A DNA stretch of 64,000 bases, from assembly GCF_007845675.1 (NCBI RefSeq), contig NZ_VOBR01000025.1, forward strand, positions 42,940 through 106,939. The letters run 5' to 3'. This document shows, piece after piece, positions 1-64,000 of this stretch. The notes under the pieces are model-generated. The model was given only the letters and a program-made list of their open reading frames with translations. It was not told the origin of the DNA and did no database searches. Source of the DNA: Lentzea tibetensis (lineage in GTDB: Bacteria > Actinomycetota > Actinomycetes > Mycobacteriales > Pseudonocardiaceae). Positions within the stretch are counted from its first letter, which is position 1. Each line of letters starts with the position of its first letter. The position numbers were made by a program, and so were the translations under genes.

Positions 1-1
1 G

Positions 2-2008
2 GGGCCCGCGCCCGTGCAGGCCTCCCCCCGCCCCCGCCCCCCGGGGGGCGGGGCCCCCCACGACGAGGTGCGCGACTACTTGGTCGAGCAGCTGACCTCG
101 ATGGGCCTCGACGTCGAGGTGCAGGACACCGTCGGGATGGGGCACAGCGTGCCCACCCCGTACGGGCCCAGGTACCTGGGCGCGGGCCGGGTCCGCAACA
201 TCGTCGCGCGGCTCGAGGGCACCGAACGCGGGGCGGTCGCCCTGATGTCGCACTACGACTCCGTCGCGCAGGGACCTGGCGCCAACGACGCGGGCGTTCC
301 GGTGTGCGCGATCCTCGAGGCGGTCCGCGTGCTGACCGAGGACCCGCCGCGCCGGGACGTGCTCGTCGTGCTCACCGACGGCGAGGAGGCCGGGCTGCTC
401 GGCGCGCGGGCGTTCTTCGCCGAGCACCCGCTCGCGCGCACGATCGACGTGGTGCTGAACTTCGAGGCGCGCGGTGACCGCGGGCCGGTGCTGATGTTCG
501 AGACCTCACCGGGCAGCCGGCCGCTGATCAGGAAGCTGGCGGGCACGCGGCTGCCGGTGGTGGCGAGCTCGTTGTTCGACGAGGTCTACCAGCGCATGTA
601 CAACTCCACGGACTTCGCGGTCAGCAAGGAACACGGCGTCCCCGGCCTCAACTTCGCGCACATCGGCGGGTTCGTGCACTACCACGGTCCGCTGGACCAC
701 ATCGGCAACGTCGACCGCCGCGTGCTCCGGCAGCACGGCGACCTCGCGCTCGGCCTCGTCAGGGCGTTGGACGAACCCGGCCAGCGGACCGGTGGAAACG
801 ACGTGTTCTTCTCCGTGGGCAACGGAACCATGGTGCGCTACCCGGTGGCCGCCGCGCTACCGCTGGCCGTGTGCACCGCACTGACCAGCAGACCGAAGTT
901 CAAGGGAATCGGCGCGCTCGCCGCACGGCTCGCCGCCGGTGCTCTCGGCGCGACCGGCCTCACCTGGCTGCTCGGCAAGGCCAGCCCGGAGTTCCGTCGC
1001 GGCGGCGACTTCCACGACTCCGGCAAGGTCTACGGCGCCGTCGTCGCGTTGTCGGCCGCGGGCAGCCTCCTCGGCGGTGCCCACCGCAGGCGTGGAGCCG
1101 CCACGCGCCTGCCGCTGGCGGTGGCGTCCGTCGTGCTCGCCAAGATGCTTCCCGGTGCCAGCTATCTCGCGGTGTGGCCGCTGCTCGGCGGTCCGGTCGG
1201 CGGCGCGCTCGTGCTGGCTCCGTTGTCCCGCCTGCTGTTCCAGGGCCTGACGCCGCGCATGGCGGGCACGTCGGCGATCGTCCTGCAGCTGCTGGGCGAA
1301 CAGGCGGCCCCCGTGATCGGCAGACTGCCGCGCGGGATCAGGAGATCGCTCGCGGTGGCCGCCGCGGCCACCGGCGCCGCACTCGCCGTCCGGGCGGTGC
1401 TGCCGGGCGAGGCGCGACCGCGTCCCGCCACGCTCAGCTACCTGCTCGACGCCGACAAAGGAACCGCGCTGTGGCTGAGCAGCGACGCGAAACCGGCCGA
1501 GTGGACGCGCGACGCGCTCGGCGACCACCCGGTCAGCGCCCGGCTGCCCGAGTACTTCCCCGGCTGGAAGCGGGAGCTGCTGCACGCTCCCGCCCCGGTG
1601 CTGGACCTGCCAGCACCGGTCGTCCGGGTGGTGGCCGAACAGCCGATCGGCCACCACCGGCGGGTGTCGCTGGAGATCCGCTCACCCAGGGGCGCGCGGC
1701 AGATGTCGATCTCCGTCCCGGACGGCGGCGTGCTGCGCTGGGCCGTCGACGGACACGCCGTCACCGCCGAACAGGCCAAGACGGGCGCGCCCGGTGAGGT
1801 GTGGGACCTGTGGCTGCACGCCGTGCCAGAGCAGGGTTTCCGGCTCGAGCTCGACGTCGCCACCACGCCGGTGCGGATGCGCGTCGCGGACCGTTCCGAC
1901 GGGCTGCCCGCGTCCGGTCCCCAGCCTGACGAGAACGGCATCGCACCCGCGATCGACGTCGAGACGTGGGGCAACGCGACGTTCGCCCTCGTCAGGCTGG
2001 AGATCTGA
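2..2008 (+). CDS. M28-family membrane-associated metallopeptidase (5' end missing)
   Basis: Zinc aminopeptidase of the M28 family, predicted to trim N-terminal residues at the membrane. The two-zinc site is visible: His80 in SHYDS, Asp92 in NDAG, Glu124-Glu125 in DGEEAG, Glu151 in NFEARG and His224 in YHGPLDH (numbered from the GTG at 14). Residues ~270-460 hold several hydrophobic stretches, then a beta-rich C-terminal domain, the layout of ERMP1/Fxna-type M28 proteins. The reading frame is open to the window edge and the expected N-terminal membrane anchor is absent, so the true start lies upstream. The first ~60 bases are C/G homopolymer runs coding for unlikely Pro/Gly-rich residues, probably poor contig-end sequence. 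Its stop is one base from the stop of the convergent chitinase gene. Confidence 0.85.
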   Translation, partial: GPAPVQASPRPRPPGGGAPHDEVRDYLVEQLTSMGLDVEVQDTVGMGHSVPTPYGPRYLGAGRVRNIVARLEGTERGAVALMSHYDSVAQGPGANDAGVPVCAILEAVRVLTEDPPRRDVLVVLTDGEEAGLLGARAFFAEHPLARTIDVVLNFEARGDRGPVLMFETSPGSRPLIRKLAGTRLPVVASSLFDEVYQRMYNSTDFAVSKEHGVPGLNFAHIGGFVHYHGPLDHIGNVDRRVLRQHGDLALGLVRALDEPGQRTGGNDVFFSVGNGTMVRYPVAAALPLAVCTALTSRPKFKGIGALAARLAAGALGATGLTWLLGKASPEFRRGGDFHDSGKVYGAVVALSAAGSLLGGAHRRRGAATRLPLAVASVVLAKMLPGASYLAVWPLLGGPVGGALVLAPLSRLLFQGLTPRMAGTSAIVLQLLGEQAAPVIGRLPRGIRRSLAVAAAATGAALAVRAVLPGEARPRPATLSYLLDADKGTALWLSSDAKPAEWTRDALGDHPVSARLPEYFPGWKRELLHAPAPVLDLPAPVVRVVAEQPIGHHRRVSLEIRSPRGARQMSISVPDGGVLRWAVDGHAVTAEQAKTGAPGEVWDLWLHAVPEQGFRLELDVATTPVRMRVADRSDGLPASGPQPDENGIAPAIDVETWGNATFALVRLEI

Positions 2009-2009
2009 C

Positions 2010-4349
2010 TCAGACGCGTTCCCAGAGTGCCGGGACGTTCGGGGGTTCCCAGCCGACCAGGGACGTGTGGGCCTGCCTGCAGCGGTAGGCGAGCCCGTTG
2101 TAGGTCACCCGCGCGCCGGTCGCGTACGCCGTGTTCGGGGCCCACGCGCCGCCACTGGGAGGAGTGGTGGTCGTCGTTGTCGTCGTGGTTGTGGTTGTTG
2201 TTGTGGTTGAGGTGGACGTCGACGTCGAGGTCGGCGGGGTGCCGGTGCTGCCGCGCGGCAGGTCCGCGGTGATCCGGTAGCTCGTGCCGCCGAAGGTGAA
2301 CGTGAAGTTCGACGGCGTGGAGATCGGCATGTAGTAGTTCAGCGCGATGTCGACGCTCGCGCCCGGTGCGAGCGACTGCCAGCTGGGCAGCGTCACGGTC
2401 ACGTGCTGGAAGTCGCCGCGCAGGCCGCCGGAGTTGCTGCCGCTGTGGCCCTTGGCGGTGACGGCCAGCCCGAAGCCGGACTGGTCGGTCATGCTGCCCG
2501 GCGCGCTGGTGCCGTAGTCGAACTCGACGCGCGTGCCGCCGGGGATCGTGGTGGTGGAGTTGTTGGTGATCCGCATCTTCGGGTTGATCGGGTAGTTGTT
2601 GTCGCCCAGCGCGAACCCGGAGACGCCGACGCTGACGTCGAGCGTGGCCGTCGGCATCGTGCGACCGGCCTTGAGGTTGCCGTACGGCGCGGCGCCGCGC
2701 AGGCCGTCGTTGATCTTCGTGAGCAGCGTGTCGCCCATGAAGTACTGGCCCTTGGTGCTGTTGAACGCGTAGTCGCCGGCGAGCTCCCAGATCATGATGC
2801 CGCCGAGACCCTTGTCCGCCACGTACTTCGCCTTCGCCGCGATGGACACGTCGTCCTCAGTGGACAGGTAGACCTTCTTGTCGTTGTTCCACAGCCACGG
2901 CGTGACCATCGTGCTGTTGTAGTTGCGGGCGTAGGTGCCGGTGAGCCGGTCGGTCGGGTCGTTGACCGGGTCGAGGCCGTACGCGGTGAGGTAGTCGCCC
3001 TGGATCTTGTTCTCCAGGTTCTTGGCGTGCCACATGGGGTTCACGCCGCTCGGCACCTCGAGCCCGCCCGCGGTGTAGTCGTGCCACAGGTTGTCGATGC
3101 CGATGGCGCCGTTGCCGCACGGCACCGTCGAGCCCACCGTGCCGCCGGTCCCCGGCGGGCACTGCGACTGGTTGGGCAGGGCCGAGCGGCCCCACAACCC
3201 GTTCGTGCCACCGGTGACGCCCTGCCAGCCGCGCGTGTAAAACGGCACGCCGATGTTGATCCGGCCCGCGGGCATCGCGCCGCGGAAGTAGTGGTACGCC
3301 CAGTCGGTGTTGAGGTAGCCCTGCCCGTCGTACTGCGGCGTCGTGTACACCTGCCAGTGCGCGAGCTCGGCGTCCTGGCCGTTGTCGTACAGCGCGGCGT
3401 TCGGGCCGACGAAGTGGTTCCACGACCCGTGCAGGTCGTAGCTCATGGCGTTGACGTAGTCGAGGTAGCGGGTGACGCCGTAGACCTCCTGGCCGCGCAG
3501 CAGCCACCCGGACGCGGGCACCGCCGCGGTGAGCAGGTAGTGCTTGCCGTCCGCCGCGCCAGCCCGGTCGAGCTTGTCGCGCAGCGTGCGCATCAGGTTC
3601 TCGTAGCCCTGCCACAGGTTGCCGCGGTTGGGGTTGGAGATCCAGAAGTCGTCCGGGTTGCCCGCGTAGTTGTTCGACGTGGCGTACTCGTAGTCGATGT
3701 CCGCGCCGTTGAAGCCGTACGTGCGCAGGAACGTCACGACCGAGTCGGCGAACGTGTTGATCGACGCCTGGCTCTGCGCCATCTTGTAGAACCCGCCGGT
3801 CGCCGTGCGCGTGCCGTCCGGGTTGAGCACGCCGCCCGTCTCGGCCCAGCCGCCGATCGAGATCAGCGTCTTCACGCTCGGGTTCTGCTTCTTGAACTTG
3901 GTCAGCTGGTTGAAGTGACCCTTGTAGGACAGGCTCGGGTCCATCTCGGCGCCGGGCACGCCCGGCCACTCCATGCCGATCGACTCGTTGTTCGGGCCCG
4001 CGGTGCCGACCGAGATCCGGTTCTGCGCGTCGATGTGCGCGAACGCGTAGTTGAGGTGCGTGACCTTGGACCACGGGATGTCCTTTGGCAGGTACGCGGG
4101 CGCCCCGTTCTTGCCCGTGCGCCAGCTGGTGAAGTACCCGATGACGCGCCGGGAACGGTTGGCGCCCAACAGCTCCCGCCCGTTCGTGTCGTAGGCGGTG
4201 CAGTACGGGACGTCCACGCCCGGAGTGCGGTACAGGCCGTCCGGTCTGCAGTCCTCGTGGCCAGCCGCACTGGAGGGCCGCTCCGAGATGACGACCAGGC
4301 CGGTGAGTGCGACGAGCAGCGCGAGCAGAGCGAGTAGTTTCTTGCGCAC
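2010..4349 (-). CDS. Secreted GH18 chitinase with C-terminal chitin-binding domain
   Basis: Endo-acting chitinase hydrolysing beta-1,4-GlcNAc polymers outside the cell. Residues 1-29 form a Sec signal peptide (KK, then a Leu-rich core). The GH18 catalytic barrel spans ~65-560 and carries the DxDxE signature as D217-I-D219-Y-E221, with Glu221 the expected acid. A beta-sandwich domain (~570-695) follows, then a Thr-rich linker (~701-728) and a terminal aromatic CBM5/12-like chitin-binding module (WAPNTAY...W..P). The GTG start at 4349 is chosen because AGGAGGT lies just upstream and the signal peptide begins there. A TTGACA and a DasR-type operator candidate sit ~65-85 nt upstream, so induction by chitin breakdown products is likely. 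At 779 aa it is normal for a multidomain actinomycete chitinase. Confidence 0.95.
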   Translation of the reverse strand: MRKKLLALLALLVALTGLVVISERPSSAAGHEDCRPDGLYRTPGVDVPYCTAYDTNGRELLGANRSRRVIGYFTSWRTGKNGAPAYLPKDIPWSKVTHLNYAFAHIDAQNRISVGTAGPNNESIGMEWPGVPGAEMDPSLSYKGHFNQLTKFKKQNPSVKTLISIGGWAETGGVLNPDGTRTATGGFYKMAQSQASINTFADSVVTFLRTYGFNGADIDYEYATSNNYAGNPDDFWISNPNRGNLWQGYENLMRTLRDKLDRAGAADGKHYLLTAAVPASGWLLRGQEVYGVTRYLDYVNAMSYDLHGSWNHFVGPNAALYDNGQDAELAHWQVYTTPQYDGQGYLNTDWAYHYFRGAMPAGRINIGVPFYTRGWQGVTGGTNGLWGRSALPNQSQCPPGTGGTVGSTVPCGNGAIGIDNLWHDYTAGGLEVPSGVNPMWHAKNLENKIQGDYLTAYGLDPVNDPTDRLTGTYARNYNSTMVTPWLWNNDKKVYLSTEDDVSIAAKAKYVADKGLGGIMIWELAGDYAFNSTKGQYFMGDTLLTKINDGLRGAAPYGNLKAGRTMPTATLDVSVGVSGFALGDNNYPINPKMRITNNSTTTIPGGTRVEFDYGTSAPGSMTDQSGFGLAVTAKGHSGSNSGGLRGDFQHVTVTLPSWQSLAPGASVDIALNYYMPISTPSNFTFTFGGTSYRITADLPRGSTGTPPTSTSTSTSTTTTTTTTTTTTTTTPPSGGAWAPNTAYATGARVTYNGLAYRCRQAHTSLVGWEPPNVPALWERV
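2163..2245 (-). repeat. Low-complexity Thr-codon tract (chitinase linker)
   Basis: ACC/ACA/ACG codons repeat almost without interruption and encode a Thr/Ser-rich linker between the catalytic part and the chitin-binding module. Such linkers are flexible and often O-glycosylated in actinomycetes. The length may vary between strains by slippage. Confidence 0.8.
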
Positions 4350-4411
4350 GCCGAAACCTCCTGCACAGGGAGGCGGCCTGGGGCTTCAGCGTGAAACCCG
4401 ATGGCGTTGCG

Positions 4412-4432
4412 TGTCAATGGGTATAGACCAAT
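4412..4432 (-). promoter_or_regulatory. Chitinase promoter -35 (TTGACA) abutting a candidate DasR operator
   Basis: On the minus strand ATTGGTCTATACCCAT (4432-4417) matches 12 of 16 positions of the dre consensus ACTGGTCTAGACCACT as I remember it, bound by the GlcNAc-6P-responsive repressor DasR that controls actinomycete chitinases. It directly abuts TTGACA (4417-4412), a perfect -35 hexamer pointing at the chitinase. No good -10 was found at 17-18 nt, so the exact promoter is uncertain. The site also lies ~30 nt upstream of the divergent nitrile-hydratase-like genes. Confidence 0.55.
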
Positions 4433-4463
4433 CGCACTAGCCGCGGGTGTGGGAAGCTGGGGC

Positions 4464-4751
4464 ATGAGCCGAATGCACGACGTCGGCGGAGCGGACGGCT
4501 TCGGCCCGATCGTGGAGGAGCCGGACGAGCCGCCGTTCCACTCCGACTGGGAAGCACACGTGTTCGCCATGAACCGCGCCCTGGTCGCGGGCGGCGTCTA
4601 CAACCTCGACGAGTTCCGCGACGCGGTCGAGCAGCTGCCCGGCTACCTGACCTCGTCCTACTACGAGAACTGGTTCAACGCCATGTGCGCTCTGCTGGTG
4701 CGCAAGGGCGTGTTGAGCGCTGACGAGGTGGACCATGTTCCAGGTGGGTGA
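4464..4751 (+). CDS. Nitrile hydratase-like beta subunit, N-terminal half (separate gene)
   Basis: Equivalent to the N-terminal helical half of nitrile hydratase beta. It opens with the beta-specific M..HDVGG.DGFGP motif, then FHSDWEA.VFA and a YYENW motif. At 95 aa it ends where an ordinary ~220-aa beta subunit would continue into its SH3-like half, which is encoded by the next gene in another frame. The two genes overlap by 17 nt (4735-4751). Thiocyanate hydrolase and toyocamycin nitrile hydratase also have three subunits, and thiocyanate hydrolase is known for a beta split of this kind. The ATG at 4464 is chosen for the conserved N-terminus; an ATG at 4473 is possible. Confidence 0.85.
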   Translation: MSRMHDVGGADGFGPIVEEPDEPPFHSDWEAHVFAMNRALVAGGVYNLDEFRDAVEQLPGYLTSSYYENWFNAMCALLVRKGVLSADEVDHVPGG

Positions 4752-4986
4752 TCGGGTGCGGACCTCTGCTGCCGCGGTTCCTCATCACACCCGGCTGCCC
4801 GCGTATGCGCGCGGGTGTGCGGGCACGGTCGTCGGTGTCGAGGGCAGGTGGCCGCTGGCCGACGCTCGAGCTCAGGGGGCTGTGGTGGTGCAGCCCGTCT
4901 ACACCGTGCGGTTCTCCGCCTCCGAGTTGTTCGGCGCCGGGTCGCACTCGGTGACGTTGTCGATGTGGGAGGAGTACCTGACGTGA
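4735..4986 (+). CDS. Nitrile hydratase-like beta subunit, C-terminal half (separate gene)
   Basis: 83-aa protein matching the C-terminal SH3-like barrel of nitrile hydratase beta: F.VGDRVR, HTRLP.YARG..G, QPVYTVRFSA.ELFG and a closing MWE.YL. Its ATG lies inside the previous gene and its TGA overlaps the GTG of the alpha gene (4983-4986), so the three products are probably made in step. Splitting beta into two chains while keeping every conserved motif argues for a working three-subunit enzyme rather than a frameshifted pseudogene. A single-base error in the assembly is the main alternative, but two separate overlapping starts with conserved termini make that less likely. Confidence 0.85.
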   Translation: MFQVGDRVRTSAAAVPHHTRLPAYARGCAGTVVGVEGRWPLADARAQGAVVVQPVYTVRFSASELFGAGSHSVTLSMWEEYLT

Positions 4987-5561
4987 CGCATTCCAGCTCT
5001 CCTCTCGCCGCTCGGGTCCGGCACGTCGAGGCGTTGCTCGAGTCGCGCGGGCTGGTCGATCCCGTCGAGCTCGATCGGGCGTTGGAGGCGTTCCTCGCGC
5101 GGGCTTCTCCGGCGAACGGGGCTCGGATCGTCGCTCGGGCGTGGGTGTCCGACGAGTTCCGGGCACGGTTGCTGGACGATGCCGGGGCCGCGTTGGCGGA
5201 CGTCGGGTTGTCCATGGGTGGCGGGTTGCAGGTGCAGCGGCTTTGCGTCGTGGAGAACACTCCTGCGGTGCACAACGTCGTGGTTTGCACCCTGTGCTCC
5301 TGCTATCCCATTGCGCTGCTGGGGCCCTCGCCCACCTGGTACAAGAGTCCGGCTTATCGGGCTCAGGTGGTTCGGGATCCTCGTGGGGTGCTCGAGTCGT
5401 TCGGGTTCTCGCCTGACGGGGAGATCGCGGTGTGGGACGCCAACGCCGAGACTCGGTACATGGTGTTGCCCATGCGGCCCGGTGGGACTGAGGGCTGGGA
5501 TGAGGAGCGGCTGGCCGGGCTCGTGACGCGCAACGGGCTGATCGGCGTCGCGCCGGTGTAG
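4983..5561 (+). CDS. Nitrile hydratase-like alpha subunit, cobalt-type claw
   Basis: Catalytic metal-binding subunit of a nitrile hydratase/thiocyanate hydrolase family enzyme, converting a nitrile or related C-N substrate to its amide. The claw setting is C102-T-L-C105-S-C107 followed by YP; Thr at the second position is the cobalt-type signature (iron enzymes have Ser). Cys105 and Cys107 would be the oxidised sulfinate/sulfenate ligands. The conserved WYKSPAYR motif follows. The GTG start overlaps the preceding TGA by 4 nt and begins a normal N-terminus (192 aa, usual ~200). No obvious activator (P14K/P47K-like) or cobalt transporter gene is adjacent, so maturation factors may lie elsewhere. 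Substrate cannot be told from sequence. Confidence 0.88.
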   Translation: MTHSSSPLAARVRHVEALLESRGLVDPVELDRALEAFLARASPANGARIVARAWVSDEFRARLLDDAGAALADVGLSMGGGLQVQRLCVVENTPAVHNVVVCTLCSCYPIALLGPSPTWYKSPAYRAQVVRDPRGVLESFGFSPDGEIAVWDANAETRYMVLPMRPGGTEGWDEERLAGLVTRNGLIGVAPV

Positions 5562-5614
5562 CGGATGGACGGTCTCCGACGACATGCAGACCAGCGAGTT
5601 CGCGGGAGGCCCAC

Positions 5615-6004
5615 GTGGCGTGGTTTCAGAAGCGGTCAGCCGAAGAGGAAGCGGCGCACGAGAAGGCTTCCGAGGAGTTCTGGGCGGATTGGCACAAGCG
5701 GTACAACCCGAGCGCTGAGGAGATCGAGCTCAGGCGGCAAGAAGAACTGGCCAGGCAGGCCCAGGACGCGCAACGCGCCTTCTACGAGTCGCCCGCAGGC
5801 TATGCCCGCATGGCGTACGACCGCGGCGACCTCGTGCTCGAGCTCGTGATCATGACCGGGTACGACCTGAACGCCGTCTGCCGCGAGGGGTGGGACCTGT
5901 TGACCGGGTCTGTCGTCACGCACTACGCGCAGCAGGGGTGGGCGCTGTGCCACTACCTGTTCAAGCGGTGCGACCAGAACCGTCGCGTGCCAGACGCCGT
6001 CTGA
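5615..6004 (+). CDS. Hypothetical 129-aa protein
   Basis: Not recognised. The first ~55 residues are charged and predicted helical (EEEAAHEKASEEF, then Glu/Arg/Gln-rich), followed by a more hydrophobic C-terminal half with a GYDLNAVCREGWDLL stretch, two Cys and a YLFKRC end. The GTG start at 5615 has GGGAGG ~7 nt upstream. It lies 53 nt after the alpha subunit gene on the same strand, so it may be co-transcribed, but it does not resemble known nitrile hydratase activators. No signal peptide or membrane segment. Confidence 0.6.
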   Translation: MAWFQKRSAEEEAAHEKASEEFWADWHKRYNPSAEEIELRRQEELARQAQDAQRAFYESPAGYARMAYDRGDLVLELVIMTGYDLNAVCREGWDLLTGSVVTHYAQQGWALCHYLFKRCDQNRRVPDAV

Positions 6005-6021
6005 GCAAACGATCGCGAGAC

Positions 6022-6044
6022 TTGTCGGTACCCCTGAGTACGCT
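6022..6044 (+). promoter_or_regulatory. RecA-independent DNA-damage (PafBC-type) promoter motif
   Basis: TTGTCGGTA, 8 nt, TACGCT. This fits the actinobacterial RecA-NDp motif TTGTCRGTG-N8-TANNNT, recognised through PafBC after DNA damage, with only the ninth base off. It points to the right, where no intact gene follows, only an EamA remnant. A 9-bp inverted repeat (ATTCGGGGG at 6048-6056, complement at 6088-6096) lies immediately downstream. Confidence 0.6.
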
Positions 6045-6194
6045 TGCATTCGGGGGTCTGCTCACTTCCAGCGGCGAGATCGCGACGCCCCCGAATCCAG
6101 CCTGGCCACCGGCACCGACAAAACCGGCACCTTCAGCGAGCCGCAGGCCGCACCACGTGAAATGCACGGCGTGACCAATGTGCGGCGCACGGCC

Positions 6195-6341
6195 TGACAC
6201 AGCGCCACGTTCCCGCTGTGGTCGACCTTCTTCGGCTTCGCCTTCCTCGGCGAACCACTCGGCTGGCACACCGCCGTGGGCGCGGCGCTCGTCATCGCGG
6301 GCATCACGTTCACCAGAGCGAGAAACGCGGTCACACCGCCA
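6195..6341 (+). pseudogene. Remnant of an EamA/DMT-family permease C-terminus
   Basis: From 6219 the plus strand reads WSTFFGFAFLGEPLGWHTA and then a GAALVIAGI-type helix ending in FTRAR. This is the last two-helix hairpin typical of EamA drug/metabolite transporters (family pattern: FLGE.L......GA.LI..GI). An in-frame TGA sits just upstream at 6195-6197 and no start or upstream helices remain, so only ~40 codons of a ~300-codon gene survive. Its 3' end runs into the convergent Hsp70-like gene. The region 6005-6330 otherwise holds the promoter motif described separately and no other gene. Confidence 0.6.
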
Positions 6342-7860
6342 TCTCCGCGTCCAGCGCCACCACACCAGGATCGTCCGGTTTGAACTTGCGGCACTCCTCC
6401 AGCAGCTCGGCGGCGTCCGCGCGGTGGCCGCGTGAGTGCAGGAAGCGGGCCTGAGCCAGGTTGCGCTCGAACAGCTCGGTGACGACCTCCTCGTTGAACC
6501 GGGCGTGGCTCTCCGCGCACTTCAGCCATTCACGTGCTGCCGGATAGCCCTGGGGACCGGCGGCAGCGCGGGCCGCGCGCAGGTGGATGTCGATCATCTG
6601 GCGGAACACGTCGTTGTCGTCCGCTGCCATCTGCCACGCCAGGTGGGAGTCCTGCACGGCCTTGGCCAGGCTGCCGTTCTCCAGCAGGCGGCCGGCGCGT
6701 TCCAGCGTGCGGTGTGCGCTGTTCGACTTCACCGCGGGGGCGGCGTCTATCTCGGCGCGCAGGCGGACGGCCTCGTCGATCAGGTCCGTCAGCACGCGGC
6801 GGGCCTCGGCCGCGTTGCCCGCCGACCACAGGCTCCTGGCCGCGGACAGCGGATCCGTGCGCGGAACGGGCAGTGCCACCGCCGCGCTCTGCGACGGCTC
6901 GGTGTCGATGAACTCCGAGTCCTGCGGCACGGCCGCAGGCGCGTCACCCAGCTGAGCCCCGTACACCGCGGCTCCGCGCGCGAGGTGGAAGGCCGATGTC
7001 GGCACTCCCGGCTGGCCGACCTCCGCGTGCAGCACAGCGGGTACCGCGGACAGGGCGGTCGACCCGCCGACGAGCAGCACCGTGTCGATGTCGCGGACCA
7101 GGAGGTCCGTCTCCGAGAGGACTTCGCGGACGCGCGCGGCCGTCTTGCCTACCAGGTCGGCCACCAAGGCGAGGAAGTCGGCGGGTGACGGCCAGCCGGA
7201 CACCTCCGTGCCCGCGGCGAGCTGTTCCTTCACCCGCGCGGCAACGTACCGCTGCCGCGTCCACTCGTCGGCGTCCCACAGCTGGATCGCGGCTAACTCG
7301 GACCCGCGCAGCGCCTGCAGCCACGCGGTCAGCAGCTGCCGGTCGAAGTGGTCGCCGCTCGGCGTGTCCGCGCCGATGTGGCCGAGCACCCGCACCTGGC
7401 TCCTGGCGACCCGGACCAGGCCGACCTCGAAACCGCTGTGCCCCATGGAGTACACGAGCACGGTCCGCGCGCCCGAGCCCTCCGAGGCGAGCACCGCCGC
7501 GACCGAGTCGTTGATCAGGTGCACTTCCGGGAACCCGGCCGACCGCGCCGCCTCGCGCAGCGCGCCGCGGTCCCGCGAGTCCATCCGGGCGGGCACGGTC
7601 AGCACGGCACGGCGAACGTCCATTCCGGACTCCGCGACGACGCGCTCCCGCACCGACACCAGAGCGGTGACCAGCTGCCGCACCGCCTCCGGTGAGCGCT
7701 GCTGCTTGACCGGGACGAAGTCGACCGCGCCGGGCCTCAGCCGCGCGACGACCCACGGTTCGTCCGACGGCACGGCGAGATCCACCGGCGCGCCGTCCTG
7801 ACCGGACCACGCGACCCGCAGCCCGAGGCTGCCGACGTCGATACCAGCGACTGCGTTCAT
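6331..7860 (-). CDS. Degenerate Hsp70-like protein, last gene of the CHAT/chaperone operon
   Basis: 509 aa. The N-terminal ~330 residues follow the Hsp70/actin fold: GIDVGSLGLRVAW at phosphate-1, VLTVPARMD, INDSVAAVLA, and a VLLVGGSTALSAVP adenosine motif. Key residues differ from DnaK: the TTN of phosphate-1 is SLG, and the DLGGGTFD loop reads SMGHSGFE, losing the catalytic Asp and two Gly. ATP hydrolysis is therefore doubtful. There is no recognisable substrate-binding beta domain; residues ~340-509 look like helical repeats (AARSLWSAGNAAEARRVL..., RADAAELLEECRKF), TPR-like. The ATG overlaps the stop of the DnaK-like gene by 4 nt. It may act as a pseudo-chaperone or scaffold partner of its neighbour; that role is inference. 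Confidence 0.8.
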   Translation of the reverse strand: MNAVAGIDVGSLGLRVAWSGQDGAPVDLAVPSDEPWVVARLRPGAVDFVPVKQQRSPEAVRQLVTALVSVRERVVAESGMDVRRAVLTVPARMDSRDRGALREAARSAGFPEVHLINDSVAAVLASEGSGARTVLVYSMGHSGFEVGLVRVARSQVRVLGHIGADTPSGDHFDRQLLTAWLQALRGSELAAIQLWDADEWTRQRYVAARVKEQLAAGTEVSGWPSPADFLALVADLVGKTAARVREVLSETDLLVRDIDTVLLVGGSTALSAVPAVLHAEVGQPGVPTSAFHLARGAAVYGAQLGDAPAAVPQDSEFIDTEPSQSAAVALPVPRTDPLSAARSLWSAGNAAEARRVLTDLIDEAVRLRAEIDAAPAVKSNSAHRTLERAGRLLENGSLAKAVQDSHLAWQMAADDNDVFRQMIDIHLRAARAAAGPQGYPAAREWLKCAESHARFNEEVVTELFERNLAQARFLHSRGHRADAAELLEECRKFKPDDPGVVALDAEMAV

Positions 7861-9956
7861 CGAGCAGAAGGGTTCTTCGTCCGGAGCAGGTCGCTGGGGT
7901 CGGCCAGCGCGCCACCGCTCTGCTTGCGCAGCTCCCGCTGGATCAGCTCACCCAGCACCTTCTCGGACAACGCGCGCCGCGCGTCGTTCTTCTGCTCGTG
8001 CGCCTGCCGCACCTCCTGCGCCTTGCGGCGGATGTTCTCGCACTCGGCGGGCTCGGCGCGTTCGGCGACGATGTCCGCGTAGTACAACGTGGTCGCGAGG
8101 CCGCTCGTGTCCAGGTCGCGGTAGAGCAGGCCGGCGTAGCGGCGCTGCTCCTTGTCGTCCTGCCTGCGGAACGCGTCCTTCGCGTTGTGCAGCCGCGACT
8201 TGATCCGGTCGCGGTGCCACGGCTCGATGTAGGAGTCGTACTTGGCGACGAACATCTCGACGATGTCGATGGCCCGCTCCAGCTCCTCCGTTGACTCCTC
8301 CTGAGGTGCTGGCGAGCCGTTCTCCACCGCCTTCGGGTGCAACGTCGCCGACTGCACGAACGTCGTCCCCGGCACGCGGACCACGACGGTGACGACGCGG
8401 TCGCCGTCGTAGTTGAAGCTCACCTCGACGTCGCTGTTGGGCTCGAGGCCCTCCGGCAGCTCGACCTCGATGACGCCCTGCACGCGGTTCTTGCTGGCGA
8501 TCTTGTGCACGCCCTCGTGCACCGGCACGCGCACCTGACGGCCCGCCGCGGTGAACACCTTCGTCATCGGCTTCGTCAGCGGGTACTGCGTGCCCTTCGG
8601 GATGATCTCGACGAACGCATCCGGGTTGTCGCCGTCGACGGCCGCGATGCCCAGCGCCATCGTCGTCTGCTCGTAGATCACCAGCCCGGACGCGGACATC
8701 GCGCCGTGCAAGGAGTTCTTGCACTTCGAGCAGTTCTCGGACTCGTCGTCGTTGACGGTCCCGCACGACGGGCACTCGAGGCCGCTCACCGCGTCGGCGA
8801 GGATCGCCGCACCGAGCGCGACGCACTCCATCGGCTTGTCCATCCGCACCTTGTCCGCGCCGAACCGGCTGACGACGGCCTCGCGGACGGACGTGGTGAG
8901 CGTCGACCCGCCGACCAGCAGCACGTCGGTGATGTCCTCCGGCGTGAAGTTGCCCTCCGCGAGCACGCTGTCCACCAGCGCCATGGTCCGCGCCACGAGC
9001 GGCGCGATGAGCCGCTTGACCTCTTCCCTGGTGACCTCGTAGAACACGTCCACCAGCGGCCCGTCCGGCGAGGTGCGGAACGCGCCGGGGATGTTCACCT
9101 CGGCGAACTCGCTCTGCCCCAGCCTGCGCTTCACCTGCTCCGCGCTCTCCTTGAGCAGCCTGCGGAACTTCTGGTCCAGCATCGGCTCGCCGTACTCGGC
9201 GCGGATCTGGTCGAGCACGTGGTCGACGATCAGGTGGTCGAAGTCGTCGCCGCCGAGCCAGTTGTCGCCGGCGGCACCGGCGACCTGGAGGTGGTTGCGG
9301 CCGTCGCCGTCCTGCACCATCTGCAGCAGCGAGATGTCGAACGTGCCGCCACCCAGGTCGTAGACCAGCACGCGCTTGCCGGTCGTCCCCACCTCGCGCA
9401 CGCCGTACGCGATCGCCGCCGCGGTCGGCTCGTCGATCAGCCGCTTCACCACCAGGCCCGCCGCCTCGGCCGCCTGCCTGGTCGCCGCGCGCTGGGCGAT
9501 CTCGAAGTAGGCGGGCACGGTGATCACCGCGTGCGTGACCTCGGTGCCGAGTCCCCTGCCGACGTCCTGCTTGATCTTGTGCAGGATCAGGCTGGAGATC
9601 TCGGTGGGCGTCCGGACCTCCTTGCCCATCCGGATCGCGGCCGTCGGGTCCGTCTCGGACGCCGGGACGATCTCGTAGTCGAACCGCTTGCTCACCTCGG
9701 CGACCTGCGGCTCGCCGACCGTCCGGCCCATCAGCCGCTTGACGGAGAACACCGTCGTGGTCGAGTCCTTCGCGCCGTGCACCGCGTCCTCGCCGACGAC
9801 GGCGTACTCGTCGCCGTTCTTGCGCGTGCGCACGCCGACCACGGACGGTGTGTGCGGTTTCGCGTCCACCTGCAGGACTTCTGTCGTCTTGCGGTCCGGG
9901 TAGTGGACGGCCGCCACCGAGTTGGTGGTCCCGAGGTCGATGCCGATTGCCTTCAT
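7857..9956 (-). CDS. DnaK-like Hsp70 with zinc-ribbon insert
   Basis: 699 aa against ~620-640 for housekeeping DnaK. The nucleotide-binding domain is intact: GIDLGTTNSVAAV, YDLGGGTFDISLL, IDEPTAAAIAYG and VLLVGGSTLT. After the last helix of that domain, at ~395-412, sits an insert with a CPSC-x10-CSKC zinc ribbon, unusual for Hsp70. A beta substrate-binding domain follows (ALGIAAVDG..., IIPKGTQYPL, and a GVIEVELPEG segment), then a charged helical lid. The start overlaps the GrpE-like stop (9953-9956) and its stop overlaps the next Hsp70-like start (7857-7860). With its own GrpE and J-like partners encoded alongside, it looks like a dedicated chaperone rather than the housekeeping one. Confidence 0.88.
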   Translation of the reverse strand: MKAIGIDLGTTNSVAAVHYPDRKTTEVLQVDAKPHTPSVVGVRTRKNGDEYAVVGEDAVHGAKDSTTTVFSVKRLMGRTVGEPQVAEVSKRFDYEIVPASETDPTAAIRMGKEVRTPTEISSLILHKIKQDVGRGLGTEVTHAVITVPAYFEIAQRAATRQAAEAAGLVVKRLIDEPTAAAIAYGVREVGTTGKRVLVYDLGGGTFDISLLQMVQDGDGRNHLQVAGAAGDNWLGGDDFDHLIVDHVLDQIRAEYGEPMLDQKFRRLLKESAEQVKRRLGQSEFAEVNIPGAFRTSPDGPLVDVFYEVTREEVKRLIAPLVARTMALVDSVLAEGNFTPEDITDVLLVGGSTLTTSVREAVVSRFGADKVRMDKPMECVALGAAILADAVSGLECPSCGTVNDDESENCSKCKNSLHGAMSASGLVIYEQTTMALGIAAVDGDNPDAFVEIIPKGTQYPLTKPMTKVFTAAGRQVRVPVHEGVHKIASKNRVQGVIEVELPEGLEPNSDVEVSFNYDGDRVVTVVVRVPGTTFVQSATLHPKAVENGSPAPQEESTEELERAIDIVEMFVAKYDSYIEPWHRDRIKSRLHNAKDAFRRQDDKEQRRYAGLLYRDLDTSGLATTLYYADIVAERAEPAECENIRRKAQEVRQAHEQKNDARRALSEKVLGELIQRELRKQSGGALADPSDLLRTKNPSAR

Positions 9957-10366
9957 GGACGTGGCTCCTCTTCCTGTCCCGCGACGATCACCTCGGCGGG
10001 CCGGAAGACCCTGCCGTCCCGCTGGTAGCCCCGGCGCACCACCTCGACGACGGTGTCCTTCGCGGCGTCAGAATCTCGTGCGACACCAACGACTTCGTAG
10101 CGGCTGAGGTCGACGGTGTCGCCCGGTTCGCCGAACACCACCAGCCCCGCCTCCCCCAGCGCGCCCCTGAGCTGGCTGCCGAGCCGCCCCACGGTCGTGA
10201 GCAGCGCGGCCGGGTTGTCCGGCGACCACCCGCCGCGCGCGTGCGCGTCGATCCGGTCGAACGAGTCGAGCACCGGTATCAGCGACTGCAGCAGCTCTTC
10301 CAGCTCGTCGCGCAGCTCGAGGCGCTCCAGCATCCCGCGCGCCAGCCTGCTGTACTCGTCGGTCAC
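9953..10366 (-). CDS. GrpE-like nucleotide exchange factor (short)
   Basis: 137 aa with a long N-terminal helix (LARGMLERLELRDELEELLQSLIPVLDSFDRI) and a small beta domain ending VVEVVRRGYQRDGRVFRPAEVIV. The latter closely matches the GrpE signature (V.EV...GY...G.vlRpA.V.V). The usual long charged N-terminus of GrpE (~180-200 aa) is missing. GTG at 10366 is preceded by GGGAGGTGA and overlaps the previous stop by 4 nt. It is placed directly before the DnaK-like gene and most likely releases ADP from that Hsp70. Confidence 0.85.
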   Translation of the reverse strand: MTDEYSRLARGMLERLELRDELEELLQSLIPVLDSFDRIDAHARGGWSPDNPAALLTTVGRLGSQLRGALGEAGLVVFGEPGDTVDLSRYEVVGVARDSDAAKDTVVEVVRRGYQRDGRVFRPAEVIVAGQEEEPRP

Positions 10367-10587
10367 CGGTCACCTCCCGGGAACACGAACAGGTCGACGA
10401 AGAGCCTGCGGTCGCGCAGCCTCAGCTCGTCCCACGCCACCCGCGCCTCGTGGGTGAACCTGTTGTCCCGCAGCAGCTTGAACGACGCGTTCTGCACCTC
10501 CGCGTGCGACGACTCCGGCGTGATGCCGATGTCCGCGAACACGTCGTACGGGAACGGCCCGTCCCACGCGGTGAGTGGATCTTTCAC
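10363..10587 (-). CDS. Small J-domain-like protein lacking HPD
   Basis: 74 aa, too small for most gene callers but fixed by 4-nt overlaps on both sides (10584-10587 and 10363-10366). The body, from FPYDVFADIGITPESSHAEV to RRLFVDLFVFP, has the helix spacing of a J-domain (LGI.p.as..Ei...). The HPD tripeptide that activates Hsp70 is absent. A clear relative lies inside the big CHAT protein at about residues 1005-1065 (FPYRVLAPLGIGPDASMPEI..., ending KRLPVDADLYPI). It is probably a small adaptor between the CHAT/TPR protein and the Hsp70, which is inference from position and resemblance. Confidence 0.7.
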   Translation of the reverse strand: MKDPLTAWDGPFPYDVFADIGITPESSHAEVQNASFKLLRDNRFTHEARVAWDELRLRDRRLFVDLFVFPGGDR

Positions 10588-13500
10588 GGTGTGCTCCCAT
10601 CGGACTGGCTCGCGGCCCAGCGCCGCACGAGCTCGGTGAGCGTGCGCTGGGCGAAGATCTCCTTGGGGTCGGCGGCGACGGCGTCCACCGCGAGCAGCAG
10701 CGCGGACATCAGGTCCGCCTCGGCGAGCGCGCTCTTCGCGAGCCGGACCGCCGTCACCGAGCGGGCCTCGTCCGGCCGGTGCGCACCCGGTTCGAGCCGC
10801 ATCAGCTCGTCCGGCGTCATCGTTCCGTAGATCACCGAACGCACCTGGTCGGCCGCGGTCTCCAGTGCCTCCAGCAACTGGATCATGCCCGGCGCCGAGC
10901 GCAGGCCACCGGTCAGCACGGTCAGCGCCTCGGCGAGCGCCACCGCGTGCCCGCCCGCCCACGGCCGGTCCATCGACCGCTGCACCAGCGTGTGCGCGAG
11001 GCCGACGCGCGCCATCATCGTCGCCGGGTTCAGCTCGATCGCCAGCCGCAGGTCGTCGATCGCCTGGTCGTAGTCGAACGAGAAGTCGAACGCGAGGTCG
11101 ACGACCTCCAGCATGATCGCCTGCGCCCGCCGGTACAGGGCCTCGGCGTGCGCGCGCCGGAGCAGGTCGTCCGTGCGCAGGCCGGGGATCTCGCGGACCC
11201 GTTCGACCAGCTCGACCGCGCGCTGCGGCCGTTGCACGCGGCCCGGTCCCGGAGGGGTCATCGCCTCCACGGACGCGTCCACGAACTCGGCGATCTCCCG
11301 GCGGGCGCGCGCGGCGAGGCCGGCGCTTCCCGCCATCTGCAAAGCGGTGCGCAGCGACCGGACGGCGGTGTCCACACCGGACTCCTCTTCGCCCGCCACC
11401 GCTGCGCGGGCGATGTCGATGTGGCAGCGCACCGCGATGCGCGCGGAGTCCTGCCACAGCCGCGCCTCCCGGCCGCCGAGGTAGGTGTAGGCGGGGTCCG
11501 TGTCGAGGAACGCCCGGCACGTCTCGCATTCGCCGCCGGTGCAGCCGCAGCTCCGGTTCGCCTCGGCGAAACCCGCCTTGGGCCGTTCCGGCAGCATCGC
11601 GAGCGCCCGCTCCGGACGGCCGTCCTCCAGCAATGCCCGCGCGGGCGCGAGTCGGGAGAACGCCGCGCACAACCGCGTGACCAGCTCGGCGGACACCGCC
11701 TCACCGTCCTCTTCGGACGGTGTGCGATCGGCCCGCCGCACCAGGTCCGCGGCCAGCCTGGCCAGTGCGTCCGACAGCCCGGCGACGCGCTGGAACGCAG
11801 GCCCGCCGAGCACTCCGGCCACCGTCGTCCGCTCCGCCAGCTCGGCGAGCACGTCCCTGCCCAGCCGCTCCACCCGCACCGTGAGGCCGAGCGCGCGGTA
11901 GTGCGCGGCCAGCGCCGGACGGCCGTCCCGGTCGTGCTTCTCGGCCGCGGCGTGCAGCTCGCCGGTCAGGTGCTCGAGCATCCGGCGGCGCAGCGCGCGG
12001 ATCTCCAGCACCGGCACCATGAAGCGGTAGCGCAGCGAGCGCCCCTGCCGCCAGCGCTCCCAGTACTCCTCGTCGCCGAGCGTCGTGACCCACATCCCGA
12101 TGCACCGCTGCCACGCCTGGCGGCCGTGCTCCCACGCCTCCGCGCGATCGAGATCCCTTGCCGCCCACCGATGTGCGATCGCGAGGCAGTGCGCGGTGAC
12201 GGTGTCCGCCGGGTCCGCGCGCAGCAGCTCCTCCCAGGCGGTGATCGCCTGGTGACGTCCGACGTGCAGCAGCGTCAGCAGCGGCGCGTCGCTCGGCGCC
12301 GCCGCGCACAGCCGCTCGAACAGGTTCGACGGCTCGCCCTCGGTCAACGCGCCGAACGCGCGGCGCAACGTCTCCGCGTCGCGGATCGGGTAGAGGTCGG
12401 CGTCGACCGGGAGCCGCTTGTCCCACGACCGGAACGTCGCCGCGACACCGATGGCGGCGGCCACGTTCTCCCGCATCGCCCGCATCTCGACGTCCTTGAT
12501 CTCCGGCATGGACGCGTCCGGCCCGATGCCGAGCGGCGCGAGCACCCGGTACGGGAAGTCCTCCTCCACCTCGGCGCTCGGGTCCGGCACCAGCGAGGCC
12601 TCGCGCAGGCGCCGCGTCCAGCCGAACGACGCCATCAGCTCGGTGAGCAGCGCGCGTCGCGCGGGCACGTCGGCGTGGTCGTCGGGCAGCTGCCCGTAGC
12701 TCTCCAGCGCCTCGTCCCAGCGGCCGCCGGTCTCCAGCGCCCGCGCCCGCGCGTAGCCGAGCCGGACGTCGGCGTCCGCGTGGTGGCAGCCGGTGTACAG
12801 CTCGACGGCTGCCGCCCAGTCCTCAGTGGACTCGGAGATGCGCGCTCCGGCGTACCGCGCAAGCGCTTTCGCGTCGCGGAACCCGCCGAGCGCCTCGGCT
12901 GCCGTCGCGGCGGCGACCCAGTCCTCGCGGTCGAGCGCCGCGCGAACGACCGCGTACCCGGCTCGCGGACCGGACTCGGCGAGACCGGCGGGCAGTCCGG
13001 CGAACCAGCGCTCGGCCTCGGGCCAGTCGCCCGCGTCCTCCGCCATCCGGCCGCGCACCAGGTCCCGCCTCGACACGACGTCCTTGACGCCGTCCGGAAC
13101 CCGTTCGTAAGCCTCCAGCGCGGCCGGGAGGTCGCCGTCGTTCTCGGCGACCCGGCCCGTCGCGTAGCCGAACAGTCCAGCCAGCTCCTCGGTGGGCGGC
13201 GGGATCGAGCGGTAGGCGTCGACCAACGCGCGGTGGTCGTCGCGCGCGTCGGCGGCGCGGCCGAGCGCGATGGCGCGCAGCAGCGCGATCTCGTCGTCAT
13301 CGTCGAGTCCGTGCAGCGCCTCGACGACGGCCTGCCAGTCGCTTCGTTCCTCGGCGATGCGGGCACGGGCGAGCCCGCGCATGCGGCTCACCTCGCCGTG
13401 CTGGAAACCCGGTGGCAGCAGGTGCAACGCGTCCAGCACAGACGGCCACAGCCCGGCGTCGAACGCGACCCTGCCGTCAGCGAACCGCACGTGCACGCGC

Positions 13501-15584
13501 ACGTCGCGGTACTGGTCGGGCAGCTCGTGGAAGATCTTCGCCGCGTCGGCGAAGTCACCGCGATCGGCGGCGGCCCTGCCCCGTGCGTACGGCAGCGCCA
13601 GCCCGGCGTCCACACCGCGGTCGGCGGCGGTCTCGTAGCACTCCACCGCGGCCGCCCACGTCCCGTCGGCCTGGTGCCCGCGGCACAGCGCCTCGCGCCC
13701 GATCGCGTCCGCGACGTCACCGGCCGACGCGTACGCCTCGATCGCGCCGGCCACGTCCTTCACCGCCTCGCGGACGCGGCCGTGGCAGTAGGCGCGCCAC
13801 GGCCCGGCGTCGCGGTAGCCGTCCGGCCGGGTGTGCAGCACCGCGTCGAACGCGGCCGCCGCGGCGGCCCAGTCACCGGCGTCGCGGTGCTCGGACGCGC
13901 GCTCGAACAGCACGGCCAGGTTCTGCTCGTCGAGCGCCCGCTCGCGCAACGCCACCGCGTCCCGGTAGCCGTCCGGCAGGTCCGCGGTGATCTCGTCGCA
14001 GTACGCGATCACCGACTCCCACGCGCACGCCTCAGCGGCCTGCCCGGCGGCACGCAGCGCGGTGGCCGCCTTCGCCGCCAGCCCGACCTCGGTCGCCACG
14101 CAGTCGAACACCTGCTCCGGCACCGCGTGCTGCACACCGTCGAGCAACGACTCCGCCGCGGTGACGTCGTTGCGCCCGAGCAGCTCGCCGATCATCTTGA
14201 ACCGGTCGGCGACCTGCTCCAGCCGTCCCTCCTGGGCCAGCCACTCCAACGGCTCCGGGTGGTCGTCGCGGCCCATGTCGGCGTAGCGGACGACCTGGTT
14301 CCAGTCACCGCGCAGCCGCGCGAACCGGCTCGCCTCGACCAGCGACTCCAGGCGGACGACCCCGTCCGTCGGATCGTCCACATCGGACATCGCCTGGTGG
14401 CCGCGTGCGAGCGGGTCGTGCGGCACGACGCCCTGGTTGACGACCTTGACCGCCTTGAACAGCCACGTGTGGCGGCACTGCTGGTGCAGCGACAGCACCG
14501 GCGTCGCCCACTCCATCGTGGTGTCGTCGAGCACGTTGACCATGTCGTTGCGGGCCTGTGCGACCGCCTCGTCGAGCGAGCCGTTCGTGGCCAGCGCGGC
14601 GAAGAGCGACGGCGTGAACCGCGCGGCGGCGACGTTGCTGACGTCCGCCTGCATCGCCACCACGGCGGGCACACCACCGGCGATCAGCTCGTCCGCGACC
14701 GCGGGTGCGGCCGGTGCGCCTTCCGCGCCCGCGCAGAGGTTCAGCACGACCAGGCGCACGTTCTGCGCGGCCGCGAGCTCGGCGGCGAGCCGGTCGCCCG
14801 CGATCGGGTCCGGCGAGCCGTCCTTGTTCTCCAGGAACACCCGGCCGCCGCGGGTGCCGTCGCCACCGGTGCCGTGCCCGAGCACGACGACCGCCGCGGG
14901 CATCTCGGTGTGCTTGGCCAGCGCGGCGCGCAGGTTCGCGAGCGTCGGCCTGGTGCGCCGCTTGCGGTCGGGCGCCCAGCCGAGCACCTCGGTCACCACC
15001 GCGGCCGGGTGCGCGCCGCGCAACATGGTCTCCTGCAACGCGGACACCTCCGCGCCGAGGTCGAGCGACCCGTCCTGCGGCTCGGCGACCACGACCAGCA
15101 CGCGGAACCGCGACGGCCTGCTCGACGGCGTCGGCAACCGGCCGGGCGACAACCCGCCGCCGGGCAGTGACCTGGTGAGCGAGAACCGCGTGTCGCCTGC
15201 CAGCCTGCGGTACGGCAGCGGCGGGCAGAGCACCTCGATCGGCAGGTCCGCGAGCGCGGACGGCAGCTCGAACCGCACCCGCAGCGACCGGCGGTGCTCC
15301 TCGGCCCGGCGCGCGCTCTCGAACAGGCACGCCGCGACCGGTTCGGGGAACAGCACGCCGAACAGCCGCTCCCCCAGCTCGCGAACCCGTTGGTGCACCG
15401 AGAGCTCCGCGCGTTCGACGCGGCGGAACTCCTCGTCCAGCAGGCGTTCGAACGACGCGCGGAACCCGTTGTCGCGTGGCACGCGCGTCACCGCGGCCGC
15501 CGACGACGGGCCGTTCGCCAGCACGAGGTAGCGGTTGCGGCCGATCTCGGAGACGCGGATGCGGAGCTCTTCGTACTCGTTCAC
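10584..15584 (-). CDS. Giant CHAT-protease/TPR protein with J-like and Cys-cluster modules
   Basis: 1666 aa, cytoplasmic (no signal or membrane segment). Residues ~110-350 form a CHAT (caspase-like) peptidase domain with His237 in LGHGTGG and Cys284 in LNLCAG, a proper His/Cys dyad. Residues ~390-1000 are a long array of helical TPR-type repeats (W..AV.A.......A..GRA pattern about every 34-40 residues). A J-like segment lies at ~1005-1065. The C-terminal ~550 residues share a module with the neighbouring 542-aa protein: DPADT...H.LA, a W..CIG.W motif, LAPARALL and a CGC...CETC cluster (~1345) followed by DPAY...GGRE. The start is the GTG at 15584, which overlaps the previous stop by 4 nt. In other systems TPR-CHAT proteins are proteases unleashed by partner sensing. 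Here chaperone partners are encoded downstream. Confidence 0.88.
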   Translation of the reverse strand: MNEYEELRIRVSEIGRNRYLVLANGPSSAAAVTRVPRDNGFRASFERLLDEEFRRVERAELSVHQRVRELGERLFGVLFPEPVAACLFESARRAEEHRRSLRVRFELPSALADLPIEVLCPPLPYRRLAGDTRFSLTRSLPGGGLSPGRLPTPSSRPSRFRVLVVVAEPQDGSLDLGAEVSALQETMLRGAHPAAVVTEVLGWAPDRKRRTRPTLANLRAALAKHTEMPAAVVVLGHGTGGDGTRGGRVFLENKDGSPDPIAGDRLAAELAAAQNVRLVVLNLCAGAEGAPAAPAVADELIAGGVPAVVAMQADVSNVAAARFTPSLFAALATNGSLDEAVAQARNDMVNVLDDTTMEWATPVLSLHQQCRHTWLFKAVKVVNQGVVPHDPLARGHQAMSDVDDPTDGVVRLESLVEASRFARLRGDWNQVVRYADMGRDDHPEPLEWLAQEGRLEQVADRFKMIGELLGRNDVTAAESLLDGVQHAVPEQVFDCVATEVGLAAKAATALRAAGQAAEACAWESVIAYCDEITADLPDGYRDAVALRERALDEQNLAVLFERASEHRDAGDWAAAAAAFDAVLHTRPDGYRDAGPWRAYCHGRVREAVKDVAGAIEAYASAGDVADAIGREALCRGHQADGTWAAAVECYETAADRGVDAGLALPYARGRAAADRGDFADAAKIFHELPDQYRDVRVHVRFADGRVAFDAGLWPSVLDALHLLPPGFQHGEVSRMRGLARARIAEERSDWQAVVEALHGLDDDDEIALLRAIALGRAADARDDHRALVDAYRSIPPPTEELAGLFGYATGRVAENDGDLPAALEAYERVPDGVKDVVSRRDLVRGRMAEDAGDWPEAERWFAGLPAGLAESGPRAGYAVVRAALDREDWVAAATAAEALGGFRDAKALARYAGARISESTEDWAAAVELYTGCHHADADVRLGYARARALETGGRWDEALESYGQLPDDHADVPARRALLTELMASFGWTRRLREASLVPDPSAEVEEDFPYRVLAPLGIGPDASMPEIKDVEMRAMRENVAAAIGVAATFRSWDKRLPVDADLYPIRDAETLRRAFGALTEGEPSNLFERLCAAAPSDAPLLTLLHVGRHQAITAWEELLRADPADTVTAHCLAIAHRWAARDLDRAEAWEHGRQAWQRCIGMWVTTLGDEEYWERWRQGRSLRYRFMVPVLEIRALRRRMLEHLTGELHAAAEKHDRDGRPALAAHYRALGLTVRVERLGRDVLAELAERTTVAGVLGGPAFQRVAGLSDALARLAADLVRRADRTPSEEDGEAVSAELVTRLCAAFSRLAPARALLEDGRPERALAMLPERPKAGFAEANRSCGCTGGECETCRAFLDTDPAYTYLGGREARLWQDSARIAVRCHIDIARAAVAGEEESGVDTAVRSLRTALQMAGSAGLAARARREIAEFVDASVEAMTPPGPGRVQRPQRAVELVERVREIPGLRTDDLLRRAHAEALYRRAQAIMLEVVDLAFDFSFDYDQAIDDLRLAIELNPATMMARVGLAHTLVQRSMDRPWAGGHAVALAEALTVLTGGLRSAPGMIQLLEALETAADQVRSVIYGTMTPDELMRLEPGAHRPDEARSVTAVRLAKSALAEADLMSALLLAVDAVAADPKEIFAQRTLTELVRRWAASQSDGSTP

Positions 15585-17209
15585 CTGGCGGCCCCGAACA
15601 CCCAGTACCTGATCTTCGCCCAGGTCTTCCGCCACCAGCTCTGCTTCGGCCGGGGCGCGGGGCGTTGGACCTCAGCCGGCCGGACGACCGGCGGCTGCAG
15701 GCGCGCGGTCGCCTGCCGTGCGCGGTTCTGGAACGCCTTCGCCTGCTTGATCATGGCCTGGCTCATCAGCATCGTGGAGTCACCCGGCCGTTCCGTCAGC
15801 GCTCGGCCGATGACCTCCAGCGCGTGGTCGTGGTCGCCCCGCTCGTGCGCGTTGAGCGCCTGCGCGTTGTGCATGCCGCCGATGGCGCTCGCCAGCTGCT
15901 CCATCAGCTCGCCGATCTCGGTGTCCTTGCCCGCGCGGGGGAACGCGCGGAGCACCGTCCGCGCCTCGTCCATCAGCACGAGTGCGTGCCCGAAGTCGGC
16001 GTCGGCGGGATCGGCCGGGATGCTCTGCGTCGCCGCGTTCTGCAGCAGGACGACCAGATTGCGGCACGCGTACCAGGACAACGGGTTCAGCTCGGCCGCC
16101 CGGCGCAGGTCCGCGAGCGCGGACAGGGCGTCCGGGTCGGCGCGCTGGACACCGCGCTGCGCCAGCAGCTCGCTCAGCATGCGCGTCACCTCACCGAAAT
16201 CAGCGCCGAACACCGCCTCGGCCGTACCGACCGGTACCGCGGTGAGCACGTCGATCGCGTCGTCGTAACGCCGCTTCTGCAGGAAGAACCGCGCCCGCGG
16301 GAGCACGATGTCCGTGACGTGGCAGCGGAACTGCTCGTCCGCGCCCTGCCGGATGGCCGCCGTCCAGTGCTGACCGGCGGTGCGCAGATCCGGTTCCGGC
16401 GCGGTGACCGCGGTCTCCGCGACGCTCAGGTGCGCCTCGACCGTCATCGCGACGGCCTCGGCGCGCAGCTTCTTGCGGCCACCGACCGCGTGCGCGTACG
16501 CCGGGTTCTGCCGCGCGAACGCCGGGCAACCGGTGCGGCACAGCCGGGGCGGCTCACCGGACGCGGGGCAGTCCGCGCACCGCAGGTCCTCCAGGCTGGT
16601 CAGCGCGGCCAGCGGCGCACCCTGGTCGAGCAGCATCCGCGCCGGACCGAGCTGCGAGAAGTACTTGGCGGTGCGCCGGTTCCGCTCGTCACGTGAGGCG
16701 TTCAGCCGGGCGACGAGCTCGCGGCACTCGTCGTGCAGCTCGAGGTGGTCGATGAGCAACGGTCCACAAGGGATCTTCTTCTTCGTCGCCCCAGCGGGGA
16801 TTCCGCCGCGCACGGCGACCAGCCGGGCCGCGCGCACCTCCAGTGCGAGCAGCGCGGCCGTGCCGCTGTTCGCGCCGCGCGTCACGGTGTCGTGCAGCCA
16901 GTGCTCCAGCCGGTCGCGCACGGCATCGACCTCCGCCGACGGCACCTCCGTGCGGTAGCGGCGGGCGGCGTCCGTCGTGAACCACGCCCAGAAACCGGAG
17001 TCCGCCAGCAGGTTCGCCCACAGCCCGATGCACAGCCGCCAGTCGTCCTCGCCGCCGTTCACCAGCTGCCACAACGTCATCAGTGCCAGCGCGTGGGTGA
17101 CCCGGAAGTCGGCTGGGTCGGTGCGGTGCGCGTCGACGAGCAGCTCGACCGCGTGCTCGCGGTCGTCGCGTTCGAGCAGGCGGAGTGCTTCCGCGTGCGG
17201 CTCGCTCAC
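15581..17209 (-). CDS. TPR/Cys-cluster protein, paralogue of the CHAT protein C-terminus
   Basis: 542 aa without a CHAT domain. It parallels the C-terminal third of the CHAT protein in order and motifs: TDPADFRVTHALA, WRLCIGLWANLL, a W..WFTT segment, LGPARMLL, a LRCADC....CRTGC cluster (~209-228) and QNPAYAHAVGGRKKL. Then come TPR-like repeats, with a basic Pro/Arg/Trp-rich tail. Four Cys in the cluster suggest a bound zinc. The GTG at 17209 overlaps the HEAT-gene stop by 4 nt, and its own stop overlaps the CHAT start (15581-15584). It probably arose by duplication within the operon and may be the non-catalytic partner or regulator of the CHAT protein. Confidence 0.75.
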   Translation of the reverse strand: MSEPHAEALRLLERDDREHAVELLVDAHRTDPADFRVTHALALMTLWQLVNGGEDDWRLCIGLWANLLADSGFWAWFTTDAARRYRTEVPSAEVDAVRDRLEHWLHDTVTRGANSGTAALLALEVRAARLVAVRGGIPAGATKKKIPCGPLLIDHLELHDECRELVARLNASRDERNRRTAKYFSQLGPARMLLDQGAPLAALTSLEDLRCADCPASGEPPRLCRTGCPAFARQNPAYAHAVGGRKKLRAEAVAMTVEAHLSVAETAVTAPEPDLRTAGQHWTAAIRQGADEQFRCHVTDIVLPRARFFLQKRRYDDAIDVLTAVPVGTAEAVFGADFGEVTRMLSELLAQRGVQRADPDALSALADLRRAAELNPLSWYACRNLVVLLQNAATQSIPADPADADFGHALVLMDEARTVLRAFPRAGKDTEIGELMEQLASAIGGMHNAQALNAHERGDHDHALEVIGRALTERPGDSTMLMSQAMIKQAKAFQNRARQATARLQPPVVRPAEVQRPAPRPKQSWWRKTWAKIRYWVFGAAR

Positions 17210-18792
17210 CAGTCCCCCCGCGGCGCCGTGCGGATGGCCGTGGTGATGCGCGGGTGCAGTCCGGGTTCCGCGGCCAGCGCCGTCCACACCGCCGCGGTGT
17301 CGGGGTCGGCGCGCGGGACCGACGCGGTGACGTTGTCGGCCAGCTCGGGTTCGAGGTCGCCTGGTCCCCAGACCTCCAGGCAGCAGTCACCGACGACGAC
17401 GTCGCTGTCGAGCAGCCGCAGCCGCGCCTCGCAGCGGTCGGTCCGGTGGTTCCAGCGCAACGGAGCCAGCAGCAGGTGGTGTGCGGCGGTCCGGATCGGC
17501 AGCCTGGCCACCATCCTGCGGTCGGTGATGCCCAGCCCGTCGACCTCGGCGACGACCACGTCCCCACCGGTGCGCCGGATCGTGACGGTGCGACCGTCCT
17601 GATCGGACACCACGAGCAGCGTGGCCGGTTCCGCGTCACCCGCGGCGTTGCGCACCGTCACGGGCGCGGAGCTAGCGACGAGATCGTGGACGCTCCTGGT
17701 GCTGCGCTCCCCCATGATCCGCAGGTCGTACCCCATCGTCGCGGCGACACCGGGCAGCCGGAGCTGGGCGAGCTCGTCGAAGCGCCCCGAGTGCACGTGC
17801 GCGTCGGGCCCGAGCGACCACAGCGAGCCGATCAGCCCGGCCACCTCGTCACCCGGCCGCACCGCGACCACGACCGTGCCGCGATCGGACGGGTGCGGGT
17901 TCACCAGCAGCGCGACGCCGTCCTGTTCGACGACGACACCGGCCGGCAGGTCGATCCGGTGCAGCAACCGCGCCGCGGCCGCCGCCGTCCGCGCGGGGTG
18001 CACCGGCGCGGGCGGGTCGGCGAACACCGGGTCCGCGGACGGCCGGTGCACCTCCCACCCGCTGTGCACGACCTGGCCGAGGCGGGCCAGCACCTCCTCG
18101 GCCGCCTCGCGCACCGCCGGGTCGCGACCCGCGTCACCGCGAACGTCCTGCAGCGTCGAGGAGATCTCCGCCGCGCCGACCAGTCCGAGGCTCACGACGG
18201 CCGCGTGCTGCACGAACCACACCGGGTCGTCGACGGCCGCCAGCAACGGTGGCGCCGCGGACGGCCCGCCGACCTCGCCCAACAGCTCGGCAGCCGCTTT
18301 GCGCACGATCGCCTCGCCGTTGGCACTGAGCTGCGCCACGACCGGCTCGATGTCGATCGCCGACCACGTCTCACCGCGCGCCGCGTCCCGCAGCGCGTCG
18401 AGTGCTTCGCAGCAGGCGATCGGGTCCTCGTCGGAGATCGCGTCGAGCAGCGTGCCGAACTCAGGAGCCGGAGCGGTCGTCGCGACCTGCGGCTCGTGTT
18501 CGGCTTCCAGCAGCCCGACGTCCCAGCTGCCGGGACGCAGGCCGCGCACGACGCACTGGCCGTTGCGGTCGAGACGTTCGTAGTGGCAACGGCCACCCGG
18601 TTGCGCGGCCACCACCCACAGGCCGTCGAAGTCCTGGCCGTCGTCGAGGGGGAAGACCGTCACCATCAGCGAGTCGGCGCGGCCGAGCAGGTCGATCCAC
18701 GCGGTGTCGGACGTGCGGAGCTCACGACCGGGCAGCCGCACCGGGGCGGTGGACAGCAGACCGCGGCTCTCCGCGACGAACGGACGCGTCAT
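17206..18792 (-). CDS. HEAT-repeat protein of the CHAT/chaperone operon
   Basis: 528 aa. The middle (~110-250) has HEAT-type helical repeats: ACCEALDALRDAA, EAIVRKAAAELLGEVGG.SAAPPLL, VWFVQHAAVVSLGLVG and VREAAEEVLARLG. The flanks are beta-rich and unfamiliar; the N-terminal part has a CarboxypepD/sarpB-like feel (C.VRGLRPGSWDVGL) that I cannot assign. No transmembrane segment. The ATG at 18792 overlaps the zinc-ribbon gene stop (ATGA), and the stop overlaps the next GTG (17206-17209). HEAT arrays usually bind other proteins, so a sensor or scaffold role is possible. Confidence 0.7.
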   Translation of the reverse strand: MTRPFVAESRGLLSTAPVRLPGRELRTSDTAWIDLLGRADSLMVTVFPLDDGQDFDGLWVVAAQPGGRCHYERLDRNGQCVVRGLRPGSWDVGLLEAEHEPQVATTAPAPEFGTLLDAISDEDPIACCEALDALRDAARGETWSAIDIEPVVAQLSANGEAIVRKAAAELLGEVGGPSAAPPLLAAVDDPVWFVQHAAVVSLGLVGAAEISSTLQDVRGDAGRDPAVREAAEEVLARLGQVVHSGWEVHRPSADPVFADPPAPVHPARTAAAAARLLHRIDLPAGVVVEQDGVALLVNPHPSDRGTVVVAVRPGDEVAGLIGSLWSLGPDAHVHSGRFDELAQLRLPGVAATMGYDLRIMGERSTRSVHDLVASSAPVTVRNAAGDAEPATLLVVSDQDGRTVTIRRTGGDVVVAEVDGLGITDRRMVARLPIRTAAHHLLLAPLRWNHRTDRCEARLRLLDSDVVVGDCCLEVWGPGDLEPELADNVTASVPRADPDTAAVWTALAAEPGLHPRITTAIRTAPRGDW

Positions 18793-19721
18793 CGCACCCA
18801 CACCTCCTGGGTCCGGCACAACCGCAACCGGCGTTCGTCGATGGCGTCCCCCAACCCGTGCCCGCAGTCCTCCCCTGCAACGCGGCTCGCGTCGCATTCG
18901 TGGCATCGCACGGAGAACAGCTCATCGCACCCGGCACAAGGGACGGTCAGCTCGTCGACCGCACGCCACCGCCCGCACCCGCGCGTCCCGCACCGCATCT
19001 GCAGCTTGGAGCCGCAGGCCTCCAGCGGACATCCCTCACCGGCGTCGACCCGCGCGGTGTCGAAGTACCCGCCGCACGAGTGGCACAGCACCCGCCGCAC
19101 CTTCCGGTACCCGCCGGCGCGCGGGTAGAGCAGCACGTGCCGCGCGACCTCGCGCCGGTTGACCGCCGGGTCGTCGGGCGTCCCGCACTCGCCGCAGGTG
19201 TCAGCTCCTTCGAACCGCCGCCCGCACGCCGCGCACCGGCGCACCTCGGCGTCCGCGATGACCAGCGGCTCCAGGCCTGCCCGGTCGAGCACGGGCCGGA
19301 GCATGCTGCGGCCGAACACGTCCCCCCACACCGCACCGCGCAGCTCGGGGCTGCCGTGCACGGCGATCGAGACGAACTCGCCGAGCGACATCTCGCCGGG
19401 CACCCACGACCTGAGCGCGTGCCCGCGAACGCAGCACGCGCACCGCGTCTGCCGCGGCCGGCAGATCCGGGCGTGGTGACCGCACCCGCACCGTCCGCTG
19501 ACCAGGCCGAGCACCAGCAGGACAGCCGTGCGCTCGACCCACTCCTCGCGGTTCGCGCGGTTGAGCCGCCATTCAGGGAAATTCGCGGTGAACGCGCGAA
19601 TCTGCGCGCGCAATATCCGCACAGCGGCACCGACGCGACTCCCGGTCACGTGATTCAGCACCTCGACGGATCGTGACCAGGGCGCAGCGGGTTCCTCGGC
19701 GGCGGCGTCGCTCATCCTCAC
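18789..19721 (-). CDS. Multi-zinc-ribbon protein of the CHAT/chaperone operon
   Basis: 310 aa with over 25 Cys arranged as successive ribbons/knuckles: CGCGHHARIC...CACC, CAACGRRF....CGEC, CHSCGGYFDT...CPLEAC and CGTRGCGRW....CAGC...CHEC. It is not a known enzyme. The N-terminal ~100 residues are helical with an NREEWVERTAVLL stretch. GTG at 19721 overlaps the previous stop by 4 nt; the internal ATG at 19715 is an alternative. The same operon puts zinc ribbons in the DnaK-like protein and Cys clusters in two TPR proteins, which suggests a shared redox- or metal-sensing theme; that is inference. Confidence 0.7.
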   Translation of the reverse strand: MRMSDAAAEEPAAPWSRSVEVLNHVTGSRVGAAVRILRAQIRAFTANFPEWRLNRANREEWVERTAVLLVLGLVSGRCGCGHHARICRPRQTRCACCVRGHALRSWVPGEMSLGEFVSIAVHGSPELRGAVWGDVFGRSMLRPVLDRAGLEPLVIADAEVRRCAACGRRFEGADTCGECGTPDDPAVNRREVARHVLLYPRAGGYRKVRRVLCHSCGGYFDTARVDAGEGCPLEACGSKLQMRCGTRGCGRWRAVDELTVPCAGCDELFSVRCHECDASRVAGEDCGHGLGDAIDERRLRLCRTQEVWVR

Positions 19722-20050
19722 GCACCCAGTGCGCCGACCGAGATCGCGGCTGCCCAGGGTTCTTCCTGTTCAGCGGCGCGGGCGAAGGAATAGCGGAGTG
19801 CTTCGGAAGGTGCCCCCACATCTCGCGGTGCCAACACCTTCAGCATCACCAATCCCCGCTCCTCGAGCGTCAGCGGGCGGTCCAACGCCCGTTCGACAAC
19901 CGACACCGGATCGTCCAACTCGTTGTCCTGCTTCGGGTTCTCCACCAGTCGCACCAGGTCGGCGACCGGCAACGAGCCGAGCTCCGGCTCGACGTCGTCC
20001 AGGAGATCCCAGAAGTCACCCACCCTCGTCAATTCGCTCCAAGCGACCAT
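19718..20050 (-). CDS. Unknown 110-aa acidic protein, first gene of the CHAT/chaperone operon
   Basis: Not recognised. It is acidic and mostly helical (DFWDLLDDVEPELGSLPVADLVRLV...DDPVSVVERALDRPLTLEERGLVML), which recalls small adaptor or effector-associated helical domains. No membrane segment. The ATG at 20050 has no clear Shine-Dalgarno and lies 3 nt from a 12-bp palindrome; an internal GTG (VGDFWD) a few codons in is possible. As the leading gene its product may set assembly or be a target of the CHAT protease. Confidence 0.6.
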   Translation of the reverse strand: MVAWSELTRVGDFWDLLDDVEPELGSLPVADLVRLVENPKQDNELDDPVSVVERALDRPLTLEERGLVMLKVLAPRDVGAPSEALRYSFARAAEQEEPWAAAISVGALGA

Positions 20051-20053
20051 TCG

Positions 20054-20065
20054 AGTGAATTCACT
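20054..20065. promoter_or_regulatory. 12-bp palindrome at the head of the CHAT/chaperone operon
   Basis: AGTGAATTCACT is a perfect palindrome ending 3 nt before the first start codon of the operon. It could be an operator, or it could impede ribosome access. It is short enough to arise by chance. Confidence 0.3.
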
Positions 20066-20117
20066 GCATGTTCGTCGGCACCTACTTCGAGTACATCACA
20101 TCACATCTGCGGATGAA

Positions 20118-20145
20118 GTCGTATCGGCAGGATTAGGCCAGTTAA
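20118..20145 (-). promoter_or_regulatory. Possible promoter of the CHAT/chaperone operon
   Basis: On the minus strand TTAACT (20145-20140), 16 nt, then TACGAC (20123-20118), in a locally AT-richer 103-nt gap after the ABC permease stop. It would give a ~60-nt leader. AACTGGCC is repeated directly over the -35 region. No HAIR or CIRCE element was seen, so classical heat-shock repressor control is not supported. Confidence 0.35.
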
Positions 20146-20153
20146 TGGCCAGT

Positions 20154-21230
20154 TCAGGATTCGGCGTGCTGCCACGCCTTGCGCAACGCGACCTTGCCGC
20201 CGGTCTGCAACAACGACCCCGAGTAGAGCCGGCTGGCGAGCAGCACGATCACGACGACGGAGCCGGCGAGCAGCCCGAGCGACAACAGCCCTTCCCACAC
20301 CTGCGCCTCCCCGGCGAAGATCCGCACGGGCATCGCGACGGCCGCGGAGAACGGCACGTACGACAACACGGTCATGACAACGGGCTGGTCGAAGAAGAAC
20401 ATGACGCCGAAGTACGGGCCCATCACCAGCATCATGACCAGGGTCATGCTGGACCCGAGGTCCTCCTGCCTGCTCACGAGCGACCCCGCGACCGCCCACA
20501 CCGCGGCGAGCAGCACGAAGCCGAGCACCAGGAACGGCACGAACCAGCCGAGCGCGGGCAGCACCACGCCGAGCAGGTCGGCGTGACCGCCGATGCGCAG
20601 CGCGATCGGTGCGGCCAGTGCGAGCACCAGCACCTGGCCGATGGTCAGCACCGCGTGCCCGGCGATCTTGCCCGCGAGCAGCGCGCGCACGGGGATCGTG
20701 GACACCAGGATCTCCACGATCCGGGTCTGCTTCTCGGTGACGGTGCTCTGCGCGATCGCCGCGCCGCCCATGCCGAACATGAGGAACACGAACGCGAACA
20801 CGGTGATCACGAGCTGGCGCACGCCCGGACTCACGTCGGCGGGCTCCAGCAGGGACACCGGTGGCTCGGTCGCCAGCGCGGACATCACGTCGGACGGCGG
20901 GTTGGTCAGCCCGATCACGCGCACACCGGTGCCCTCGGCCACGATGGCCGCCTCGACCTCGTCCGAGCGCACCAGCTGCTCGGCGGCCGCGAGGTCGTTG
21001 ACCTGCCGCACGTCGAGGTCCGCGCCGGACAGCGACACGGAGCCGACGACGGCGACCTTCGGCGGTCCGCCCGCGAGCAGCGACGGCAGCACGGCGATCG
21101 CGAACAGCGCCAGCACGGTGACCCCGAAGCCGACCCAGAAACCCTTGCTGCGCAGGAAAGTGCTCATCTCGCGCTCGGCGACCAGCCTGGTCGCCGCTGC
21201 GAACGACGCGTTGCTGCTCGACTCGGACAT
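20154..21230 (-). CDS. ABC-2 type exporter permease (NatB-like)
   Basis: 358 aa. One N-terminal membrane helix (~29-50) is followed by an extracytoplasmic loop of ~110 residues, then five to six helices from ~160 on, the usual ABC-2/NatB topology. It contains the STVTEKQTRIVEILVSTIPVRALLAGKI motif region typical of these permeases. Its ATG shares one base with the TGA of the ATPase gene (21230), so the pair is translationally coupled. Substrate unknown; Na+, peptide or antibiotic export are the common roles. Confidence 0.9.
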   Translation of the reverse strand: MSESSSNASFAAATRLVAEREMSTFLRSKGFWVGFGVTVLALFAIAVLPSLLAGGPPKVAVVGSVSLSGADLDVRQVNDLAAAEQLVRSDEVEAAIVAEGTGVRVIGLTNPPSDVMSALATEPPVSLLEPADVSPGVRQLVITVFAFVFLMFGMGGAAIAQSTVTEKQTRIVEILVSTIPVRALLAGKIAGHAVLTIGQVLVLALAAPIALRIGGHADLLGVVLPALGWFVPFLVLGFVLLAAVWAVAGSLVSRQEDLGSSMTLVMMLVMGPYFGVMFFFDQPVVMTVLSYVPFSAAVAMPVRIFAGEAQVWEGLLSLGLLAGSVVVIVLLASRLYSGSLLQTGGKVALRKAWQHAES

Positions 21231-22108
21231 CAGGCAGCCTCCTTGAAGATCTCGCCGAGGGTCGGGACGACCGGGGTGAAGCTGCGGACCGCGCCGCGGT
21301 CGAGTGCGGCGCGCAGCACCTGCTGGTCGGACGCGGAGGTCAGGTCGAACACGACGCGCGGGCCGTCCAGCTCGACGACCTCGATGCCGGGCACGTCGCG
21401 CACCCAGCCCGCGTCGGACTCGACGACCAGCTCGAAGCGCGGTGTGGCGTACTGGGCGCGCAGCTCGTCACGCGTGCCGCTGGCCGTGATCGCGCCGCCG
21501 GAGATGATCACCACGTCGTCGCACAGCTGCTCGACCACCGCGAGCTGGTGGCTGGAGAACAGCACCGGCACGCCGTTCGCGGCGCGCTTGCGCAGCACGT
21601 CCAGCACCGTGTCGACGGCGATCGGGTCGAGCCCGGAGAACGGCTCGTCGAGTACCAGCACCTCCGGTTCGTGCACGAGCGCGGCGGCTATCTGCACGCG
21701 CTGCTGGTTGCCGAGCGACAACGCCTCCAGCTTGTCGCCCGCGCGCTCGGTCAGGTCCAGTTCGGACAGCAGCAGGTCCGTGTTGCGCTGCGCGGTGGCG
21801 CGGTCCATCCCGTGCAGGCGCCCGAGCCAGGTGATCTGCTCGGCCACCTTCATCTTCGGGTAGAGCCCGCGTTCCTCCGGCATGTAGCCGAAGCTCGGCC
21901 GCGTGGACGCGGTGACCGGCACGCCCTGCCACGTCACGGTGCCGCGGTGCGCGGCGAGCACCCCCAGGATGATCCGCATCATGGTCGTCTTCCCGGCGCC
22001 GTTCGCGCCGAGGAACCCGGTCATCCGCCCCGGCCGGACGTCGAACGAGACGTCGTCCAGAACCCACTTCTCGCCGAAGGTCCGGCTGATCGATGTCACC
22101 GTCAACAT
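21230..22108 (-). CDS. ABC transporter ATP-binding protein
   Basis: 292 aa ATPase of the ABC-2/NatA type. Walker A GANGAGKTT, signature LSLGNQQRVQIA (the first residues deviate from LSGGQ as in NatA-like proteins), Walker B VLVLDEPFSGLDP and the H-loop SSHQLAVVEQL are all present. A ~70-residue C-terminal domain follows. It powers the permease encoded directly downstream. A two-component system lies 60 nt upstream on the same strand and is the likely regulator. Confidence 0.95.
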   Translation of the reverse strand: MLTVTSISRTFGEKWVLDDVSFDVRPGRMTGFLGANGAGKTTMMRIILGVLAAHRGTVTWQGVPVTASTRPSFGYMPEERGLYPKMKVAEQITWLGRLHGMDRATAQRNTDLLLSELDLTERAGDKLEALSLGNQQRVQIAAALVHEPEVLVLDEPFSGLDPIAVDTVLDVLRKRAANGVPVLFSSHQLAVVEQLCDDVVIISGGAITASGTRDELRAQYATPRFELVVESDAGWVRDVPGIEVVELDGPRVVFDLTSASDQQVLRAALDRGAVRSFTPVVPTLGEIFKEAA

Positions 22109-22168
22109 GCGCAGAACGCTATGCCGGAACCCCTTCGAGCGCGTCCTGCGCGAGACCCACCCCGGAGG

Positions 22169-22819
22169 TCATCCGCGCGGCCGAACGATGCCCCGTTCGT
22201 AGGCGAACACGACGGCGTGCGTGCGGTCGCGCAGGCCGAGCTTGTTGAGCACGCGCGACACGTGCGTCTTGACCGTCGTCTCCCCCAGGTGCAGCGCCTT
22301 CGCGATCTCCGCGTTGCTCGACCCGCGCGCGAGCTCGACCAGCACCTCGAACTCGCGGTCGGTCAGCTCCGACGGCCGCAGCGGCACGACCTCGGCGGGC
22401 TGGTTGAAGCGCGCGATCACCCGGCGGGTGACCTCCGGCGACAGCAGCGCGTCGCCGCGCGCGACGATCCGGACGGACTCGATCAGGTCCTCCGGCGAGG
22501 CGTTCTTCAGCAGGAAGCCGCTCGCACCGGCCCGCAGCGCCTCGAAGAGGTAGTCCTCGCGGTCGAACGTCGTGAGGATGACGACCTTGACGTCGTCGTG
22601 CGCGCGGAGGATGCGCCTGGTCGCCTCCAGCCCGTCGACCCTCGGCATTTGCACGTCCATCAGCACGACGTCCGGCCGCAGCCGTTCGACGAGCTCGACG
22701 GCCTGCTCGCCGTCACCGGCCTCGCCGACGACCTCGATGCCGTCCTCCGTCCCGAGTATCACCCGGAAGCCCGCCCGCACCAGGTCCTGGTCGTCGGCGA
22801 GCACCACCCGCAGCGTCAC
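22169..22819 (-). CDS. NarL/LuxR-family response regulator
   Basis: 216 aa. The receiver domain has the acidic pair Asp9-Asp10, phospho-acceptor Asp55 in VLMDVQMP, and Lys in LLKNASPEDL. The C-terminal LuxR-type helix-turn-helix reads LTDREFEVLVELARGSSNAEIAK..HLGETTVKTHVSRVLNKL. It overlaps the kinase gene by 4 nt (22816-22819). It probably controls the ABC-2 pair just downstream, as in DesKR- or LiaRS-like arrangements. Confidence 0.95.
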   Translation of the reverse strand: MTLRVVLADDQDLVRAGFRVILGTEDGIEVVGEAGDGEQAVELVERLRPDVVLMDVQMPRVDGLEATRRILRAHDDVKVVILTTFDREDYLFEALRAGASGFLLKNASPEDLIESVRIVARGDALLSPEVTRRVIARFNQPAEVVPLRPSELTDREFEVLVELARGSSNAEIAKALHLGETTVKTHVSRVLNKLGLRDRTHAVVFAYERGIVRPRG

Positions 22820-24093
22820 CGCGTCTCCTTCTGGACCGTCGTCGGCAGCGTCGCGCGCACCAGATAACCGGTGCCACGCCTCGGACCCGCCTCGAACTCA
22901 CCGCCGTGCACCGCTACTCGCTCACGCATGCCCACCAGCCCGAACCCTCCCCCGTTGTCGGTCGCCCTGCCCCTGCCGTCGTCGCTGACCTCGACCTCCA
23001 GCGCGGTGTCGAGGAACCGCACGCGCACGTCGACCGTGCGCGCCTCGGCGTGCTTCACGACGTTCGTCAGCGCCTCCTGCACCACCCGGTAGGCGGACAG
23101 AGCGACGCCGGCGGGCACGGGCCGCGGCTCGCCGTACGTCCCGTGCTCCACTACAAGTCCCGCCGACCGCGCGTTGTCCACCAGCTCGGGCAACTCGTCG
23201 AGACCGGGCGCCGGGCGGTCCGCGCCCTCGCCCTCGTCGGACGTCCGCAGCACGCCGAGCAGCCCGCGCAGCTCGCCGACGGAGCTGCGCGCGGTCTGCT
23301 CGACCAGCTGCAGCGCCGAGCGGGCCAGGTCGGGGTCGGTCTCGAGCACCCGGCGTGCCGCGGCGGCCTGGATGCCCATGACGGACACGTGGTGCGCGAC
23401 GACGTCGTGCAGGTCGCGCGCGATGCGCATGCGTTCGGCGACGATCGCGCCGCGGGTGTTCTGCTCCTGCGACTGCCGCAGCTGCTCGGCGCGGTCCTCC
23501 AGCTCGGCCTGCCTGCGCGCGGACAGCCACGCCAGGTCGCCGATGAAGTAGGCGGACAGGAAGTACAACAGGTTGAACCCGATGCCGTAGAGGACGGACG
23601 CGAGCACCGGGTCGAGCGGGCCCGCCGCGTTCTCGAACTTCTGCTCCGGCCCGATCAGGAACCGCACCAGGCCGAACCCGAGCCAGCCGAACATCACCAC
23701 GACCACGCCGATGCGCGCCCAGCGCGCGACCATCCGCCGCTGCTCCCACGCGCCGACGGTGTAGATCGCGATGAAGAGCGCCATCGACGGCACGAAGTTG
23801 TCGCCGACGTGCCGCACCTGCGCCGCGATGAACAGCGCGCCGACGACGAACAGCACCACGAGCGGGTACCTGCGCCGCACCACCAACGGGGCCGTCACGC
23901 CCGCGCCCCACGCGAACTGCTCGGCGAGCGAGGGTGCGTCACCGAAGGCGAACGCGCCCACGCTGTTGACGAGCACGATCATCACCAGCGCACCGCACAG
24001 GACGGCGAGCGCGAGCCACGCGTCGTTCCGCTGCTGGGTCGGCGTGGGCGCTGGACGCCTCCAGTCGCTCCAACCCGGATCCTCACTCCCCAT
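22816..24093 (-). CDS. DesK-type sensor histidine kinase
   Basis: 425 aa. The N-terminal half has about five to six membrane helices with very short loops, so stimuli are probably sensed within the membrane. The HisKA_3 phospho-acceptor lies in RDLHDVVAHHVSVMG. The HATPase region has VQEALTNVVKHA (N-box), DDGRG and GFGLVGMRERV (G-boxes). Start: ATG at 24093 is preferred to a TTG three codons upstream. It pairs with the response regulator with which it overlaps. Confidence 0.93.
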   Translation of the reverse strand: MGSEDPGWSDWRRPAPTPTQQRNDAWLALAVLCGALVMIVLVNSVGAFAFGDAPSLAEQFAWGAGVTAPLVVRRRYPLVVLFVVGALFIAAQVRHVGDNFVPSMALFIAIYTVGAWEQRRMVARWARIGVVVVMFGWLGFGLVRFLIGPEQKFENAAGPLDPVLASVLYGIGFNLLYFLSAYFIGDLAWLSARRQAELEDRAEQLRQSQEQNTRGAIVAERMRIARDLHDVVAHHVSVMGIQAAAARRVLETDPDLARSALQLVEQTARSSVGELRGLLGVLRTSDEGEGADRPAPGLDELPELVDNARSAGLVVEHGTYGEPRPVPAGVALSAYRVVQEALTNVVKHAEARTVDVRVRFLDTALEVEVSDDGRGRATDNGGGFGLVGMRERVAVHGGEFEAGPRRGTGYLVRATLPTTVQKETR

Positions 24094-24235
24094 GGGCCGC
24101 AACGTTACTCACCGCGTTCACCCATTGCGATAGTTGGGCTATTCGAGTGACGACTTGGCATCGGAACTGGAGCGCTCCGTAACAAAGATTCATTGCCAAC
24201 CGAATCCCCGTCAAAGATTGGTGGGAGGTTCCTAC

Positions 24236-26143
24236 ATGCCCAAGGTCAGCAGACGAACAGTCCTCGTAGCGGGCACCACCGCCGCGGTGACGACGGCGAT
24301 CGGCGTCGGTTCCGGGACGGCGCACGCGTTGCCGAGCGGGGCGAGCTTCGTGCAGATCGTCGCGCACTCGGATGACGACCTCCTGTTCATCAACCCGGAC
24401 ATCCAGCCGGCGATCCTCTCGGGATGTCCGGTTCGGACGATCATCCTGACCGCGGACGAGTTCAACGGTACGGACGACATGAGCCGCGAGGAGCTGTCCG
24501 CGCAGCTGCAGTCCGGTCAGCGCGCGGCGTACGCGTCACTCGCGGGCAAGCCGAACACGTGGAGCCGCGGCACGATGACCGTGGCCGGCAAGATAGTCGG
24601 CGTCGACACCCTGAGCGGTGCGCCCCAGGTGCAGCTGATCTACCTCGGCCTGCCGGACGCGGGTGACGACCTGCACCTCGACGCGCTGACGAACCTGTGG
24701 AACAGCACGAGCTACTCGACCGACACGATCCTGCCGAAGGGCAGCCCGATCGGCCGGGTGCAGCGCTACAAGCAGGCCGATGTGGACGCCGTGCTGCTGG
24801 GGCTGCTGCGCCAGTTCCAGCCGACGACGATCCGCGCGCAGGACCCGTACCCGGACGACGCGCGCTACGGCGGTTCGCTGCCGGAGCACTGGGACCACAT
24901 CGCCGCCGCGAAGTTCGCGCAGAAGGCCATGAAGGCCTACGAGGGCCCGGACGGCAGGCCGTTCGCGCTGCTCACCCGGTACCGCTGCTACAACACGCAG
25001 AAGGCGCCCGCGAACGTGCCGTCCGCGCTGCGCACGGCGAAGACCACCGCGTACAACAAGTACGCCGACCGCGACCCGCTGACCGGCGACACGTTCAACG
25101 CGAACCTGTCCCGCAACTACGAGCGCTGGCCGGTGACCCAGCCGTGGGCGATGCTCGACGCCTCCGGCACGCTGCACGCGTTCGTCGTGGCCGGTGACGC
25201 GCTGATGTGGTGGCGCCAGCCCAACGGCGGCGCGTGGGTCGGCCCGACGAACCTCCTCGCCGGCACGTTCGCACCCGGTGTCGCGCTGGCGATGCGCGGC
25301 GACAACAAGATCCAGATCGCGGTGCTCGACCTCGACACCGCGGCGATCCGCACGGCGACGCAGACGGCACCCGGCGGCGGCTTCGGTGCGTGGACGTCAC
25401 TCGGCAACCCCAACAACAACACCGCCGCGTACGGCACGCCGTGCTTCGGCGTGAGCTCGGGTCTGCTGGAGCTGTTCGTCGTGAACCGCGCCGGGACGCT
25501 GGGCAACAAGTTCCAGCAGGGCACGGGTTTCAGCGGGTGGTACACGGTCTCCGGCGGCAACGGCAAGGCCATGTCACCGCCGGTCGCGTTCACCGCGCCG
25601 GGCGGCCGCATGCACGTCTTCGCCGACGGCAACGGCAAGGCGTTCCACTGGTACCAGAACCCCGGCGGCGCCACGCTGTACCAGGCGCTGACCACCAGCG
25701 CCGACTGCACGTACACGCCGGGTGTGGCGCTGGACGCGGGCAAGGTGCGCGTCTTCACCCGCAAGCCGAACGACGGCTCCGTCGGCACGCTGGCCGAGTC
25801 GTCGCCGAACGGCTCGTGGCAGACGACCGTCACGAACCTCGGCGGCGTGGGCGGCACCGGCCCGGTCACCGCCGTCACGTCCGGCGGCGCCACTCCGCGT
25901 GTGCTCGCGTTCGCGCGCAACAACGACTACGGACTCAGTGTCGTGCGGCAGGGGCCCACCGGCGCGTTCGGTCCGTGGGAGGACCTGGGCGGCTACTTCG
26001 AGGTCGGTCCCGCACCGGTGCTGGACGCCATGGGCCTGGTGCGCGTGTTCGTCGTCGGCGCCGACTGCCGCCTGCACGAGCGCAGGCAGACGGCCGTCGG
26101 CCCGGACGCCCCGTTCGGCGGCTGGCAGCTCGCCGGCAACTAG
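24236..26143 (+). CDS. Tat-exported PIG-L/LmbE-type deacetylase fused to a propeller-like domain
   Basis: 635 aa. The N-terminus has a twin-arginine signal (SRRTVLVAG, then an Ala/Thr-rich core ending AHA). Residues ~33-280 match the PIG-L zinc deacetylase fold: AHSDDDLLF replaces the usual AHPDDE, and PEHWDHIAAA supplies the second metal motif. The C-terminal ~350 residues consist of repeats with W...G......P modules (MWWRQPNG..WVGPTNL, FHWYQNPGG, WEDLGG), a PLL-like/beta-propeller lectin pattern. It probably removes acetyl groups from N-acetyl sugars of secreted or wall glycans. ATG at 24236 follows GGGAGG at 8 nt. The preceding 142 nt hold no gene. Confidence 0.85.
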   Translation: MPKVSRRTVLVAGTTAAVTTAIGVGSGTAHALPSGASFVQIVAHSDDDLLFINPDIQPAILSGCPVRTIILTADEFNGTDDMSREELSAQLQSGQRAAYASLAGKPNTWSRGTMTVAGKIVGVDTLSGAPQVQLIYLGLPDAGDDLHLDALTNLWNSTSYSTDTILPKGSPIGRVQRYKQADVDAVLLGLLRQFQPTTIRAQDPYPDDARYGGSLPEHWDHIAAAKFAQKAMKAYEGPDGRPFALLTRYRCYNTQKAPANVPSALRTAKTTAYNKYADRDPLTGDTFNANLSRNYERWPVTQPWAMLDASGTLHAFVVAGDALMWWRQPNGGAWVGPTNLLAGTFAPGVALAMRGDNKIQIAVLDLDTAAIRTATQTAPGGGFGAWTSLGNPNNNTAAYGTPCFGVSSGLLELFVVNRAGTLGNKFQQGTGFSGWYTVSGGNGKAMSPPVAFTAPGGRMHVFADGNGKAFHWYQNPGGATLYQALTTSADCTYTPGVALDAGKVRVFTRKPNDGSVGTLAESSPNGSWQTTVTNLGGVGGTGPVTAVTSGGATPRVLAFARNNDYGLSVVRQGPTGAFGPWEDLGGYFEVGPAPVLDAMGLVRVFVVGADCRLHERRQTAVGPDAPFGGWQLAGN

Positions 26144-26147
26144 ACCA

Positions 26148-26184
26148 GGTGAGGGGAGCTTCAACCCCCAAAGCTCCCCTCACC
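26148..26184. terminator. Bidirectional hairpin terminator
   Basis: GGTGAGGGGAGCTT (26148-26161), 9-nt loop, then the exact complement (26171-26184). It sits 5 nt after the deacetylase stop and overlaps the last codons of the convergent methyltransferase gene, so it can serve both transcripts. There is no U tract, as usual for high-G+C actinomycetes. Confidence 0.75.
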
Positions 26185-26727
26185 ATCCCGCGTTCCGGTG
26201 GTGTGCACCGAAACCGCGTACTGGTCGTCACCGAAAGGCGCGCGGTCCCAGGTCGAGAAGCGCTCGACGAGGGTGAGTCCGGCGGCGGCCGCGTGCTCGT
26301 CGTACTCGGCGATCCCGTAGCCGCGGCCGAGGCTGAACCCGGCGACCAGCAACCGCCCGACGTGCCTCGCAACGCCCTTCACCAGCGCCGCCTGCGTGCC
26401 GGGCGGCGTGAACAGCGGGACGTTGCCCGCCATGACCACCACGTCGAAGGTGCGCTTCAGGTCGAGGCAGGCGAGGTCTGACTCGATCCACTCGACACCG
26501 GGTTCTCGCTTGCGCGCGGTGGCCAGCATCGACGCGTCCACGTCGACGCCCACGACCTCGATCCCGTGCCGCTTCAGCTCGATGGCGACCCGCCCGGTGC
26601 CGCACCCGGCGTCGAGGACGCTCTCGGGCTGGTGGGCCCGCACGAACGCCGCCTCGCCGTGCACGTCCTTCGTCCTGGCGAGCTCGTCGAACCTGCGCTG
26701 GTACGCGTCGCCGTCCCATGTCTGCAC
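26161..26727 (-). CDS. Class I SAM-dependent methyltransferase
   Basis: 188 aa Rossmann methyltransferase. Motif I is VLDAGCGTGRVAIEL; the acidic end of strand 2 is VVGVDVDASML; motif II is IESDLACLDL and motif III is FDVVVMAGNV. There is no substrate clue. Its GTG start at 26727 faces the SGNH hydrolase gene across 31 nt. Its last codons form one arm of the terminator hairpin. Confidence 0.88.
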   Translation of the reverse strand: MQTWDGDAYQRRFDELARTKDVHGEAAFVRAHQPESVLDAGCGTGRVAIELKRHGIEVVGVDVDASMLATARKREPGVEWIESDLACLDLKRTFDVVVMAGNVPLFTPPGTQAALVKGVARHVGRLLVAGFSLGRGYGIAEYDEHAAAAGLTLVERFSTWDRAPFGDDQYAVSVHTTGTRDGEGSFGG

Positions 26728-26758
26728 GGGTCCACTGTCGCACTGTTACGGTGCGGCC

Positions 26759-27520
26759 ATGCGGTTGGTGCTCGCGGTCGCGTTGACTCTCTCGACGCTG
26801 ACCAGCCCTTCTCCCGTCGTCGTCTACATCGGCGACTCCGTCGGCGCCCAGAACGCTCCCGCGCTGGCCGCCGCGCTGACGCCCGCGACGTTCCACGACC
26901 TGACGCTGGGCGGCACCGCGATCTGCGACTACCTGGCCGACAGCCCGACGTGGCTGCCACCGTCGGCCAAACTGGACACCGCGATCCGCACCCTGCGACC
27001 CGACCTCGTCGTGCTCCAGTTCTGGGGCAACGACTTCTGGTCGCCGTGCGCGAACGACACCCGGCGCGGCACAGATGCCTTCTACGACCGCTACTTCTGG
27101 AACGCGCTGTCCGCCCGTCGCGAGATCTCCGCGGCCGCCGACGCCGCGGGCATCCCCCGCCCCGCGATGCTGTGGGTGTTGCAGGCACCGTCACCGGACC
27201 GCGAGATTCCCCGCAGGCTCAACGAGATCTACTCCTACGTCGCCGAGCTGTCGGGCGATCGTGTCTCCGACGCCGGCGCGACTGTCGTTTCGGGTGACCG
27301 ATACGCGTTCACCCGTTTCGTGCCCTGCACTCCCGCGGAACTGGGGACGCCCTCGTGCACCGAACCGTCCGGCACGACGCGCGTGCACGCCGACTCGGAC
27401 GACATCCACTTCTGCCCCTCCGGCACCGTTTCACGCGGGTGCGACGGCCCGGCGCCGGGCATCGACCGTTACGTCGCACGGATTTCCCTGGACGCCAAGT
27501 CGTGGTTGGGCGGTAACTGA
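26759..27520 (+). CDS. Secreted SGNH/GDSL hydrolase
   Basis: 253 aa. A short signal peptide (MRLVLAVALTLSTLTS) precedes the catalytic block YIGDSVG with Ser27. LGGTAICDY supplies the oxyanion Gly, FWGND the block III Asn, and SDDIHF the Asp214-x-x-His217 pair, so the esterase machinery is complete. Four further Cys may form disulphides outside the cell. It is probably an acyl-esterase or carbohydrate O-deacetylase. The stop is 1 nt from the ATG of the acetyltransferase gene, so the two are one operon. A possible -10 (TTACGGT) lies only 7 nt from the ATG. Confidence 0.85.
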   Translation: MRLVLAVALTLSTLTSPSPVVVYIGDSVGAQNAPALAAALTPATFHDLTLGGTAICDYLADSPTWLPPSAKLDTAIRTLRPDLVVLQFWGNDFWSPCANDTRRGTDAFYDRYFWNALSARREISAAADAAGIPRPAMLWVLQAPSPDREIPRRLNEIYSYVAELSGDRVSDAGATVVSGDRYAFTRFVPCTPAELGTPSCTEPSGTTRVHADSDDIHFCPSGTVSRGCDGPAPGIDRYVARISLDAKSWLGGN

Positions 27521-27521
27521 C

Positions 27522-28094
27522 ATGCCGTTGCTGGTCTCTCCCGCCATTGCCTCCGGTGCACTGCGGTCGCTGCCGCAGCCCGTTCTCGGTACGTCTCTGG
27601 TGTTGCGCCCGTGGACGACCGCGGACGCCCCGGTCGTGCTCTCGGCGTTCTCGTGCCCGGACATCCAGCGGTGGCACGTGCGCACCATGGCCGACACCGA
27701 CGAGTCGCTCGCGTGGATACTCGGGTGGCCGGTGCGCTGGGACGCGGAGACCGACGCCAGCTGGGCGATCACGTCCGGTGGTGCCGTCGTCGGCCAGGTC
27801 GGGCTGCGCACCATCTCCCTGTTCGAGGCGTCCGCGCAGGTGTCCTACTGGGTGCTGCCCTCGGCTCGTGGGGCCGGGATCGCCTGGCGGGCCGCCCGGT
27901 TGCTGAGCCGGTGGTGCTTCGACACCTTGCAGTTGAACCGGTTGTCCCTCCTGCACTCGACCGCGAACCTCGCTTCGTGCCGGGTGGCTGAGCGGGCTTC
28001 GTTCCTTCTCGAGGGGACGCAGCGCAAGTCGTTGCAGCACGCCGACGGGTGGCATGACGTGCACGTCCACGCCCGCCTGCGGTGCGACGGATGA
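27522..28094 (+). CDS. GNAT N-acetyltransferase (RimJ/RimL type)
   Basis: 190 aa. The fold begins TSLVLRPWTTADAPVVL and the acetyl-CoA loop region reads YWVLPSARGAGIAWRAARLLSRW, followed by LNRLSLLHSTANLASCRVAERASF, typical of RimJ/L-like enzymes. The canonical Q/R-x-x-G-x-G/A is RGAGIA here. It lies directly downstream of the SGNH hydrolase gene (1-nt gap). Substrate unknown. Confidence 0.85.
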   Translation: MPLLVSPAIASGALRSLPQPVLGTSLVLRPWTTADAPVVLSAFSCPDIQRWHVRTMADTDESLAWILGWPVRWDAETDASWAITSGGAVVGQVGLRTISLFEASAQVSYWVLPSARGAGIAWRAARLLSRWCFDTLQLNRLSLLHSTANLASCRVAERASFLLEGTQRKSLQHADGWHDVHVHARLRCDG

Positions 28095-28098
28095 GCCT

Positions 28099-29031
28099 TC
28101 AGACGAGCCGGTAGCGCCCCGCCCCCACCCGCTCCAGGTCGGCGAAGACCGTCGCGTGGTGGTCCGGCGCGTTGACGCACATGCGTGAAACGACGTGCGT
28201 GCGCACGGTGTTCTCGGCGTAGCGGCTGCCCTGCCGCCTGAGCTGATCGACGATCTCGTGGACGCTGAACGTCTTGTCCGCACTGCGATTCGCCAGCGTC
28301 CGCGCCGCCTCGAGGATCTCGTCCCGTGCGGTGACAGCGGTGAGCCGCGGAGCTGGGGCGACGACCGGTGTCTCGGCCAGGCGACTGCCCGGAACCCGCG
28401 GCACGCCTGCCACCGCGAAGCAGAGGTAACGGAAGTCGCGCGGGCGCCCACTCGAGTCGATGACCGTCGAGTAGTCGCGCCAGTTGCACTGGTAGTGCCC
28501 GGCGAGCACGTGCGGCACGTCGCGCTTGACCGTGGTGCCCTTGCCCGCGTTGGCCGCCCACCCGAGCGTGCCCGACAGCTGCCGCCCTTCGTGCAGCCGG
28601 AAGGCGGCGTCGATCGGGTCGACCTTGCGCGCGGGGCGCCAGAAGGTGTGGTCGTTGGACAACGTCACCGACCAGCCCACGTCCGCCAGGCCGTCGGCGA
28701 CCAGACGTTCCAGCCGCACGACGTCCTTGATCACGTCGTGCCGGGCGATGTCCTGCGCCGCCTGGTTCAGCAGTTCGAAGTTCTCGCCAGCGACCACGCC
28801 GCTGAACGCCGCGGCGAGGTGCTTGAGCTCGATGGCGATGCGCACGCCGTCGAGGTGCACCAGCAGATCCAGGCGAATCTCGCGCGTTGGCCGCGTGTGC
28901 AACCTGACCCGAGCGTCCGGATGTTCACACTGGATCTGCCAGGCGAGCGCGTGCTGGAAGTCGGCCTCCGAGTGGAAGATCGTTCTCTGCACGGCCAGGC
29001 GTGCCATCACGTGGTGCGGGTCGAAGGTCAT
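28099..29031 (-). CDS. PD-(D/E)XK nuclease-like protein with C-terminal winged-helix-type domain
   Basis: 310 aa, not a named family to me. Residues ~1-170 show the restriction-endonuclease-like core. Asp55 in IRLDLLVHLDG is followed after 12 residues by Glu68-x-Lys70 in IAIELKH, the D...ExK arrangement; an N-terminal FQHALAWQIQ helix may bring another acid. Residues ~235-310 form a small helical domain (TFSVHEIVDQLRRQGSRY..NTVRTHVVSRM, closing AGRYRLV) like the C-terminal DNA-binding modules of some actinobacterial nucleases. The ATG at 29031 is chosen; an ATG at 29073 is possible, and one at 29121 would overlap the divergent gene. No methylase is adjacent. A solitary restriction- or defence-type nuclease is plausible but unproven. 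Confidence 0.65.
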   Translation of the reverse strand: MTFDPHHVMARLAVQRTIFHSEADFQHALAWQIQCEHPDARVRLHTRPTREIRLDLLVHLDGVRIAIELKHLAAAFSGVVAGENFELLNQAAQDIARHDVIKDVVRLERLVADGLADVGWSVTLSNDHTFWRPARKVDPIDAAFRLHEGRQLSGTLGWAANAGKGTTVKRDVPHVLAGHYQCNWRDYSTVIDSSGRPRDFRYLCFAVAGVPRVPGSRLAETPVVAPAPRLTAVTARDEILEAARTLANRSADKTFSVHEIVDQLRRQGSRYAENTVRTHVVSRMCVNAPDHHATVFADLERVGAGRYRLV

Positions 29032-29105
29032 GATCGCCCCGATCGTCGGCGTCGTGCACGGCACCGGGTCCATCGCGACGGGTCCCGCCGGCGTTATCCG
29101 CGAAC

Positions 29106-29111
29106 TAGGGT
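29106..29111 (+). promoter_or_regulatory. -10 box of a likely leaderless transcript
   Basis: TAGGGT (TANNNT type) lies 8 nt before the ATG of the FAD enzyme gene, with no Shine-Dalgarno sequence between. This is the usual picture of leaderless actinomycete promoters. No convincing -35 was seen. Confidence 0.45.
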
Positions 29112-29119
29112 GCTGTCGC

Positions 29120-30637
29120 ATGACGATCAGGATGCGGTCGTGGTGGGGCTGGGGCTACGTCGAGGACGCGGTCACGCAGGAGGAACGCGACAACCTCGTC
29201 AAGCGCGTCCGAGGACTGCTCCCCACCGCGGACCTGACCTTCCGCGCACCGCCGGACCCGCGCGAGCTCGAAGTCCCGGCGAGCCGAATCCAGCCACCAC
29301 CCGCACTGGCGGCGCTCTGCGCGGACGACCAGGTGGACCGGCTGGCCCACGCCAGGGGCAAGGCGTTCCGCGACGTGGCCAGGAACCTGGCCGGAGAGGT
29401 GGGCCCGGTACCGGACCAGATCGCGCGCCCGCGCACCGAGCAGGACGTGGTGGACGTCCTCGACTGGTGCACCACCAACGGCTACGCGGTCATCCCGTAC
29501 GGCGGCGGCTCGAGCGTGGTGGCGGGCGTGGAACCTCGCTGCGCCAACGACTACGACGGCGTCGTCACCCTGGACACCATGGCGCTCGACCAGGTGGTCG
29601 AGGTCGACCCGGTCAGCAGGGCGGCCCGGATCCAGGGCGGTGTGCTGGGGCCGCACCTCGAACAACAGCTGAAGCCGCACGGACTGACGCTGCGCCACTT
29701 CCCGCAGTCGTTCGAGTTCTCCACGCTCGGCGGCTGGCTGGCGACTCGCGCGGGCGGGCACTTCGCGACCCTCTACACGCACATCGACGACCTGACCGAG
29801 TCGATGAGAGTGGTGACACCGAAGGGAATCAGCGAGTCGCGGCGGCTCCCGGGCTCCGGTGCGGGGCCGTCGCCCGACCGGATGTTCCTCGGCTCGGAGG
29901 GCGCGCTCGGGGTCATCACCGAGGCGTGGATGCGGCTGCAGGCGCCGCCGCGCTGGCGGGCGGGCACGTCCGTGCGGTTCGACGACTGGGGGCGGGCCGT
30001 CGCGGCCACGCGGGCGGTCGCGCAGTCCGGGTTGTTCCCGGCCAACTGCCGGCTGCTCGATCCCGCCGAGGCGTTCCTCAACGCGGGCAGCACGCAGTCG
30101 GTGCTGGTGCTCGCCTTCGAATCGGCTGATCATCCCGTTGACGTGTGGCTGGAGCGGGCCGTCGAGCTGTGCCGGGACCACGGCGGCGTGCCGGACGAGG
30201 AGACGGCCGGGACGTGGCGGCGGTCGTTCCTGCGGATGCCGTACCTGCGCGACGCGATGGTGCAGCACGGGATGATCGCGGAGACGTTCGAGACGGCGTG
30301 CACGTGGGACCGGTTCGAGCAACTGCACGCGGCCATCACGCAAGCAGCGAAGAGCCTGGTCACGTGCCGCTTCACGCACGTCTACCCGGACGGGCCCGCG
30401 CCCTACTACGGCGTCTACGCGCCGGGTGGGACGCGGGAGTGGGACGAGATCAAGGCCCGCGTGTCGGAGGCGATCGCCGGCAACGGCGGCACGATCACGC
30501 ACCACCACGCCGTCGGGCGCGACCATCGGCCCTGGTACGACCGGCAGCGGCCGGACGTGTTCGCGGAGGCGTTCAAGGCGGCCAAGAAGGCGCTGGACCC
30601 GGCGCACGTGCTGAACCCCGGCGTGCTCGTCAGCTGA
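29120..30637 (+). CDS. FAD-binding oxidase, alkyl-dihydroxyacetonephosphate synthase-like
   Basis: 505 aa of the PCMH/VAO flavoprotein family. The FAD-binding half has RPRTEQDVVDVL, VIPYGGGSSVVAGVEP and GGWLATRAGGHFATLYTHIDD. The C-terminal cap ends with HHHAVGRDHRPWYDRQRPD and ALDPAHVLNPGV, the pattern of AGPS-like enzymes that make ether-lipid precursors. The N-terminal WWGWGYVEDAVT is also typical of that actinobacterial group. A TAGGGT -10 (29106-29111) ends 8 nt before the ATG, so the mRNA is probably leaderless. Its stop overlaps the end of the convergent gene by 8 nt. Actual substrate not determinable. Confidence 0.85.
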   Translation: MTIRMRSWWGWGYVEDAVTQEERDNLVKRVRGLLPTADLTFRAPPDPRELEVPASRIQPPPALAALCADDQVDRLAHARGKAFRDVARNLAGEVGPVPDQIARPRTEQDVVDVLDWCTTNGYAVIPYGGGSSVVAGVEPRCANDYDGVVTLDTMALDQVVEVDPVSRAARIQGGVLGPHLEQQLKPHGLTLRHFPQSFEFSTLGGWLATRAGGHFATLYTHIDDLTESMRVVTPKGISESRRLPGSGAGPSPDRMFLGSEGALGVITEAWMRLQAPPRWRAGTSVRFDDWGRAVAATRAVAQSGLFPANCRLLDPAEAFLNAGSTQSVLVLAFESADHPVDVWLERAVELCRDHGGVPDEETAGTWRRSFLRMPYLRDAMVQHGMIAETFETACTWDRFEQLHAAITQAAKSLVTCRFTHVYPDGPAPYYGVYAPGGTREWDEIKARVSEAIAGNGGTITHHHAVGRDHRPWYDRQRPDVFAEAFKAAKKALDPAHVLNPGVLVS

Positions 30638-31502
30638 TGCCGACCTCGGCGTGCGCGGTGCCGTCCAGCTGCCAGCGGCGGTCGCCGACGGTGAGCACGC
30701 AGCTCGCGCGCTCCGAGTTGCGGCAGACGGCCGTCGTGCCGTCGGGGTTGGTGTAGTTCAGCGCGAGCGTCTGGTGCTCGGGCAGGGTCACGTCGACGCG
30801 CAGGCCGCGGCCGGCCACGGACCACGTCGGGAACGTGAGATCGGCTTTGTAGCCGAACGACGCCAGCAGCGGGTCGCGGCGGGGGTATTCACGGCCGCCG
30901 ACGCGCAGCCGCAGGAACGTCAGCGGTGGCAGCAGGCGGAACAGCGGGCGTTGCGACACCGCGGCCACCACCTCCAGCACGTCGCCGCCGCCCAGGTCGG
31001 CGTGCAGCCACGCCCAGCGGCGCGCGTTGCCGTGGCCGTAGATCCGGGCGGACGCGCCCGGTGCCGCCGCGAGGTCCAGGACCGACGAACCCCAGGTCAG
31101 CGTGCCGGAGAACGTCGAGGTCGGCGCGGGCACCATGTGCGCGGCGGGCAGCAGGTGGTGGCGCCAGGCCCACTTCGGGAACGTGTACAGCGGCTCGCCA
31201 CCGGGTGAGCAGCGCAGGTTCCAGGTCACGTCGCCCGCGCGGCCGGTCAGGCGGTGCGGGGCCATCAGCACGTCGCCCGCCGTGAACAGGCCGTCGGTGT
31301 AGGGGTGCGGGCCGAACCTGCTGTGCACGGGCGGGCCGTCCGGCGGGAACACCGCCGCCCAGCCGTGCGTGTACGGGTCGCCGGACACCGGCGCCACCAG
31401 TTCGTGGTGCAGCCACACGCCGGTGCCGGACGCCGGGTCGGTCAGCGTCGTGTACCAGACCTCGAGCCTGCCGGGGCGTCCGCGCCACTGGGTCGGTTCC
31501 AC
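30630..31502 (-). CDS. Hypothetical lipocalin-like/AttH-type protein
   Basis: About 290 aa. It is beta-rich with many Trp/His motifs: WYTTLTDPASGTGVWLHHELV, GWAAVFPPDG, YTFPKWAWRHHLLPAAHMV, ARRWAWLHADL. This resembles the double beta-barrel fold of AttH/CrtC/Svf1-like lipid-handling proteins, but I cannot name the family with certainty. No signal peptide. The frame stays open upstream into the htpG region; the GTG at 31502 is chosen because the conserved-looking N-terminus begins there and it leaves 60 nt to the divergent htpG start. Confidence 0.6.
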   Translation of the reverse strand: MEPTQWRGRPGRLEVWYTTLTDPASGTGVWLHHELVAPVSGDPYTHGWAAVFPPDGPPVHSRFGPHPYTDGLFTAGDVLMAPHRLTGRAGDVTWNLRCSPGGEPLYTFPKWAWRHHLLPAAHMVPAPTSTFSGTLTWGSSVLDLAAAPGASARIYGHGNARRWAWLHADLGGGDVLEVVAAVSQRPLFRLLPPLTFLRLRVGGREYPRRDPLLASFGYKADLTFPTWSVAGRGLRVDVTLPEHQTLALNYTNPDGTTAVCRNSERASCVLTVGDRRWQLDGTAHAEVGIS

Positions 31503-31562
31503 CCGCAAGACGATATCCGCTGATCGGTACGATTCGCGGCTGCGAGGAGTAGGCAGAGAGGG

Positions 31563-33410
31563 ATGCACGTGGAGACGCTCGAGTTCCAGTCCGAGGCCCG
31601 TCAGCTGTTGCAGCTGATGATCCATTCGATCTACTCGAACAAGGACACGTTCCTGCGCGAGCTGGTGTCGAACGCCTCCGACGCGTTGGACAAGCTGCGC
31701 CTGGAGACGTTCCGCGACAAGGACCTGACCGCGGATATCTCCGACCTGCACATCGCGATCGAGGCCGACGAGGAGCAGCACACGCTCACCGTGCGCGACA
31801 ACGGCATCGGCATGACGCGCGACGAGGTCGTCGAGCTGATCGGCACGATCGCGAAGTCGGGGACGGCCGAGTTCCTGCGCAAGCTGAAGGAGTCCGACCA
31901 GCAGCAGGACCTGATCGGCCAGTTCGGCATCGGCTTCTACTCGACCTTCATGGTCGCCGACAAGGTCACCCTCGTGACGCGGCACCCGCACGCGGCGGAA
32001 GGCGTGCGCTGGGAGTCGAGCGGCGAGAGCACGTACACGATCGACGCGGTCGCGGACGCGCCGCAGGGCACCTCGGTCACCCTGCACCTGAAGCCCGTCG
32101 ACGCCGATGACCAGCTCCCCGACTACACGGCCAAGGGCAAGATCACCGAGATCGTCAAGCGGTACTCGGACTTCATCACCTGGCCGGTGCGGCTCGGTGA
32201 GGAGACGATCAACTCGCGCAAGGCGTTGTGGGCGCGGTCGTCGAGCGACGTGACCGACGAGGAGTACGCCGAGTTCTACCGGCACATCAGCCACGACTGG
32301 AACAGCCCGCTCGAGACGTTCCGCATGCAGGCGGAGGGCACGTTCGAGTACCAGGCGCTGCTGTTCATCCCGTCACAGGCGCCGATGGACCTGTTCATGC
32401 GCGAGCGCAAGCGCGGCGTGCAGCTGTACGTGAAGCGCGTCTTCATCATGGACGACTGCGAAGCGCTGATGCCGGAGTACCTGCGCTTCGTGAAGGGCGT
32501 CGTCGACGCGCAGGACCTGTCGCTGAACGTGTCGCGCGAGATCCTCCAGCAGGACCGGCAGATCCAGCTGATGCGCCGCCGCCTGGTCAAGAAGGTCCTG
32601 TCGACGGTCAAGACGATGATGACCGAGAAGCCCGACAACTACGCGACGTTCTGGCGCGAGCTCGGCGGTGCGGTCAAGGAGGGCCTGCTCAGCGACGTCG
32701 AGAACCGCGAGTCGATCCTCGCCATCTCGTCGTTCGCGTCGACGAACTCGCCGGACGACCTGACGACGCTCAAGCAGTACGTCGAGCGCATGAAGGACGA
32801 CCAGCAGCACATCTACTTCATGACCGGCGACTCACGCGCCACGATCGAGAACTCGCCGCACCTGGAGGCGTTGCGCGCCAAGGGTTTCGAGGTCCTGATC
32901 CTGACCGACGCGATCGACGAGATGTGGGTCGAGGCGGTCCCGCAGTTCGAGGGCAGGCAGTTCCAGTCGATCGCCAAGGGCCAGGTGGACCTGGAGACCG
33001 AGGAGGAGAAGTCCGCGACGTCCGAGCGCGAGAAGGACTTCGCCGACCTGCTGGCGTGGATGACGACGTCGCTGAGCGAGCACGTCAAGCAGGTGCGGCT
33101 GTCCTCGCGGCTCACCACGTCCGCGGCGTGCATCGTCGGCGACCAGCACGACCTGACGCCGACGCTCGAGAAGATGTACCGCGCGATGGGCCAGGAGCTG
33201 CCGCAGATCAAGCGCATCCTCGAGCTGAACCCCACGCACCCGCTCGTCACGAGCCTGCACGAGGCGTTCGGCTCGCGCTCGGACCACACCGAGCTGTCCG
33301 ACACCGTGGAACTGTTGTACGGCATGGCTTTGCTGGCCGAAGGCGGCGAGCTGACCGACCCGTCGCGGTTCGTGCGGCTGCTGTCGGACCGGCTGCAGCG
33401 CACGCTCTGA
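31563..33410 (+). CDS. htpG: Hsp90 chaperone HtpG
   Basis: 615 aa, slightly shorter than E. coli HtpG (624). The N-terminal GHKL ATPase has [39 protein letters not shown] and [16 protein letters not shown]. The middle domain has the catalytic-loop region [22 protein letters not shown]. The C-terminal dimerisation part ends in [28 protein letters not shown]-driven folding chaperone in the cytoplasm. The ATG at 31563 has GAGAGG 4-5 nt upstream. Two inverted repeats follow the stop. It is a single gene, unlinked from the Hsp70 cluster by ~11 kb. Confidence 0.98.
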
Positions 33411-33424
33411 CGGCGTTGTCGTCG

Positions 33425-33452
33425 CGGCGAGCGGGACCGGTCCCGCTCGCCG
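33425..33452. terminator. htpG terminator (28-bp perfect palindrome)
   Basis: CGGCGAGCGGGACC followed at once by its exact complement, 15 nt after the htpG stop. It should form a strong hairpin with a 4-nt effective loop. Confidence 0.8.
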
Positions 33453-33472
33453 CTCGGTAGAACTGGTGGGGT

Positions 33473-33505
33473 GACCGCCGGACGGCCGCCGCCGGTCCGG
33501 CGGTC
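33473..33505. terminator. Second hairpin after htpG
   Basis: GACCGCCGGAC (33473-33483), 11-nt loop, exact complement (33495-33505). It probably backs up the first terminator. Confidence 0.55.
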
Positions 33506-33810
33506 ATCGCGCACCGGGGTGTCGTGAGCCTTTGACGTCGCGCGCGGATGTTCGGTGACTTGTGGACAAGTGCGCCTTCGGGCCCGAAATTGTCAGTGCT
33601 CGCTGGGAGAATGAAAGCAGGGGACCCCCTGGCGGGGACCTCTGCGTGAGCACGACCGTGCACGGCCGCGCCGGCACCGGCCGAGCCGCGGGTGCGGCTG
33701 TCGACCAGCCCGTCCCTGCGGCGAGGCGCGATGAGCGCTGTGACCAGCCGAGACCGTTCGCCGCGGGTTGTGTGCTGCTCGCGCAACCCCCTCGCGCACC
33801 AACCGCAGCG
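33506..33810. other. Intergenic region without a supported gene
   Basis: Between the htpG terminators and the GH130 gene I see one copy of a dispersed ~94-bp repeat (33560-33653) and no convincing gene. A GTG at 33646 within the repeat opens a Gly/Ala/Arg-rich frame with no recognisable domain and runs into the convergent gene, so it is not called. Confidence 0.6.
33560..33653 (+). repeat. Dispersed repeat with damage-promoter-like core, copy 1
   Basis: About 94 bp shared with 55348-55441 in the opposite orientation. The order of parts is the same: TGTGGACAA, GGCCCGAAATTGTC, GTGCTCGCTGGGA, AATG, a G/C-rich hairpin (CCCCTGG..GGGGACC) and GCGTGAGCAC. The core TTGTCAGTG-N8-GAGAAT resembles the RecA-independent damage promoter TTGTCRGTG-N8-TANNNT but with a G in the first -10 position. 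A GTGAGCACG start-like codon set ends each copy. It resembles the upstream region of repeated actinobacterial HNH (13E12-like) genes left without the gene; that link is inference. Confidence 0.65.
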
Positions 33811-35283
33811 CTACGCCGCGATCCGGACCATGGCGCCGAGTACCTCGCGCACGGACGCGGTCGCCAGCGCGATGGTCGAGTCGCTCGCGCCGTAGGGGAT
33901 CACCAGGGTGTCGTCGTGCAGCAGGCTGCCGCAGGAGTACACGACGTTGGGCACGTACCCGTCGCGTTCGGTGGCGGCGGGCAGCAGCAGCGGTTCGGAC
34001 AGGGTGGCCAGCACCCGCTCGGGGTGTTCGAGGTCGAGCAGGATCGCGCCCATCGAGTAGACCCGCATCGGGCCGACGCCGTGGGTCAGCACGAGCCAGC
34101 CTTCGGGGGTTTCGATCGGTGAGCCGCAGTTGCCGACCTGGACGAGGTCCCAGTCCCTCGCGGGTACCTCCACGGGACGCGCCCCGTTCCAGGTCCTGAT
34201 GTCGTCGGAGGTCACCACGGCCGTGCTCTCCCCGTCACCGCGCGACAGCGCCGCGAACCGGCCACCGATCCGCCTGGGGAACAGGGCCATTCCCTTGTTG
34301 CGCGCGGCCGAACCGGTCGTCTGCGAGACCTGGAACGTGCGGAAGTCGTTGGTCTGCAACAGCTGTGGCGCGACGTCGACACCGTCGTACGCGGTGTAGG
34401 TGGCGTAGTAGGTCTGATCGCCGTCGTCGTCGGTGAAGCGCACGAACCTGGCGTCCTCCATGCCCTGCCGCTCGGACGGGCCGGTCGGCCAGAGCACCCG
34501 CCCGCTGACGACGGTGTCCTCGGGGAACTCCGACGCGTAGTTGCACGCCGCGATCCACCGGATCAGCTCGATGGTCCGGTGGGCCTCCTGGCGGGCGACC
34601 AGCTGCGGATGCAGGTCGGCCAGCAGCCGGTCCAGCTCACCGGTGGTGAACCGCTCGGGCAGCCAGCGGTTCAGCACGGCGGAGACCTCGTCGCCGTGAC
34701 CGAACTCGGCGAGCTTGCCCTGGAAGAGGCTCTTCTCGTGCACCACGTCACTGCGCACCCCGGTGGTGACGACGGCCGGGGGTGGATCGACGGTGAGCAC
34801 GCCGCCGGGAGCGAGCATCCCGGTGCGGAAGCCCACCGACGACAGGTGGCCCTCGCCGATGCCGCGCACGCTCAGCAGGAACCGCAGGTGCCCCGGCGGC
34901 ACCCCGGTCTGGTCGGGATGCGCGACCATCGACGGGTTGCACAGCGCGGCACCCTCGATGGCGTACTCGTGCGTGAAGTACGCGCCGATGAGCAGCCTGC
35001 GCGACTCGGTCAGCTCGGCGCCGACGGCGAGGCGGTGGCTGACGCTCGCGAAGTGGTCGGCGAAGGTCGCCCGGACGTCGCGGTGCCGTCCCGCGAACAG
35101 GTGGACCGTGCGGGTCAGCGCCGCGCACACGGTCTCCTCGTCCAGTGCCATCACCCGCCGGATCACCGCCGCGGAACGCGACTCGTGCTCGGGCCGTTCC
35201 TCGCCCGGTACGAAGAGCTTCGTGACCACCCGGCGCGGGTCCGGCCGCAACCGCAGGGAGGTGCGATGAACGATGGCGTTCAT
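33811..35283 (-). CDS. GH130-family glycoside phosphorylase/hydrolase
   Basis: 490 aa. The five-bladed propeller core of GH130 is recognisable: NPSMVAHPDQ, RGIGEGHLSSVGF, GMEDARFVRFTDDDG, YYATYTAYDG, NKGMALFPRRIGGRFAALSRGDGES, GNCGSPIETPEGWLVLTHGVG and a late VVYSCGSLLHDDTLVIPYGASDS. The EDAR motif carries the expected acid. GH130 enzymes act on beta-mannosides, by phosphorolysis or hydrolysis; which applies here is not clear. ATG at 35283 overlaps the stop of the preceding gene by 4 nt. It is the last gene of a three-gene operon with a glycosyltransferase and an alpha/alpha-barrel protein. Confidence 0.88.
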   Translation of the reverse strand: MNAIVHRTSLRLRPDPRRVVTKLFVPGEERPEHESRSAAVIRRVMALDEETVCAALTRTVHLFAGRHRDVRATFADHFASVSHRLAVGAELTESRRLLIGAYFTHEYAIEGAALCNPSMVAHPDQTGVPPGHLRFLLSVRGIGEGHLSSVGFRTGMLAPGGVLTVDPPPAVVTTGVRSDVVHEKSLFQGKLAEFGHGDEVSAVLNRWLPERFTTGELDRLLADLHPQLVARQEAHRTIELIRWIAACNYASEFPEDTVVSGRVLWPTGPSERQGMEDARFVRFTDDDGDQTYYATYTAYDGVDVAPQLLQTNDFRTFQVSQTTGSAARNKGMALFPRRIGGRFAALSRGDGESTAVVTSDDIRTWNGARPVEVPARDWDLVQVGNCGSPIETPEGWLVLTHGVGPMRVYSMGAILLDLEHPERVLATLSEPLLLPAATERDGYVPNVVYSCGSLLHDDTLVIPYGASDSTIALATASVREVLGAMVRIAA

Positions 35284-36290
35284 CCAGCGCTGCCCAGCAG
35301 TGCGCGACCGTGCTGCAGCGTGGAGATCAGCGCCAGCGTCGACTCGGCGCCCTGGTTGCGGCTGCACCCGTCGCGCTCCAGTCCGTCGCGGCCGCCACCG
35401 GTCTCCGGGTCGTGCAGCGGCTCGCCGATGTCGTTGTCGCCGCCGAACCACGCGACCGCGCGGCGGACGCCGATGAGCCACTCCCGGTCGCCGGTCACCC
35501 GGTGGGCGCGGGCGCAGGCGTCCGCGAGCGCCGCGACCTCGATGGGTTGCTGGCCGAACGCGGGGCGGGCTTCACCCACGCGCCAGCCACCGGCCGGGGT
35601 CGGCGAGAGGTGACCGTCGCGGGACTCGACCGTCAGCAGCCAGGTCAGCAACCGCAGGCCGTCGTCGCGGACCGTGCGGTCGGCGAGGAGGTCGCCCGCG
35701 GCGATCAGCGCCTCGGGCAACGCGGCGTTGGCGTAGAAGAGCCGCCGCTCCGGCCACGGCCAGTCCGGGACCTGGCTCGGCTCGCCCACGTACGCCGCGA
35801 CGTCGCCGAGCAGCTTGGCCGCGAGTGCGTGGTCGGGGGCAGCGGTCAGCACCTCGGCCGCGCCGAGCGCGGCGAACGCCATCGAGCGCACCGACGGCGG
35901 CCGGTGATGGGCGCTCGTGTCGAAACAGGCGAGCGCGGCCGTCCGGATCCACGGCGCCGGGCATCGGGCCGCGGCGGTGCCCAGGCCCCACAGCGCGCGT
36001 CCCCACCAGTCGCCGAGCCCCGGCTCGTCCTGCCATCGCCGGTCGGGACCGAGCCGGTTGTGGAATCGCCCGTCGCCCGCCTGCGCGTGGGCGGTGAACG
36101 CGAGGTAGCGCTCCACCAGCACGACCAGGTCGGCAGGCAGTTCCGGCTCTCGGCAGAGCACGACCAGACCGCGGGCGACGTCGTCCAGGCAGTAGCCGTG
36201 TTCACGGCGCGGCAACGGCCCGCGGGCGTGCTCGTGCAGACCCGTGTCATCGCTCAGGCGCGCCAGGTGGGCGAAGCTCGGGCCGGTCAC
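35280..36290 (-). CDS. Alpha/alpha-barrel glycosidase-like protein
   Basis: 336 aa, mainly helical with motifs of six-hairpin glycosidases/epimerases: HGYCLDDVARGLVVL, HAQAGDGRFHNRL, DWWGRALWGLG, RLFYANAALPEALIAAG and QPIEVAALADACARAH. No signal peptide. It is linked by 4-nt overlaps to the GT4 gene (36287-36290) and the GH130 gene (35280-35283). The same trio suggests intracellular turnover or assembly of a mannose-containing glycan. Enzymatic activity is not certain; no classical catalytic pair is obvious. Confidence 0.75.
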   Translation of the reverse strand: MTGPSFAHLARLSDDTGLHEHARGPLPRREHGYCLDDVARGLVVLCREPELPADLVVLVERYLAFTAHAQAGDGRFHNRLGPDRRWQDEPGLGDWWGRALWGLGTAAARCPAPWIRTAALACFDTSAHHRPPSVRSMAFAALGAAEVLTAAPDHALAAKLLGDVAAYVGEPSQVPDWPWPERRLFYANAALPEALIAAGDLLADRTVRDDGLRLLTWLLTVESRDGHLSPTPAGGWRVGEARPAFGQQPIEVAALADACARAHRVTGDREWLIGVRRAVAWFGGDNDIGEPLHDPETGGGRDGLERDGCSRNQGAESTLALISTLQHGRALLGSAG

Positions 36291-37420
36291 GTGGAGACCG
36301 CGACGGGCGCGGCCAGCAGGCTGTCCGCCAGGTCCCGGTAGTGGTGCGCGACGGCAGACCAGCTGAGGCCGGGTGCCAGCCTGGCCGCCCGGTCCCCCAT
36401 CGCGGCGGCGAGCCCCGGCTCGGTCAGCACGCGCCGCAGCGCCACGGCGATGGCAGCCGGATCGCGGTGCGGCACCAGCAGTCCCACCCCGTCCGCCAGC
36501 AGCTCTGCCGCGTGGGGGAACTCGGTCGCGACCACCGGCCGCCGAGCGGCCAGTGCCTCGATCAGCACCCCGGAGGTGACCTGTTCGGACGAGTCGTAGG
36601 GCAGCAGCACGACGTCGGCCTGGCCGACCAGCTCCGCCAGCGCACCGACTTCCCGGTAGGTCGGGTCGAACTCGACCATGTTCCCGACGCCGAACGCGGC
36701 GGCGCGGTTGCGCAGGTTCCTGCGGTAGATCTCGCCCTCGTGCGCCAGCACCTTGGGATGGGTCTGGCCGGCCACCAGGTAGCGCGGCTTCAGGTCGCGC
36801 AACGCGCCCAGCGCCGAGATGCCCCACTCGATGCCCTTACCTCGTCCCAGCAAGCCCCACGTCAGGATCACCGGCCTGCCGGTGGACGGACCGTGGGCGG
36901 GCGGCTCGACGGGAAGCGCACCGTGCGGGATCACGACGACCTCATCGGGTCGCCCGATGGTGTAACCGGCCACGAGCCGGCGCCGAGCGGCCTCGGACAT
37001 GGTCACCACGGCGTCGGCGTACCCGACGACTTCCTCGAGCACCTGGCGCTGACCGGGCGTGGGCGCGGTGAGCACCGTGTGCAGGACGACGATCACCGGG
37101 ACCCGGAGCCGGGCGAGCACGCCGAGCACGTCGGCGCCGTCCCGGCCGGCGTAGATGCCGTACTCGTGCTGCACGACGACCACGTCGCAGCGGTTGAGCG
37201 CCGCGGCCGCGGCCTCGACCTCGCCGGGAGCCATCTGGTGCACCACGGGCGATCCCGCGGCGACGGCCGTGTCGCGGTCCTCATCCTCGAGGACGCGGAC
37301 GACACAGCCCCAGCTGCCCGGCGTGACCTCGGTGAGGTGGCGCAGGAGAGAGGCCGTGAAGGTGGCGAGCCCGCAGTGCGTGGGCGGATACGTGCTCAGA
37401 AAACCGTAAGTGCGAACCAT
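36287..37420 (-). CDS. Family GT4 glycosyltransferase
   Basis: 377 aa GT-B enzyme. The N-terminal domain begins TYGFLSTYPPTHCGLATFTASLLRHL. The C-terminal domain has VILTWGLLGRGKGIEWGI and the donor-site region VLLPYDSSEQVTSGVLIEALAARRPVVATEFPHAAELL, where the usual EGFGLPLLEA is replaced by SEQVTSGVLIEA. VVVQHEYGIY is typical of the group. It leads the operon with the barrel protein and GH130. A TAGGGT -10 candidate at 37570-37565 (minus strand) would give a ~140-nt leader. Confidence 0.9.
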   Translation of the reverse strand: MVRTYGFLSTYPPTHCGLATFTASLLRHLTEVTPGSWGCVVRVLEDEDRDTAVAAGSPVVHQMAPGEVEAAAAALNRCDVVVVQHEYGIYAGRDGADVLGVLARLRVPVIVVLHTVLTAPTPGQRQVLEEVVGYADAVVTMSEAARRRLVAGYTIGRPDEVVVIPHGALPVEPPAHGPSTGRPVILTWGLLGRGKGIEWGISALGALRDLKPRYLVAGQTHPKVLAHEGEIYRRNLRNRAAAFGVGNMVEFDPTYREVGALAELVGQADVVLLPYDSSEQVTSGVLIEALAARRPVVATEFPHAAELLADGVGLLVPHRDPAAIAVALRRVLTEPGLAAAMGDRAARLAPGLSWSAVAHHYRDLADSLLAAPVAVST

Positions 37421-37733
37421 GAAGCAGGGCCCTTTCGGGTCGACTGAAGGGCGGGCCGGCGATCGTTCGCGCGTGATCGTCAGGACACGGGCGCAGAAGA
37501 TTTCCGCACAGGCCGGAGAAATCAGCTTGATCGCCCATTTGCGCAGGTGTCCTGGAGAGCTCGAACCCTACACGCATTCAGGCATGATCGACCGAAAAGG
37601 TATCAGAAAATGTCACGTGCAAATACTCACAGCCAATTCTCAGACGTCACCTGAATCAACGCAAATATTGAGTTGGCGCGTAGCCTGAACACATCAGCCT
37701 TTTCGAAACGACCTGGAGGAAACGGAGCACGAT
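37421..37733. other. Divergent intergenic region (313 nt)
   Basis: This stretch is less G+C-rich than its surroundings and carries the promoters of the GT4 operon (left) and the acetyltransferase gene (right). Candidates are TAGGGT at 37570-37565 on the minus strand and TAGCCT at 37681-37686 on the plus strand; neither has a good -35. No gene seen. Confidence 0.45.
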
Positions 37734-38327
37734 GTGAGCACGTCGCCCCCCACGGCCCGAGTGTTGACCACCGAGCGACTGACCCTGCGGCCATGGCGGA
37801 TCGACGACGCACAGGCCGCGCTGGACGTCTACGGCCAAGCCGAGGTGACGCGCTGGCTCAGCCCCGACATGGACCGGGTGCCGGACCTGGCGGCCATGCG
37901 GTTGTGGCTGCAGCAGTGGATCGCGGAATGCGCCCGGCTGCGGGCACCGGCGGGCCGATGGGCGATCCAGCGGAACACCGACGACCAGGTGATCGGCGGC
38001 GCGATCCTGCTCCCGCTGCCGCCCGGCGACGAGGACCTGGAGATCGGCTGGCAGCTGCGCCCCGACGTCTGGGGCAACGGCTACGCCACCGAGACCGCCC
38101 ACGCCATCGCCGGCTGGGCGTTCAGCCAGAACGTCGACGAGGTCTTCGCCGTCATCCGGCCCGGCAACGGCCGCGCCGCGGCGACCGTCCGGAACAACGG
38201 CATGCACTGGGTCGGCGAGACCACCAAGTACTACGGCATCGAACTGCAGGTGTTCCGCCTCCGGGTGGCCGACCTCGACCAGGCGGCGCCGAAGGCGCTC
38301 CAGCCGCTCAACATCAGCGGCGACTGA
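37734..38327 (+). CDS. GNAT N-acetyltransferase (RimJ/RimL type)
   Basis: 197 aa. VLTTERLTLRPWRIDDA opens the fold; LEIGWQLRPDVWGNGYATETAHAIAGWAF holds the acetyl-CoA site (W-G-N-G-Y-A), followed by VFAVIRPGNGRAAATVRNNGM. Likely acetylates a small amine or a protein N-terminus. The GTG start at 37734 follows GGAGGAAACGGAGCA. An upstream ATG at 37732 is out of frame. It is apparently monocistronic. Confidence 0.88.
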   Translation: MSTSPPTARVLTTERLTLRPWRIDDAQAALDVYGQAEVTRWLSPDMDRVPDLAAMRLWLQQWIAECARLRAPAGRWAIQRNTDDQVIGGAILLPLPPGDEDLEIGWQLRPDVWGNGYATETAHAIAGWAFSQNVDEVFAVIRPGNGRAAATVRNNGMHWVGETTKYYGIELQVFRLRVADLDQAAPKALQPLNISGD

Positions 38328-38364
38328 CACCCTGTTCGCGGCACCGTCACTGGCGGGGCTCGGC

Positions 38365-38394
38365 TAACGTCACCAGCAGTCGAGCCAGCTCGAC
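38365..38394 (+). promoter_or_regulatory. -10 box plus 16-bp inverted repeat upstream of the TPR gene
   Basis: TAACGT (38365-38370) fits TANNNT. Eight nt downstream lies GTCGAGC-CA-GCTCGAC (38379-38394), a perfect 7-bp-arm inverted repeat placed where a repressor would block initiation. It lies ~65 nt before the TPR gene start. Confidence 0.4.
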
Positions 38395-38459
38395 GTGCTC
38401 ATCGGCTCGCCCCGGACCCCGGCGGCCACTTCTCCAGTCCCGCTGTCAGGAGTGCCGTC

Positions 38460-39446
38460 ATGGCCGCCCCCGATTCCTTTTCCGCCGCTGACCGTCCACC
38501 GAGATCGATCGGCGTCTCCGACGTCGTTCGACTGGAGGCCGACACACACTCTTTGCGCGCCTTGGACTACCGGCTGGGCGGGGACGCCTGTCTCGACGCC
38601 GTTCGCACCAGGTTGCGGACCGGGCAGCTGATGCTCGAGGCGTCGGCCTCCGAATCGGTGCGGCAGCAGTTGCACGTCGCGCTGGCCGACCTGCACAACC
38701 TCGCCGGCTGGGTGTGCTTCGACGCCGGGCAGCCCGGTCCCGCCCGCGCGCACTTCACCCAGGCGCTCGAACTGGCCCGGCTCGGCCACCACGACGGGCT
38801 GGTCGCCAACATCTGCTACCGGCTCGGCCGCATGGGTCTGCACCACGAGGAACTCGGCGAAGCCGATGACCACTTCCAGCTCGGCCTGCTCGCCGCGACC
38901 CTGCCGGGCAACGAGATCGCGGCCAGCATCCTCACCGTGAACTCGGCGTGGACCCACGCCAAGCGCGGGGACGCGGCACTCGCGCACGCCGAGATCGAGC
39001 GCGGCAAAGACCTGTTCGCGGCTGCCGACCGCACCCATGTGCCCGACTGGGCGAGGTTCTTCACCGACACGGACCTGTCGGCCGCGATCGGCGCCATCCA
39101 CACGGATCTGGCCCGCACCGCGGATCCGCGGCACGCCAAGACCGCGATTCCACTGCTCGTCGACGCGACCGACCACTACGACAACGACATGGCCCGCAGC
39201 CGCGCGTTCAGCCTCATCCTGCTGTCGATCGACCACCTGATCGAGCAGGACCTCGACCACGGCGTCGACGTCGGGTTCCGCGCGCTGGCATCCGCCGAGT
39301 GCCTGGCATCGGCGCGCGTCCGCGACCGCATCCGCCCGCTCGGCCGGTACGCGGAGCGACACCGTTCCCACGCGGGCGCACGGGAACTCACCGCGCGAAT
39401 CGCGGCCTACGTCGCCGCGCCGGACAGCGGTGAAGCCTGGGGCTAG
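38460..39446 (+). CDS. TPR-type protein related to XRE-regulator C-termini, lacking the HTH
   Basis: 328 aa. From residue ~20 it matches the TPR half of the large actinobacterial XRE/TPR regulators: VVRLEADTHSLRALDYRLGG, LHVALADLHNLAGWVCFDAGQPGPARAHFTQALELAR, ICYRLGRMGLH. The N-terminal XRE helix-turn-helix (~80 residues) that precedes this part in full-length relatives is absent, and no sign of it was seen in the 130 nt upstream. It may be a stand-alone protein-interaction form or a truncated regulator that is still expressed. Two GAF-ANTAR genes follow. Confidence 0.75.
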   Translation: MAAPDSFSAADRPPRSIGVSDVVRLEADTHSLRALDYRLGGDACLDAVRTRLRTGQLMLEASASESVRQQLHVALADLHNLAGWVCFDAGQPGPARAHFTQALELARLGHHDGLVANICYRLGRMGLHHEELGEADDHFQLGLLAATLPGNEIAASILTVNSAWTHAKRGDAALAHAEIERGKDLFAAADRTHVPDWARFFTDTDLSAAIGAIHTDLARTADPRHAKTAIPLLVDATDHYDNDMARSRAFSLILLSIDHLIEQDLDHGVDVGFRALASAECLASARVRDRIRPLGRYAERHRSHAGARELTARIAAYVAAPDSGEAWG

Positions 39447-39485
39447 GGTCGGTTCACGAGAGCACAGCGGCGAGGAGTGACCGAC

Positions 39486-40208
39486 ATGGGCACGAATCGG
39501 CACTTGGACGTGGCGCAGCTGATCAACGAGACCGCCAGGGCCGACCGCGAGCCCGTCGGTGTCCGTCACGTCTGCCTCGCCTGCCGGATCGGGCTGAACG
39601 CGATCAGCGTCGGGGTGTACCTGGCCGGGACGGCCCAGCCGCTCGAGGTCGTCGGAGCAGCCGGGGACGAGTTCGCCGAGCTCCAGGTCATGGTGGGCGA
39701 GGGACCGGTCTCGGAGTCGTTGCGGCAGAACAGGCCGGTGTTCGCGGCCGACCTGGCGGACGACTGGAACGCCAGGCGCTGGCCCGTTTTCGCGTCCGCC
39801 GCGATCGCGGCGGGTGTGGCCGCGGTGTTCGTGATCCCGCTGGCGCTGGGAGGAATCACGTTGGGCGCACTGGAGATCTGCCGGGACGTCGACGGAGTTC
39901 TGTCCCCGGACGAGCTCGCGGACGCACTGCTGTTCGCGGACGCGGCGACAACGCTGTTGCTCCACCGGGCCGCGACGTCGACGGTGCCGGACAGCGGCGA
40001 CCTGTCGCGCACCGAGCCGGAACGACGCTGGGGCGTGGTGCACCAGGCGACCGGCATGGTGTCGGTGCAGCTGGGCGCAGACCTCGGTGAGGCGTTCCTC
40101 CGGCTGCGCGCGCACTCCTACCTGACCGGTCGGCGCCTCTCGGATGTGGCGACGGACGTGGTCGCGCGCACACTGAGATTCGCCCCGGATACCAACCATG
40201 AGAAGTAG
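39486..40208 (+). CDS. GAF-ANTAR antitermination regulator
   Basis: 240 aa. A GAF sensor domain (~20-165) is followed by an ANTAR RNA-binding domain (~185-235: VVHQATGMVSVQLGADLGEAFLRLRAHSY...LSDVATDVV). ANTAR proteins bind paired hexaloop hairpins in nascent mRNA and prevent termination. The ATG at 39486 is preferred over a GTG at 39477 because AGGAG ends 8 nt before it. A TAGGGT -10 candidate lies ~40 nt upstream. The next gene, a second GAF-ANTAR protein, starts 2 nt after the stop. Confidence 0.85.
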   Translation: MGTNRHLDVAQLINETARADREPVGVRHVCLACRIGLNAISVGVYLAGTAQPLEVVGAAGDEFAELQVMVGEGPVSESLRQNRPVFAADLADDWNARRWPVFASAAIAAGVAAVFVIPLALGGITLGALEICRDVDGVLSPDELADALLFADAATTLLLHRAATSTVPDSGDLSRTEPERRWGVVHQATGMVSVQLGADLGEAFLRLRAHSYLTGRRLSDVATDVVARTLRFAPDTNHEK

Positions 40209-40210
40209 AG

Positions 40211-40960
40211 GTGAGCCACGTGTTGGACCGGCGGATCGCTCAGACCTTCGTCGACCTGGCGGACACGCTCGTGCTGGGGTTCGACGCCATCGACTTCCTG
40301 CACACCCTGACCGAGCGCTGCGTCGAGCTGATGGACGTCGACGCGGTCGGGATCCTGCTGGCCGACCAGCGGGGAGCGCTGAACCTGGTGGCCGCGTCCA
40401 CCGAGCAGGCACGACTGCTGGAGCTGTTCCAGCTGCAGGCCGAGGAGGGACCGTGCCTGGACTGCTTCAACACCGGCCAGCCCGTGGGGTGCGCTGACCT
40501 GGCCGAGGAGCCGCAGCGCTGGCCGGCGTTCACGGTCGCGGCGCGCGAACAGGGGTTCGCCGCCGTCCACGCGGTGCCGATGCGGCTGCGCGAGCAGGTC
40601 GTCGGCGCGCTGAACCTCTTCCGGACCTCCCCCGGCGTCATCCCCGCGGACGCGATCGCGCTGGCGCAGTCCTTCGCCAACGTCGCGACGATCAGCATCC
40701 TGCAGGTTCGCGCGCTGCGGCACAGCGAGATGGTCGCGGAACAACTCCAGAACGCGCTCAACAGCCGCATCATGATCGAGCAGGCGAAGGGCATTCTGAC
40801 CGAACGCATGCAGATCGGGATCGCCGACGCGTTCACGCTGATGCGGAACTACGCCCGCAACACCAACCAGTTCCTGTCGGACGTCGCACAACAGGTGATC
40901 GCGCGATCACCGGAGGTCGCCGAGCTGACGAGGGTCCAACGGCCGCGGTCGCGTCCGTAG
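40211..40960 (+). CDS. GAF-ANTAR antitermination regulator
   Basis: 249 aa. GAF domain ~20-165 (DAVGILLADQRGALNLVAAST, EEGPCLDCFNTGQPV with two Cys that might sense redox or bind a ligand). The ANTAR domain at ~185-235 is closer to the consensus than in the preceding protein (ALNSRIMIEQAKGILTERM..., AFTLMRNYARNTNQFLSDVAQQVI). It is in tandem with, and co-transcribed with, the first GAF-ANTAR gene, so the two may form a heterodimer. Confidence 0.9.
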   Translation: MSHVLDRRIAQTFVDLADTLVLGFDAIDFLHTLTERCVELMDVDAVGILLADQRGALNLVAASTEQARLLELFQLQAEEGPCLDCFNTGQPVGCADLAEEPQRWPAFTVAAREQGFAAVHAVPMRLREQVVGALNLFRTSPGVIPADAIALAQSFANVATISILQVRALRHSEMVAEQLQNALNSRIMIEQAKGILTERMQIGIADAFTLMRNYARNTNQFLSDVAQQVIARSPEVAELTRVQRPRSRP

Positions 40961-41093
40961 AGAGGCGCCACCCGGCCCGGCGGCGTAACTTCGATGGTGC
41001 CGAGAGCATTTCGTGCGCCGGAAGCAGAACCGGCGCCGTCCTCGGCTTTCCCTGAGAACGGTCGTCCGACGGCCGGACGGGAGGTCCGGCGTG

Positions 41094-42227
41094 ATGTCGG
41101 GCAAACGCTCTCACGCGGTCCCCGTGCGGACCATCCTGGCGGCCATCGGGCTGACGCTGGCCACGGTCGTGGCCGTGGTGTTCGTGATGCACGTCCAGCG
41201 CGTGCTGGTGTGGATGCTCATCGCGGTCGTCTTCACCGTCGCGCTCTACCCGGCGGTGGACTGGCTGGAGGACCACGTCCGGTGGTGCCGCCGTGCCCTG
41301 GCGACGCTGGTCGTGTTCCTCGCGGTCGTGCTGGTGGTCGGCGGCGTGCTCACGCTCTTCGCCGTGCCCCTCGCCGACCAGGGCACGCAGCTGGCGACGC
41401 GGCTGCCGGAGATGATCGCGGACGCACGCGGCGGCCGAGGCCCGGTCGGCACCCTGCTGGACCGCACCAACGCGCTGGAGTTCGCCCGCGACAACGAGGA
41501 GCGCATCCGGCAGTTCGCGACCGGACTCGGCACTCCCGCGCTGAACCTGCTCCGCAGCGCGGTCACCGGGATCATCGCGACCATCTCCATCTTCGTGCTG
41601 TCCTACCTCGCGGTGTTGCAGGGCCCCAAGGTGGTCGAGGGGACGCTCGCGCTGTTCCCGCCCCGCCGCGCGGACCGCATCCGCCGGGTTGGCCGCGAGT
41701 GCACGAAGACCATCACCGGCTACATCTCGGGCAACCTGCTCATCAGCGCGATCTGCGGTGTGCTCACCTACATCGTGCTGAAGATCTTCGGGGTGCAGTT
41801 CGCCGAGCTGATCGCGGTCTTCGTCGCCATCGCCGACCTGATCCCGCTCGTGGGCGCCACCATCGGCGCGGTGGTCGCGAGTGTCGCCGCGCTCATCCAC
41901 TCCGTGCCAGCGGCCATCACCGTGGTCATCTTCTTCGTGGTCTACCAGCAGCTGGAGAACCACCTGCTGCAGCCGGTGATCTTCTCCCGGACGGTCCGGC
42001 TCAACCCGTTGACCGTGCTGGTCGCGCTGCTGCTGGCGACCGAGCTCGCCGGCGTACTCGGCGCACTGCTCGCCATACCCGCCGCGGGCATCATCCAGGT
42101 CGTTCTGCGCGACATCTGGAGCCACCGCGCCCCGAGCCCGGCCGTCGACGCTCACCGCCGGGTGCCGACCCAGCGGTACCGGTCTCGCATCAGCCCTGTC
42201 CGGCACCCCCGCGGAGGGCTACATTGA
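41094..42227 (+). CDS. AI-2E family (PerM/YdiK) transporter
   Basis: 377 aa with about eight membrane helices: two at the N-terminus, a periplasmic helical segment (~95-160), then LNLLRSAVTGIIATISIFVLSYLAVLQGP and a run of closely spaced helices including ITGYISGNLLISAICGVLTYIVL, IPLVGATIGAVV and YQQLENHLLQPVIFSRTVRLNPLTVLVALLLA. The QQLENH..QP motif marks the family. Such proteins export small molecules or exchange Na+/H+. ATG at 41094 follows GGGAGGT. The basic C-terminal tail is cytoplasmic. Confidence 0.92.
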   Translation: MSGKRSHAVPVRTILAAIGLTLATVVAVVFVMHVQRVLVWMLIAVVFTVALYPAVDWLEDHVRWCRRALATLVVFLAVVLVVGGVLTLFAVPLADQGTQLATRLPEMIADARGGRGPVGTLLDRTNALEFARDNEERIRQFATGLGTPALNLLRSAVTGIIATISIFVLSYLAVLQGPKVVEGTLALFPPRRADRIRRVGRECTKTITGYISGNLLISAICGVLTYIVLKIFGVQFAELIAVFVAIADLIPLVGATIGAVVASVAALIHSVPAAITVVIFFVVYQQLENHLLQPVIFSRTVRLNPLTVLVALLLATELAGVLGALLAIPAAGIIQVVLRDIWSHRAPSPAVDAHRRVPTQRYRSRISPVRHPRGGLH

Positions 42228-42539
42228 GGGAGCACTACCCGGTCGCACTGCTCCGTTGAGCCTGCGCAGGTTCGGCGGACGGGGATCGTGGTGGGTCGGG
42301 CATCGCCCCGGACCTTGGCGGCGCACGCGTAGATCCGCAGACGCGTCAAGGAGGCCGTAGTCATGTTCTCGCGAACGGTTTCTGTCAGCGCCACGCGCCT
42401 GTCAACCATTCGACAAGAGTCCTGAGTGGACTGTCCAGGAGCGACCGCGCTCCAGAGGCGTTCACAATCAGTCCGAATAGGACTGCCAGCGACTCTGAGC
42501 GGCACAACACGCCGCCCCTACCAAGGAGAACAAGACCCC
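42228..42539. other. Intergenic region with a short leader ORF (312 nt)
   Basis: This region separates the AI-2E transporter and STAS genes. It holds a 20-codon ORF with a perfect ribosome site (listed separately), a CCTGCGCAGG palindrome near 42261-42270, and no larger gene. G+C falls towards the STAS gene. Confidence 0.5.
42363..42425 (+). CDS. Short leader ORF (20 aa) ahead of the STAS gene
   Basis: ATG at 42363 preceded by AAGGAGG at 8 nt, one of the strongest ribosome sites in the window, and closed by TGA after 20 sense codons rich in Ser/Thr/Arg (MFSRTVSVSATRLSTIRQES). It ends 115 nt before the STAS gene. It could be a leader peptide or a small protein. There is no run of one amino acid to suggest classical attenuation. 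Confidence 0.4.
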   Translation: MFSRTVSVSATRLSTIRQES

Positions 42540-42959
42540 ATGACCGCCATCCTCCACCGCGTGTTGCCGAACCATCCCGCACGCGCGGCCGCCGCCCAAC
42601 CCGCCCCGATCGTCACGGCGCACCCGCTCCAGCCAGATGTGGTCGTGCTGGCGGTGCGCGGTGAGGTGGACACGTGCACCGGCAGGCCGCTGCGCGATCG
42701 CCTCCTCGAACACGTGCGGTCCGGCGGTCCGCACCTGGTCATCGATCTCACCGCGGTCACCTTCCTCGGCGCGGCAGGCCTCACCGTCCTCGTCACCGTC
42801 AGGGACGCGGCGCTGGCGGCGGGACTCAGGGTGTGCCTGGTCGCACGCGCCCGCCCGGTTCTGCTACCGATGTCGATCACCGGACTGGACGCCGTGTTCG
42901 ACATCCTCCCCGACATCGGCCTCGCCCTGATGCGCATGGGCAGCGGCCCGGACGGGTAA
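42540..42959 (+). CDS. STAS-domain anti-anti-sigma-like protein without phospho-serine
   Basis: 139 aa. STAS domain ~25-130: VVVLAVRGEVDTCTGRPLRDRLL, then LVIDLTAVTFLGAAGLTVLV. In SpoIIAA-type antagonists the loop reads D-S-S-G-L and the Ser before Gly is phosphorylated by the partner kinase; here the residues are Ala78-Ala79, so switching by phosphorylation looks impossible. It may be constitutively active or answer another signal. ATG at 42540 follows AAGGAG. It is not next to an anti-sigma or sigma gene. Confidence 0.85.
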   Translation: MTAILHRVLPNHPARAAAAQPAPIVTAHPLQPDVVVLAVRGEVDTCTGRPLRDRLLEHVRSGGPHLVIDLTAVTFLGAAGLTVLVTVRDAALAAGLRVCLVARARPVLLPMSITGLDAVFDILPDIGLALMRMGSGPDG

Positions 42960-43069
42960 CGACGGAAGGCGCAACCGGCGGTGTCGATTCAACTCTCGGC
43001 GTGATGGTCCACCCCGCGGGGCGGGACGAGGATGGCTGAGGGGGACGAATCGAGGAAAGGACCCATGCC

Positions 43070-43906
43070 ATGCCACGCGTCACCGTCGGCGAGGAGAACG
43101 GGTACCCCGTCGAGATTCACTTCGAGGACTTCGGTTCCGGCCGTCCCGTCGTGCTGATCCACGGCTGGCCGCTGTCCGGCCGCTCGTGGGAGAAGCAGGT
43201 GCCCGCACTGGTCGACGACGGTTACCGGGTGATCACCTACGACCGCCGCGGCTTCGGTGCCTCGTCCCAGCCGTGGAGCGGCTACGACTACGACACGTTC
43301 GCCGCCGACCTGCACGCCCTGCTCCAGGAGCTCGACCTGACCGACGTCACGCTCGCCGGCTTCTCGATGGGCGGTGGCGAGGTCGCCAGGTACGTCGGCC
43401 GCTACGGCACGGACCGGGTGCGGCGCGCCGTCTTCGCGGGCGCCGTGCCGCCGTACCTGTTCAAGGCGCACGACAACCCCGAAGGCGGGTTGGACCAGGC
43501 CGCGGTGAACGGTTTCCACGACGGCCTCCGCGCCGACCGCGTCGCGTTCGTCGACCAGTTCCTGACGAACTTCTTCTCCGTGCGCGGCCGCACGGACCTG
43601 ATCAGCGACGCACAACGGCACTACAACGTCGCGATCGCCACCGCGGCGTCACCGAAGGGCACGCTCGACTGCACGACCGCCTTCTCCACCACGGACTTCC
43701 GCGACGACCTCAAGGCGTTCGACATCCCGACGCTGGTCATCCACGGCGACTCCGACGCGATCGTGCCGTTCGAGGTCAGCGGGAAGCGCACCGCGGAGGC
43801 GATCCCGGACAGCAAGCTGGTGCTGGTGCAGGACGCGCCGCACGGGTTCAACGTCACGCACGCGGAGACGTTCAACGCGGAGCTGCTGGCCTTCCTGCGC
43901 TCATGA
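43070..43906 (+). CDS. Alpha/beta hydrolase (non-haem chloroperoxidase type)
   Basis: 278 aa. The triad is visible: Ser99 in GFSMGGGE, Asp229 in HGDSDAIVPF and His258 in APHGF. The oxyanion region is HGWPLSGRSW. This matches cofactor-free haloperoxidases/esterases of the chloroperoxidase F-like group, whose natural role is usually ester or lactone hydrolysis. ATG at 43070 follows GAGGAAAGGA. The 3' end overlaps the convergent acetyltransferase gene by 35 nt. Confidence 0.92.
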   Translation: MPRVTVGEENGYPVEIHFEDFGSGRPVVLIHGWPLSGRSWEKQVPALVDDGYRVITYDRRGFGASSQPWSGYDYDTFAADLHALLQELDLTDVTLAGFSMGGGEVARYVGRYGTDRVRRAVFAGAVPPYLFKAHDNPEGGLDQAAVNGFHDGLRADRVAFVDQFLTNFFSVRGRTDLISDAQRHYNVAIATAASPKGTLDCTTAFSTTDFRDDLKAFDIPTLVIHGDSDAIVPFEVSGKRTAEAIPDSKLVLVQDAPHGFNVTHAETFNAELLAFLRS

Positions 43907-44324
43907 GCACCTTGACGCCGCGCCTGCCGGTCTCGACGAATCCGAGCCGCTCGTAGAGAGCCTGGGCGCGGTGGTTCGCCTCGATCACCTCCAGCACGAG
44001 CGGCTGGTCGCGGTGTCGCGCCTCGGCGAGCAGGTCCTCCACGAGCCGGGTGCCGACGCCGCGTCCCTGGTGGCCGGGGTGGATCTCGATGCGCGCGAGG
44101 CACACCTCGGCCGGACGGCGTTCGACGATCAGCACGCCTGCGTCCTGCCCGTCGACGACGATGATCTGCCAGGCGCCTGGGCGGAACGACTTCGCGTGGT
44201 GGTCCCGCTGGACGTCGTCGTCCCAGCCCCACGTGGCGGCGACGACGTCCCCCAGCGCGGCCTTGTGCAGCTGGAAGCACCACTCGTCGTCGGCGGGAGC
44301 GGCCGGGCGCAACGTGATGTCCAC
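43872..44324 (-). CDS. GNAT N-acetyltransferase
   Basis: 150 aa. Core motif IEIHPGHQGRGVGTRLVEDLLAEA carries the Q-x-x-G-x-G acetyl-CoA loop, followed by LVLEVIEANHRAQALYERLGFVETGRR, a textbook GNAT end. The N-terminal WCFQLHKAALGD...WGWDDD is shared by a common group of bacterial GNATs with unknown substrate. It starts 9 nt after the stop of the kinase gene on the same strand, so the two are probably one transcript. Confidence 0.9.
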   Translation of the reverse strand: MDITLRPAAPADDEWCFQLHKAALGDVVAATWGWDDDVQRDHHAKSFRPGAWQIIVVDGQDAGVLIVERRPAEVCLARIEIHPGHQGRGVGTRLVEDLLAEARHRDQPLVLEVIEANHRAQALYERLGFVETGRRGVKVLMSAGRPAAPR

Positions 44325-44333
44325 GGCGACACG

Positions 44334-46061
44334 CTAGGGCGCGGGCAGCCTGCCCGCGACCGCCTGCGCTAGTGCGGCGGCACCGTCGCACAGGGTGCCC
44401 GGATCGGCGATCTTGTCCTCCTCGAGGTACACCCGCAGCGACTCGATCATGGGCGGGGTGTCCTGGTACCGGCGGTGCACGATGCGCGCCGAACACGCGT
44501 CCGGCCAGTTCTCGATGCCCGCCTTGACGTACGCCTCGCGGTCCCCCGCGGTGATCCGGCGTCCGTTGCGGGCCGGATCCAGTGGCGGCTCCCGCATGAA
44601 CTCGATGGTCACCTCCCGCCTGCCGGTGTCCCACGAGCAGCCCCAGCCACCCATCTCCGGGTACGCGGGCACCTCGGCGCCGACGGCCTTGAAGATGTCC
44701 GGACCCCGCAGCAGGGCGCAGGCGTCGACGTGCGCGAGGGACTGCGATGGGTAGGGCTGCTGGCGCCGCGGGATCTCGTGGTTCTTCATCAGCACGCGCT
44801 GGGCCTCGTTGCTCACGTCCGACGTCATCCCGCACAGGTCGACGGGCTTGGCGTCGACGTGGCTCGACGTGATCTGAACGAAGTTGCCGTCCGGGAGGAG
44901 CAGGTCGGTCGAGCACTTGCCGTCGCCGAGCGGGTAGCGCTTGGTCTCGACGTCGTCCGGCCTCGGTGGCAGCTCACCGAACAGGGCCGGCTGCTGGACC
45001 TTCAGCTCCACCCGCACCGCGTCGTTCTCGCCGGCGCCGAGCGGCACCCAGAGGTCGCACCGGTTGAAGAACTCGTGGTCGCGGACGATCTCCACGGGGA
45101 GCTCGGTGTAGCGGCGGAGCGCGGCCGGGTCGAGCAGCGCGCACGGGTCCATCGTGGCCGCGTCGCCGATGTAGTCCGGCCGTGACGCGACGGCGTACAC
45201 CGCGGCGCCGGCGACCAGCAGCGCGACCGCGGCGGCCGCACCGATCACGAGTCCCCGGCGCGAACGGCGGCGCACGGCCACGGGCGGGGTCTCGCCGATG
45301 ATCTCGCCGAGCAGCTCGGCCGCGCGCTGTGCCGCCGGCCGGGCGGCAGGCTGCCGTCGCATCAGCTCGCCGAGCACCGGCGCCAGCTCACCCTCGACCT
45401 GCTCCAGCTCGAACGCGAGGGCCCGGCGGAACTGGACCGAAGGCCCTGACGAGCCCCACGGCGAGCCGCCGGTGGTCGCGGCGAACAGGGTGGCGCCGAG
45501 CGCGAACACGTCTGCGGCGGCGAGCGCCTCCCGGCCGTCGGCGACCTCGGGCGCGAGGTAGCCGGGCGTGCCCGCGATCTCGCCGCCGCCGGTGCGCGTC
45601 ACCTCGGACCACCTGGCGATGCCGAGGTCGCTGAGCTTCGCCGTGCCGTCGTCGGTCACCAGCACGTTGCCCGGCTTGACGTCCCGGTGCACCATGCCCT
45701 TCGCGTGCATGGCCGCCAGCGCGCTCGCGAGCTGCACCCCGATCCGCGCGGCCAGCCGCGGGTGCACCGGCCCGTCGGCCGCCACGACCTCGGACAGGCT
45801 GCGCGACGGCAGGTACTCCATCACCAGCCACCGCTCGTCGGCGTCGACGACCACGTCGAACACGGTCACGATGTTCGGGTGGTGCAGGCCGGCACCGATC
45901 CGCGCCTCCCGCCTGATCTGCCCGTTGTCCCCCGCGTGCGACTGTTTGAGAGCGACCGGCCTGCCGAGGTCACGATCAAGAGCGCGCCACACCACGCCCA
46001 TCCCCCCGGCGCCGACCCGTTCCTCGAGCTCATAACGCTCTGCGATCACGCGGCCACGCAC
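44334..46061 (-). CDS. Membrane-anchored Ser/Thr protein kinase
   Basis: 575 aa. Kinase domain ~1-262: GAGGMGVVW P-loop, Lys39 in VALKQ, HRDVKPGN with catalytic Asp127, and D145-L-G in place of DFG (common in actinobacterial kinases). After a basic linker comes one membrane helix (~272-292), then ~280 extracytoplasmic residues with two similar Cys-containing segments (DPCALLDPAALRRY and VDACALLRGPDIFKAV), reminiscent of DUF3558-type sensor domains rather than PASTA repeats. It is likely to sense an external ligand. GTG at 46061. It shares its upstream region with the divergent secreted protease gene. Confidence 0.92.
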   Translation of the reverse strand: MRGRVIAERYELEERVGAGGMGVVWRALDRDLGRPVALKQSHAGDNGQIRREARIGAGLHHPNIVTVFDVVVDADERWLVMEYLPSRSLSEVVAADGPVHPRLAARIGVQLASALAAMHAKGMVHRDVKPGNVLVTDDGTAKLSDLGIARWSEVTRTGGGEIAGTPGYLAPEVADGREALAAADVFALGATLFAATTGGSPWGSSGPSVQFRRALAFELEQVEGELAPVLGELMRRQPAARPAAQRAAELLGEIIGETPPVAVRRRSRRGLVIGAAAAVALLVAGAAVYAVASRPDYIGDAATMDPCALLDPAALRRYTELPVEIVRDHEFFNRCDLWVPLGAGENDAVRVELKVQQPALFGELPPRPDDVETKRYPLGDGKCSTDLLLPDGNFVQITSSHVDAKPVDLCGMTSDVSNEAQRVLMKNHEIPRRQQPYPSQSLAHVDACALLRGPDIFKAVGAEVPAYPEMGGWGCSWDTGRREVTIEFMREPPLDPARNGRRITAGDREAYVKAGIENWPDACSARIVHRRYQDTPPMIESLRVYLEEDKIADPGTLCDGAAALAQAVAGRLPAP

Positions 46062-46097
46062 GAACGGATTCTAGGACGTTTCCCGACGAACCTGTAT

Positions 46098-46109
46098 CTG
46101 TCGCGACAG
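46098..46109. promoter_or_regulatory. Palindrome between kinase and secreted protease genes
   Basis: CTGTCGCGACAG, a perfect 12-bp palindrome near the middle of the 96-nt divergent region. It is a candidate operator for one or both genes; its short length makes this weak. Confidence 0.3.
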
Positions 46110-46157
46110 TTCGCGCTTCTTGTTTGCCGAACCACGAACGGCACCGGAGGCGCCGCC

Positions 46158-48956
46158 ATGTTGAAACGACGATCAAGTACACGGGGCATGAGACGCGTGC
46201 TCGCGTTGTCCCTGCTCACGGCTCTGGCCGCGGCTCTGGCCGTGGTAGCACCCGCGCACGCCGTCGTCCTGGTCAAGGCGACCGTGACGATCCACAACAT
46301 CTGGGAGGTGAACTGCGACGACAACGACGGCGTTCTCGGCGACAGCTGCGGCAACGACTACTACGCCAAGGTCTTCTTCCCCGGCTCCGAGCAGGTGTCC
46401 CCGCGGGCACCCGACGACCGGACCGATGTCGAGCCGAACTGGCAGCTGTCGGCGAACATCGACCGCGACCTCGCGACGGTGCCGATCCGCATCCAGCTGT
46501 GGGACCACGACAGCACGAGCGGCGACGACCTGATCGACATCGCGCCGGGTGACTCGAACCTGGACATCAACCTCAACCCGCGCAACGGCGACTTCTCCGG
46601 TGACGTGCCGAGGCCGAACATCGGCTACGCCACGGGCAGCGGCGACGACTCGGCGGCGATCTTCTTCACCGTGACGTTCGGCGAGACCACCGACTTCGAC
46701 CGCGACGGGCTGCACGACGGGCTCGAACGGTCCGGCGTCGCCATCGACAAGGCGGGCAACTTCCCGCAGTTCGGCGACCTGCGCGCGTTGGGCAGCAACC
46801 CCTGCCGCCCCACGATCCTGGTCGAGGTCGACTTCATGAACGGCCCGGACGCCAACGGTGACGGCAACCCGGACTACAACCACCGCCCGTCCGACGCGGC
46901 GGTCGCCGAGCTGACCACCATGTTCGACAACGGCGAGCTGGGAGCGGACGCACCGCGCTGCCCCTACCTCGGCGGCGACACGCGCACCGGCGCGCAGCTG
47001 ATCATGGTCAGGGACGACCTGCTTCCGTTGACCGACGGAGTGGACTGGGACTCGGGTCCGATGACCGGCGAGGCGATCCGCAACGCGAACTTCGACGCGA
47101 AGCTGCGGCCGTACTTCCACTACTCGCTGTGGAACCACAACCAGCCGAACACCGCGACCGGGGTCAACACGAGCTCCGGGTTCTGCTGCTCGAACAGCGG
47201 CAAGGACGTGCTGGTGAGCCTCGGCTCGTGGACGGGCGGCGTCGGCACGACCCGCGAGCAGTCCGGCACCTTCGCGCACGAGCTCGGCCACGCGCTCGGC
47301 CTCGGGCACGGCGGTGACCAGGGCATCAACTGCAAGCCGAACTACCGCTCGGTGATGAGCTACGTCTACCAGACCACCGGTCTGCCGGACGACTTCCTGC
47401 CCGCCCCGACCGTCGACCTGAACGGGGACGGCCTCGTCGACAACCGGGACAAGCTGCGGCTGGACTACTCCCGCAACCAGGACTTCACGCTCAACGAGAA
47501 CGACCTGCACGAGAGCATCGGCGTCGCCGGGCACGGCGAGGAGTTCTTCTGGGACGGCGACAACAACTCCGCGACGCCGTGGAAGCGTGCGAGGGGCGGC
47601 ACTCCCATCGACTGGAACGACAACGGAACCATCGAGCAGACCGGGATCTCGGCCGACATCAACGCGATGAGCATCAGCGGTGACCAGGGATGTCCGAACG
47701 CGTCACCCGGTCAGGCGCTCACCGGTCACCACGACTGGGCGAACCTGAAGTTCAAGGGCCCGCTGCTGCCGCCGAGCGCGGGCGTTCCGTCGGACCACGA
47801 GACGACGAAGGAGAACGCCGACTACGTCACCAAGCAGGTGCGTGCCGCGATGAGCGTCGCGGACCTGAGCGTCGGTGTGACGGACTCGCCCGACCCGGTC
47901 GGCGCGGGCACGCAGCTCACCTACATGCTCTCGGTCACCAACCACGCGCCGATCAACTCCGCGCACAAGACGGTGCTGACGCAGACGTTGCCGTCGCAGG
48001 TGACGTTCGCATCGGCGTCCGCCGGGTGCTCGTCGGCGGGCGGCACCGTGACCTGCCAGCTCGGTGAGCTGGCGCCGGGGCAGTCGGTGTCCCGCACGGT
48101 CACCGTCAACGTCCCCGCGTCGCTCGTCAGTGACAACGGCGGGCCGCTCGACATCACGTCGTCGGCGAAGGTCGGGCACGACGGCCCGGACCTGGTTCCC
48201 GCCAACGACACCGCGTCGGCGTCGACGCGGGTGATCGCGATCGCCGACCTCTCGGTGACCAAGACGGCCGACCGGCCGTCCGGCACCGCGGGTGACGCGG
48301 TGAAGTACACGATCACCGTCGGCAGCACGGGTCCGTCGGTGGCGGGCGAGGTCGCCGTCACCGACGACCTGCCCGACCCGGCCGAGGGCGCGTTCACCGG
48401 CGCGACCGCGTCCGACGGCGGCACCTGCGCGCTCACCCCGTCCGGCGATCTCGGCTGCACGTGGCCGGGTGCGCTGGCTCCCGGCGAGACGCGCACCGCC
48501 ACCGTGACGACCGTGGTCACGGACACCGGCGTGGCGCCTTCGCTGACCGACCGCGCCTCCGTCACGTTCGACGGAACGGACCCGGTGGCGGAGAACAACG
48601 CGGCGGCGGTGACGACAGCCGTCATCAAGGCACCGACGGCCATCGCGGCCAGGCCTGCCACCGCGACCGTGCGGATCGGGCCGGACCTCGGAGTGCACGT
48701 GTACATCGGTGAGCTGTCCGCGACGCTGACGCGCACGGACACCGGCAAGCCGGTGGTGGGGCGGGACCTGACGTTCACCGCCAACAACGGGCAGCGGTTG
48801 TGCGTCAGCAAGACCGACGCCAACGGTGTCGCGGTGTGCCGCGGCGTGATCACCTCGCTGCCCGCGCTGCTGTCGCTCGGGTACAAGGTGACGTCCACTG
48901 AGGACGGTCGTTACCTGGCGTCCAGCGGCAAGGCAGGGCTGATCCGCATCAACTGA
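46158..48956 (+). CDS. Large secreted zinc metalloprotease with DUF11-type repeats
   Basis: 932 aa. Signal peptide ~1-36 (RRSSTRGMRRVLALSLLTALAA, ending AHA). The protease centre is H374-E-L-G-H378-x5-H384, a metzincin-type HExxHxxGxxH with VMSYVY further on as the Met-turn. Several Asp/Asn-rich segments (DFDRDGLHDG, DANGDGNPDYN, DLNGDGLVDNRDKL) look like calcium-binding thrombospondin type 3/EF-like loops. Residues ~570-835 are two DUF11/Ig-like adhesin repeats (VADLSVGVTDSPDPVGAGTQLTY..., IADLSVTKTADRPSGTAGDAVKY...), then an invasin-like terminal domain. ATG at 46158 follows CCGGAGG. A very strong hairpin ends the transcript. Confidence 0.85.
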   Translation: MLKRRSSTRGMRRVLALSLLTALAAALAVVAPAHAVVLVKATVTIHNIWEVNCDDNDGVLGDSCGNDYYAKVFFPGSEQVSPRAPDDRTDVEPNWQLSANIDRDLATVPIRIQLWDHDSTSGDDLIDIAPGDSNLDINLNPRNGDFSGDVPRPNIGYATGSGDDSAAIFFTVTFGETTDFDRDGLHDGLERSGVAIDKAGNFPQFGDLRALGSNPCRPTILVEVDFMNGPDANGDGNPDYNHRPSDAAVAELTTMFDNGELGADAPRCPYLGGDTRTGAQLIMVRDDLLPLTDGVDWDSGPMTGEAIRNANFDAKLRPYFHYSLWNHNQPNTATGVNTSSGFCCSNSGKDVLVSLGSWTGGVGTTREQSGTFAHELGHALGLGHGGDQGINCKPNYRSVMSYVYQTTGLPDDFLPAPTVDLNGDGLVDNRDKLRLDYSRNQDFTLNENDLHESIGVAGHGEEFFWDGDNNSATPWKRARGGTPIDWNDNGTIEQTGISADINAMSISGDQGCPNASPGQALTGHHDWANLKFKGPLLPPSAGVPSDHETTKENADYVTKQVRAAMSVADLSVGVTDSPDPVGAGTQLTYMLSVTNHAPINSAHKTVLTQTLPSQVTFASASAGCSSAGGTVTCQLGELAPGQSVSRTVTVNVPASLVSDNGGPLDITSSAKVGHDGPDLVPANDTASASTRVIAIADLSVTKTADRPSGTAGDAVKYTITVGSTGPSVAGEVAVTDDLPDPAEGAFTGATASDGGTCALTPSGDLGCTWPGALAPGETRTATVTTVVTDTGVAPSLTDRASVTFDGTDPVAENNAAAVTTAVIKAPTAIAARPATATVRIGPDLGVHVYIGELSATLTRTDTGKPVVGRDLTFTANNGQRLCVSKTDANGVAVCRGVITSLPALLSLGYKVTSTEDGRYLASSGKAGLIRIN

Positions 48957-48961
48957 GAAAC

Positions 48962-49003
48962 CCGTCCGGGCCACATCAACGACCGTTGATGTGGCCCGGA
49001 CGG
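48962..49003. terminator. Very strong hairpin terminator
   Basis: 19-bp perfect stem (48962-48980 with 48985-49003) and a 4-nt loop, GACC, starting 6 nt after the metalloprotease stop. It ends only 20 nt before the chosen start of the next gene. Confidence 0.9.
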
Positions 49004-49022
49004 CACCGTGCATGATGTAGGG

Positions 49023-49397
49023 GTGGAGTCCACCCGTGTGGACCGCTGGCTGTGGGCGGTCCGGCTGACCAAGACCCGCTCGGACGCCGCCGCGGCGTGC
49101 CGGGGCGGGCACGTGCGCGTCAACGACCGGCCTGCCAAGCCCGCCACCACGGTGGTGCCCGGCGACCAGGTGCGGGCCAGGGTCGGTGACACCACGAAGA
49201 CCGTCGAGGTCGTCCGGGTCATCCAGAAGCGGGTGGGTGCGCCGGACGCCGCGACGTGCTTCATCGACCGGACGCCCAAGCCGCCGCCCGACGCCGCGAT
49301 CCCGGTGGCCCGGCGGGACCGAGGAGCGGGCAGGCCGACCAAGCGGGAGCGGCGGGTGCTCGACAAGTTCAAGACCGGAATACCGCCGTCGGCCTAG
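49023..49397 (+). CDS. S4-domain RNA-binding protein (Hsp15-like)
   Basis: 124 aa. STRVDRWLWAVRLTKTRSDAAAACRGGHVRVNDRPAKPATTVVPGD is the S4 fold of Hsp15/HslR-like proteins, which rescue stalled 50S subunits. The C-terminal basic tail (GRPTKRERRVLDKF) is typical of the group. GTG at 49023 is preferred; a GTG at 49008 is possible but would lie next to the terminator stem. The HtrA-like gene begins 13 nt after the stop. Confidence 0.88.
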   Translation: MESTRVDRWLWAVRLTKTRSDAAAACRGGHVRVNDRPAKPATTVVPGDQVRARVGDTTKTVEVVRVIQKRVGAPDAATCFIDRTPKPPPDAAIPVARRDRGAGRPTKRERRVLDKFKTGIPPSA

Positions 49398-49410
49398 GCC
49401 TTCTACTGAT

Positions 49411-50316
49411 GTGCCGGAGGAACCGCTCGACGCGTACTCGCGTGTCGTCAGCACGGTGGCGCGCACGGTCACGCCACACGTGGCGAGCGTGCGCACGCTG
49501 ACGGGCGGTGGGTCGGCCGTGGTGTTCGAAGCAGGACTGCTCCTCACGAACGCGCACGTGGTCGGCGAGGCGCGCAGCGGCAGGCTGACGTACTCCGACG
49601 GCTCGGACGCGTCGTTCGAGGTCAAGGGCTCGGACCCGCTGTCGGACCTGGCCGTGCTCGCAGCGCAGACCACACCCGACCCCGCCGAGCTCGGCGACGC
49701 GGACAAGCTCGTCGTCGGGCAGCTCGTCGTCGCCGTCGGAAGTCCGCTCGGGCTCGCGGGCACGGTCACCGCGGGTGTCATCAGCGCGCTGGGCCGGGCG
49801 TTGCCCGCCGGGCGGGGCCGGGCGACCAGGATGATCGAGGACGTCATCCAGACCGACGCCGCGCTCAACCCCGGCAACTCCGGCGGCGCACTCGCGGACT
49901 CGGCCGGCCGGGTCGTCGGGATCAACACGGCCGTCGCGGGGATCGGGGTCGGGCTCGCGGTGCCGGTCAACAGCACGACGCGGCAGATCATCGAGGCGTT
50001 GCACACCGAGGGCCGGGTGCGCTGGGCGTACCTCGGCATCGTCGGCGTGCCCGCGCCGTTGCCGGACCAGGTCGCCGACCGCACCGGTCAGCGCGCCGGG
50101 GTGCGGCTCGTCGAGGTGATTCCCGGCGGTCCCGCGGACCGGGCCGGGCTGCACGCGCACGACCTCGTCCTCACCGTCGGACGCAGGCAGGTCACCGACG
50201 CGCAGGGCATCCAGCGGCAGATGCTCGCCGAGGCGATCGGCGTCCCACTGCCGGTGACCGTGCTGCGGCACGGTGCGATGGTCGACGTGTTCGCCGTGCC
50301 GACCGAGCTCAGATGA
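49411..50316 (+). CDS. HtrA/DegP-like serine protease with PDZ domain, no signal peptide
   Basis: 301 aa. Trypsin-like triad His49 (TNAHVV), Asp79 (SDLAVL) and Ser157 (NPGNSGGA), followed by a PDZ domain (~200-300: AYLGIVGVPAPLP, VIPGGPADRAGLHAHDLVLTVG). No signal peptide or membrane helix is present at the chosen GTG, in contrast to secreted HtrA enzymes, so it looks cytoplasmic or leaderless. It lies 13 nt after the S4 gene and overlaps the convergent glycosyltransferase gene by 8 nt. Confidence 0.9.
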   Translation: MPEEPLDAYSRVVSTVARTVTPHVASVRTLTGGGSAVVFEAGLLLTNAHVVGEARSGRLTYSDGSDASFEVKGSDPLSDLAVLAAQTTPDPAELGDADKLVVGQLVVAVGSPLGLAGTVTAGVISALGRALPAGRGRATRMIEDVIQTDAALNPGNSGGALADSAGRVVGINTAVAGIGVGLAVPVNSTTRQIIEALHTEGRVRWAYLGIVGVPAPLPDQVADRTGQRAGVRLVEVIPGGPADRAGLHAHDLVLTVGRRQVTDAQGIQRQMLAEAIGVPLPVTVLRHGAMVDVFAVPTELR

Positions 50317-51376
50317 CCTCCGCCAGCGCGGACAGCGGCGGGAGGTCCAGCACGTCCTGCCGGAAGTCCGTTGCGGCGCAACGGAAGGACTTGCCAGCGA
50401 GTACGCGTGAGACGGCAGCGGCGAGCGCCTCCGCCGTCAGCCCGGCCACCTCGACCTGAACCCCCAGCCCGAGCTCCGCCACGCGATCCGCGTTCGGCGG
50501 CTGGTCGGCGAACAGCGGAACGGCCACCACCGGCACACCGGCCGACAGCGACTCGCGCACCCCGCTGTACCCGGCATGGGTCACGAACACCGAACAAGCT
50601 CCCAGCAACTCCTGTTGCGGCACAGTGGCAACGAGCTCCACAGTGGACGGACGCGGGCCGTCCCACGAAGCGACGTCGCCCACCACGACCACCGCGCGCA
50701 CGGGCAACGACCCCAACGCCTCGACAGTGATGTGCAGCAGGCGGGACGACGTAGCCAGCATGGCGTGCACGTTCGATCCGAACGAGGCCAGCACCAGCGG
50801 CACGTCGGACCCACCGGCCGGAGGAACCCCCACGCGGAAGTAGTGGTGCGCGGGGGTGCGCAGCTCCGGCGGATACCACCGCTCGGGCAGCAACCCGGCC
50901 GTGAACACCGGCGCGGAAGCCGCCCCGGAGCGCAGCACATCCAGCTGCGCCGCCAAGTCCGGTATCAGCGGCGTGAGCAACGGCGCGATGTCGAGCACGC
51001 CGTGCGGCACGCCAAGGGCCTCGGCCACGAGCTGGCCGCCGTACTCGTTGTTCTCCCGCACGATCAGGTCCGGCTGCCAGGCACGAGCCACGTGCAGCAG
51101 GGCGTCCGCGAACCCGCCGGTGAACGCACCGACGAAGAGCGGGAGAGGCAGCTGCCCCGTCACCTCGGGCCGCCACCCCATGGCCGACATGTCTCCCGGC
51201 GACGGCACGTCGGGCAGCACCAGCACCGGCAGCCCGAGCCGCGACACCTCGTCGGCCACCGCGGGCCCGGTGGCGAGAACGACCCTGTGCCCAGCGCGTT
51301 GCAACGCCAGCGCCGCGGGCACCAGTGCGGGTACGACGTGGGACCGGATGGGCAGTGCGGTGAACAGAACGCGCAT
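50309..51376 (-). CDS. GT1-type (UDP-glycosyltransferase-like) glycosyltransferase
   Basis: 355 aa GT-B enzyme. The N-terminus is MRVLFTALPIRSHVVPALVPAALALQRAGHRVVLATGP; the C-terminal donor site is VFVTHAGYSGVRESLSAGVPVVAVPLFADQPPNADRVAELGLG, the signature of macrolide/natural-product glycosyltransferases. It is slightly short (usual 380-420). Acceptor unknown; no biosynthetic cluster surrounds it, so detoxification or decoration of an imported compound is as likely as biosynthesis. Confidence 0.88.
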   Translation of the reverse strand: MRVLFTALPIRSHVVPALVPAALALQRAGHRVVLATGPAVADEVSRLGLPVLVLPDVPSPGDMSAMGWRPEVTGQLPLPLFVGAFTGGFADALLHVARAWQPDLIVRENNEYGGQLVAEALGVPHGVLDIAPLLTPLIPDLAAQLDVLRSGAASAPVFTAGLLPERWYPPELRTPAHHYFRVGVPPAGGSDVPLVLASFGSNVHAMLATSSRLLHITVEALGSLPVRAVVVVGDVASWDGPRPSTVELVATVPQQELLGACSVFVTHAGYSGVRESLSAGVPVVAVPLFADQPPNADRVAELGLGVQVEVAGLTAEALAAAVSRVLAGKSFRCAATDFRQDVLDLPPLSALAEVI

Positions 51377-51435
51377 CCCACCACTACAGCCGAGAACGGC
51401 CGGGCACCCGCACCGGGATTCCGGCCAGCGGACCC

Positions 51436-51524
51436 AGTGCGGTGACCACAATCCTCACCGGCAATTCCGCGCCCAGGGGGCCTGGACACGAAATGGCACG
51501 GCAAGGGTTAGTGATCACCGCACT
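51436..51524 (-). terminator. Long (89-nt) hairpin at the end of the aldehyde dehydrogenase operon
   Basis: Arms of ~43 nt around CCAGG-GGG-CCTGG (51473-51485); the outer 10 bp are perfect (AGTGCGGTGA at 51436, complement at 51515-51524). Several interruptions are C/T differences that become G-U pairs in minus-strand RNA. It overlaps the last two bases of the DUF779 stop codon and probably ends that transcript. Confidence 0.6.
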
Positions 51525-51858
51525 AGAGCAGCCGCGACCGCACGAGGAACCGCACACCCAGCGGTGCCTCCAGGGAGAACCCGCTCCCCCGCCCCAGCAC
51601 CACGTCGATCGTCAGGTGCGTGTGCCGCCAGTACTCGAACTGCGCCGCCGACATCCACACCGGCACCGCGAGGTCGTCGACGACCAGGTCCCCGAGGTGG
51701 ACGTCGGACGCTCCGGTGCGGAACTCCCCTGCGGGGAAGCACATCGGCGCGCTGCCGTCGCAGCAGCCGCCGGACTGGTGGAACATCAGCGGTCCGTGGT
51801 CGGCGACGAGGCGGCGGATCAGGTCCGCCGCCTCGTCCGTCAGTGCGACCCGCTCCAT
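51523..51858 (-). CDS. DUF779-family protein
   Basis: 111 aa. SGGCCDGSAPMCFPAGEF is the Cys-rich signature of the DUF779 family, proteins regularly encoded next to acetaldehyde/alcohol-linked aldehyde dehydrogenases. The three Cys may bind metal. Its ATG overlaps the stop of the dehydrogenase gene (TGATG at 51858), so the two are coupled. Role unknown; a companion of aldehyde metabolism is the safest statement. Confidence 0.88.
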   Translation of the reverse strand: MERVALTDEAADLIRRLVADHGPLMFHQSGGCCDGSAPMCFPAGEFRTGASDVHLGDLVVDDLAVPVWMSAAQFEYWRHTHLTIDVVLGRGSGFSLEAPLGVRFLVRSRLL

Positions 51859-53381
51859 CAGAAGAAGCCCTGCGCGTCCTGCCCGTAGCTGACGAGCAGG
51901 TTCTTCGTCTGCTGGTAGTGGTCGAGCATCATGCGGTGGTTCTCGCGCCCGATGCCGGAGTTCTTGTACCCGCCGAACGCGGCGTGCGCGGGATAGGCGT
52001 GGTAGTTGTTCACCCACACCCGCCCGGCCTGGATGTCGCGGCCCGCCCGGTACGCCACGCCACCGTCCCTCGACCACACGCCGGCGCCGAGCCCGTAGAG
52101 CGTGTCGTTCGCGATCTTCATGGCGTCGTCGTACGAGTCGAACCTGGTCACCGACACGACCGGCCCGAAGATCTCCTCCTGGAAGATCCGCATCTTGTTG
52201 TCGCCCTCGAAGATCGTCGGCGTGACGTAGTAGCCGCCGGACAACTCGCCGCCGAGGTCGGCGCGTTCGCCACCGGTGACGAGGCGGGCACCTTCCCGCT
52301 TGCCGATGTCGATGTACGCCAGGATCTTCTCCAGCTGGTCGTTGCTGGCCTGCGCGCCGATCATCGTGTCGGTGTCGAGCGGATGACCCTGCCGGATCGC
52401 CTTGGTGCGCTCGGTCGCGTCGCTCAGGAAGCGGTCGTAGATGCCGCTCTGGATCAACGCGCGGGACGGGCACGTGCACACCTCGCCCTGGTTGAGAGCG
52501 AACATCGTGAAGCCCTCCAACGCCTTGTCGTAGAAGGCGTCCTGGTGCGCGGCGACGTCGCTGAAGAAGACGTTCGGGCTCTTGCCGCCCAGCTCCAGCG
52601 TCACCGGGATGATGTTCTCGCTGGCGTACTGCATGATCAGTCTGCCGGTGGTCGTCTCACCGGTGAACGCGACCTTCGCGACCCGGCTGCTCGACGCCAG
52701 CGGCTTGCCCGCCTCCACGCCGAAGCCGTTCACGACGTTGACCACGCCGGGCGGCAGCAGGTCCGCGATGAGCTCCATCAGCACGTGGATCGACGCGGGC
52801 GTCTGCTCGGCGGGCTTGAGCACGACCGCGTTGCCTGCGGCCAGCGCCGGCGCGAGCTTCCACGTCGCCATGAGCAGCGGGAAGTTCCACGGGATGATCT
52901 GGGCGACCACGCCCAGCGGCTCCTGGAAGTGGTAGGCGACGAGGTCGTCGCTGATCTGCGAGATGCCGCCCTCCTGCGCCCGGATCACGCCCGCGAAGTA
53001 GCGGAAGTGGTCGACCGCGAGCGGCAGGTCGGCGGCGAGCGTCTCGCGGATCGGCTTGCCGTTCTCCCACGTCTCCGCGACGGCCAGCAGCTCGAGGTTG
53101 TCCTCGATGCGGTCCGCGATCTCGTTCAGCACGTTCGCGCGCTGCGCGACCGGCGTCCGCCCCCACGCCGCGGACGCGCCGTGCGCCGCGTCCAGCGCCC
53201 GCTCGACGTCCTCCGCCGTGCCGCGCGCGACCTCGGTGAACACCTCGCCGGTGACCGGGGTCGGGTTGGCGAAGTACTCGCCCTTGGCCGGTCGGACGTA
53301 GTCGCCGCCGATGAAGTGGTCGTACCGATCGCGGTACGTCACCAGGCTGCCGGGCTGTCCGGGCGCCGCGTACTTCGCCAT
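51858..53381 (-). CDS. NAD-dependent aldehyde dehydrogenase (ExaC/AldB type)
   Basis: 507 aa. Oxidises short aldehydes such as acetaldehyde to acids. Motifs: [42 protein letters not shown], catalytic Glu in [12 protein letters not shown], catalytic Cys in [11 protein letters not shown] and [13 protein letters not shown]. The GEVCTCPSR active-site form and the [25 protein letters not shown]-terminus fit the ExaC/AldB branch. ATG at 53381. It forms an operon with the DUF779 gene and faces a GAF-domain regulator gene divergently, which probably controls it. Confidence 0.95.
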
Positions 53382-53452
53382 GTCTAACCTCCCGCTTTGG
53401 ATGGACCGCAACGTAGATACCTGCGGGTTTCACCGACGTTGCACGCGATCGG

Positions 53453-53621
53453 ACTAGTGCCGTGGCCGTCAGCCTTCGCCCCGTATTCGGCCGTCAGACG
53501 GGTGCGTCGCGGTGCCGGCCCCGCGTCCTCATCCTGTTTGGCTGTGGGCGTGGGGCCGGTGCCGCGAGGCGCCCTGCTGAGCGTCGAAGACGCGGCGAAG
53601 GCTGGCGGTCACGGCACTAGT
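53453..53621 (+). repeat. 169-bp near-palindrome (MITE-like or structured RNA)
   Basis: Terminal arms ACTAGTGCCGTG...CAGCCTTCGCC (53453-53480) and the complement (53594-53621) agree at 26 of 28 positions. Extended inward, about 61 of 76 positions are complementary, and many of the rest are G-U compatible in plus-strand RNA. CTAG flanks TGCCGTG...CACGGCA on both sides, as a 4-bp target duplication would. It occupies most of the 274-nt space between the dehydrogenase and regulator genes. No coding potential. Confidence 0.7.
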
Positions 53622-53655
53622 TGCCAAAGCAACGAGATGCGGTCACCCTGTCCAG

Positions 53656-55008
53656 ATGGATCCGCGCGAGGCGGTGGTCGACGGCACGCCGGGCGCACGC
53701 CCGCTGATCGTCGAGTCGTGGCGACGCTCGCTCGCCGCCCGCGTCAACCCCGACGGCCACGAGGCGCCGGTCGTGTTCGCACCGGACGAGGTCGCGTTCC
53801 GCCGCGAAACCCACCCGCTCGCCGCGACCATGCCCACGCTGCGCTCGACGCTGGTCAGCATCGCCGACGAGGCGTCCCACATCATGATCGTCACCGACGC
53901 GGACGGCCACATCCTGTGGTGCGAGGGAGCCGCCCCGATCCGCGGCCGCGCCGAACGCGTGCACCTCACCGAGGGCTCGCGGTGGAGCGAGGACGCCATC
54001 GGCACGAACGCCATGGGCACCGCCTTGGCCACCGGCCGCCCGGTCACCGTGCACTCCGCCGAGCACCTGGTGCGGACCTACCACGGCTGGACGTGCGCGG
54101 CGAGCCCCGTGCGCGACCCGGACACCGGCCGCATCATCGGCGTCGTCGACGTGAGCGGACCGGTCACCGCACTGCACCCCGCCGTGGTCGGCCTGGTGTC
54201 GGCCTCCGCACAGCTGGCGGAAGGCCTCCTGTTCGCGCGGCTCGCGGCCGCCGACGAACGTCTGCGCTCGGCGAACATGCACCACCTGACGGCGTTGCGC
54301 GGCGCGCCAGGCGCTCTGCTCAGCCCGACCGGGCGCGTTCTGGCGTCCACTGTGGACATCGGTAGCCGGGTGGACGTGCTGGCGCCGTGCGGCGTGCTGG
54401 AGCCGTTGGAGTCCGGCTACCTGCTGCGGCTGGCCGCGCGCGGGTTGCCGGTGGTGTCACTGCGCTTCCTGGGTGGCGTTGCGGCTGCTGTGGACGGTCG
54501 GCCGCTGTCGTTGACCTTGCGGCATGCCGAGGTGTTGACCGCGCTGGCGTTGCACCCGTCCGGGCTGACCGCCGACCAGCTGGCGCTGCTGCTCTACGGC
54601 GAGCGCGGCAACCCGGTGACCGTGCGCGCCGAGCTGCACCGGCTGCGGGCTCAGCTCGGTGACGTGCTGCTCACCAAGCCCTACCGGCTCGGGGCTGACG
54701 TGCGTGCGGACTTCCTGACCGTGCGGTCCGCTCTCCGTTCCGGTGACCCGCTCGTCGCTGCCTTTGCTTACCGGGGGCCGCTGCTGCCCGCGTCCGAGGC
54801 GCCGGTCGTGCTGGCTGAGCGGGAGGAGTTGGCCGTCGGGGTTCGGCGTGCTGCGCTCACCCGTGGCGATGTGGATGCGTTGTGGTCGTTGGCTCAGACC
54901 GGTGAGGATGCTGAGGTGCTCGAGCGGCTGGTCCGCGTGCTGCCCGCTTGCGACCCCAGGCAGCCGGTTGCCGAGACGCGGCTGCGGCGGGCGCTCCGGC
55001 CCGACTGA
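53656..55008 (+). CDS. GAF-domain transcriptional regulator (AcoR-like N-terminus)
   Basis: 450 aa. Residues ~1-220 match the N-terminal sensory part of AcoR-type regulators: ARPLIVESWRRSL, HIMIVTDADGHILWCEG, LTEGSRWSEDAIGTNAMGTALATGRPV, HGWTCAASPVRDPDTGRIIGVVDVSG. The sigma54-contact AAA+ domain is absent. Instead ~275-360 form a winged-helix-like domain (LSLTLRHAEVLTALALHPSGLTADQLALLLYGE..NPVTVRAELHRLRAQLG). It is divergent from the aldehyde dehydrogenase/DUF779 operon, a pairing common in actinobacteria, and is its likely regulator. The palindromic element lies between them. Confidence 0.85.
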   Translation: MDPREAVVDGTPGARPLIVESWRRSLAARVNPDGHEAPVVFAPDEVAFRRETHPLAATMPTLRSTLVSIADEASHIMIVTDADGHILWCEGAAPIRGRAERVHLTEGSRWSEDAIGTNAMGTALATGRPVTVHSAEHLVRTYHGWTCAASPVRDPDTGRIIGVVDVSGPVTALHPAVVGLVSASAQLAEGLLFARLAAADERLRSANMHHLTALRGAPGALLSPTGRVLASTVDIGSRVDVLAPCGVLEPLESGYLLRLAARGLPVVSLRFLGGVAAAVDGRPLSLTLRHAEVLTALALHPSGLTADQLALLLYGERGNPVTVRAELHRLRAQLGDVLLTKPYRLGADVRADFLTVRSALRSGDPLVAAFAYRGPLLPASEAPVVLAEREELAVGVRRAALTRGDVDALWSLAQTGEDAEVLERLVRVLPACDPRQPVAETRLRRALRPD

Positions 55009-55010
55009 GG

Positions 55011-55107
55011 GTGCGGGGTTGCCGGGCTTCGCTCGGACCACGAGTGATGCCTCCTCCGTCGGCGTCACTCGTACCGAATTCTTGGGTGGCTTCGCGCCGG
55101 GGTCCCG
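55011..55107 (+). repeat. Direct repeat, copy A, with stem-loop
   Basis: Nearly identical to 55233-55328 (offset 222 bp), differing at only a few bases until both end in CCGGGGTCC. It contains a stem-loop at 55040-55072 (arms ACGAGTGATGCC and GGCGTCACTCGT, one G-T pair, 9-nt loop). It lies directly after the stop of the GAF regulator gene and might terminate it. Confidence 0.75.
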
Positions 55108-55232
55108 ATCCGGCGGTCATCTTTCGTTTTTCTGGTCGCGTTGGGCCCGTGGTTGGCGGGCGGTGGCTGGGCTTGGCCTTGCTTTCTCGGGACCCTGGTT
55201 GCCGTTGTGGCTCTTTCCCTGCTCACTGTGGT

Positions 55233-55328
55233 GTGCGGGGTTGCCGGGCTTCGCCCGGACCACGAGTGATGCCTCCTCCGTCGGCGTCACTCGTACCGAA
55301 TTCTTGGGTGGCTTGGCACCGGGGTCCG
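55233..55328 (+). repeat. Direct repeat, copy B, with stem-loop
   Basis: Second copy of the 97-bp repeat, with the same stem-loop at 55262-55294. The 125 bp between the copies is unique. Copy B is followed within 20 bp by the inverted copy of the dispersed repeat. Confidence 0.75.
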
Positions 55329-55347
55329 GTCGTCCCGACTGACTGGC

Positions 55348-55441
55348 GTGCTCACGCAAGGGTCCCCGCCCAGGGGCACCCTGATTCCATTTTCCCAGCG
55401 AGCACCGACAATTTCGGGCCTTCACGAGCCAGTTGTCCACA
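55348..55441 (-). repeat. Dispersed repeat with damage-promoter-like core, copy 2
   Basis: Minus-strand counterpart of 33560-33653. Its core reads TTGTCGGTG-N8-GAAAAT and it ends GCGTGAGCACG. Here the GTG would open a 22-codon frame that stops inside direct repeat B, so no gene remains. See copy 1 for the comparison. Confidence 0.65.
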
Positions 55442-55465
55442 GGCACGAGCCCTGACGCGCGGCCT

Positions 55466-56410
55466 TCACTCCGCGTACCGCGCCGAAAGCTCAGCACCGA
55501 TCCGCCCCAACTGCGCCTGAACCGCGGCAGGCTCCACCACCTCGACCATCCCACCCCACCCGGCGAGGTGCCGCGCGATGTCCAACGGCGTAGGCGCGCC
55601 GACCCGCACCCGCACCCGCCCATCAGCCAGCGACTCCTCAGTAGAGCAATGCCGCCCGAACTGATCACGCAGCACCCGCTCGAACCGCGCATCCAGCAGC
55701 ACAACAGCCCACGTCCGCGACCGCCGCTCCTCGACCTCGCCGACAACCGTCTCCCAAGCCTCGTTCAACGCGAAAGACGACGGCCGCGAGAACGTCCCAG
55801 AAGTAACCGAGGCGGACACGATCCGGTCCACGCGAAAGGTGCGCTGCCCGCGCGCGGTCCCGGCGATCAGGTACCAGATGTCGTCCTTGTCGACGAGCCC
55901 CCACGGGTCGACGAGCCGCGTGGACTGTTCGCGTGCGCCGCTGGTGTAGACGAGTTCGACCTGGCGCCTGCGGATCACCGCGTCCTGCAGCAGGTCGACC
56001 ATCTCGGGGCGCCGGCGATCGCGTTCGCCCCACCGGGTCGGGTCGATCATCGTGGCGCCCGCGGCGGCCTCGGCGTCCGCGCGCAGCGTCTGCGGCAGAG
56101 CGCGCACGAGTTTGCGCAGAGCCGCCTTGGCCTCACCGGGCACGGCCGCGGCCGGGCCGACCAGCAGGAACAACGCCTGCGCCTCGGTGGAAGACAACCC
56201 GCTCAGGTCGGTCCGGGCACCGCCGACCAGCGACCACCCGCCGCCGCGCCCAGGCTGCGGGTACACCGGGATGCCCGCCGCGGACAGCGCCTCCAGGTCG
56301 CGGCGGGCCGTCGCGACGGACACCTCCAGCTCGTCCGCCAGCTCGGCGGCGGTCACCCGGCCGCGCGCCTGCATCAGCAGGAGGGCGGCGACTAGACGGT
56401 CTGCGCGCAT
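55466..56410 (-). CDS. WYL-domain transcriptional regulator (YafY type)
   Basis: 314 aa. The N-terminal winged helix (MRADRLVAALLLMQARGRVTAAELADELEVSVATARRDLEALSAAGIPVY) is followed by a helical linker and a WYL domain (VDPWGLVDKDDIWYLIAG, FRVDRIVSA) and a C-terminal WCX part. ATG at 56410. It is divergent from the VOC/YdeI pair, and a perfect 10-bp-arm inverted repeat lies 20 nt upstream of its start, so it probably represses or activates both directions. Confidence 0.92.
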   Translation of the reverse strand: MRADRLVAALLLMQARGRVTAAELADELEVSVATARRDLEALSAAGIPVYPQPGRGGGWSLVGGARTDLSGLSSTEAQALFLLVGPAAAVPGEAKAALRKLVRALPQTLRADAEAAAGATMIDPTRWGERDRRRPEMVDLLQDAVIRRRQVELVYTSGAREQSTRLVDPWGLVDKDDIWYLIAGTARGQRTFRVDRIVSASVTSGTFSRPSSFALNEAWETVVGEVEERRSRTWAVVLLDARFERVLRDQFGRHCSTEESLADGRVRVRVGAPTPLDIARHLAGWGGMVEVVEPAAVQAQLGRIGAELSARYAE

Positions 56411-56429
56411 GTCAGGAAGTTTCTCCGTA

Positions 56430-56454
56430 AAAGTGCTCAGTTGATGAGCACTTT
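56430..56454. promoter_or_regulatory. Operator candidate for the WYL regulator
   Basis: AAAGTGCTCA-GTTGA-TGAGCACTTT: perfect 10-bp arms with a 5-bp spacer, AT-richer than its surroundings, in the 86-nt divergent region between the WYL gene and the VOC gene. Size and symmetry fit a dimeric winged-helix regulator. Confidence 0.7.
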
Positions 56455-56496
56455 AGGCCGGAGGATGGAGACAACAACAGAGCAGAGGAGCCCACG

Positions 56497-56904
56497 ATGT
56501 TGCGAGGACTCACCACCGTCACCTTCTTCGCCGACGACGTCCCGGCCGCGGTCGCCTGGTACACGCAGGTGTTCGGCGCCGAGCCCTACTTCCAGCGGCC
56601 CGTCGAAGGCACCCCCGCGTACGTCGAGTTCCGGGTCGGCGACTACCAGCACGAGTTCGGCATCCTCGACAACCGGTTCTGCCCGCACCCCACCGGCACG
56701 ACGGGCGGCGCGGTCGTCTACTGGGCCGTCGACGACGTCCAGGCCGAGTTCGACCGGCTGATCGGGCTCGGTGCGACCGTCCACGACGAGCCGACCGAGC
56801 GCGGGCCCGGTTTCACCACCGCGTCCGTGGTCGACCCGTTCGGCAACGTGCTCGGCGTCATGTTCAACCAGCACTACCTCGACGTGCTCGGAGGCCGGAA
56901 GTGA
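56497..56904 (+). CDS. VOC-superfamily (glyoxalase/bleomycin-resistance) protein
   Basis: 135 aa. Two beta-alpha-beta-beta-beta modules: TVTFFADDVPAAVAWYTQVFGAEPYFQR and VVYWAVDDVQAEFDRLIGLGATVHDEPTERGPGFTTASVVDPFGNVLGVMFN. Members bind metal and catalyse or sequester varied substrates, including antibiotics. ATG at 56497 with AGGAG upstream. GTGA overlap with the next gene (56901-56904). Regulated with it, probably by the divergent WYL protein. Confidence 0.92.
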   Translation: MLRGLTTVTFFADDVPAAVAWYTQVFGAEPYFQRPVEGTPAYVEFRVGDYQHEFGILDNRFCPHPTGTTGGAVVYWAVDDVQAEFDRLIGLGATVHDEPTERGPGFTTASVVDPFGNVLGVMFNQHYLDVLGGRK

Positions 56905-57449
56905 TCACGTTCCACGCACGCACAACGGACGAATGGCGAACGTGGCTGGAGCAGAACGGCCAGGAGGCAGAGGAGATCTGGCTGATCATCCACCACGCCG
57001 ACAGCCCGACGCCCAGCCCGCGCTACCACGAGGCCATCGAGCACGCGCTGTGCTTCGGCTGGATCGACGGGCTCCACCGGAAGCGCGACGAGCACAGCTC
57101 GCAGCTCCGGTTCACGCCGCGCACCCCGCGCAGCAGCTGGAGCGCGGTGAACCGGGAACGCGCGCGGCGGATGACCGAGCAGGGGCTGATGACCGACGCC
57201 GGTCAGGCCACGATCGACCTGGCCAAGGCGAAGGGCACCTGGGAGGTCGACGCGACCATGCCTGCGGAACTACGCGACCTGCTCGCAAACAACAACACCG
57301 CGAGCTCGAACTTCGACCGCTTCCCGCCGTCGTCGAAGCGGCTGATCCTGGAGTGGATCGCGACCGCGAAGAAGCCGGAGACCAGGCAGAAGAGGATCAC
57401 GCAGACGGTCGAGCTCGCCGAGCGCAACGTCCGCGCGAACCACCGGTAG
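56901..57449 (+). CDS. YdeI/OmpD-associated family protein
   Basis: 182 aa. TFHARTTDEWRTWLEQNGQEAEEIWLIIHHADSPTPSPRYHEAIEHALCFGWIDGLHRKRDEHSSQLRFTPRTPRSSWSAVNRERARRMTEQGLMTDAGQATIDLAK is characteristic of the YdeI-like family, linked to peptide or polymyxin stress in some bacteria. The C-terminus has FDRFPPSSKRLILEWIATAKKPETRQKRI. Cytoplasmic. Translationally coupled to the VOC gene. Confidence 0.9.
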   Translation: MITFHARTTDEWRTWLEQNGQEAEEIWLIIHHADSPTPSPRYHEAIEHALCFGWIDGLHRKRDEHSSQLRFTPRTPRSSWSAVNRERARRMTEQGLMTDAGQATIDLAKAKGTWEVDATMPAELRDLLANNNTASSNFDRFPPSSKRLILEWIATAKKPETRQKRITQTVELAERNVRANHR

Positions 57450-57450
57450 A

Positions 57451-60069
57451 TCACCGGTCAACCGAGGCGAGGACCCGCGCCACCCCGGCGCGGGACCGCA
57501 CCTCCAGCTTCGCGAAGATCCGCGACAGGTGGCCCTCGACGGTCTTCTCCGCCATCCGCAGCTGCCGCGCCACCTGCCGGTTGGTCAGCCCCTCCCCGAC
57601 CAGCTCGGCGACCTGCCGCTCGCGCTTCGTCAACGTCCCCAGCCCATCACCCACCGGCAAGACCGCGACTCCACATTCGGCGAACAACGCCCGCGCCCGC
57701 CGCGCACCGGCCTCACCGCCGAGCGCGAGGTACGCCTGCGCTTCCTCAAGCCGTTGTCCCGCAGAGGAAAACCGGGAAACCGCAGCGGAGGCGCGCGCAG
57801 TAGCCGACTCGCCGCGCGCCGCGTGCACGTGCGCCCACGCGAGGTCGGCGAACCCGAGACAACCGGGCAGCCCCAACGACTCCGCGGCGACGGAAGCCTG
57901 AGTCGCCCACGGAACCGCGTCCTCACCCGCACCGATCGCGGCCCGCACGATCAGCTCGTACATCTCCGGCCGGTACGCGAGCGGAACCCGTGGCAGCTCG
58001 AGGCCGCCGCCCGCCGAGGTCAGCTCGAACAACGCGGCCTCGTGCGAGCCCGCGGCCAGCAGCGCGTGACCGACGCGCAGGCGGGCGATGGTCGGGTGCC
58101 AGCCCTCGAACGCGCGCGCCACGTCCACCGCCTGCCGCGCGACCTCCAGCCCGCGCACGTGGTCACCACGCAGGGTCAACAGCCACGAGTGCACGGCGAG
58201 CGTCAACGCGTGCAGGTCGGCGCTGCCGCTGAGGTACGCGACCTCGGCCGACTCCTCGGCGCCCGCCTCGGCCTCGGCGAGACATCCCAGCCACCGCAAC
58301 GAGTTCGCGCGGCCCAGCAGCAGGTTGCCGAGCATGTGGTGCTGGCCGGTCGACAGCGCGACGGACAAAGCGCGTTCGTAGTGGCGCAAGGCATCGCGGT
58401 TGCGGCCGAGGCGCAGCTCGCTCCACGCCACCCACACCACCGACTCCAGGCGTTCCGCGACGGCCTGGTCGGTCGCGCCGTCCACGGCCGAAGCGGCCGG
58501 GCCGAGGTGGCGAGCGTCGCCACCGACCAGCGCGGTCACGCCGTTCGCGCCCGCTTCGAGCACGGTGTCGCCGGACGCGCGGGCCTGCGCGCGGACGTCG
58601 TCGAGCAGCGTCGTGATCACGTCCGCCGACTCGAGCACCTGCAGCAGCGACACGGCGAGCACGAGCTTCAGCACGGCGGCGGACGCGGTGTCGTGCGTCA
58701 TGATCGCCAGCTCGCGCGCGGCCAGCGCGCGCACCTCGGCGTGCTTGCCGAGCGCGCGTTCGACGTGCGCGCAGAACGCCACGACGCGCAGTCGATCAGG
58801 GTGGTCGGCGGGCAGCACCGCGAGCAAACCGTGCAGCGCCGCACGGCTTTCCGGCAGCCTGCCGGAAAGCCCGAGCGCGCGGGCGTGGCCCCAGCGCAGC
58901 TCCCAGCGCTCCTCGTCGCTCAGTTCCAGCGCGGTCGCGAACCAGTGTGCCGCCGTGGCGGGCGCGCGGTGCACGACGTCGTGCGCGGCCGACGACAACA
59001 CCGCCACCGCGCCGTGATCACCGCGGCGAGCGGCGTGCTCCACGTGGTGCGCCCGCGTTTCCGCAGGCGCGCCAAGGCGTTCGAGCACCAGCGCTGCGCG
59101 CGAGTGCGTGCTGTGCCGGACGGCCGCGGGCGCCGAGTGGTACGCGACGTTGCGCACGGTCGGATGGCGGAACCGGTAGGTGCGCAGGTCGTTCTCCGGG
59201 CGCACCAGGTCCGCGGTCATCAGTTCGTCCAGTGCGCCAAGGGTTTCCTCGACGCTGAGGTTCGCGACCTCGGCCACCAGGTCCGGTTCGAACGGGTCGG
59301 CGGTGACCGCCGCGATCTGCAGCAGCCTGCGCGTCTGGGGTCTCAACGCGTCCATCTCACCGCGCAGCGCCGCGTCCACCGACGCCGACCCGCCCGACAA
59401 CGCCTCCAGGTAGAACGGGTTGCCGCCGGCCGCCTCGAACAGCGCACCGCACTGGCCTGCGGGCACGCCGAGCAACGCGGCCGCGTCGTCCAATGCGAGC
59501 GGGCCCAGTTCGATGTGCACGACCGACGCGCAGTCCAGCCGCAGCTGGCGAGGCCGGTAGGCGCACGCGACGAGCACGCCGCGCGGCCGATGGCGCACCA
59601 GGTGGTGCACCAGCTCGATCGACGCGGTGTCCGCCCAGTGCAGGTCGTCCAGCACGAGCAGCAGGCCGCCGTCCGCGCCGAGCCGTTCGAGCAGTGCGCG
59701 GACCTCGCGGTGCAGCGCGTGCCGCCCAGCCGCGGACAGGTCGGCACCGGCGGTCCAGTGGTCGGCGAGCGCGTCGGCGAACACGCCGAACGGGATGCTC
59801 CGCTCGAACTCGCCGACCCGGCCGGCCAGCACCGTCATCCCCGCGGCGGCCGCACGTTCCGCGGCCCACGCGAGCAGCGTCGACTTGCCCATGCCGGGAT
59901 CACCGGACACCGCCACGACGCCGGTCCCGGACGCGATGCACCCCTCGAGCACCGCCTCCTCACCCGACCTGCCCACCAGGGGCACCCGAGGGTTTTCCCT
60001 CGTAGCGACGCGAACCCCGCCACTGCCAGCCTTCTGCCAGGACAGCTCGGAAAGGAAATCGGAATGCAT
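57451..60069 (-). CDS. LAL-type (large ATP-binding LuxR) transcriptional regulator
   Basis: 872 aa. AAA-type ATPase domain ~30-330 with Walker A GDPGMGKST and a LLLVLDDLHWAD Walker B, then ~450 residues of degenerate TPR-like helices, then a LuxR helix-turn-helix at the C-terminus (LTKRERQVAELVGEGLTNRQVARQLRMAEKTVEGHLSRIFAKL). These proteins act as ATP-driven activators of secondary metabolism or sugar uptake. The ATG at 60069 has GAAGAGG upstream but overlaps the start of the divergent gene; a GTG at 59985 (VPLVGRSGEE) is the alternative. Its 3' end is 1 nt from the YdeI-like gene. Confidence 0.9.
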   Translation of the reverse strand: MHSDFLSELSWQKAGSGGVRVATRENPRVPLVGRSGEEAVLEGCIASGTGVVAVSGDPGMGKSTLLAWAAERAAAAGMTVLAGRVGEFERSIPFGVFADALADHWTAGADLSAAGRHALHREVRALLERLGADGGLLLVLDDLHWADTASIELVHHLVRHRPRGVLVACAYRPRQLRLDCASVVHIELGPLALDDAAALLGVPAGQCGALFEAAGGNPFYLEALSGGSASVDAALRGEMDALRPQTRRLLQIAAVTADPFEPDLVAEVANLSVEETLGALDELMTADLVRPENDLRTYRFRHPTVRNVAYHSAPAAVRHSTHSRAALVLERLGAPAETRAHHVEHAARRGDHGAVAVLSSAAHDVVHRAPATAAHWFATALELSDEERWELRWGHARALGLSGRLPESRAALHGLLAVLPADHPDRLRVVAFCAHVERALGKHAEVRALAARELAIMTHDTASAAVLKLVLAVSLLQVLESADVITTLLDDVRAQARASGDTVLEAGANGVTALVGGDARHLGPAASAVDGATDQAVAERLESVVWVAWSELRLGRNRDALRHYERALSVALSTGQHHMLGNLLLGRANSLRWLGCLAEAEAGAEESAEVAYLSGSADLHALTLAVHSWLLTLRGDHVRGLEVARQAVDVARAFEGWHPTIARLRVGHALLAAGSHEAALFELTSAGGGLELPRVPLAYRPEMYELIVRAAIGAGEDAVPWATQASVAAESLGLPGCLGFADLAWAHVHAARGESATARASAAVSRFSSAGQRLEEAQAYLALGGEAGARRARALFAECGVAVLPVGDGLGTLTKRERQVAELVGEGLTNRQVARQLRMAEKTVEGHLSRIFAKLEVRSRAGVARVLASVDR

Positions 60070-60732
60070 GCCAAGGCCTCTTCACTGGTTCGCAAACTCG
60101 CCACGGGACTGACGCTGACTCTGGCGGCGCTCACCGTCACCGCGGGATTCGCCGGAACGACCGCACAGGCCGACGAGGCGGCCAAGCCGGTGCCGACCCG
60201 CGCGCAGATCGTCAACGCGGCCAACTGGAACCTCACGAACCCGCGGGGGTTCAAGACGTCGTGCACGAGTGGCGCGACGATCTACCAGAGCGTGCCGCAC
60301 AAGACCTCGCCGCGGTCGAACAACCTGAGCCGCAACGGGTCGAACGCCAACTGCAACATCTACAACGGCTACAACGGTGACGAGTGGTGCGGCCACTTCG
60401 TCCGCTTCATGTGGACGCTGGGCGGCGCGAACCCCAACCCGGCCGTGCCGTCGGGCTACCCCGGCTCGCAGAACTGGCTCAACGGCAGCCGCTTCCACGC
60501 GTTCAGCGCGGCTGGGGCGCTCCCGAAGGCCGGTGACGCGATCGTGTGGACGAACCGGGGCGCGGGCGGCGGCCACGTCGCGATCGTCACGTACGTGAAC
60601 ACCTCGACCCGTGCGATCACGTGGATCGGCGGCAACGAGGGCGGCGAGAAGATCGTCGAGCACAGCGGCTACTGGCGGAACATGGGCGGCACGATGAGCG
60701 ACAAGACGTTCCGCGGGTTCCGCAGCCTGTAG
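60064..60732 (+). CDS. Secreted CHAP-like amidase/peptidase
   Basis: 222 aa. Signal peptide ~1-36 (SSLVRKLATGLTLTLAALTVTAGFAGTTAQA). The mature part has a CHAP/NlpC-P60-like fold with catalytic candidates Cys109 in GDEWCGHFVRF and His171 in GGGHVAIVTYV; GDAIVWTN precedes the His as in CHAP domains. Two further Cys near residues 67-100 may form a disulphide. Likely cleaves peptidoglycan cross-bridges or acts as a secreted amidase. ATG at 60064 shares the ATGCAT palindrome with the divergent LAL gene. AAGGAA lies upstream. Confidence 0.8.
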   Translation: MHAKASSLVRKLATGLTLTLAALTVTAGFAGTTAQADEAAKPVPTRAQIVNAANWNLTNPRGFKTSCTSGATIYQSVPHKTSPRSNNLSRNGSNANCNIYNGYNGDEWCGHFVRFMWTLGGANPNPAVPSGYPGSQNWLNGSRFHAFSAAGALPKAGDAIVWTNRGAGGGHVAIVTYVNTSTRAITWIGGNEGGEKIVEHSGYWRNMGGTMSDKTFRGFRSL

Positions 60733-60752
60733 GCAGCAACGCACAAGGGGAG

Positions 60753-60807
60753 GGTGCAGGCGGTGTGCATCACGTGTGCACCGTCTGTGCATCGCCGCTG
60801 CTACGGT
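60753..60807 (+). promoter_or_regulatory. Four 11-bp-phased repeats and -10 box of the SARP gene
   Basis: GGTGCA (60753), TGTGCA (60764), TGTGCA (60775) and TGTGCA (60786) recur at exactly 11 bp, the last ending 10 nt before TACGGT (60802-60807). SARP regulators bind direct repeats of 6-7 bp with 11-bp phasing placed ~8 bp upstream of the -10. The predicted transcript starts at or near the GTG at 60816, so it is probably leaderless and autoregulated. Confidence 0.75.
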
Positions 60808-60815
60808 CCGCGACC

Positions 60816-62393
60816 GTGCGGTTTCGGGTACTCGGTTCGCTGGAAGTGCAGGCAGACGGCCTGTGCACGCCGCGGGGTCCCCGCAAGCAGAAGATCCTCG
60901 CGTCGCTGGTGCTCAACGCGGGGCGCGTGGTCACCGTCGACCAGCTGGTCGATGCGGTGTGGGAGCTGGACCCGCCCGCCACCGCGGCCCGGCAGATCCG
61001 CAACACCACGACCGAGCTGCGCCGCGACCTCGTCGCACAGGGCGCACCGGCGAGCGTGATCACCGCCGGCGGCCCCGGCTTCCTGCTCGACCTGACCGAC
61101 TGCTGGTCGGACGTCAGCGCGTTCGAGCAGCGCCTCGCCACCGCCCAGCACCTGACCGGCCCCGACGCACTGGTCGAGCTGTGCCACGCGCTCGCGCTGT
61201 GGCGCGGCCCCGCGTTGAACGGCCTGCGCAGCGAGCCGCTGCGGACCGCGGCCCGCGTGCTCGACGAGCGGCGGCTCACCGCGCTGGAACGCCGGTTCGG
61301 GCTGGAGATCGACCTGAACGGCGGCGCCGACGTGCTGGAGGAGGTGAGCGCAGTGGCCGAGCAGCACCCGTTCCGGGAAGGACTGGTCGCCCACCTCATG
61401 CGCGCCCACTACCTCGCCGGCCGCCAGGCCGACGCGCTCGCCGCCTACCACCGGCTGCGCACGCTGCTCGACGAGGAACTGGGCGTCGAACCCGGCCAGC
61501 CGGTGCGCGACCTCTACGAACGCATCCTGCGCCAGGACCCCGCGCTCAGCGCCGCGCCCGCCGCCGAGCACCTGATCCCCCGCCAGCTGCCGCCCGCACC
61601 GCGTGACCTGCGTGGACGTGCCGAGCTGGTGGAGCAGATCTCCGCCGACCTCACCGACGGCCCGGTCGTGCTGAGCGGGCCGGACGGTGCGGGCAAGTCG
61701 GCGCTCGCCGCACACGTCGCGCACCAGCTCGCGGCGCGCTACCCCGGCGGCCAGCTCTACGCGGACCTCTCGCACACCACCGCTTTCGACGTGCTCGGCC
61801 GTTTCCTGCGTGCGCTGGGCGTCGCTCCGTCCGACGTGCCCGCGGATGCGGACGAGCGGACGGCCACCTACCGGACGTTGCTCGCGTCCCGGCGTGTGCT
61901 CGTGCTGCTGGACGACGCCGCGTCCGCGCAGCAGATCCAGCCGCTGCTCCCCGGCTACCCCGGCTCGACGCTGCTGATCACGTCCCGGCGCTCGCTGGCG
62001 GCGTTGCGCGACGCCGCGCGCCACGTCGTTCCCGCGCTGGACGAACGCGATGCCGCCACCATGCTGCTCGACGCGGCCGGCAGTGAGGACGCGGCGAGCG
62101 CCTCGTTGTGCGGACGGCTGCCGCTCGCGTTGAGCGTCGTCGCGGGTCGGCTGGCCGCCGGTTCCGACCCGATCATCGCCCGGCTGCGCGACCGGCTGGT
62201 CGGCCAGCGCGCGTTGCTCGACGAGCTGACCGCCGGCGATCTCGACGCCGCGATCGCCGTCCCCGCAGCGCGCCTGCCCGCACCGGTCACCTGGCACGAC
62301 CAGCGCCGCAGTCGCCCTCCTCCGTGCGAGGCCGGGCGCGTGGCCGCCGAGCAGGGACCCCTCCCGAACGCGGCGCCCGACACTCAGCGGTGA
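60816..62393 (+). CDS. AfsR/SARP-type regulator with truncated NB-ARC part
   Basis: 525 aa. N-terminal OmpR-like DNA-binding domain (~1-90: VRFRVLGSLEVQADGLCTPRGPRKQKILASLVLNAGRVVTVDQLVDAVW), bacterial transcriptional activator domain (~95-245), then an NB-ARC ATPase with GPDGAGKSALAAH and VLVLLDDAASAQQI. AfsR relatives continue past the ATPase into a winged helix and TPRs (900-1000 aa). Here it ends shortly after the GLPLAL-like motif (CGRLPLALSVVAGRLA), with an unrelated Pro/Arg-rich tail, which suggests a frameshift or natural truncation. Likely an activator of a nearby or distant secondary-metabolite cluster, none of which is in view. Confidence 0.88.
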   Translation: MRFRVLGSLEVQADGLCTPRGPRKQKILASLVLNAGRVVTVDQLVDAVWELDPPATAARQIRNTTTELRRDLVAQGAPASVITAGGPGFLLDLTDCWSDVSAFEQRLATAQHLTGPDALVELCHALALWRGPALNGLRSEPLRTAARVLDERRLTALERRFGLEIDLNGGADVLEEVSAVAEQHPFREGLVAHLMRAHYLAGRQADALAAYHRLRTLLDEELGVEPGQPVRDLYERILRQDPALSAAPAAEHLIPRQLPPAPRDLRGRAELVEQISADLTDGPVVLSGPDGAGKSALAAHVAHQLAARYPGGQLYADLSHTTAFDVLGRFLRALGVAPSDVPADADERTATYRTLLASRRVLVLLDDAASAQQIQPLLPGYPGSTLLITSRRSLAALRDAARHVVPALDERDAATMLLDAAGSEDAASASLCGRLPLALSVVAGRLAAGSDPIIARLRDRLVGQRALLDELTAGDLDAAIAVPAARLPAPVTWHDQRRSRPPPCEAGRVAAEQGPLPNAAPDTQR

Positions 62394-62415
62394 TCGCGTC
62401 TCGGAGGTGTTCAGG

Positions 62416-62988
62416 ATGATCACACCCCGCACAACGGCCGACAGCCTGCTCGCGGGCGCGCGGAACGAGGTGCTGGTGATGACCCGCCTGCCGGGCGCGA
62501 TGCGGCGGGTCGACCACCTGAACCTGCGCCGCGGCGTGCGCTACCGCGTCCTGTTGTCGCACGCCGCGCGCACCGACCTGGGGGTGCTCGCGCTGGCGGG
62601 CGCCGACGCGCGCACCGTGCCGTCCGTGCCGTCCGACGTGCTGGTCGTCGACGGCGCGCTGGCGCTGCTCCCGTCCGGGTCCGGCGTCGCGGTGCTGCGG
62701 CTGCGCGGCGTGGTCGCCACGGCCGTCGAGCTGTTCGAACGCGTGTGGCCGACCGGTGTGCCGCTGGAGTCCGGCTGCCCGGCTGAGCTCTGCACGCGCG
62801 AACGCGAGCTGTTGTCGTTGCTGTGCACGGGCAGCACGGACGAGTCGGCCGCCGCGCGGCTCGGCGTGTCCGTGCGCACCGTGCGGCGCATGGTGGCGGT
62901 GCTGATGGACCGGCTCGGGGCGCGCAGCAGGTTCCAGGCGGGTGTGCGGGCGGCGGACCGCGGCTGGCTGATGGAGCAGGCGGGGTGA
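62416..62988 (+). CDS. LuxR-type helix-turn-helix regulator
   Basis: 190 aa. The N-terminal ~115 residues (SLLAGARNEVLVMTRLPGAMRRVDHLNLRRGVRYRVLLSH...) resemble the inactive phospholipase-D-like sensor region of actinobacterial LuxR-type regulators. The C-terminal helix-turn-helix is TRERELLSLLCTGSTDESAAARLGVSVRTVRRMVAVLMDRLGARSRFQAG. ATG at 62416 is chosen because GGAGG ends 8 nt upstream; a GTG at 62407 is too close to it. It follows the SARP gene by 22 nt, so they may be one transcript. Confidence 0.87.
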   Translation: MITPRTTADSLLAGARNEVLVMTRLPGAMRRVDHLNLRRGVRYRVLLSHAARTDLGVLALAGADARTVPSVPSDVLVVDGALALLPSGSGVAVLRLRGVVATAVELFERVWPTGVPLESGCPAELCTRERELLSLLCTGSTDESAAARLGVSVRTVRRMVAVLMDRLGARSRFQAGVRAADRGWLMEQAG

Positions 62989-63056
62989 GGGCGGGCCGCA
63001 CGGGTGTGGGCCATGATGGTCCAGACCGCCGATCCTGACGAGGACGAGGTGAGCAC

Positions 63057-63869
63057 GTGGACCGGCCGAACTGGGCACCTGGGGACATCGACGCCACGAG
63101 CCCGAGCCCTGCTCGGATCTACGACTACTGGCTCGGCGGGGCGCACAACTTCGCCGTCGACCGGGAGGTCGGGGCCAAGGCGCTCGAGACGATGCCCGAG
63201 CTGCGGCACGTGATCCGGACCAACCGGAGCTTCCTGCGGCGGGTGGTGAACCACCTGCTCGCGGCCGGGGTGCGGCAGTTCCTCGACCTCGGGTCCGGCA
63301 TTCCCACGGTGGGGAACGTCCACGAGATCGCGCTGCAGACCGATCCGGACGCGCGCGTCGTTTACGTCGACATCGACCCCGTCGCGGTGGCGCACAGCCG
63401 GACGATCCTCGTCGACCATCCTCAGGTCAACGTGGTGCAGAAGGACATCCGCGACGTGGACTCGGTGCTGCGCGCGCCCGAGGTGACCGGGACGCTCGAC
63501 TTCGACCAGCCGATCGCGGTGCTGATGATCGCGCTGCTGCACTTCGTGCCGGACTCGGACGAGCCGCGCAAGATCGTGGGCGGGTACCGCAACGGGTTGC
63601 CGTCCGGCAGCTACCTGGCGATCTCGCAGGGCGGGTTCGAGGACGGGGACGAGTCCGCCGGTGCTCGCGAGGCCCGTGAGCACTACAGCCGTCAGGTCAC
63701 GCAGATGTCGTTCCGCAGCAGCGCGGAGATCACGGCGTTCTTCGAGGGGTTCGAGCTCGTCGAACCCGGCGTGACGCGGCTGCCGCTGTGGCACCCCGAG
63801 TCGCTGGACGACGTGGGCGAGGACGCCCACCGGTTCAACGGGTTCGGTGCCGTGGGCCGCAAGCCGTAG
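63057..63869 (+). CDS. SAM-dependent methyltransferase, DUF574 type
   Basis: 270 aa. The N-terminal SPSPARIYDYWLGGAHNFAVDREVG is diagnostic of the actinobacterial DUF574 (Methyltransf_19) family, with FLDLGSGIPTVGNVHEIA as motif I and VVYVDIDPVAVAHSR as the ribose-binding acid. These genes occur in many copies in actinomycetes, often beside regulators; the substrate is unknown. GTG at 63057 follows GAGGTGA. Confidence 0.93.
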   Translation: MDRPNWAPGDIDATSPSPARIYDYWLGGAHNFAVDREVGAKALETMPELRHVIRTNRSFLRRVVNHLLAAGVRQFLDLGSGIPTVGNVHEIALQTDPDARVVYVDIDPVAVAHSRTILVDHPQVNVVQKDIRDVDSVLRAPEVTGTLDFDQPIAVLMIALLHFVPDSDEPRKIVGGYRNGLPSGSYLAISQGGFEDGDESAGAREAREHYSRQVTQMSFRSSAEITAFFEGFELVEPGVTRLPLWHPESLDDVGEDAHRFNGFGAVGRKP

Positions 63870-63965
63870 CCGGCTCGGAAGCCGCACCGCCGAGCACCGT
63901 CCGGGAGGGGTCCCGCGCGACCCCGGTCAGACTGGTCCGGCACCGCGACTTCGAGAGGAGCCGGC

Positions 63966-64000
63966 ATGAACCACGAGAGCCTGGCGCGCGGCGTGCCCGG
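63966..64000 (+). CDS. Start of a gene cut by the window end
   Basis: ATG at 63966 with AGAGGAG upstream opens a frame (MNHESLARGVPG) that runs off the window. No assignment possible. Confidence 0.5.
   Translation, partial: MNHESLARGVP

Follow-up and report, generated by a model that had tools for sequence, protein, structure and literature searches.

Organisation of the locus

The window, a 64,000-nucleotide stretch of the Lentzea tibetensis genome, carries the nine open reading frames considered here on its minus strand. The preliminary description had placed nine genes on one strand in a given order, and translation of each reading frame confirmed both the order and the location. All eight gene junctions, with the starts implied by the reading frames, are overlaps of exactly 4 bp, as in the run of GrpE-like (9953-10366), DnaK (7857-9956) and degenerate Hsp70 (6331-7860) genes. 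Since such an overlap is found at every junction, the nine genes were read as one coupled operon, with the following features.

19718..20050, minus strand: first gene, 110-aa protein not assigned to a family; clade-specific leading module (translation)
18789..19721, minus strand: multi-zinc-ribbon protein, 310 aa when read from its longest start; part of the clade-specific leading module (translation)
17206..18792, minus strand: protein with HEAT repeats, 528 aa; part of the clade-specific leading module (Pfam HEAT_2, E 2.8e-11)
15581..17209, minus strand: TPR/Cys protein, 542 aa; CHAT paralogue without the protease domain (profile comparison, weak Pfam TPRs)
10584..15584, minus strand: predicted CHAT-TPR caspase-like protease, 1666 aa; dyad His237/Cys284 (Pfam CHAT)
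12348..12596, minus strand: internal J-like domain of the CHAT protein, no HPD (match to the small-J-like profile)
10363..10587, minus strand: small separate J-like protein, 74 aa, lacking HPD (AF2 model, fold comparison)
9953..10366, minus strand: GrpE-like nucleotide exchange factor, 137 aa (Pfam GrpE, E 1.8e-16)
7857..9956, minus strand: private DnaK, 699 aa; ATPase motifs intact, zinc ribbon ahead of the interdomain linker, NEPT changed to DEPT (Pfam HSP70)
6331..7860, minus strand: degenerate Hsp70, 509 aa; reduced to the nucleotide-binding domain, without the DLGGGT motif and with a TPR-like tail (Pfam HSP70)

The 110-aa, zinc-ribbon and stand-alone J-like proteins matched no Pfam, NCBIfam or PADLOC family at E ≤ 0.1.

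The CHAT protein and its protease-less twin

The CHAT domain (PF12770) of the window protein scored 66.8 bits against a curated cut-off of 24 (E 2.8e-18). A His237/Cys284 dyad had been suggested for this protein, and the numbering is correct for the 1666-aa start at 15584. The dyad was invariant in all 40 rows of an alignment of the query with 39 relatives, H237 and C284 were kept in 21/21 rows of a second alignment, and the pair was also present in the CHAT protein of the gammaproteobacterium Candidatus Thiosymbion L041. Loss of the pair in relatives, named in the preliminary description as an argument against a unified system, was thus not observed. From the domain and the invariant dyad, the protein is predicted to be a caspase-like protease.

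Its predicted structure matched SAVED-CHAT (8tl0), Craspase TPR-CHAT and separase. No SAVED family match was obtained in any of the nine proteins, and activation must therefore differ from that of SAVED-CHAT. Craspase is a precedent for the switch proposed below; the TPR region of the type III-E protein (TPR-CHAT/Csx29) is at the N-terminus (PMC9729208), whereas here the CHAT domain is N-terminal. Furthermore, the partner here is an Hsp70 set and not a Cas protein; no Cas family (gRAMP/Cas7-11 partner) matched any of the nine proteins.

The separase-like fold, together with a weak similarity of the CHAT region to HetF, would suit a developmental or cell-cycle protease, comparable to HetF or separase and acting in mycelial actinobacteria outside defence. 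This explanation is very unlikely, as the HetF score, 47.6 bits, lies far below the cut-off of 1200, and the distribution of the genes (see below) also argues against it.

The TPR/Cys protein, which itself gave only weak Pfam TPR matches, proved to be a paralogue of the CHAT protein that corresponds to the region following the protease domain, a relationship not noticed in the first reading. Comparison of the two family profiles gave a probability of 100 and an E-value of 3.2e-57 over 879 columns. The CHAT protein and the twin are both long and built of repeats.

J-like domains without HPD

The same J-like domain occurs as the separate small protein and inside the CHAT protein, where it had been overlooked in the first reading. 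The small-J-like profile matched 21/21 CHAT proteins, with iE values from 1.1e-9 to 1.5e-21 (the copy in the window gave 1.5e-11), and the domain was also found within the CHAT protein of L041. The AF2 model of the stand-alone protein had a pLDDT of 84.0, and the top-ranked solved folds were mostly J domains; on this model, the small protein likely has a J fold, as its earlier description as J-like implied. The HPD motif is missing from all 40 aligned J-like domains and from both L041 copies, and a J-like protein without HPD is no classical DnaK stimulator, which limits that earlier description.

The Hsp70 set

The window DnaK matched Pfam HSP70 over residues 3-659 (E 2.7e-98), a match that includes the substrate-binding part, and the phosphate-binding (ATPase) motifs were intact in 21/21 system DnaKs. 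These DnaKs read DEPT in 22/22 cases; the six housekeeping DnaKs examined all read NEPT (Asp 0/6). We take the Asn at this position, replaced by Asp in the system proteins, to be the residue that contacts HPD, with R167/N170 as the contact residues; a literature search found no paper for the R167/N170 contact with HPD. In the tree, the system DnaKs all fell on one side of a branch with support of 100/99. The only PADLOC match of the window DnaK noted was to PDC-M61B (E 1.5e-6), over residues 167-289 only.

In actinobacterial members a zinc ribbon lies directly ahead of the DnaK interdomain linker. It is missing in L041, and its candidacy as a core sensor was demoted. The degenerate Hsp70 (Pfam HSP70, E 9.4e-26) consists of the nucleotide-binding domain only, has lost the DLGGGT motif and ends in a TPR-like tail. 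The J-like domain in the protease, the absence of HPD from every copy and the Asp-bearing private DnaK are new here.

The intact DnaK motifs, the extent of the HSP70 match and the presence of GrpE are what would be expected of a proteostasis machine, in which the Hsp70 set collects damaged clients and passes them to CHAT for cleavage, as quality control and not as a death switch; the linker zinc ribbon could then sense metal or redox state. We regard this explanation as unlikely. No AAA+ unfoldase was detected by Pfam among the nine operon proteins. A heat-shock regulon under HspR or HrcA was also rejected: a scan of the window for HAIR and CIRCE, the operators of HspR and HrcA, respectively, gave no site with up to three mismatches, where about one chance HAIR match was expected.

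A conserved six-gene core

Among the 24 actinobacterial loci compared, four end within CHAT, and the remaining 20/20 continue with the J-like, GrpE and DnaK genes; the degenerate Hsp70 was present in all 19 loci that extend beyond DnaK. A search that started from DnaK recovered the system in three of 199 Streptomyces genomes, search centre included. One of these, G580, found through DnaK alone, had the whole core in order, and another, G469, carried the J-like through degenerate Hsp70 genes on a 4-kb contig. All six core genes were also found in order in L041, with a TIR_2 gene inside the operon. The linkage of the genes in other genomes was thus borne out, with the core order shared between genera and with a member of another phylum. 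As an association control, 55 generic CHAT loci (31 of at least 15 kb) were inspected; only L041 had J-like and GrpE genes, and L067 and L089 had a distant Hsp70.

The conserved unit comprises the TPR twin, CHAT, J-like, GrpE, DnaK and degenerate Hsp70 genes. The preliminary description had proposed a unified nine-gene system; the coupling of a protease to a private Hsp70 set holds, but the unit is six genes, and the gene for the unassigned protein, the zinc-ribbon gene and the HEAT gene form a leading module of one small clade. In tblastn searches of the 24 loci, relatives of these three were found in L011 only, and nine-gene unity was rejected. The zinc-ribbon protein had eight database matches including its own record, three of them on contigs equal in length to those of the three nearest CHAT relatives, and the HEAT protein had six including its own record, three on contigs equal in length to those of CHAT relatives.

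Another gene of about 150 aa, designated c3, starts 19 of the 24 loci and in most is followed by a longer TPR twin. Identification of c3 (17 sequences collected for the alignment) as EACC1 was rejected, given that the EACC1 matches lie elsewhere in the genomes and that hhalign gave 0.1% against four EACC1-type sequences, out of 10 loci returned. EACC1 (PF19953) was absent from the window genome and present in 4/8 system genomes, at other places.

A leading module that varies between clades, as a sensor would, is in keeping with an Hsp70 set that acts only as an assembly factor for the large TPR/CHAT complex, with the TPR and leading proteins as sensors of the real trigger; two long repeat proteins might call for such help. 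This alternative is fairly unlikely, because assembly alone would not require the internal J-like domain, the missing HPD, the replacement of Asn by Asp or the degenerate Hsp70, all of which are conserved.

Distribution and genomic neighbourhood

The cassette was present in 5/200 family genomes and 3/199 Streptomyces genomes, search centres included, and in 0/24 congeners of L. tibetensis. Stretches from three congeners were aligned in search of the empty site. That of G024 alone matched the left flank, and it shows the site without the operon; the G014 and G011 stretches had no match and are uninformative. The operon is accessory. Such sparse presence is unlike housekeeping quality control and counts against proteostasis. 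Rarity likewise speaks against a developmental protease, as does the member in another phylum with its TIR gene.

Seven of the eight flanking proteins of the window scanned with PADLOC gave no match. The remaining one, an ABC-transporter ATPase, hit ATPase models from several systems, the best being mad3 (E 3e-29), and was read as generic. The genes that flank the operon in the window do not resemble a defence island. In three Streptomyces genomes, the operon adjoins a GAP1-type conflict cluster, with GAP1-M, GAP1-C, PP2C, a kinase and a weak vWA match. The preliminary description had asked whether these genes sit in defence islands; in some relatives the set does adjoin a conflict-type cluster or include a TIR gene, and such neighbours also weigh against the proteostasis explanation. 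The nine proteins matched no specific PADLOC model of a known antiphage system, the weak matches being HEAT-ARM (E 0.038) and WGR (E 0.084).

Carriage by plasmids or phages was rejected: the window CHAT protein had no match at E ≤ 1e-20 among 72,556 plasmids, and 14 pattern matches in viral contigs included no relative. The L041 CHAT protein matched four plasmids, over the CHAT part only, with hits in Ruegeria, Arthrobacter, Nostoc and Tolypothrix. The Ruegeria hit had no annotated Hsp70 nearby, and the Arthrobacter stretch carries no annotation. As to signs of mobility, the window contained no tRNA and no clear boundary repeat.

Relationship to described systems

In the parts of the literature consulted, the closest described system is the Hsp70/GrpE theme of the GAP1-N2 conflict systems (Kaur et al. 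2020, PMC7159879), whose components are a GTPase, GAP1 and an FNIII protein fused to DnaJ or TPR. As here, one neighbourhood holds HSP70 and GrpE together with another HSP70 that lacks the peptide-binding domain; a GTPase is at the centre there, whereas here this place is taken by a CHAT protease that contains a J-like domain. The word CHAT was counted zero times in PMC7159879, and some of the Streptomyces GAP1 neighbourhoods found here may be among those counted in it. GAP1 (PF20052) was absent from the window genome, with no GAP1-C there, and was present in 3/9 system genomes. No FNIII match was found by Pfam in the nine proteins; in Streptomyces the operon is followed by an ORF of FNIII-like appearance on visual inspection, also without a Pfam match.

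In the mitochondrial Hsp70 machine, pairing of Pam18 with the degenerate J-like Pam16 is regulatory, and Pam18 retains HPD (PMC3806816), whereas both J-like copies here lack it. The literature search found no description of a caspase-like protease with an Hsp70 set of its own attached to it, nor was the gene set found in the accessible parts of PMC8195603 and PMC8866957.

Proposed function

We tentatively propose, as a possibility that falls a little short of probable, that the cassette is a chaperone-controlled protease switch for defence or self-killing. In its favour stand the conserved order of the core, the invariant dyad, the J-like domain within CHAT, the absence of HPD, the DEPT motif and the separate branch of the system DnaKs, the conflict-type neighbours and TIR gene of some relatives, and the accessory distribution. 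The CHAT protease would be held inactive by the dedicated DnaK-GrpE pair, likely via the HPD-less J-type folds. The two J-like domains might dock the protease and a partner on DnaK, or pair in the manner of Pam16/Pam18, without triggering hydrolysis. The TPR/Cys twin may cap or scaffold the protease, and the degenerate Hsp70 may hold or sense clients. Capture of the chaperone by phage or misfolded proteins would free the protease, and cleavage would halt growth or kill the cell before the infection spreads. The gating by the chaperone, the trigger, the substrate and the outcome are what we infer.

A bolder version, which we consider doubtful, is an ancient cross-phylum immunity in which the private DnaK serves as bait for chaperone-hijacking phage proteins and the protease, linked to it through an HPD-less J fold, fires once the bait is taken. 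If true, this would be the first caspase-like death switch under Hsp70 control to be known from bacteria. Elements of the proposed switch have precedents in two reports: chaperones have been proposed to set thresholds for immune effectors (Kaur et al. 2020, PMC7159879), and phage sensing by bNACHT25 requires DnaJ (PMC12169576). The latter resembles the present proposal in sensing phage through an Hsp70 co-chaperone, but involves host DnaJ and a NACHT protein, and its abstract names no dedicated chaperone set. The proposed switch raises the testable question of whether an Hsp70 can both restrain a death protease and serve as its sensor, and the J-like domain within the protease offers a precise target for removal.

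The nine-gene operon

Translation of the window confirmed the set of nine same-strand genes that had been reported in the preliminary description; all of the ORFs were found at 6331-20050 on the minus strand, with a 4-bp overlap at each gene-to-gene junction when the starts implied by the frames were taken.

Genes of the operon, from translated ORFs, with Pfam matches in brackets
19718-20050, minus strand, unknown protein
18789-19721, minus strand, zinc-ribbon protein
17206-18792, minus strand, HEAT protein (HEAT)
15581-17209, minus strand, TPR/Cys protein (TPRs, weak)
10584-15584, minus strand, CHAT protease (CHAT)
10363-10587, minus strand, J-like protein
9953-10366, minus strand, GrpE (GrpE)
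7857-9956, minus strand, DnaK (Hsp70)
6331-7860, minus strand, degenerate Hsp70 (Hsp70)

PADLOC gave no specific match to the nine proteins, the top hit being PDC-M61B against part of DnaK (E 1.5e-6). By eye, genes for an M28-type peptidase, a chitinase and a nitrile-hydratase-like protein flanked the operon on one side, and ABC transporter and sensor kinase genes on the other.

Conservation of the core

A genome-collection scan confirmed 93 relatives, of which the 80 best were kept; these represented 79 distinct loci. Similarity extended past the CHAT domain in 24 loci (L011-L034), four of which (L021, L022, L026 and L034) ended within CHAT, and lay mainly at CHAT in the remaining 55 (L035-L089). 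The linkage of protease and chaperone genes proposed earlier was upheld: in all 20 loci that ran past CHAT, the J-like, GrpE and DnaK genes followed it on the same strand, and the degenerate Hsp70 was present in all 19 that extended beyond DnaK. The J-like gene was read from the frames in L020 and L025, and the degenerate Hsp70 was located by tblastn in L015 and L025. Immediately 5' of CHAT, 24/24 loci had a member of the TPR/CHAT similarity cluster, although in the fragmentary L034 it was only a short one. Pairwise distances of the six core families were correlated (r 0.917-0.985, with L015 and L025 excluded throughout and L020 also excluded for the TPR family), a result that common descent by itself would likewise give.

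Among the 55 generic CHAT loci, which served as the control and of which 31 were at least 15 kb long, J-like and GrpE genes were found in L041 only. This locus comes from Candidatus Thiosymbion, a gammaproteobacterium, and places the core in a second phylum. Its genes run on one strand in the order TPR twin (1317 aa), TIR_2 protein (1016 aa), CHAT (1459 aa), J-like (171 aa), GrpE, DnaK and degenerate Hsp70. The family profiles matched the twin (E 1.2e-61), CHAT (3.3e-103) and J-like (4.5e-22) proteins, and the J-like profile also detected a domain within CHAT (iE 1.9e-16). The gene between the twin and CHAT (L041:6550-9600) encodes a protein that closes with the TIR_2 domain (E 3.2e-12). TIR is a domain that immune effectors use, and this gene, at a single locus, is the strongest single hint at a conflict role.

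Distant Hsp70 genes were also seen near CHAT genes at L067:2484-3626 and L089:16437-17375, in the cyanobacterium Rhizonema and in Herpetosiphon; these are possibly other CHAT-Hsp70 pairings.

Unusual features of the chaperones and the protease

The phosphate motifs were kept in 21/21 actinobacterial DnaKs of the system (20 loci and the window), all of which carried a four-Cys zinc ribbon directly ahead of the interdomain linker (residues 393-416 of the protein encoded at window:7857-9956); the L041 DnaK was without this ribbon. The residue preceding EPT was Asp in 22/22 system DnaKs and Asn in 6/6 DnaKs labelled housekeeping, that is, near other DnaKs in four of the system genomes. This Asn is presumably the residue that touches HPD; a literature search found no paper supporting the contact. 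In the tree a branch with support of 100/99 separated the system DnaKs from the housekeeping ones, with a warning of long branches from the tool. The DLGGGT motif was lost from the degenerate Hsp70 in all 18 rows covering it, after removal of L015 and L025 (2/20 rows) as wrong or partial ORFs. The alignment of the TPR/Cys and CHAT family profiles spanned 879 columns (probability 100, E 3.2e-57) and started at CHAT column 570, past the protease domain.

The conserved oddities are a J-like fold within the protease, a second copy in the adjacent gene, the lack of HPD in both, the changed DnaK residue, the degenerate Hsp70 and the protease-less twin. All of them point at the manner in which DnaK and the protease meet. 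The simplest reading would be a holding complex of the two, without normal cycling. Because HPD and the basic helix II have both been lost from the J-like copies, the data also allow that these copies pair with one another and not with DnaK. For the holding complex, we infer the holding itself, as we do the release, trigger, substrate and outcome of the cassette. Pam16/Pam18 offers an analogue for J-like regulation of Hsp70 (PMC3806816) and bNACHT25 one for sensing via an Hsp70 system (PMC12169576).

Leading module

Protein-database matches, own record counted, numbered eight for the zinc-ribbon protein and six for the HEAT protein. Three of each lay on contigs sized 25364, 1333244 and 11591, the sizes of the contigs of the three nearest CHAT relatives, equal size being taken to mean the same contig. 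For the fourth nearest relative (P0020, contig 19114) there was no matching zinc-ribbon or HEAT record among the database matches; the module may therefore be absent from some clade members, or may have been missed there. A 376-aa metagenome protein (P0110) matched both the zinc-ribbon (91% over 53%) and HEAT (84% over 37%) proteins; it could represent either a fused protein or a record in which frames were joined.

Distribution and the empty site

No full-length CHAT relative was found in 24 congeners (8 candidates scored per genome); six had a match to the CHAT domain alone. The DnaK subfamily (E <= 1e-100), for which between 5 and 7 candidates were scored in most genomes, was detected in 1/148 class genomes, that one being the source genome itself, in 5/200 family genomes and 5/46 genera (own genome counted), and in 3/199 Streptomyces (centre counted). 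The four other family-level matches had the coordinates of L011, L012, L016 and L023. Streptomyces G580 carried the whole core, and G469 carried J-like through degenerate Hsp70 on a 4-kb contig.

In the congener G024, both flanks of the operon were aligned (window 2020-5572 with L147:14748-18314, and window 20161 onward with L147:19796 onward). Between them lay approximately 14.6 kb in the window versus approximately 1.5 kb of unrelated sequence in G024, where tblastn detected no remnant of the nine genes. Either gain in the window lineage or loss in G024 would account for this difference. The stretches taken from two other congeners failed to align and bear neither way on the site. A nitrile hydratase alpha-type-like ORF (window:4815-5561, plus strand, by eye) was kept at the G024 site.

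Gene neighbourhoods

Nine Streptomyces loci extended 3 kb or more downstream of the operon, and in eight of them (all but L024) the genes c7, c5, the FNIII-like c8 and then the kinase-like c9 came next; c7 was likewise not seen in L014 (0.8 kb downstream). A c8 relative occurred in 9/61 Streptomyces, of which only the centre genome G061 had a DnaK match, and therefore the FNIII-like gene occurs without the operon too.

In the Streptomyces stretch L091 the following genes matched GAP1-C, GAP1-M, PP2C and a protein kinase, with vWA under the Pfam cut-off, and G580 had the same set; the adjoining clusters lie at L091:12350-17992 and L131:5447-10940. GAP1-C was present in 3/9 system genomes (G061, G063 and G580), each with one copy at a distance of 9 to 10 kb from the DnaK gene of the operon; none was found in the window genome. 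Kaur et al. 2020 (PMC7159879) place Hsp70, GrpE and a peptide-binding-less Hsp70, which form part of the present gene set, in GAP1-N2 neighbourhoods, and some of our Streptomyces loci may be among theirs. The word CHAT had 0 occurrences in that paper according to the search listing, and among the open-licence PMC papers listed by the searches none was, judged by title, on a CHAT operon with Hsp70 or DnaK.

Upstream of the Amycolatopsis operon (L012) was a second Hsp70 cluster (L012:990-5806 and L092:1129-3280). It comprised genes for an Hsp70 fused to vWA and for a zinc-ribbon protein and, farther on, an additional GrpE-like gene and another Hsp70. By eye, this zinc-ribbon protein had a J-like-looking start.
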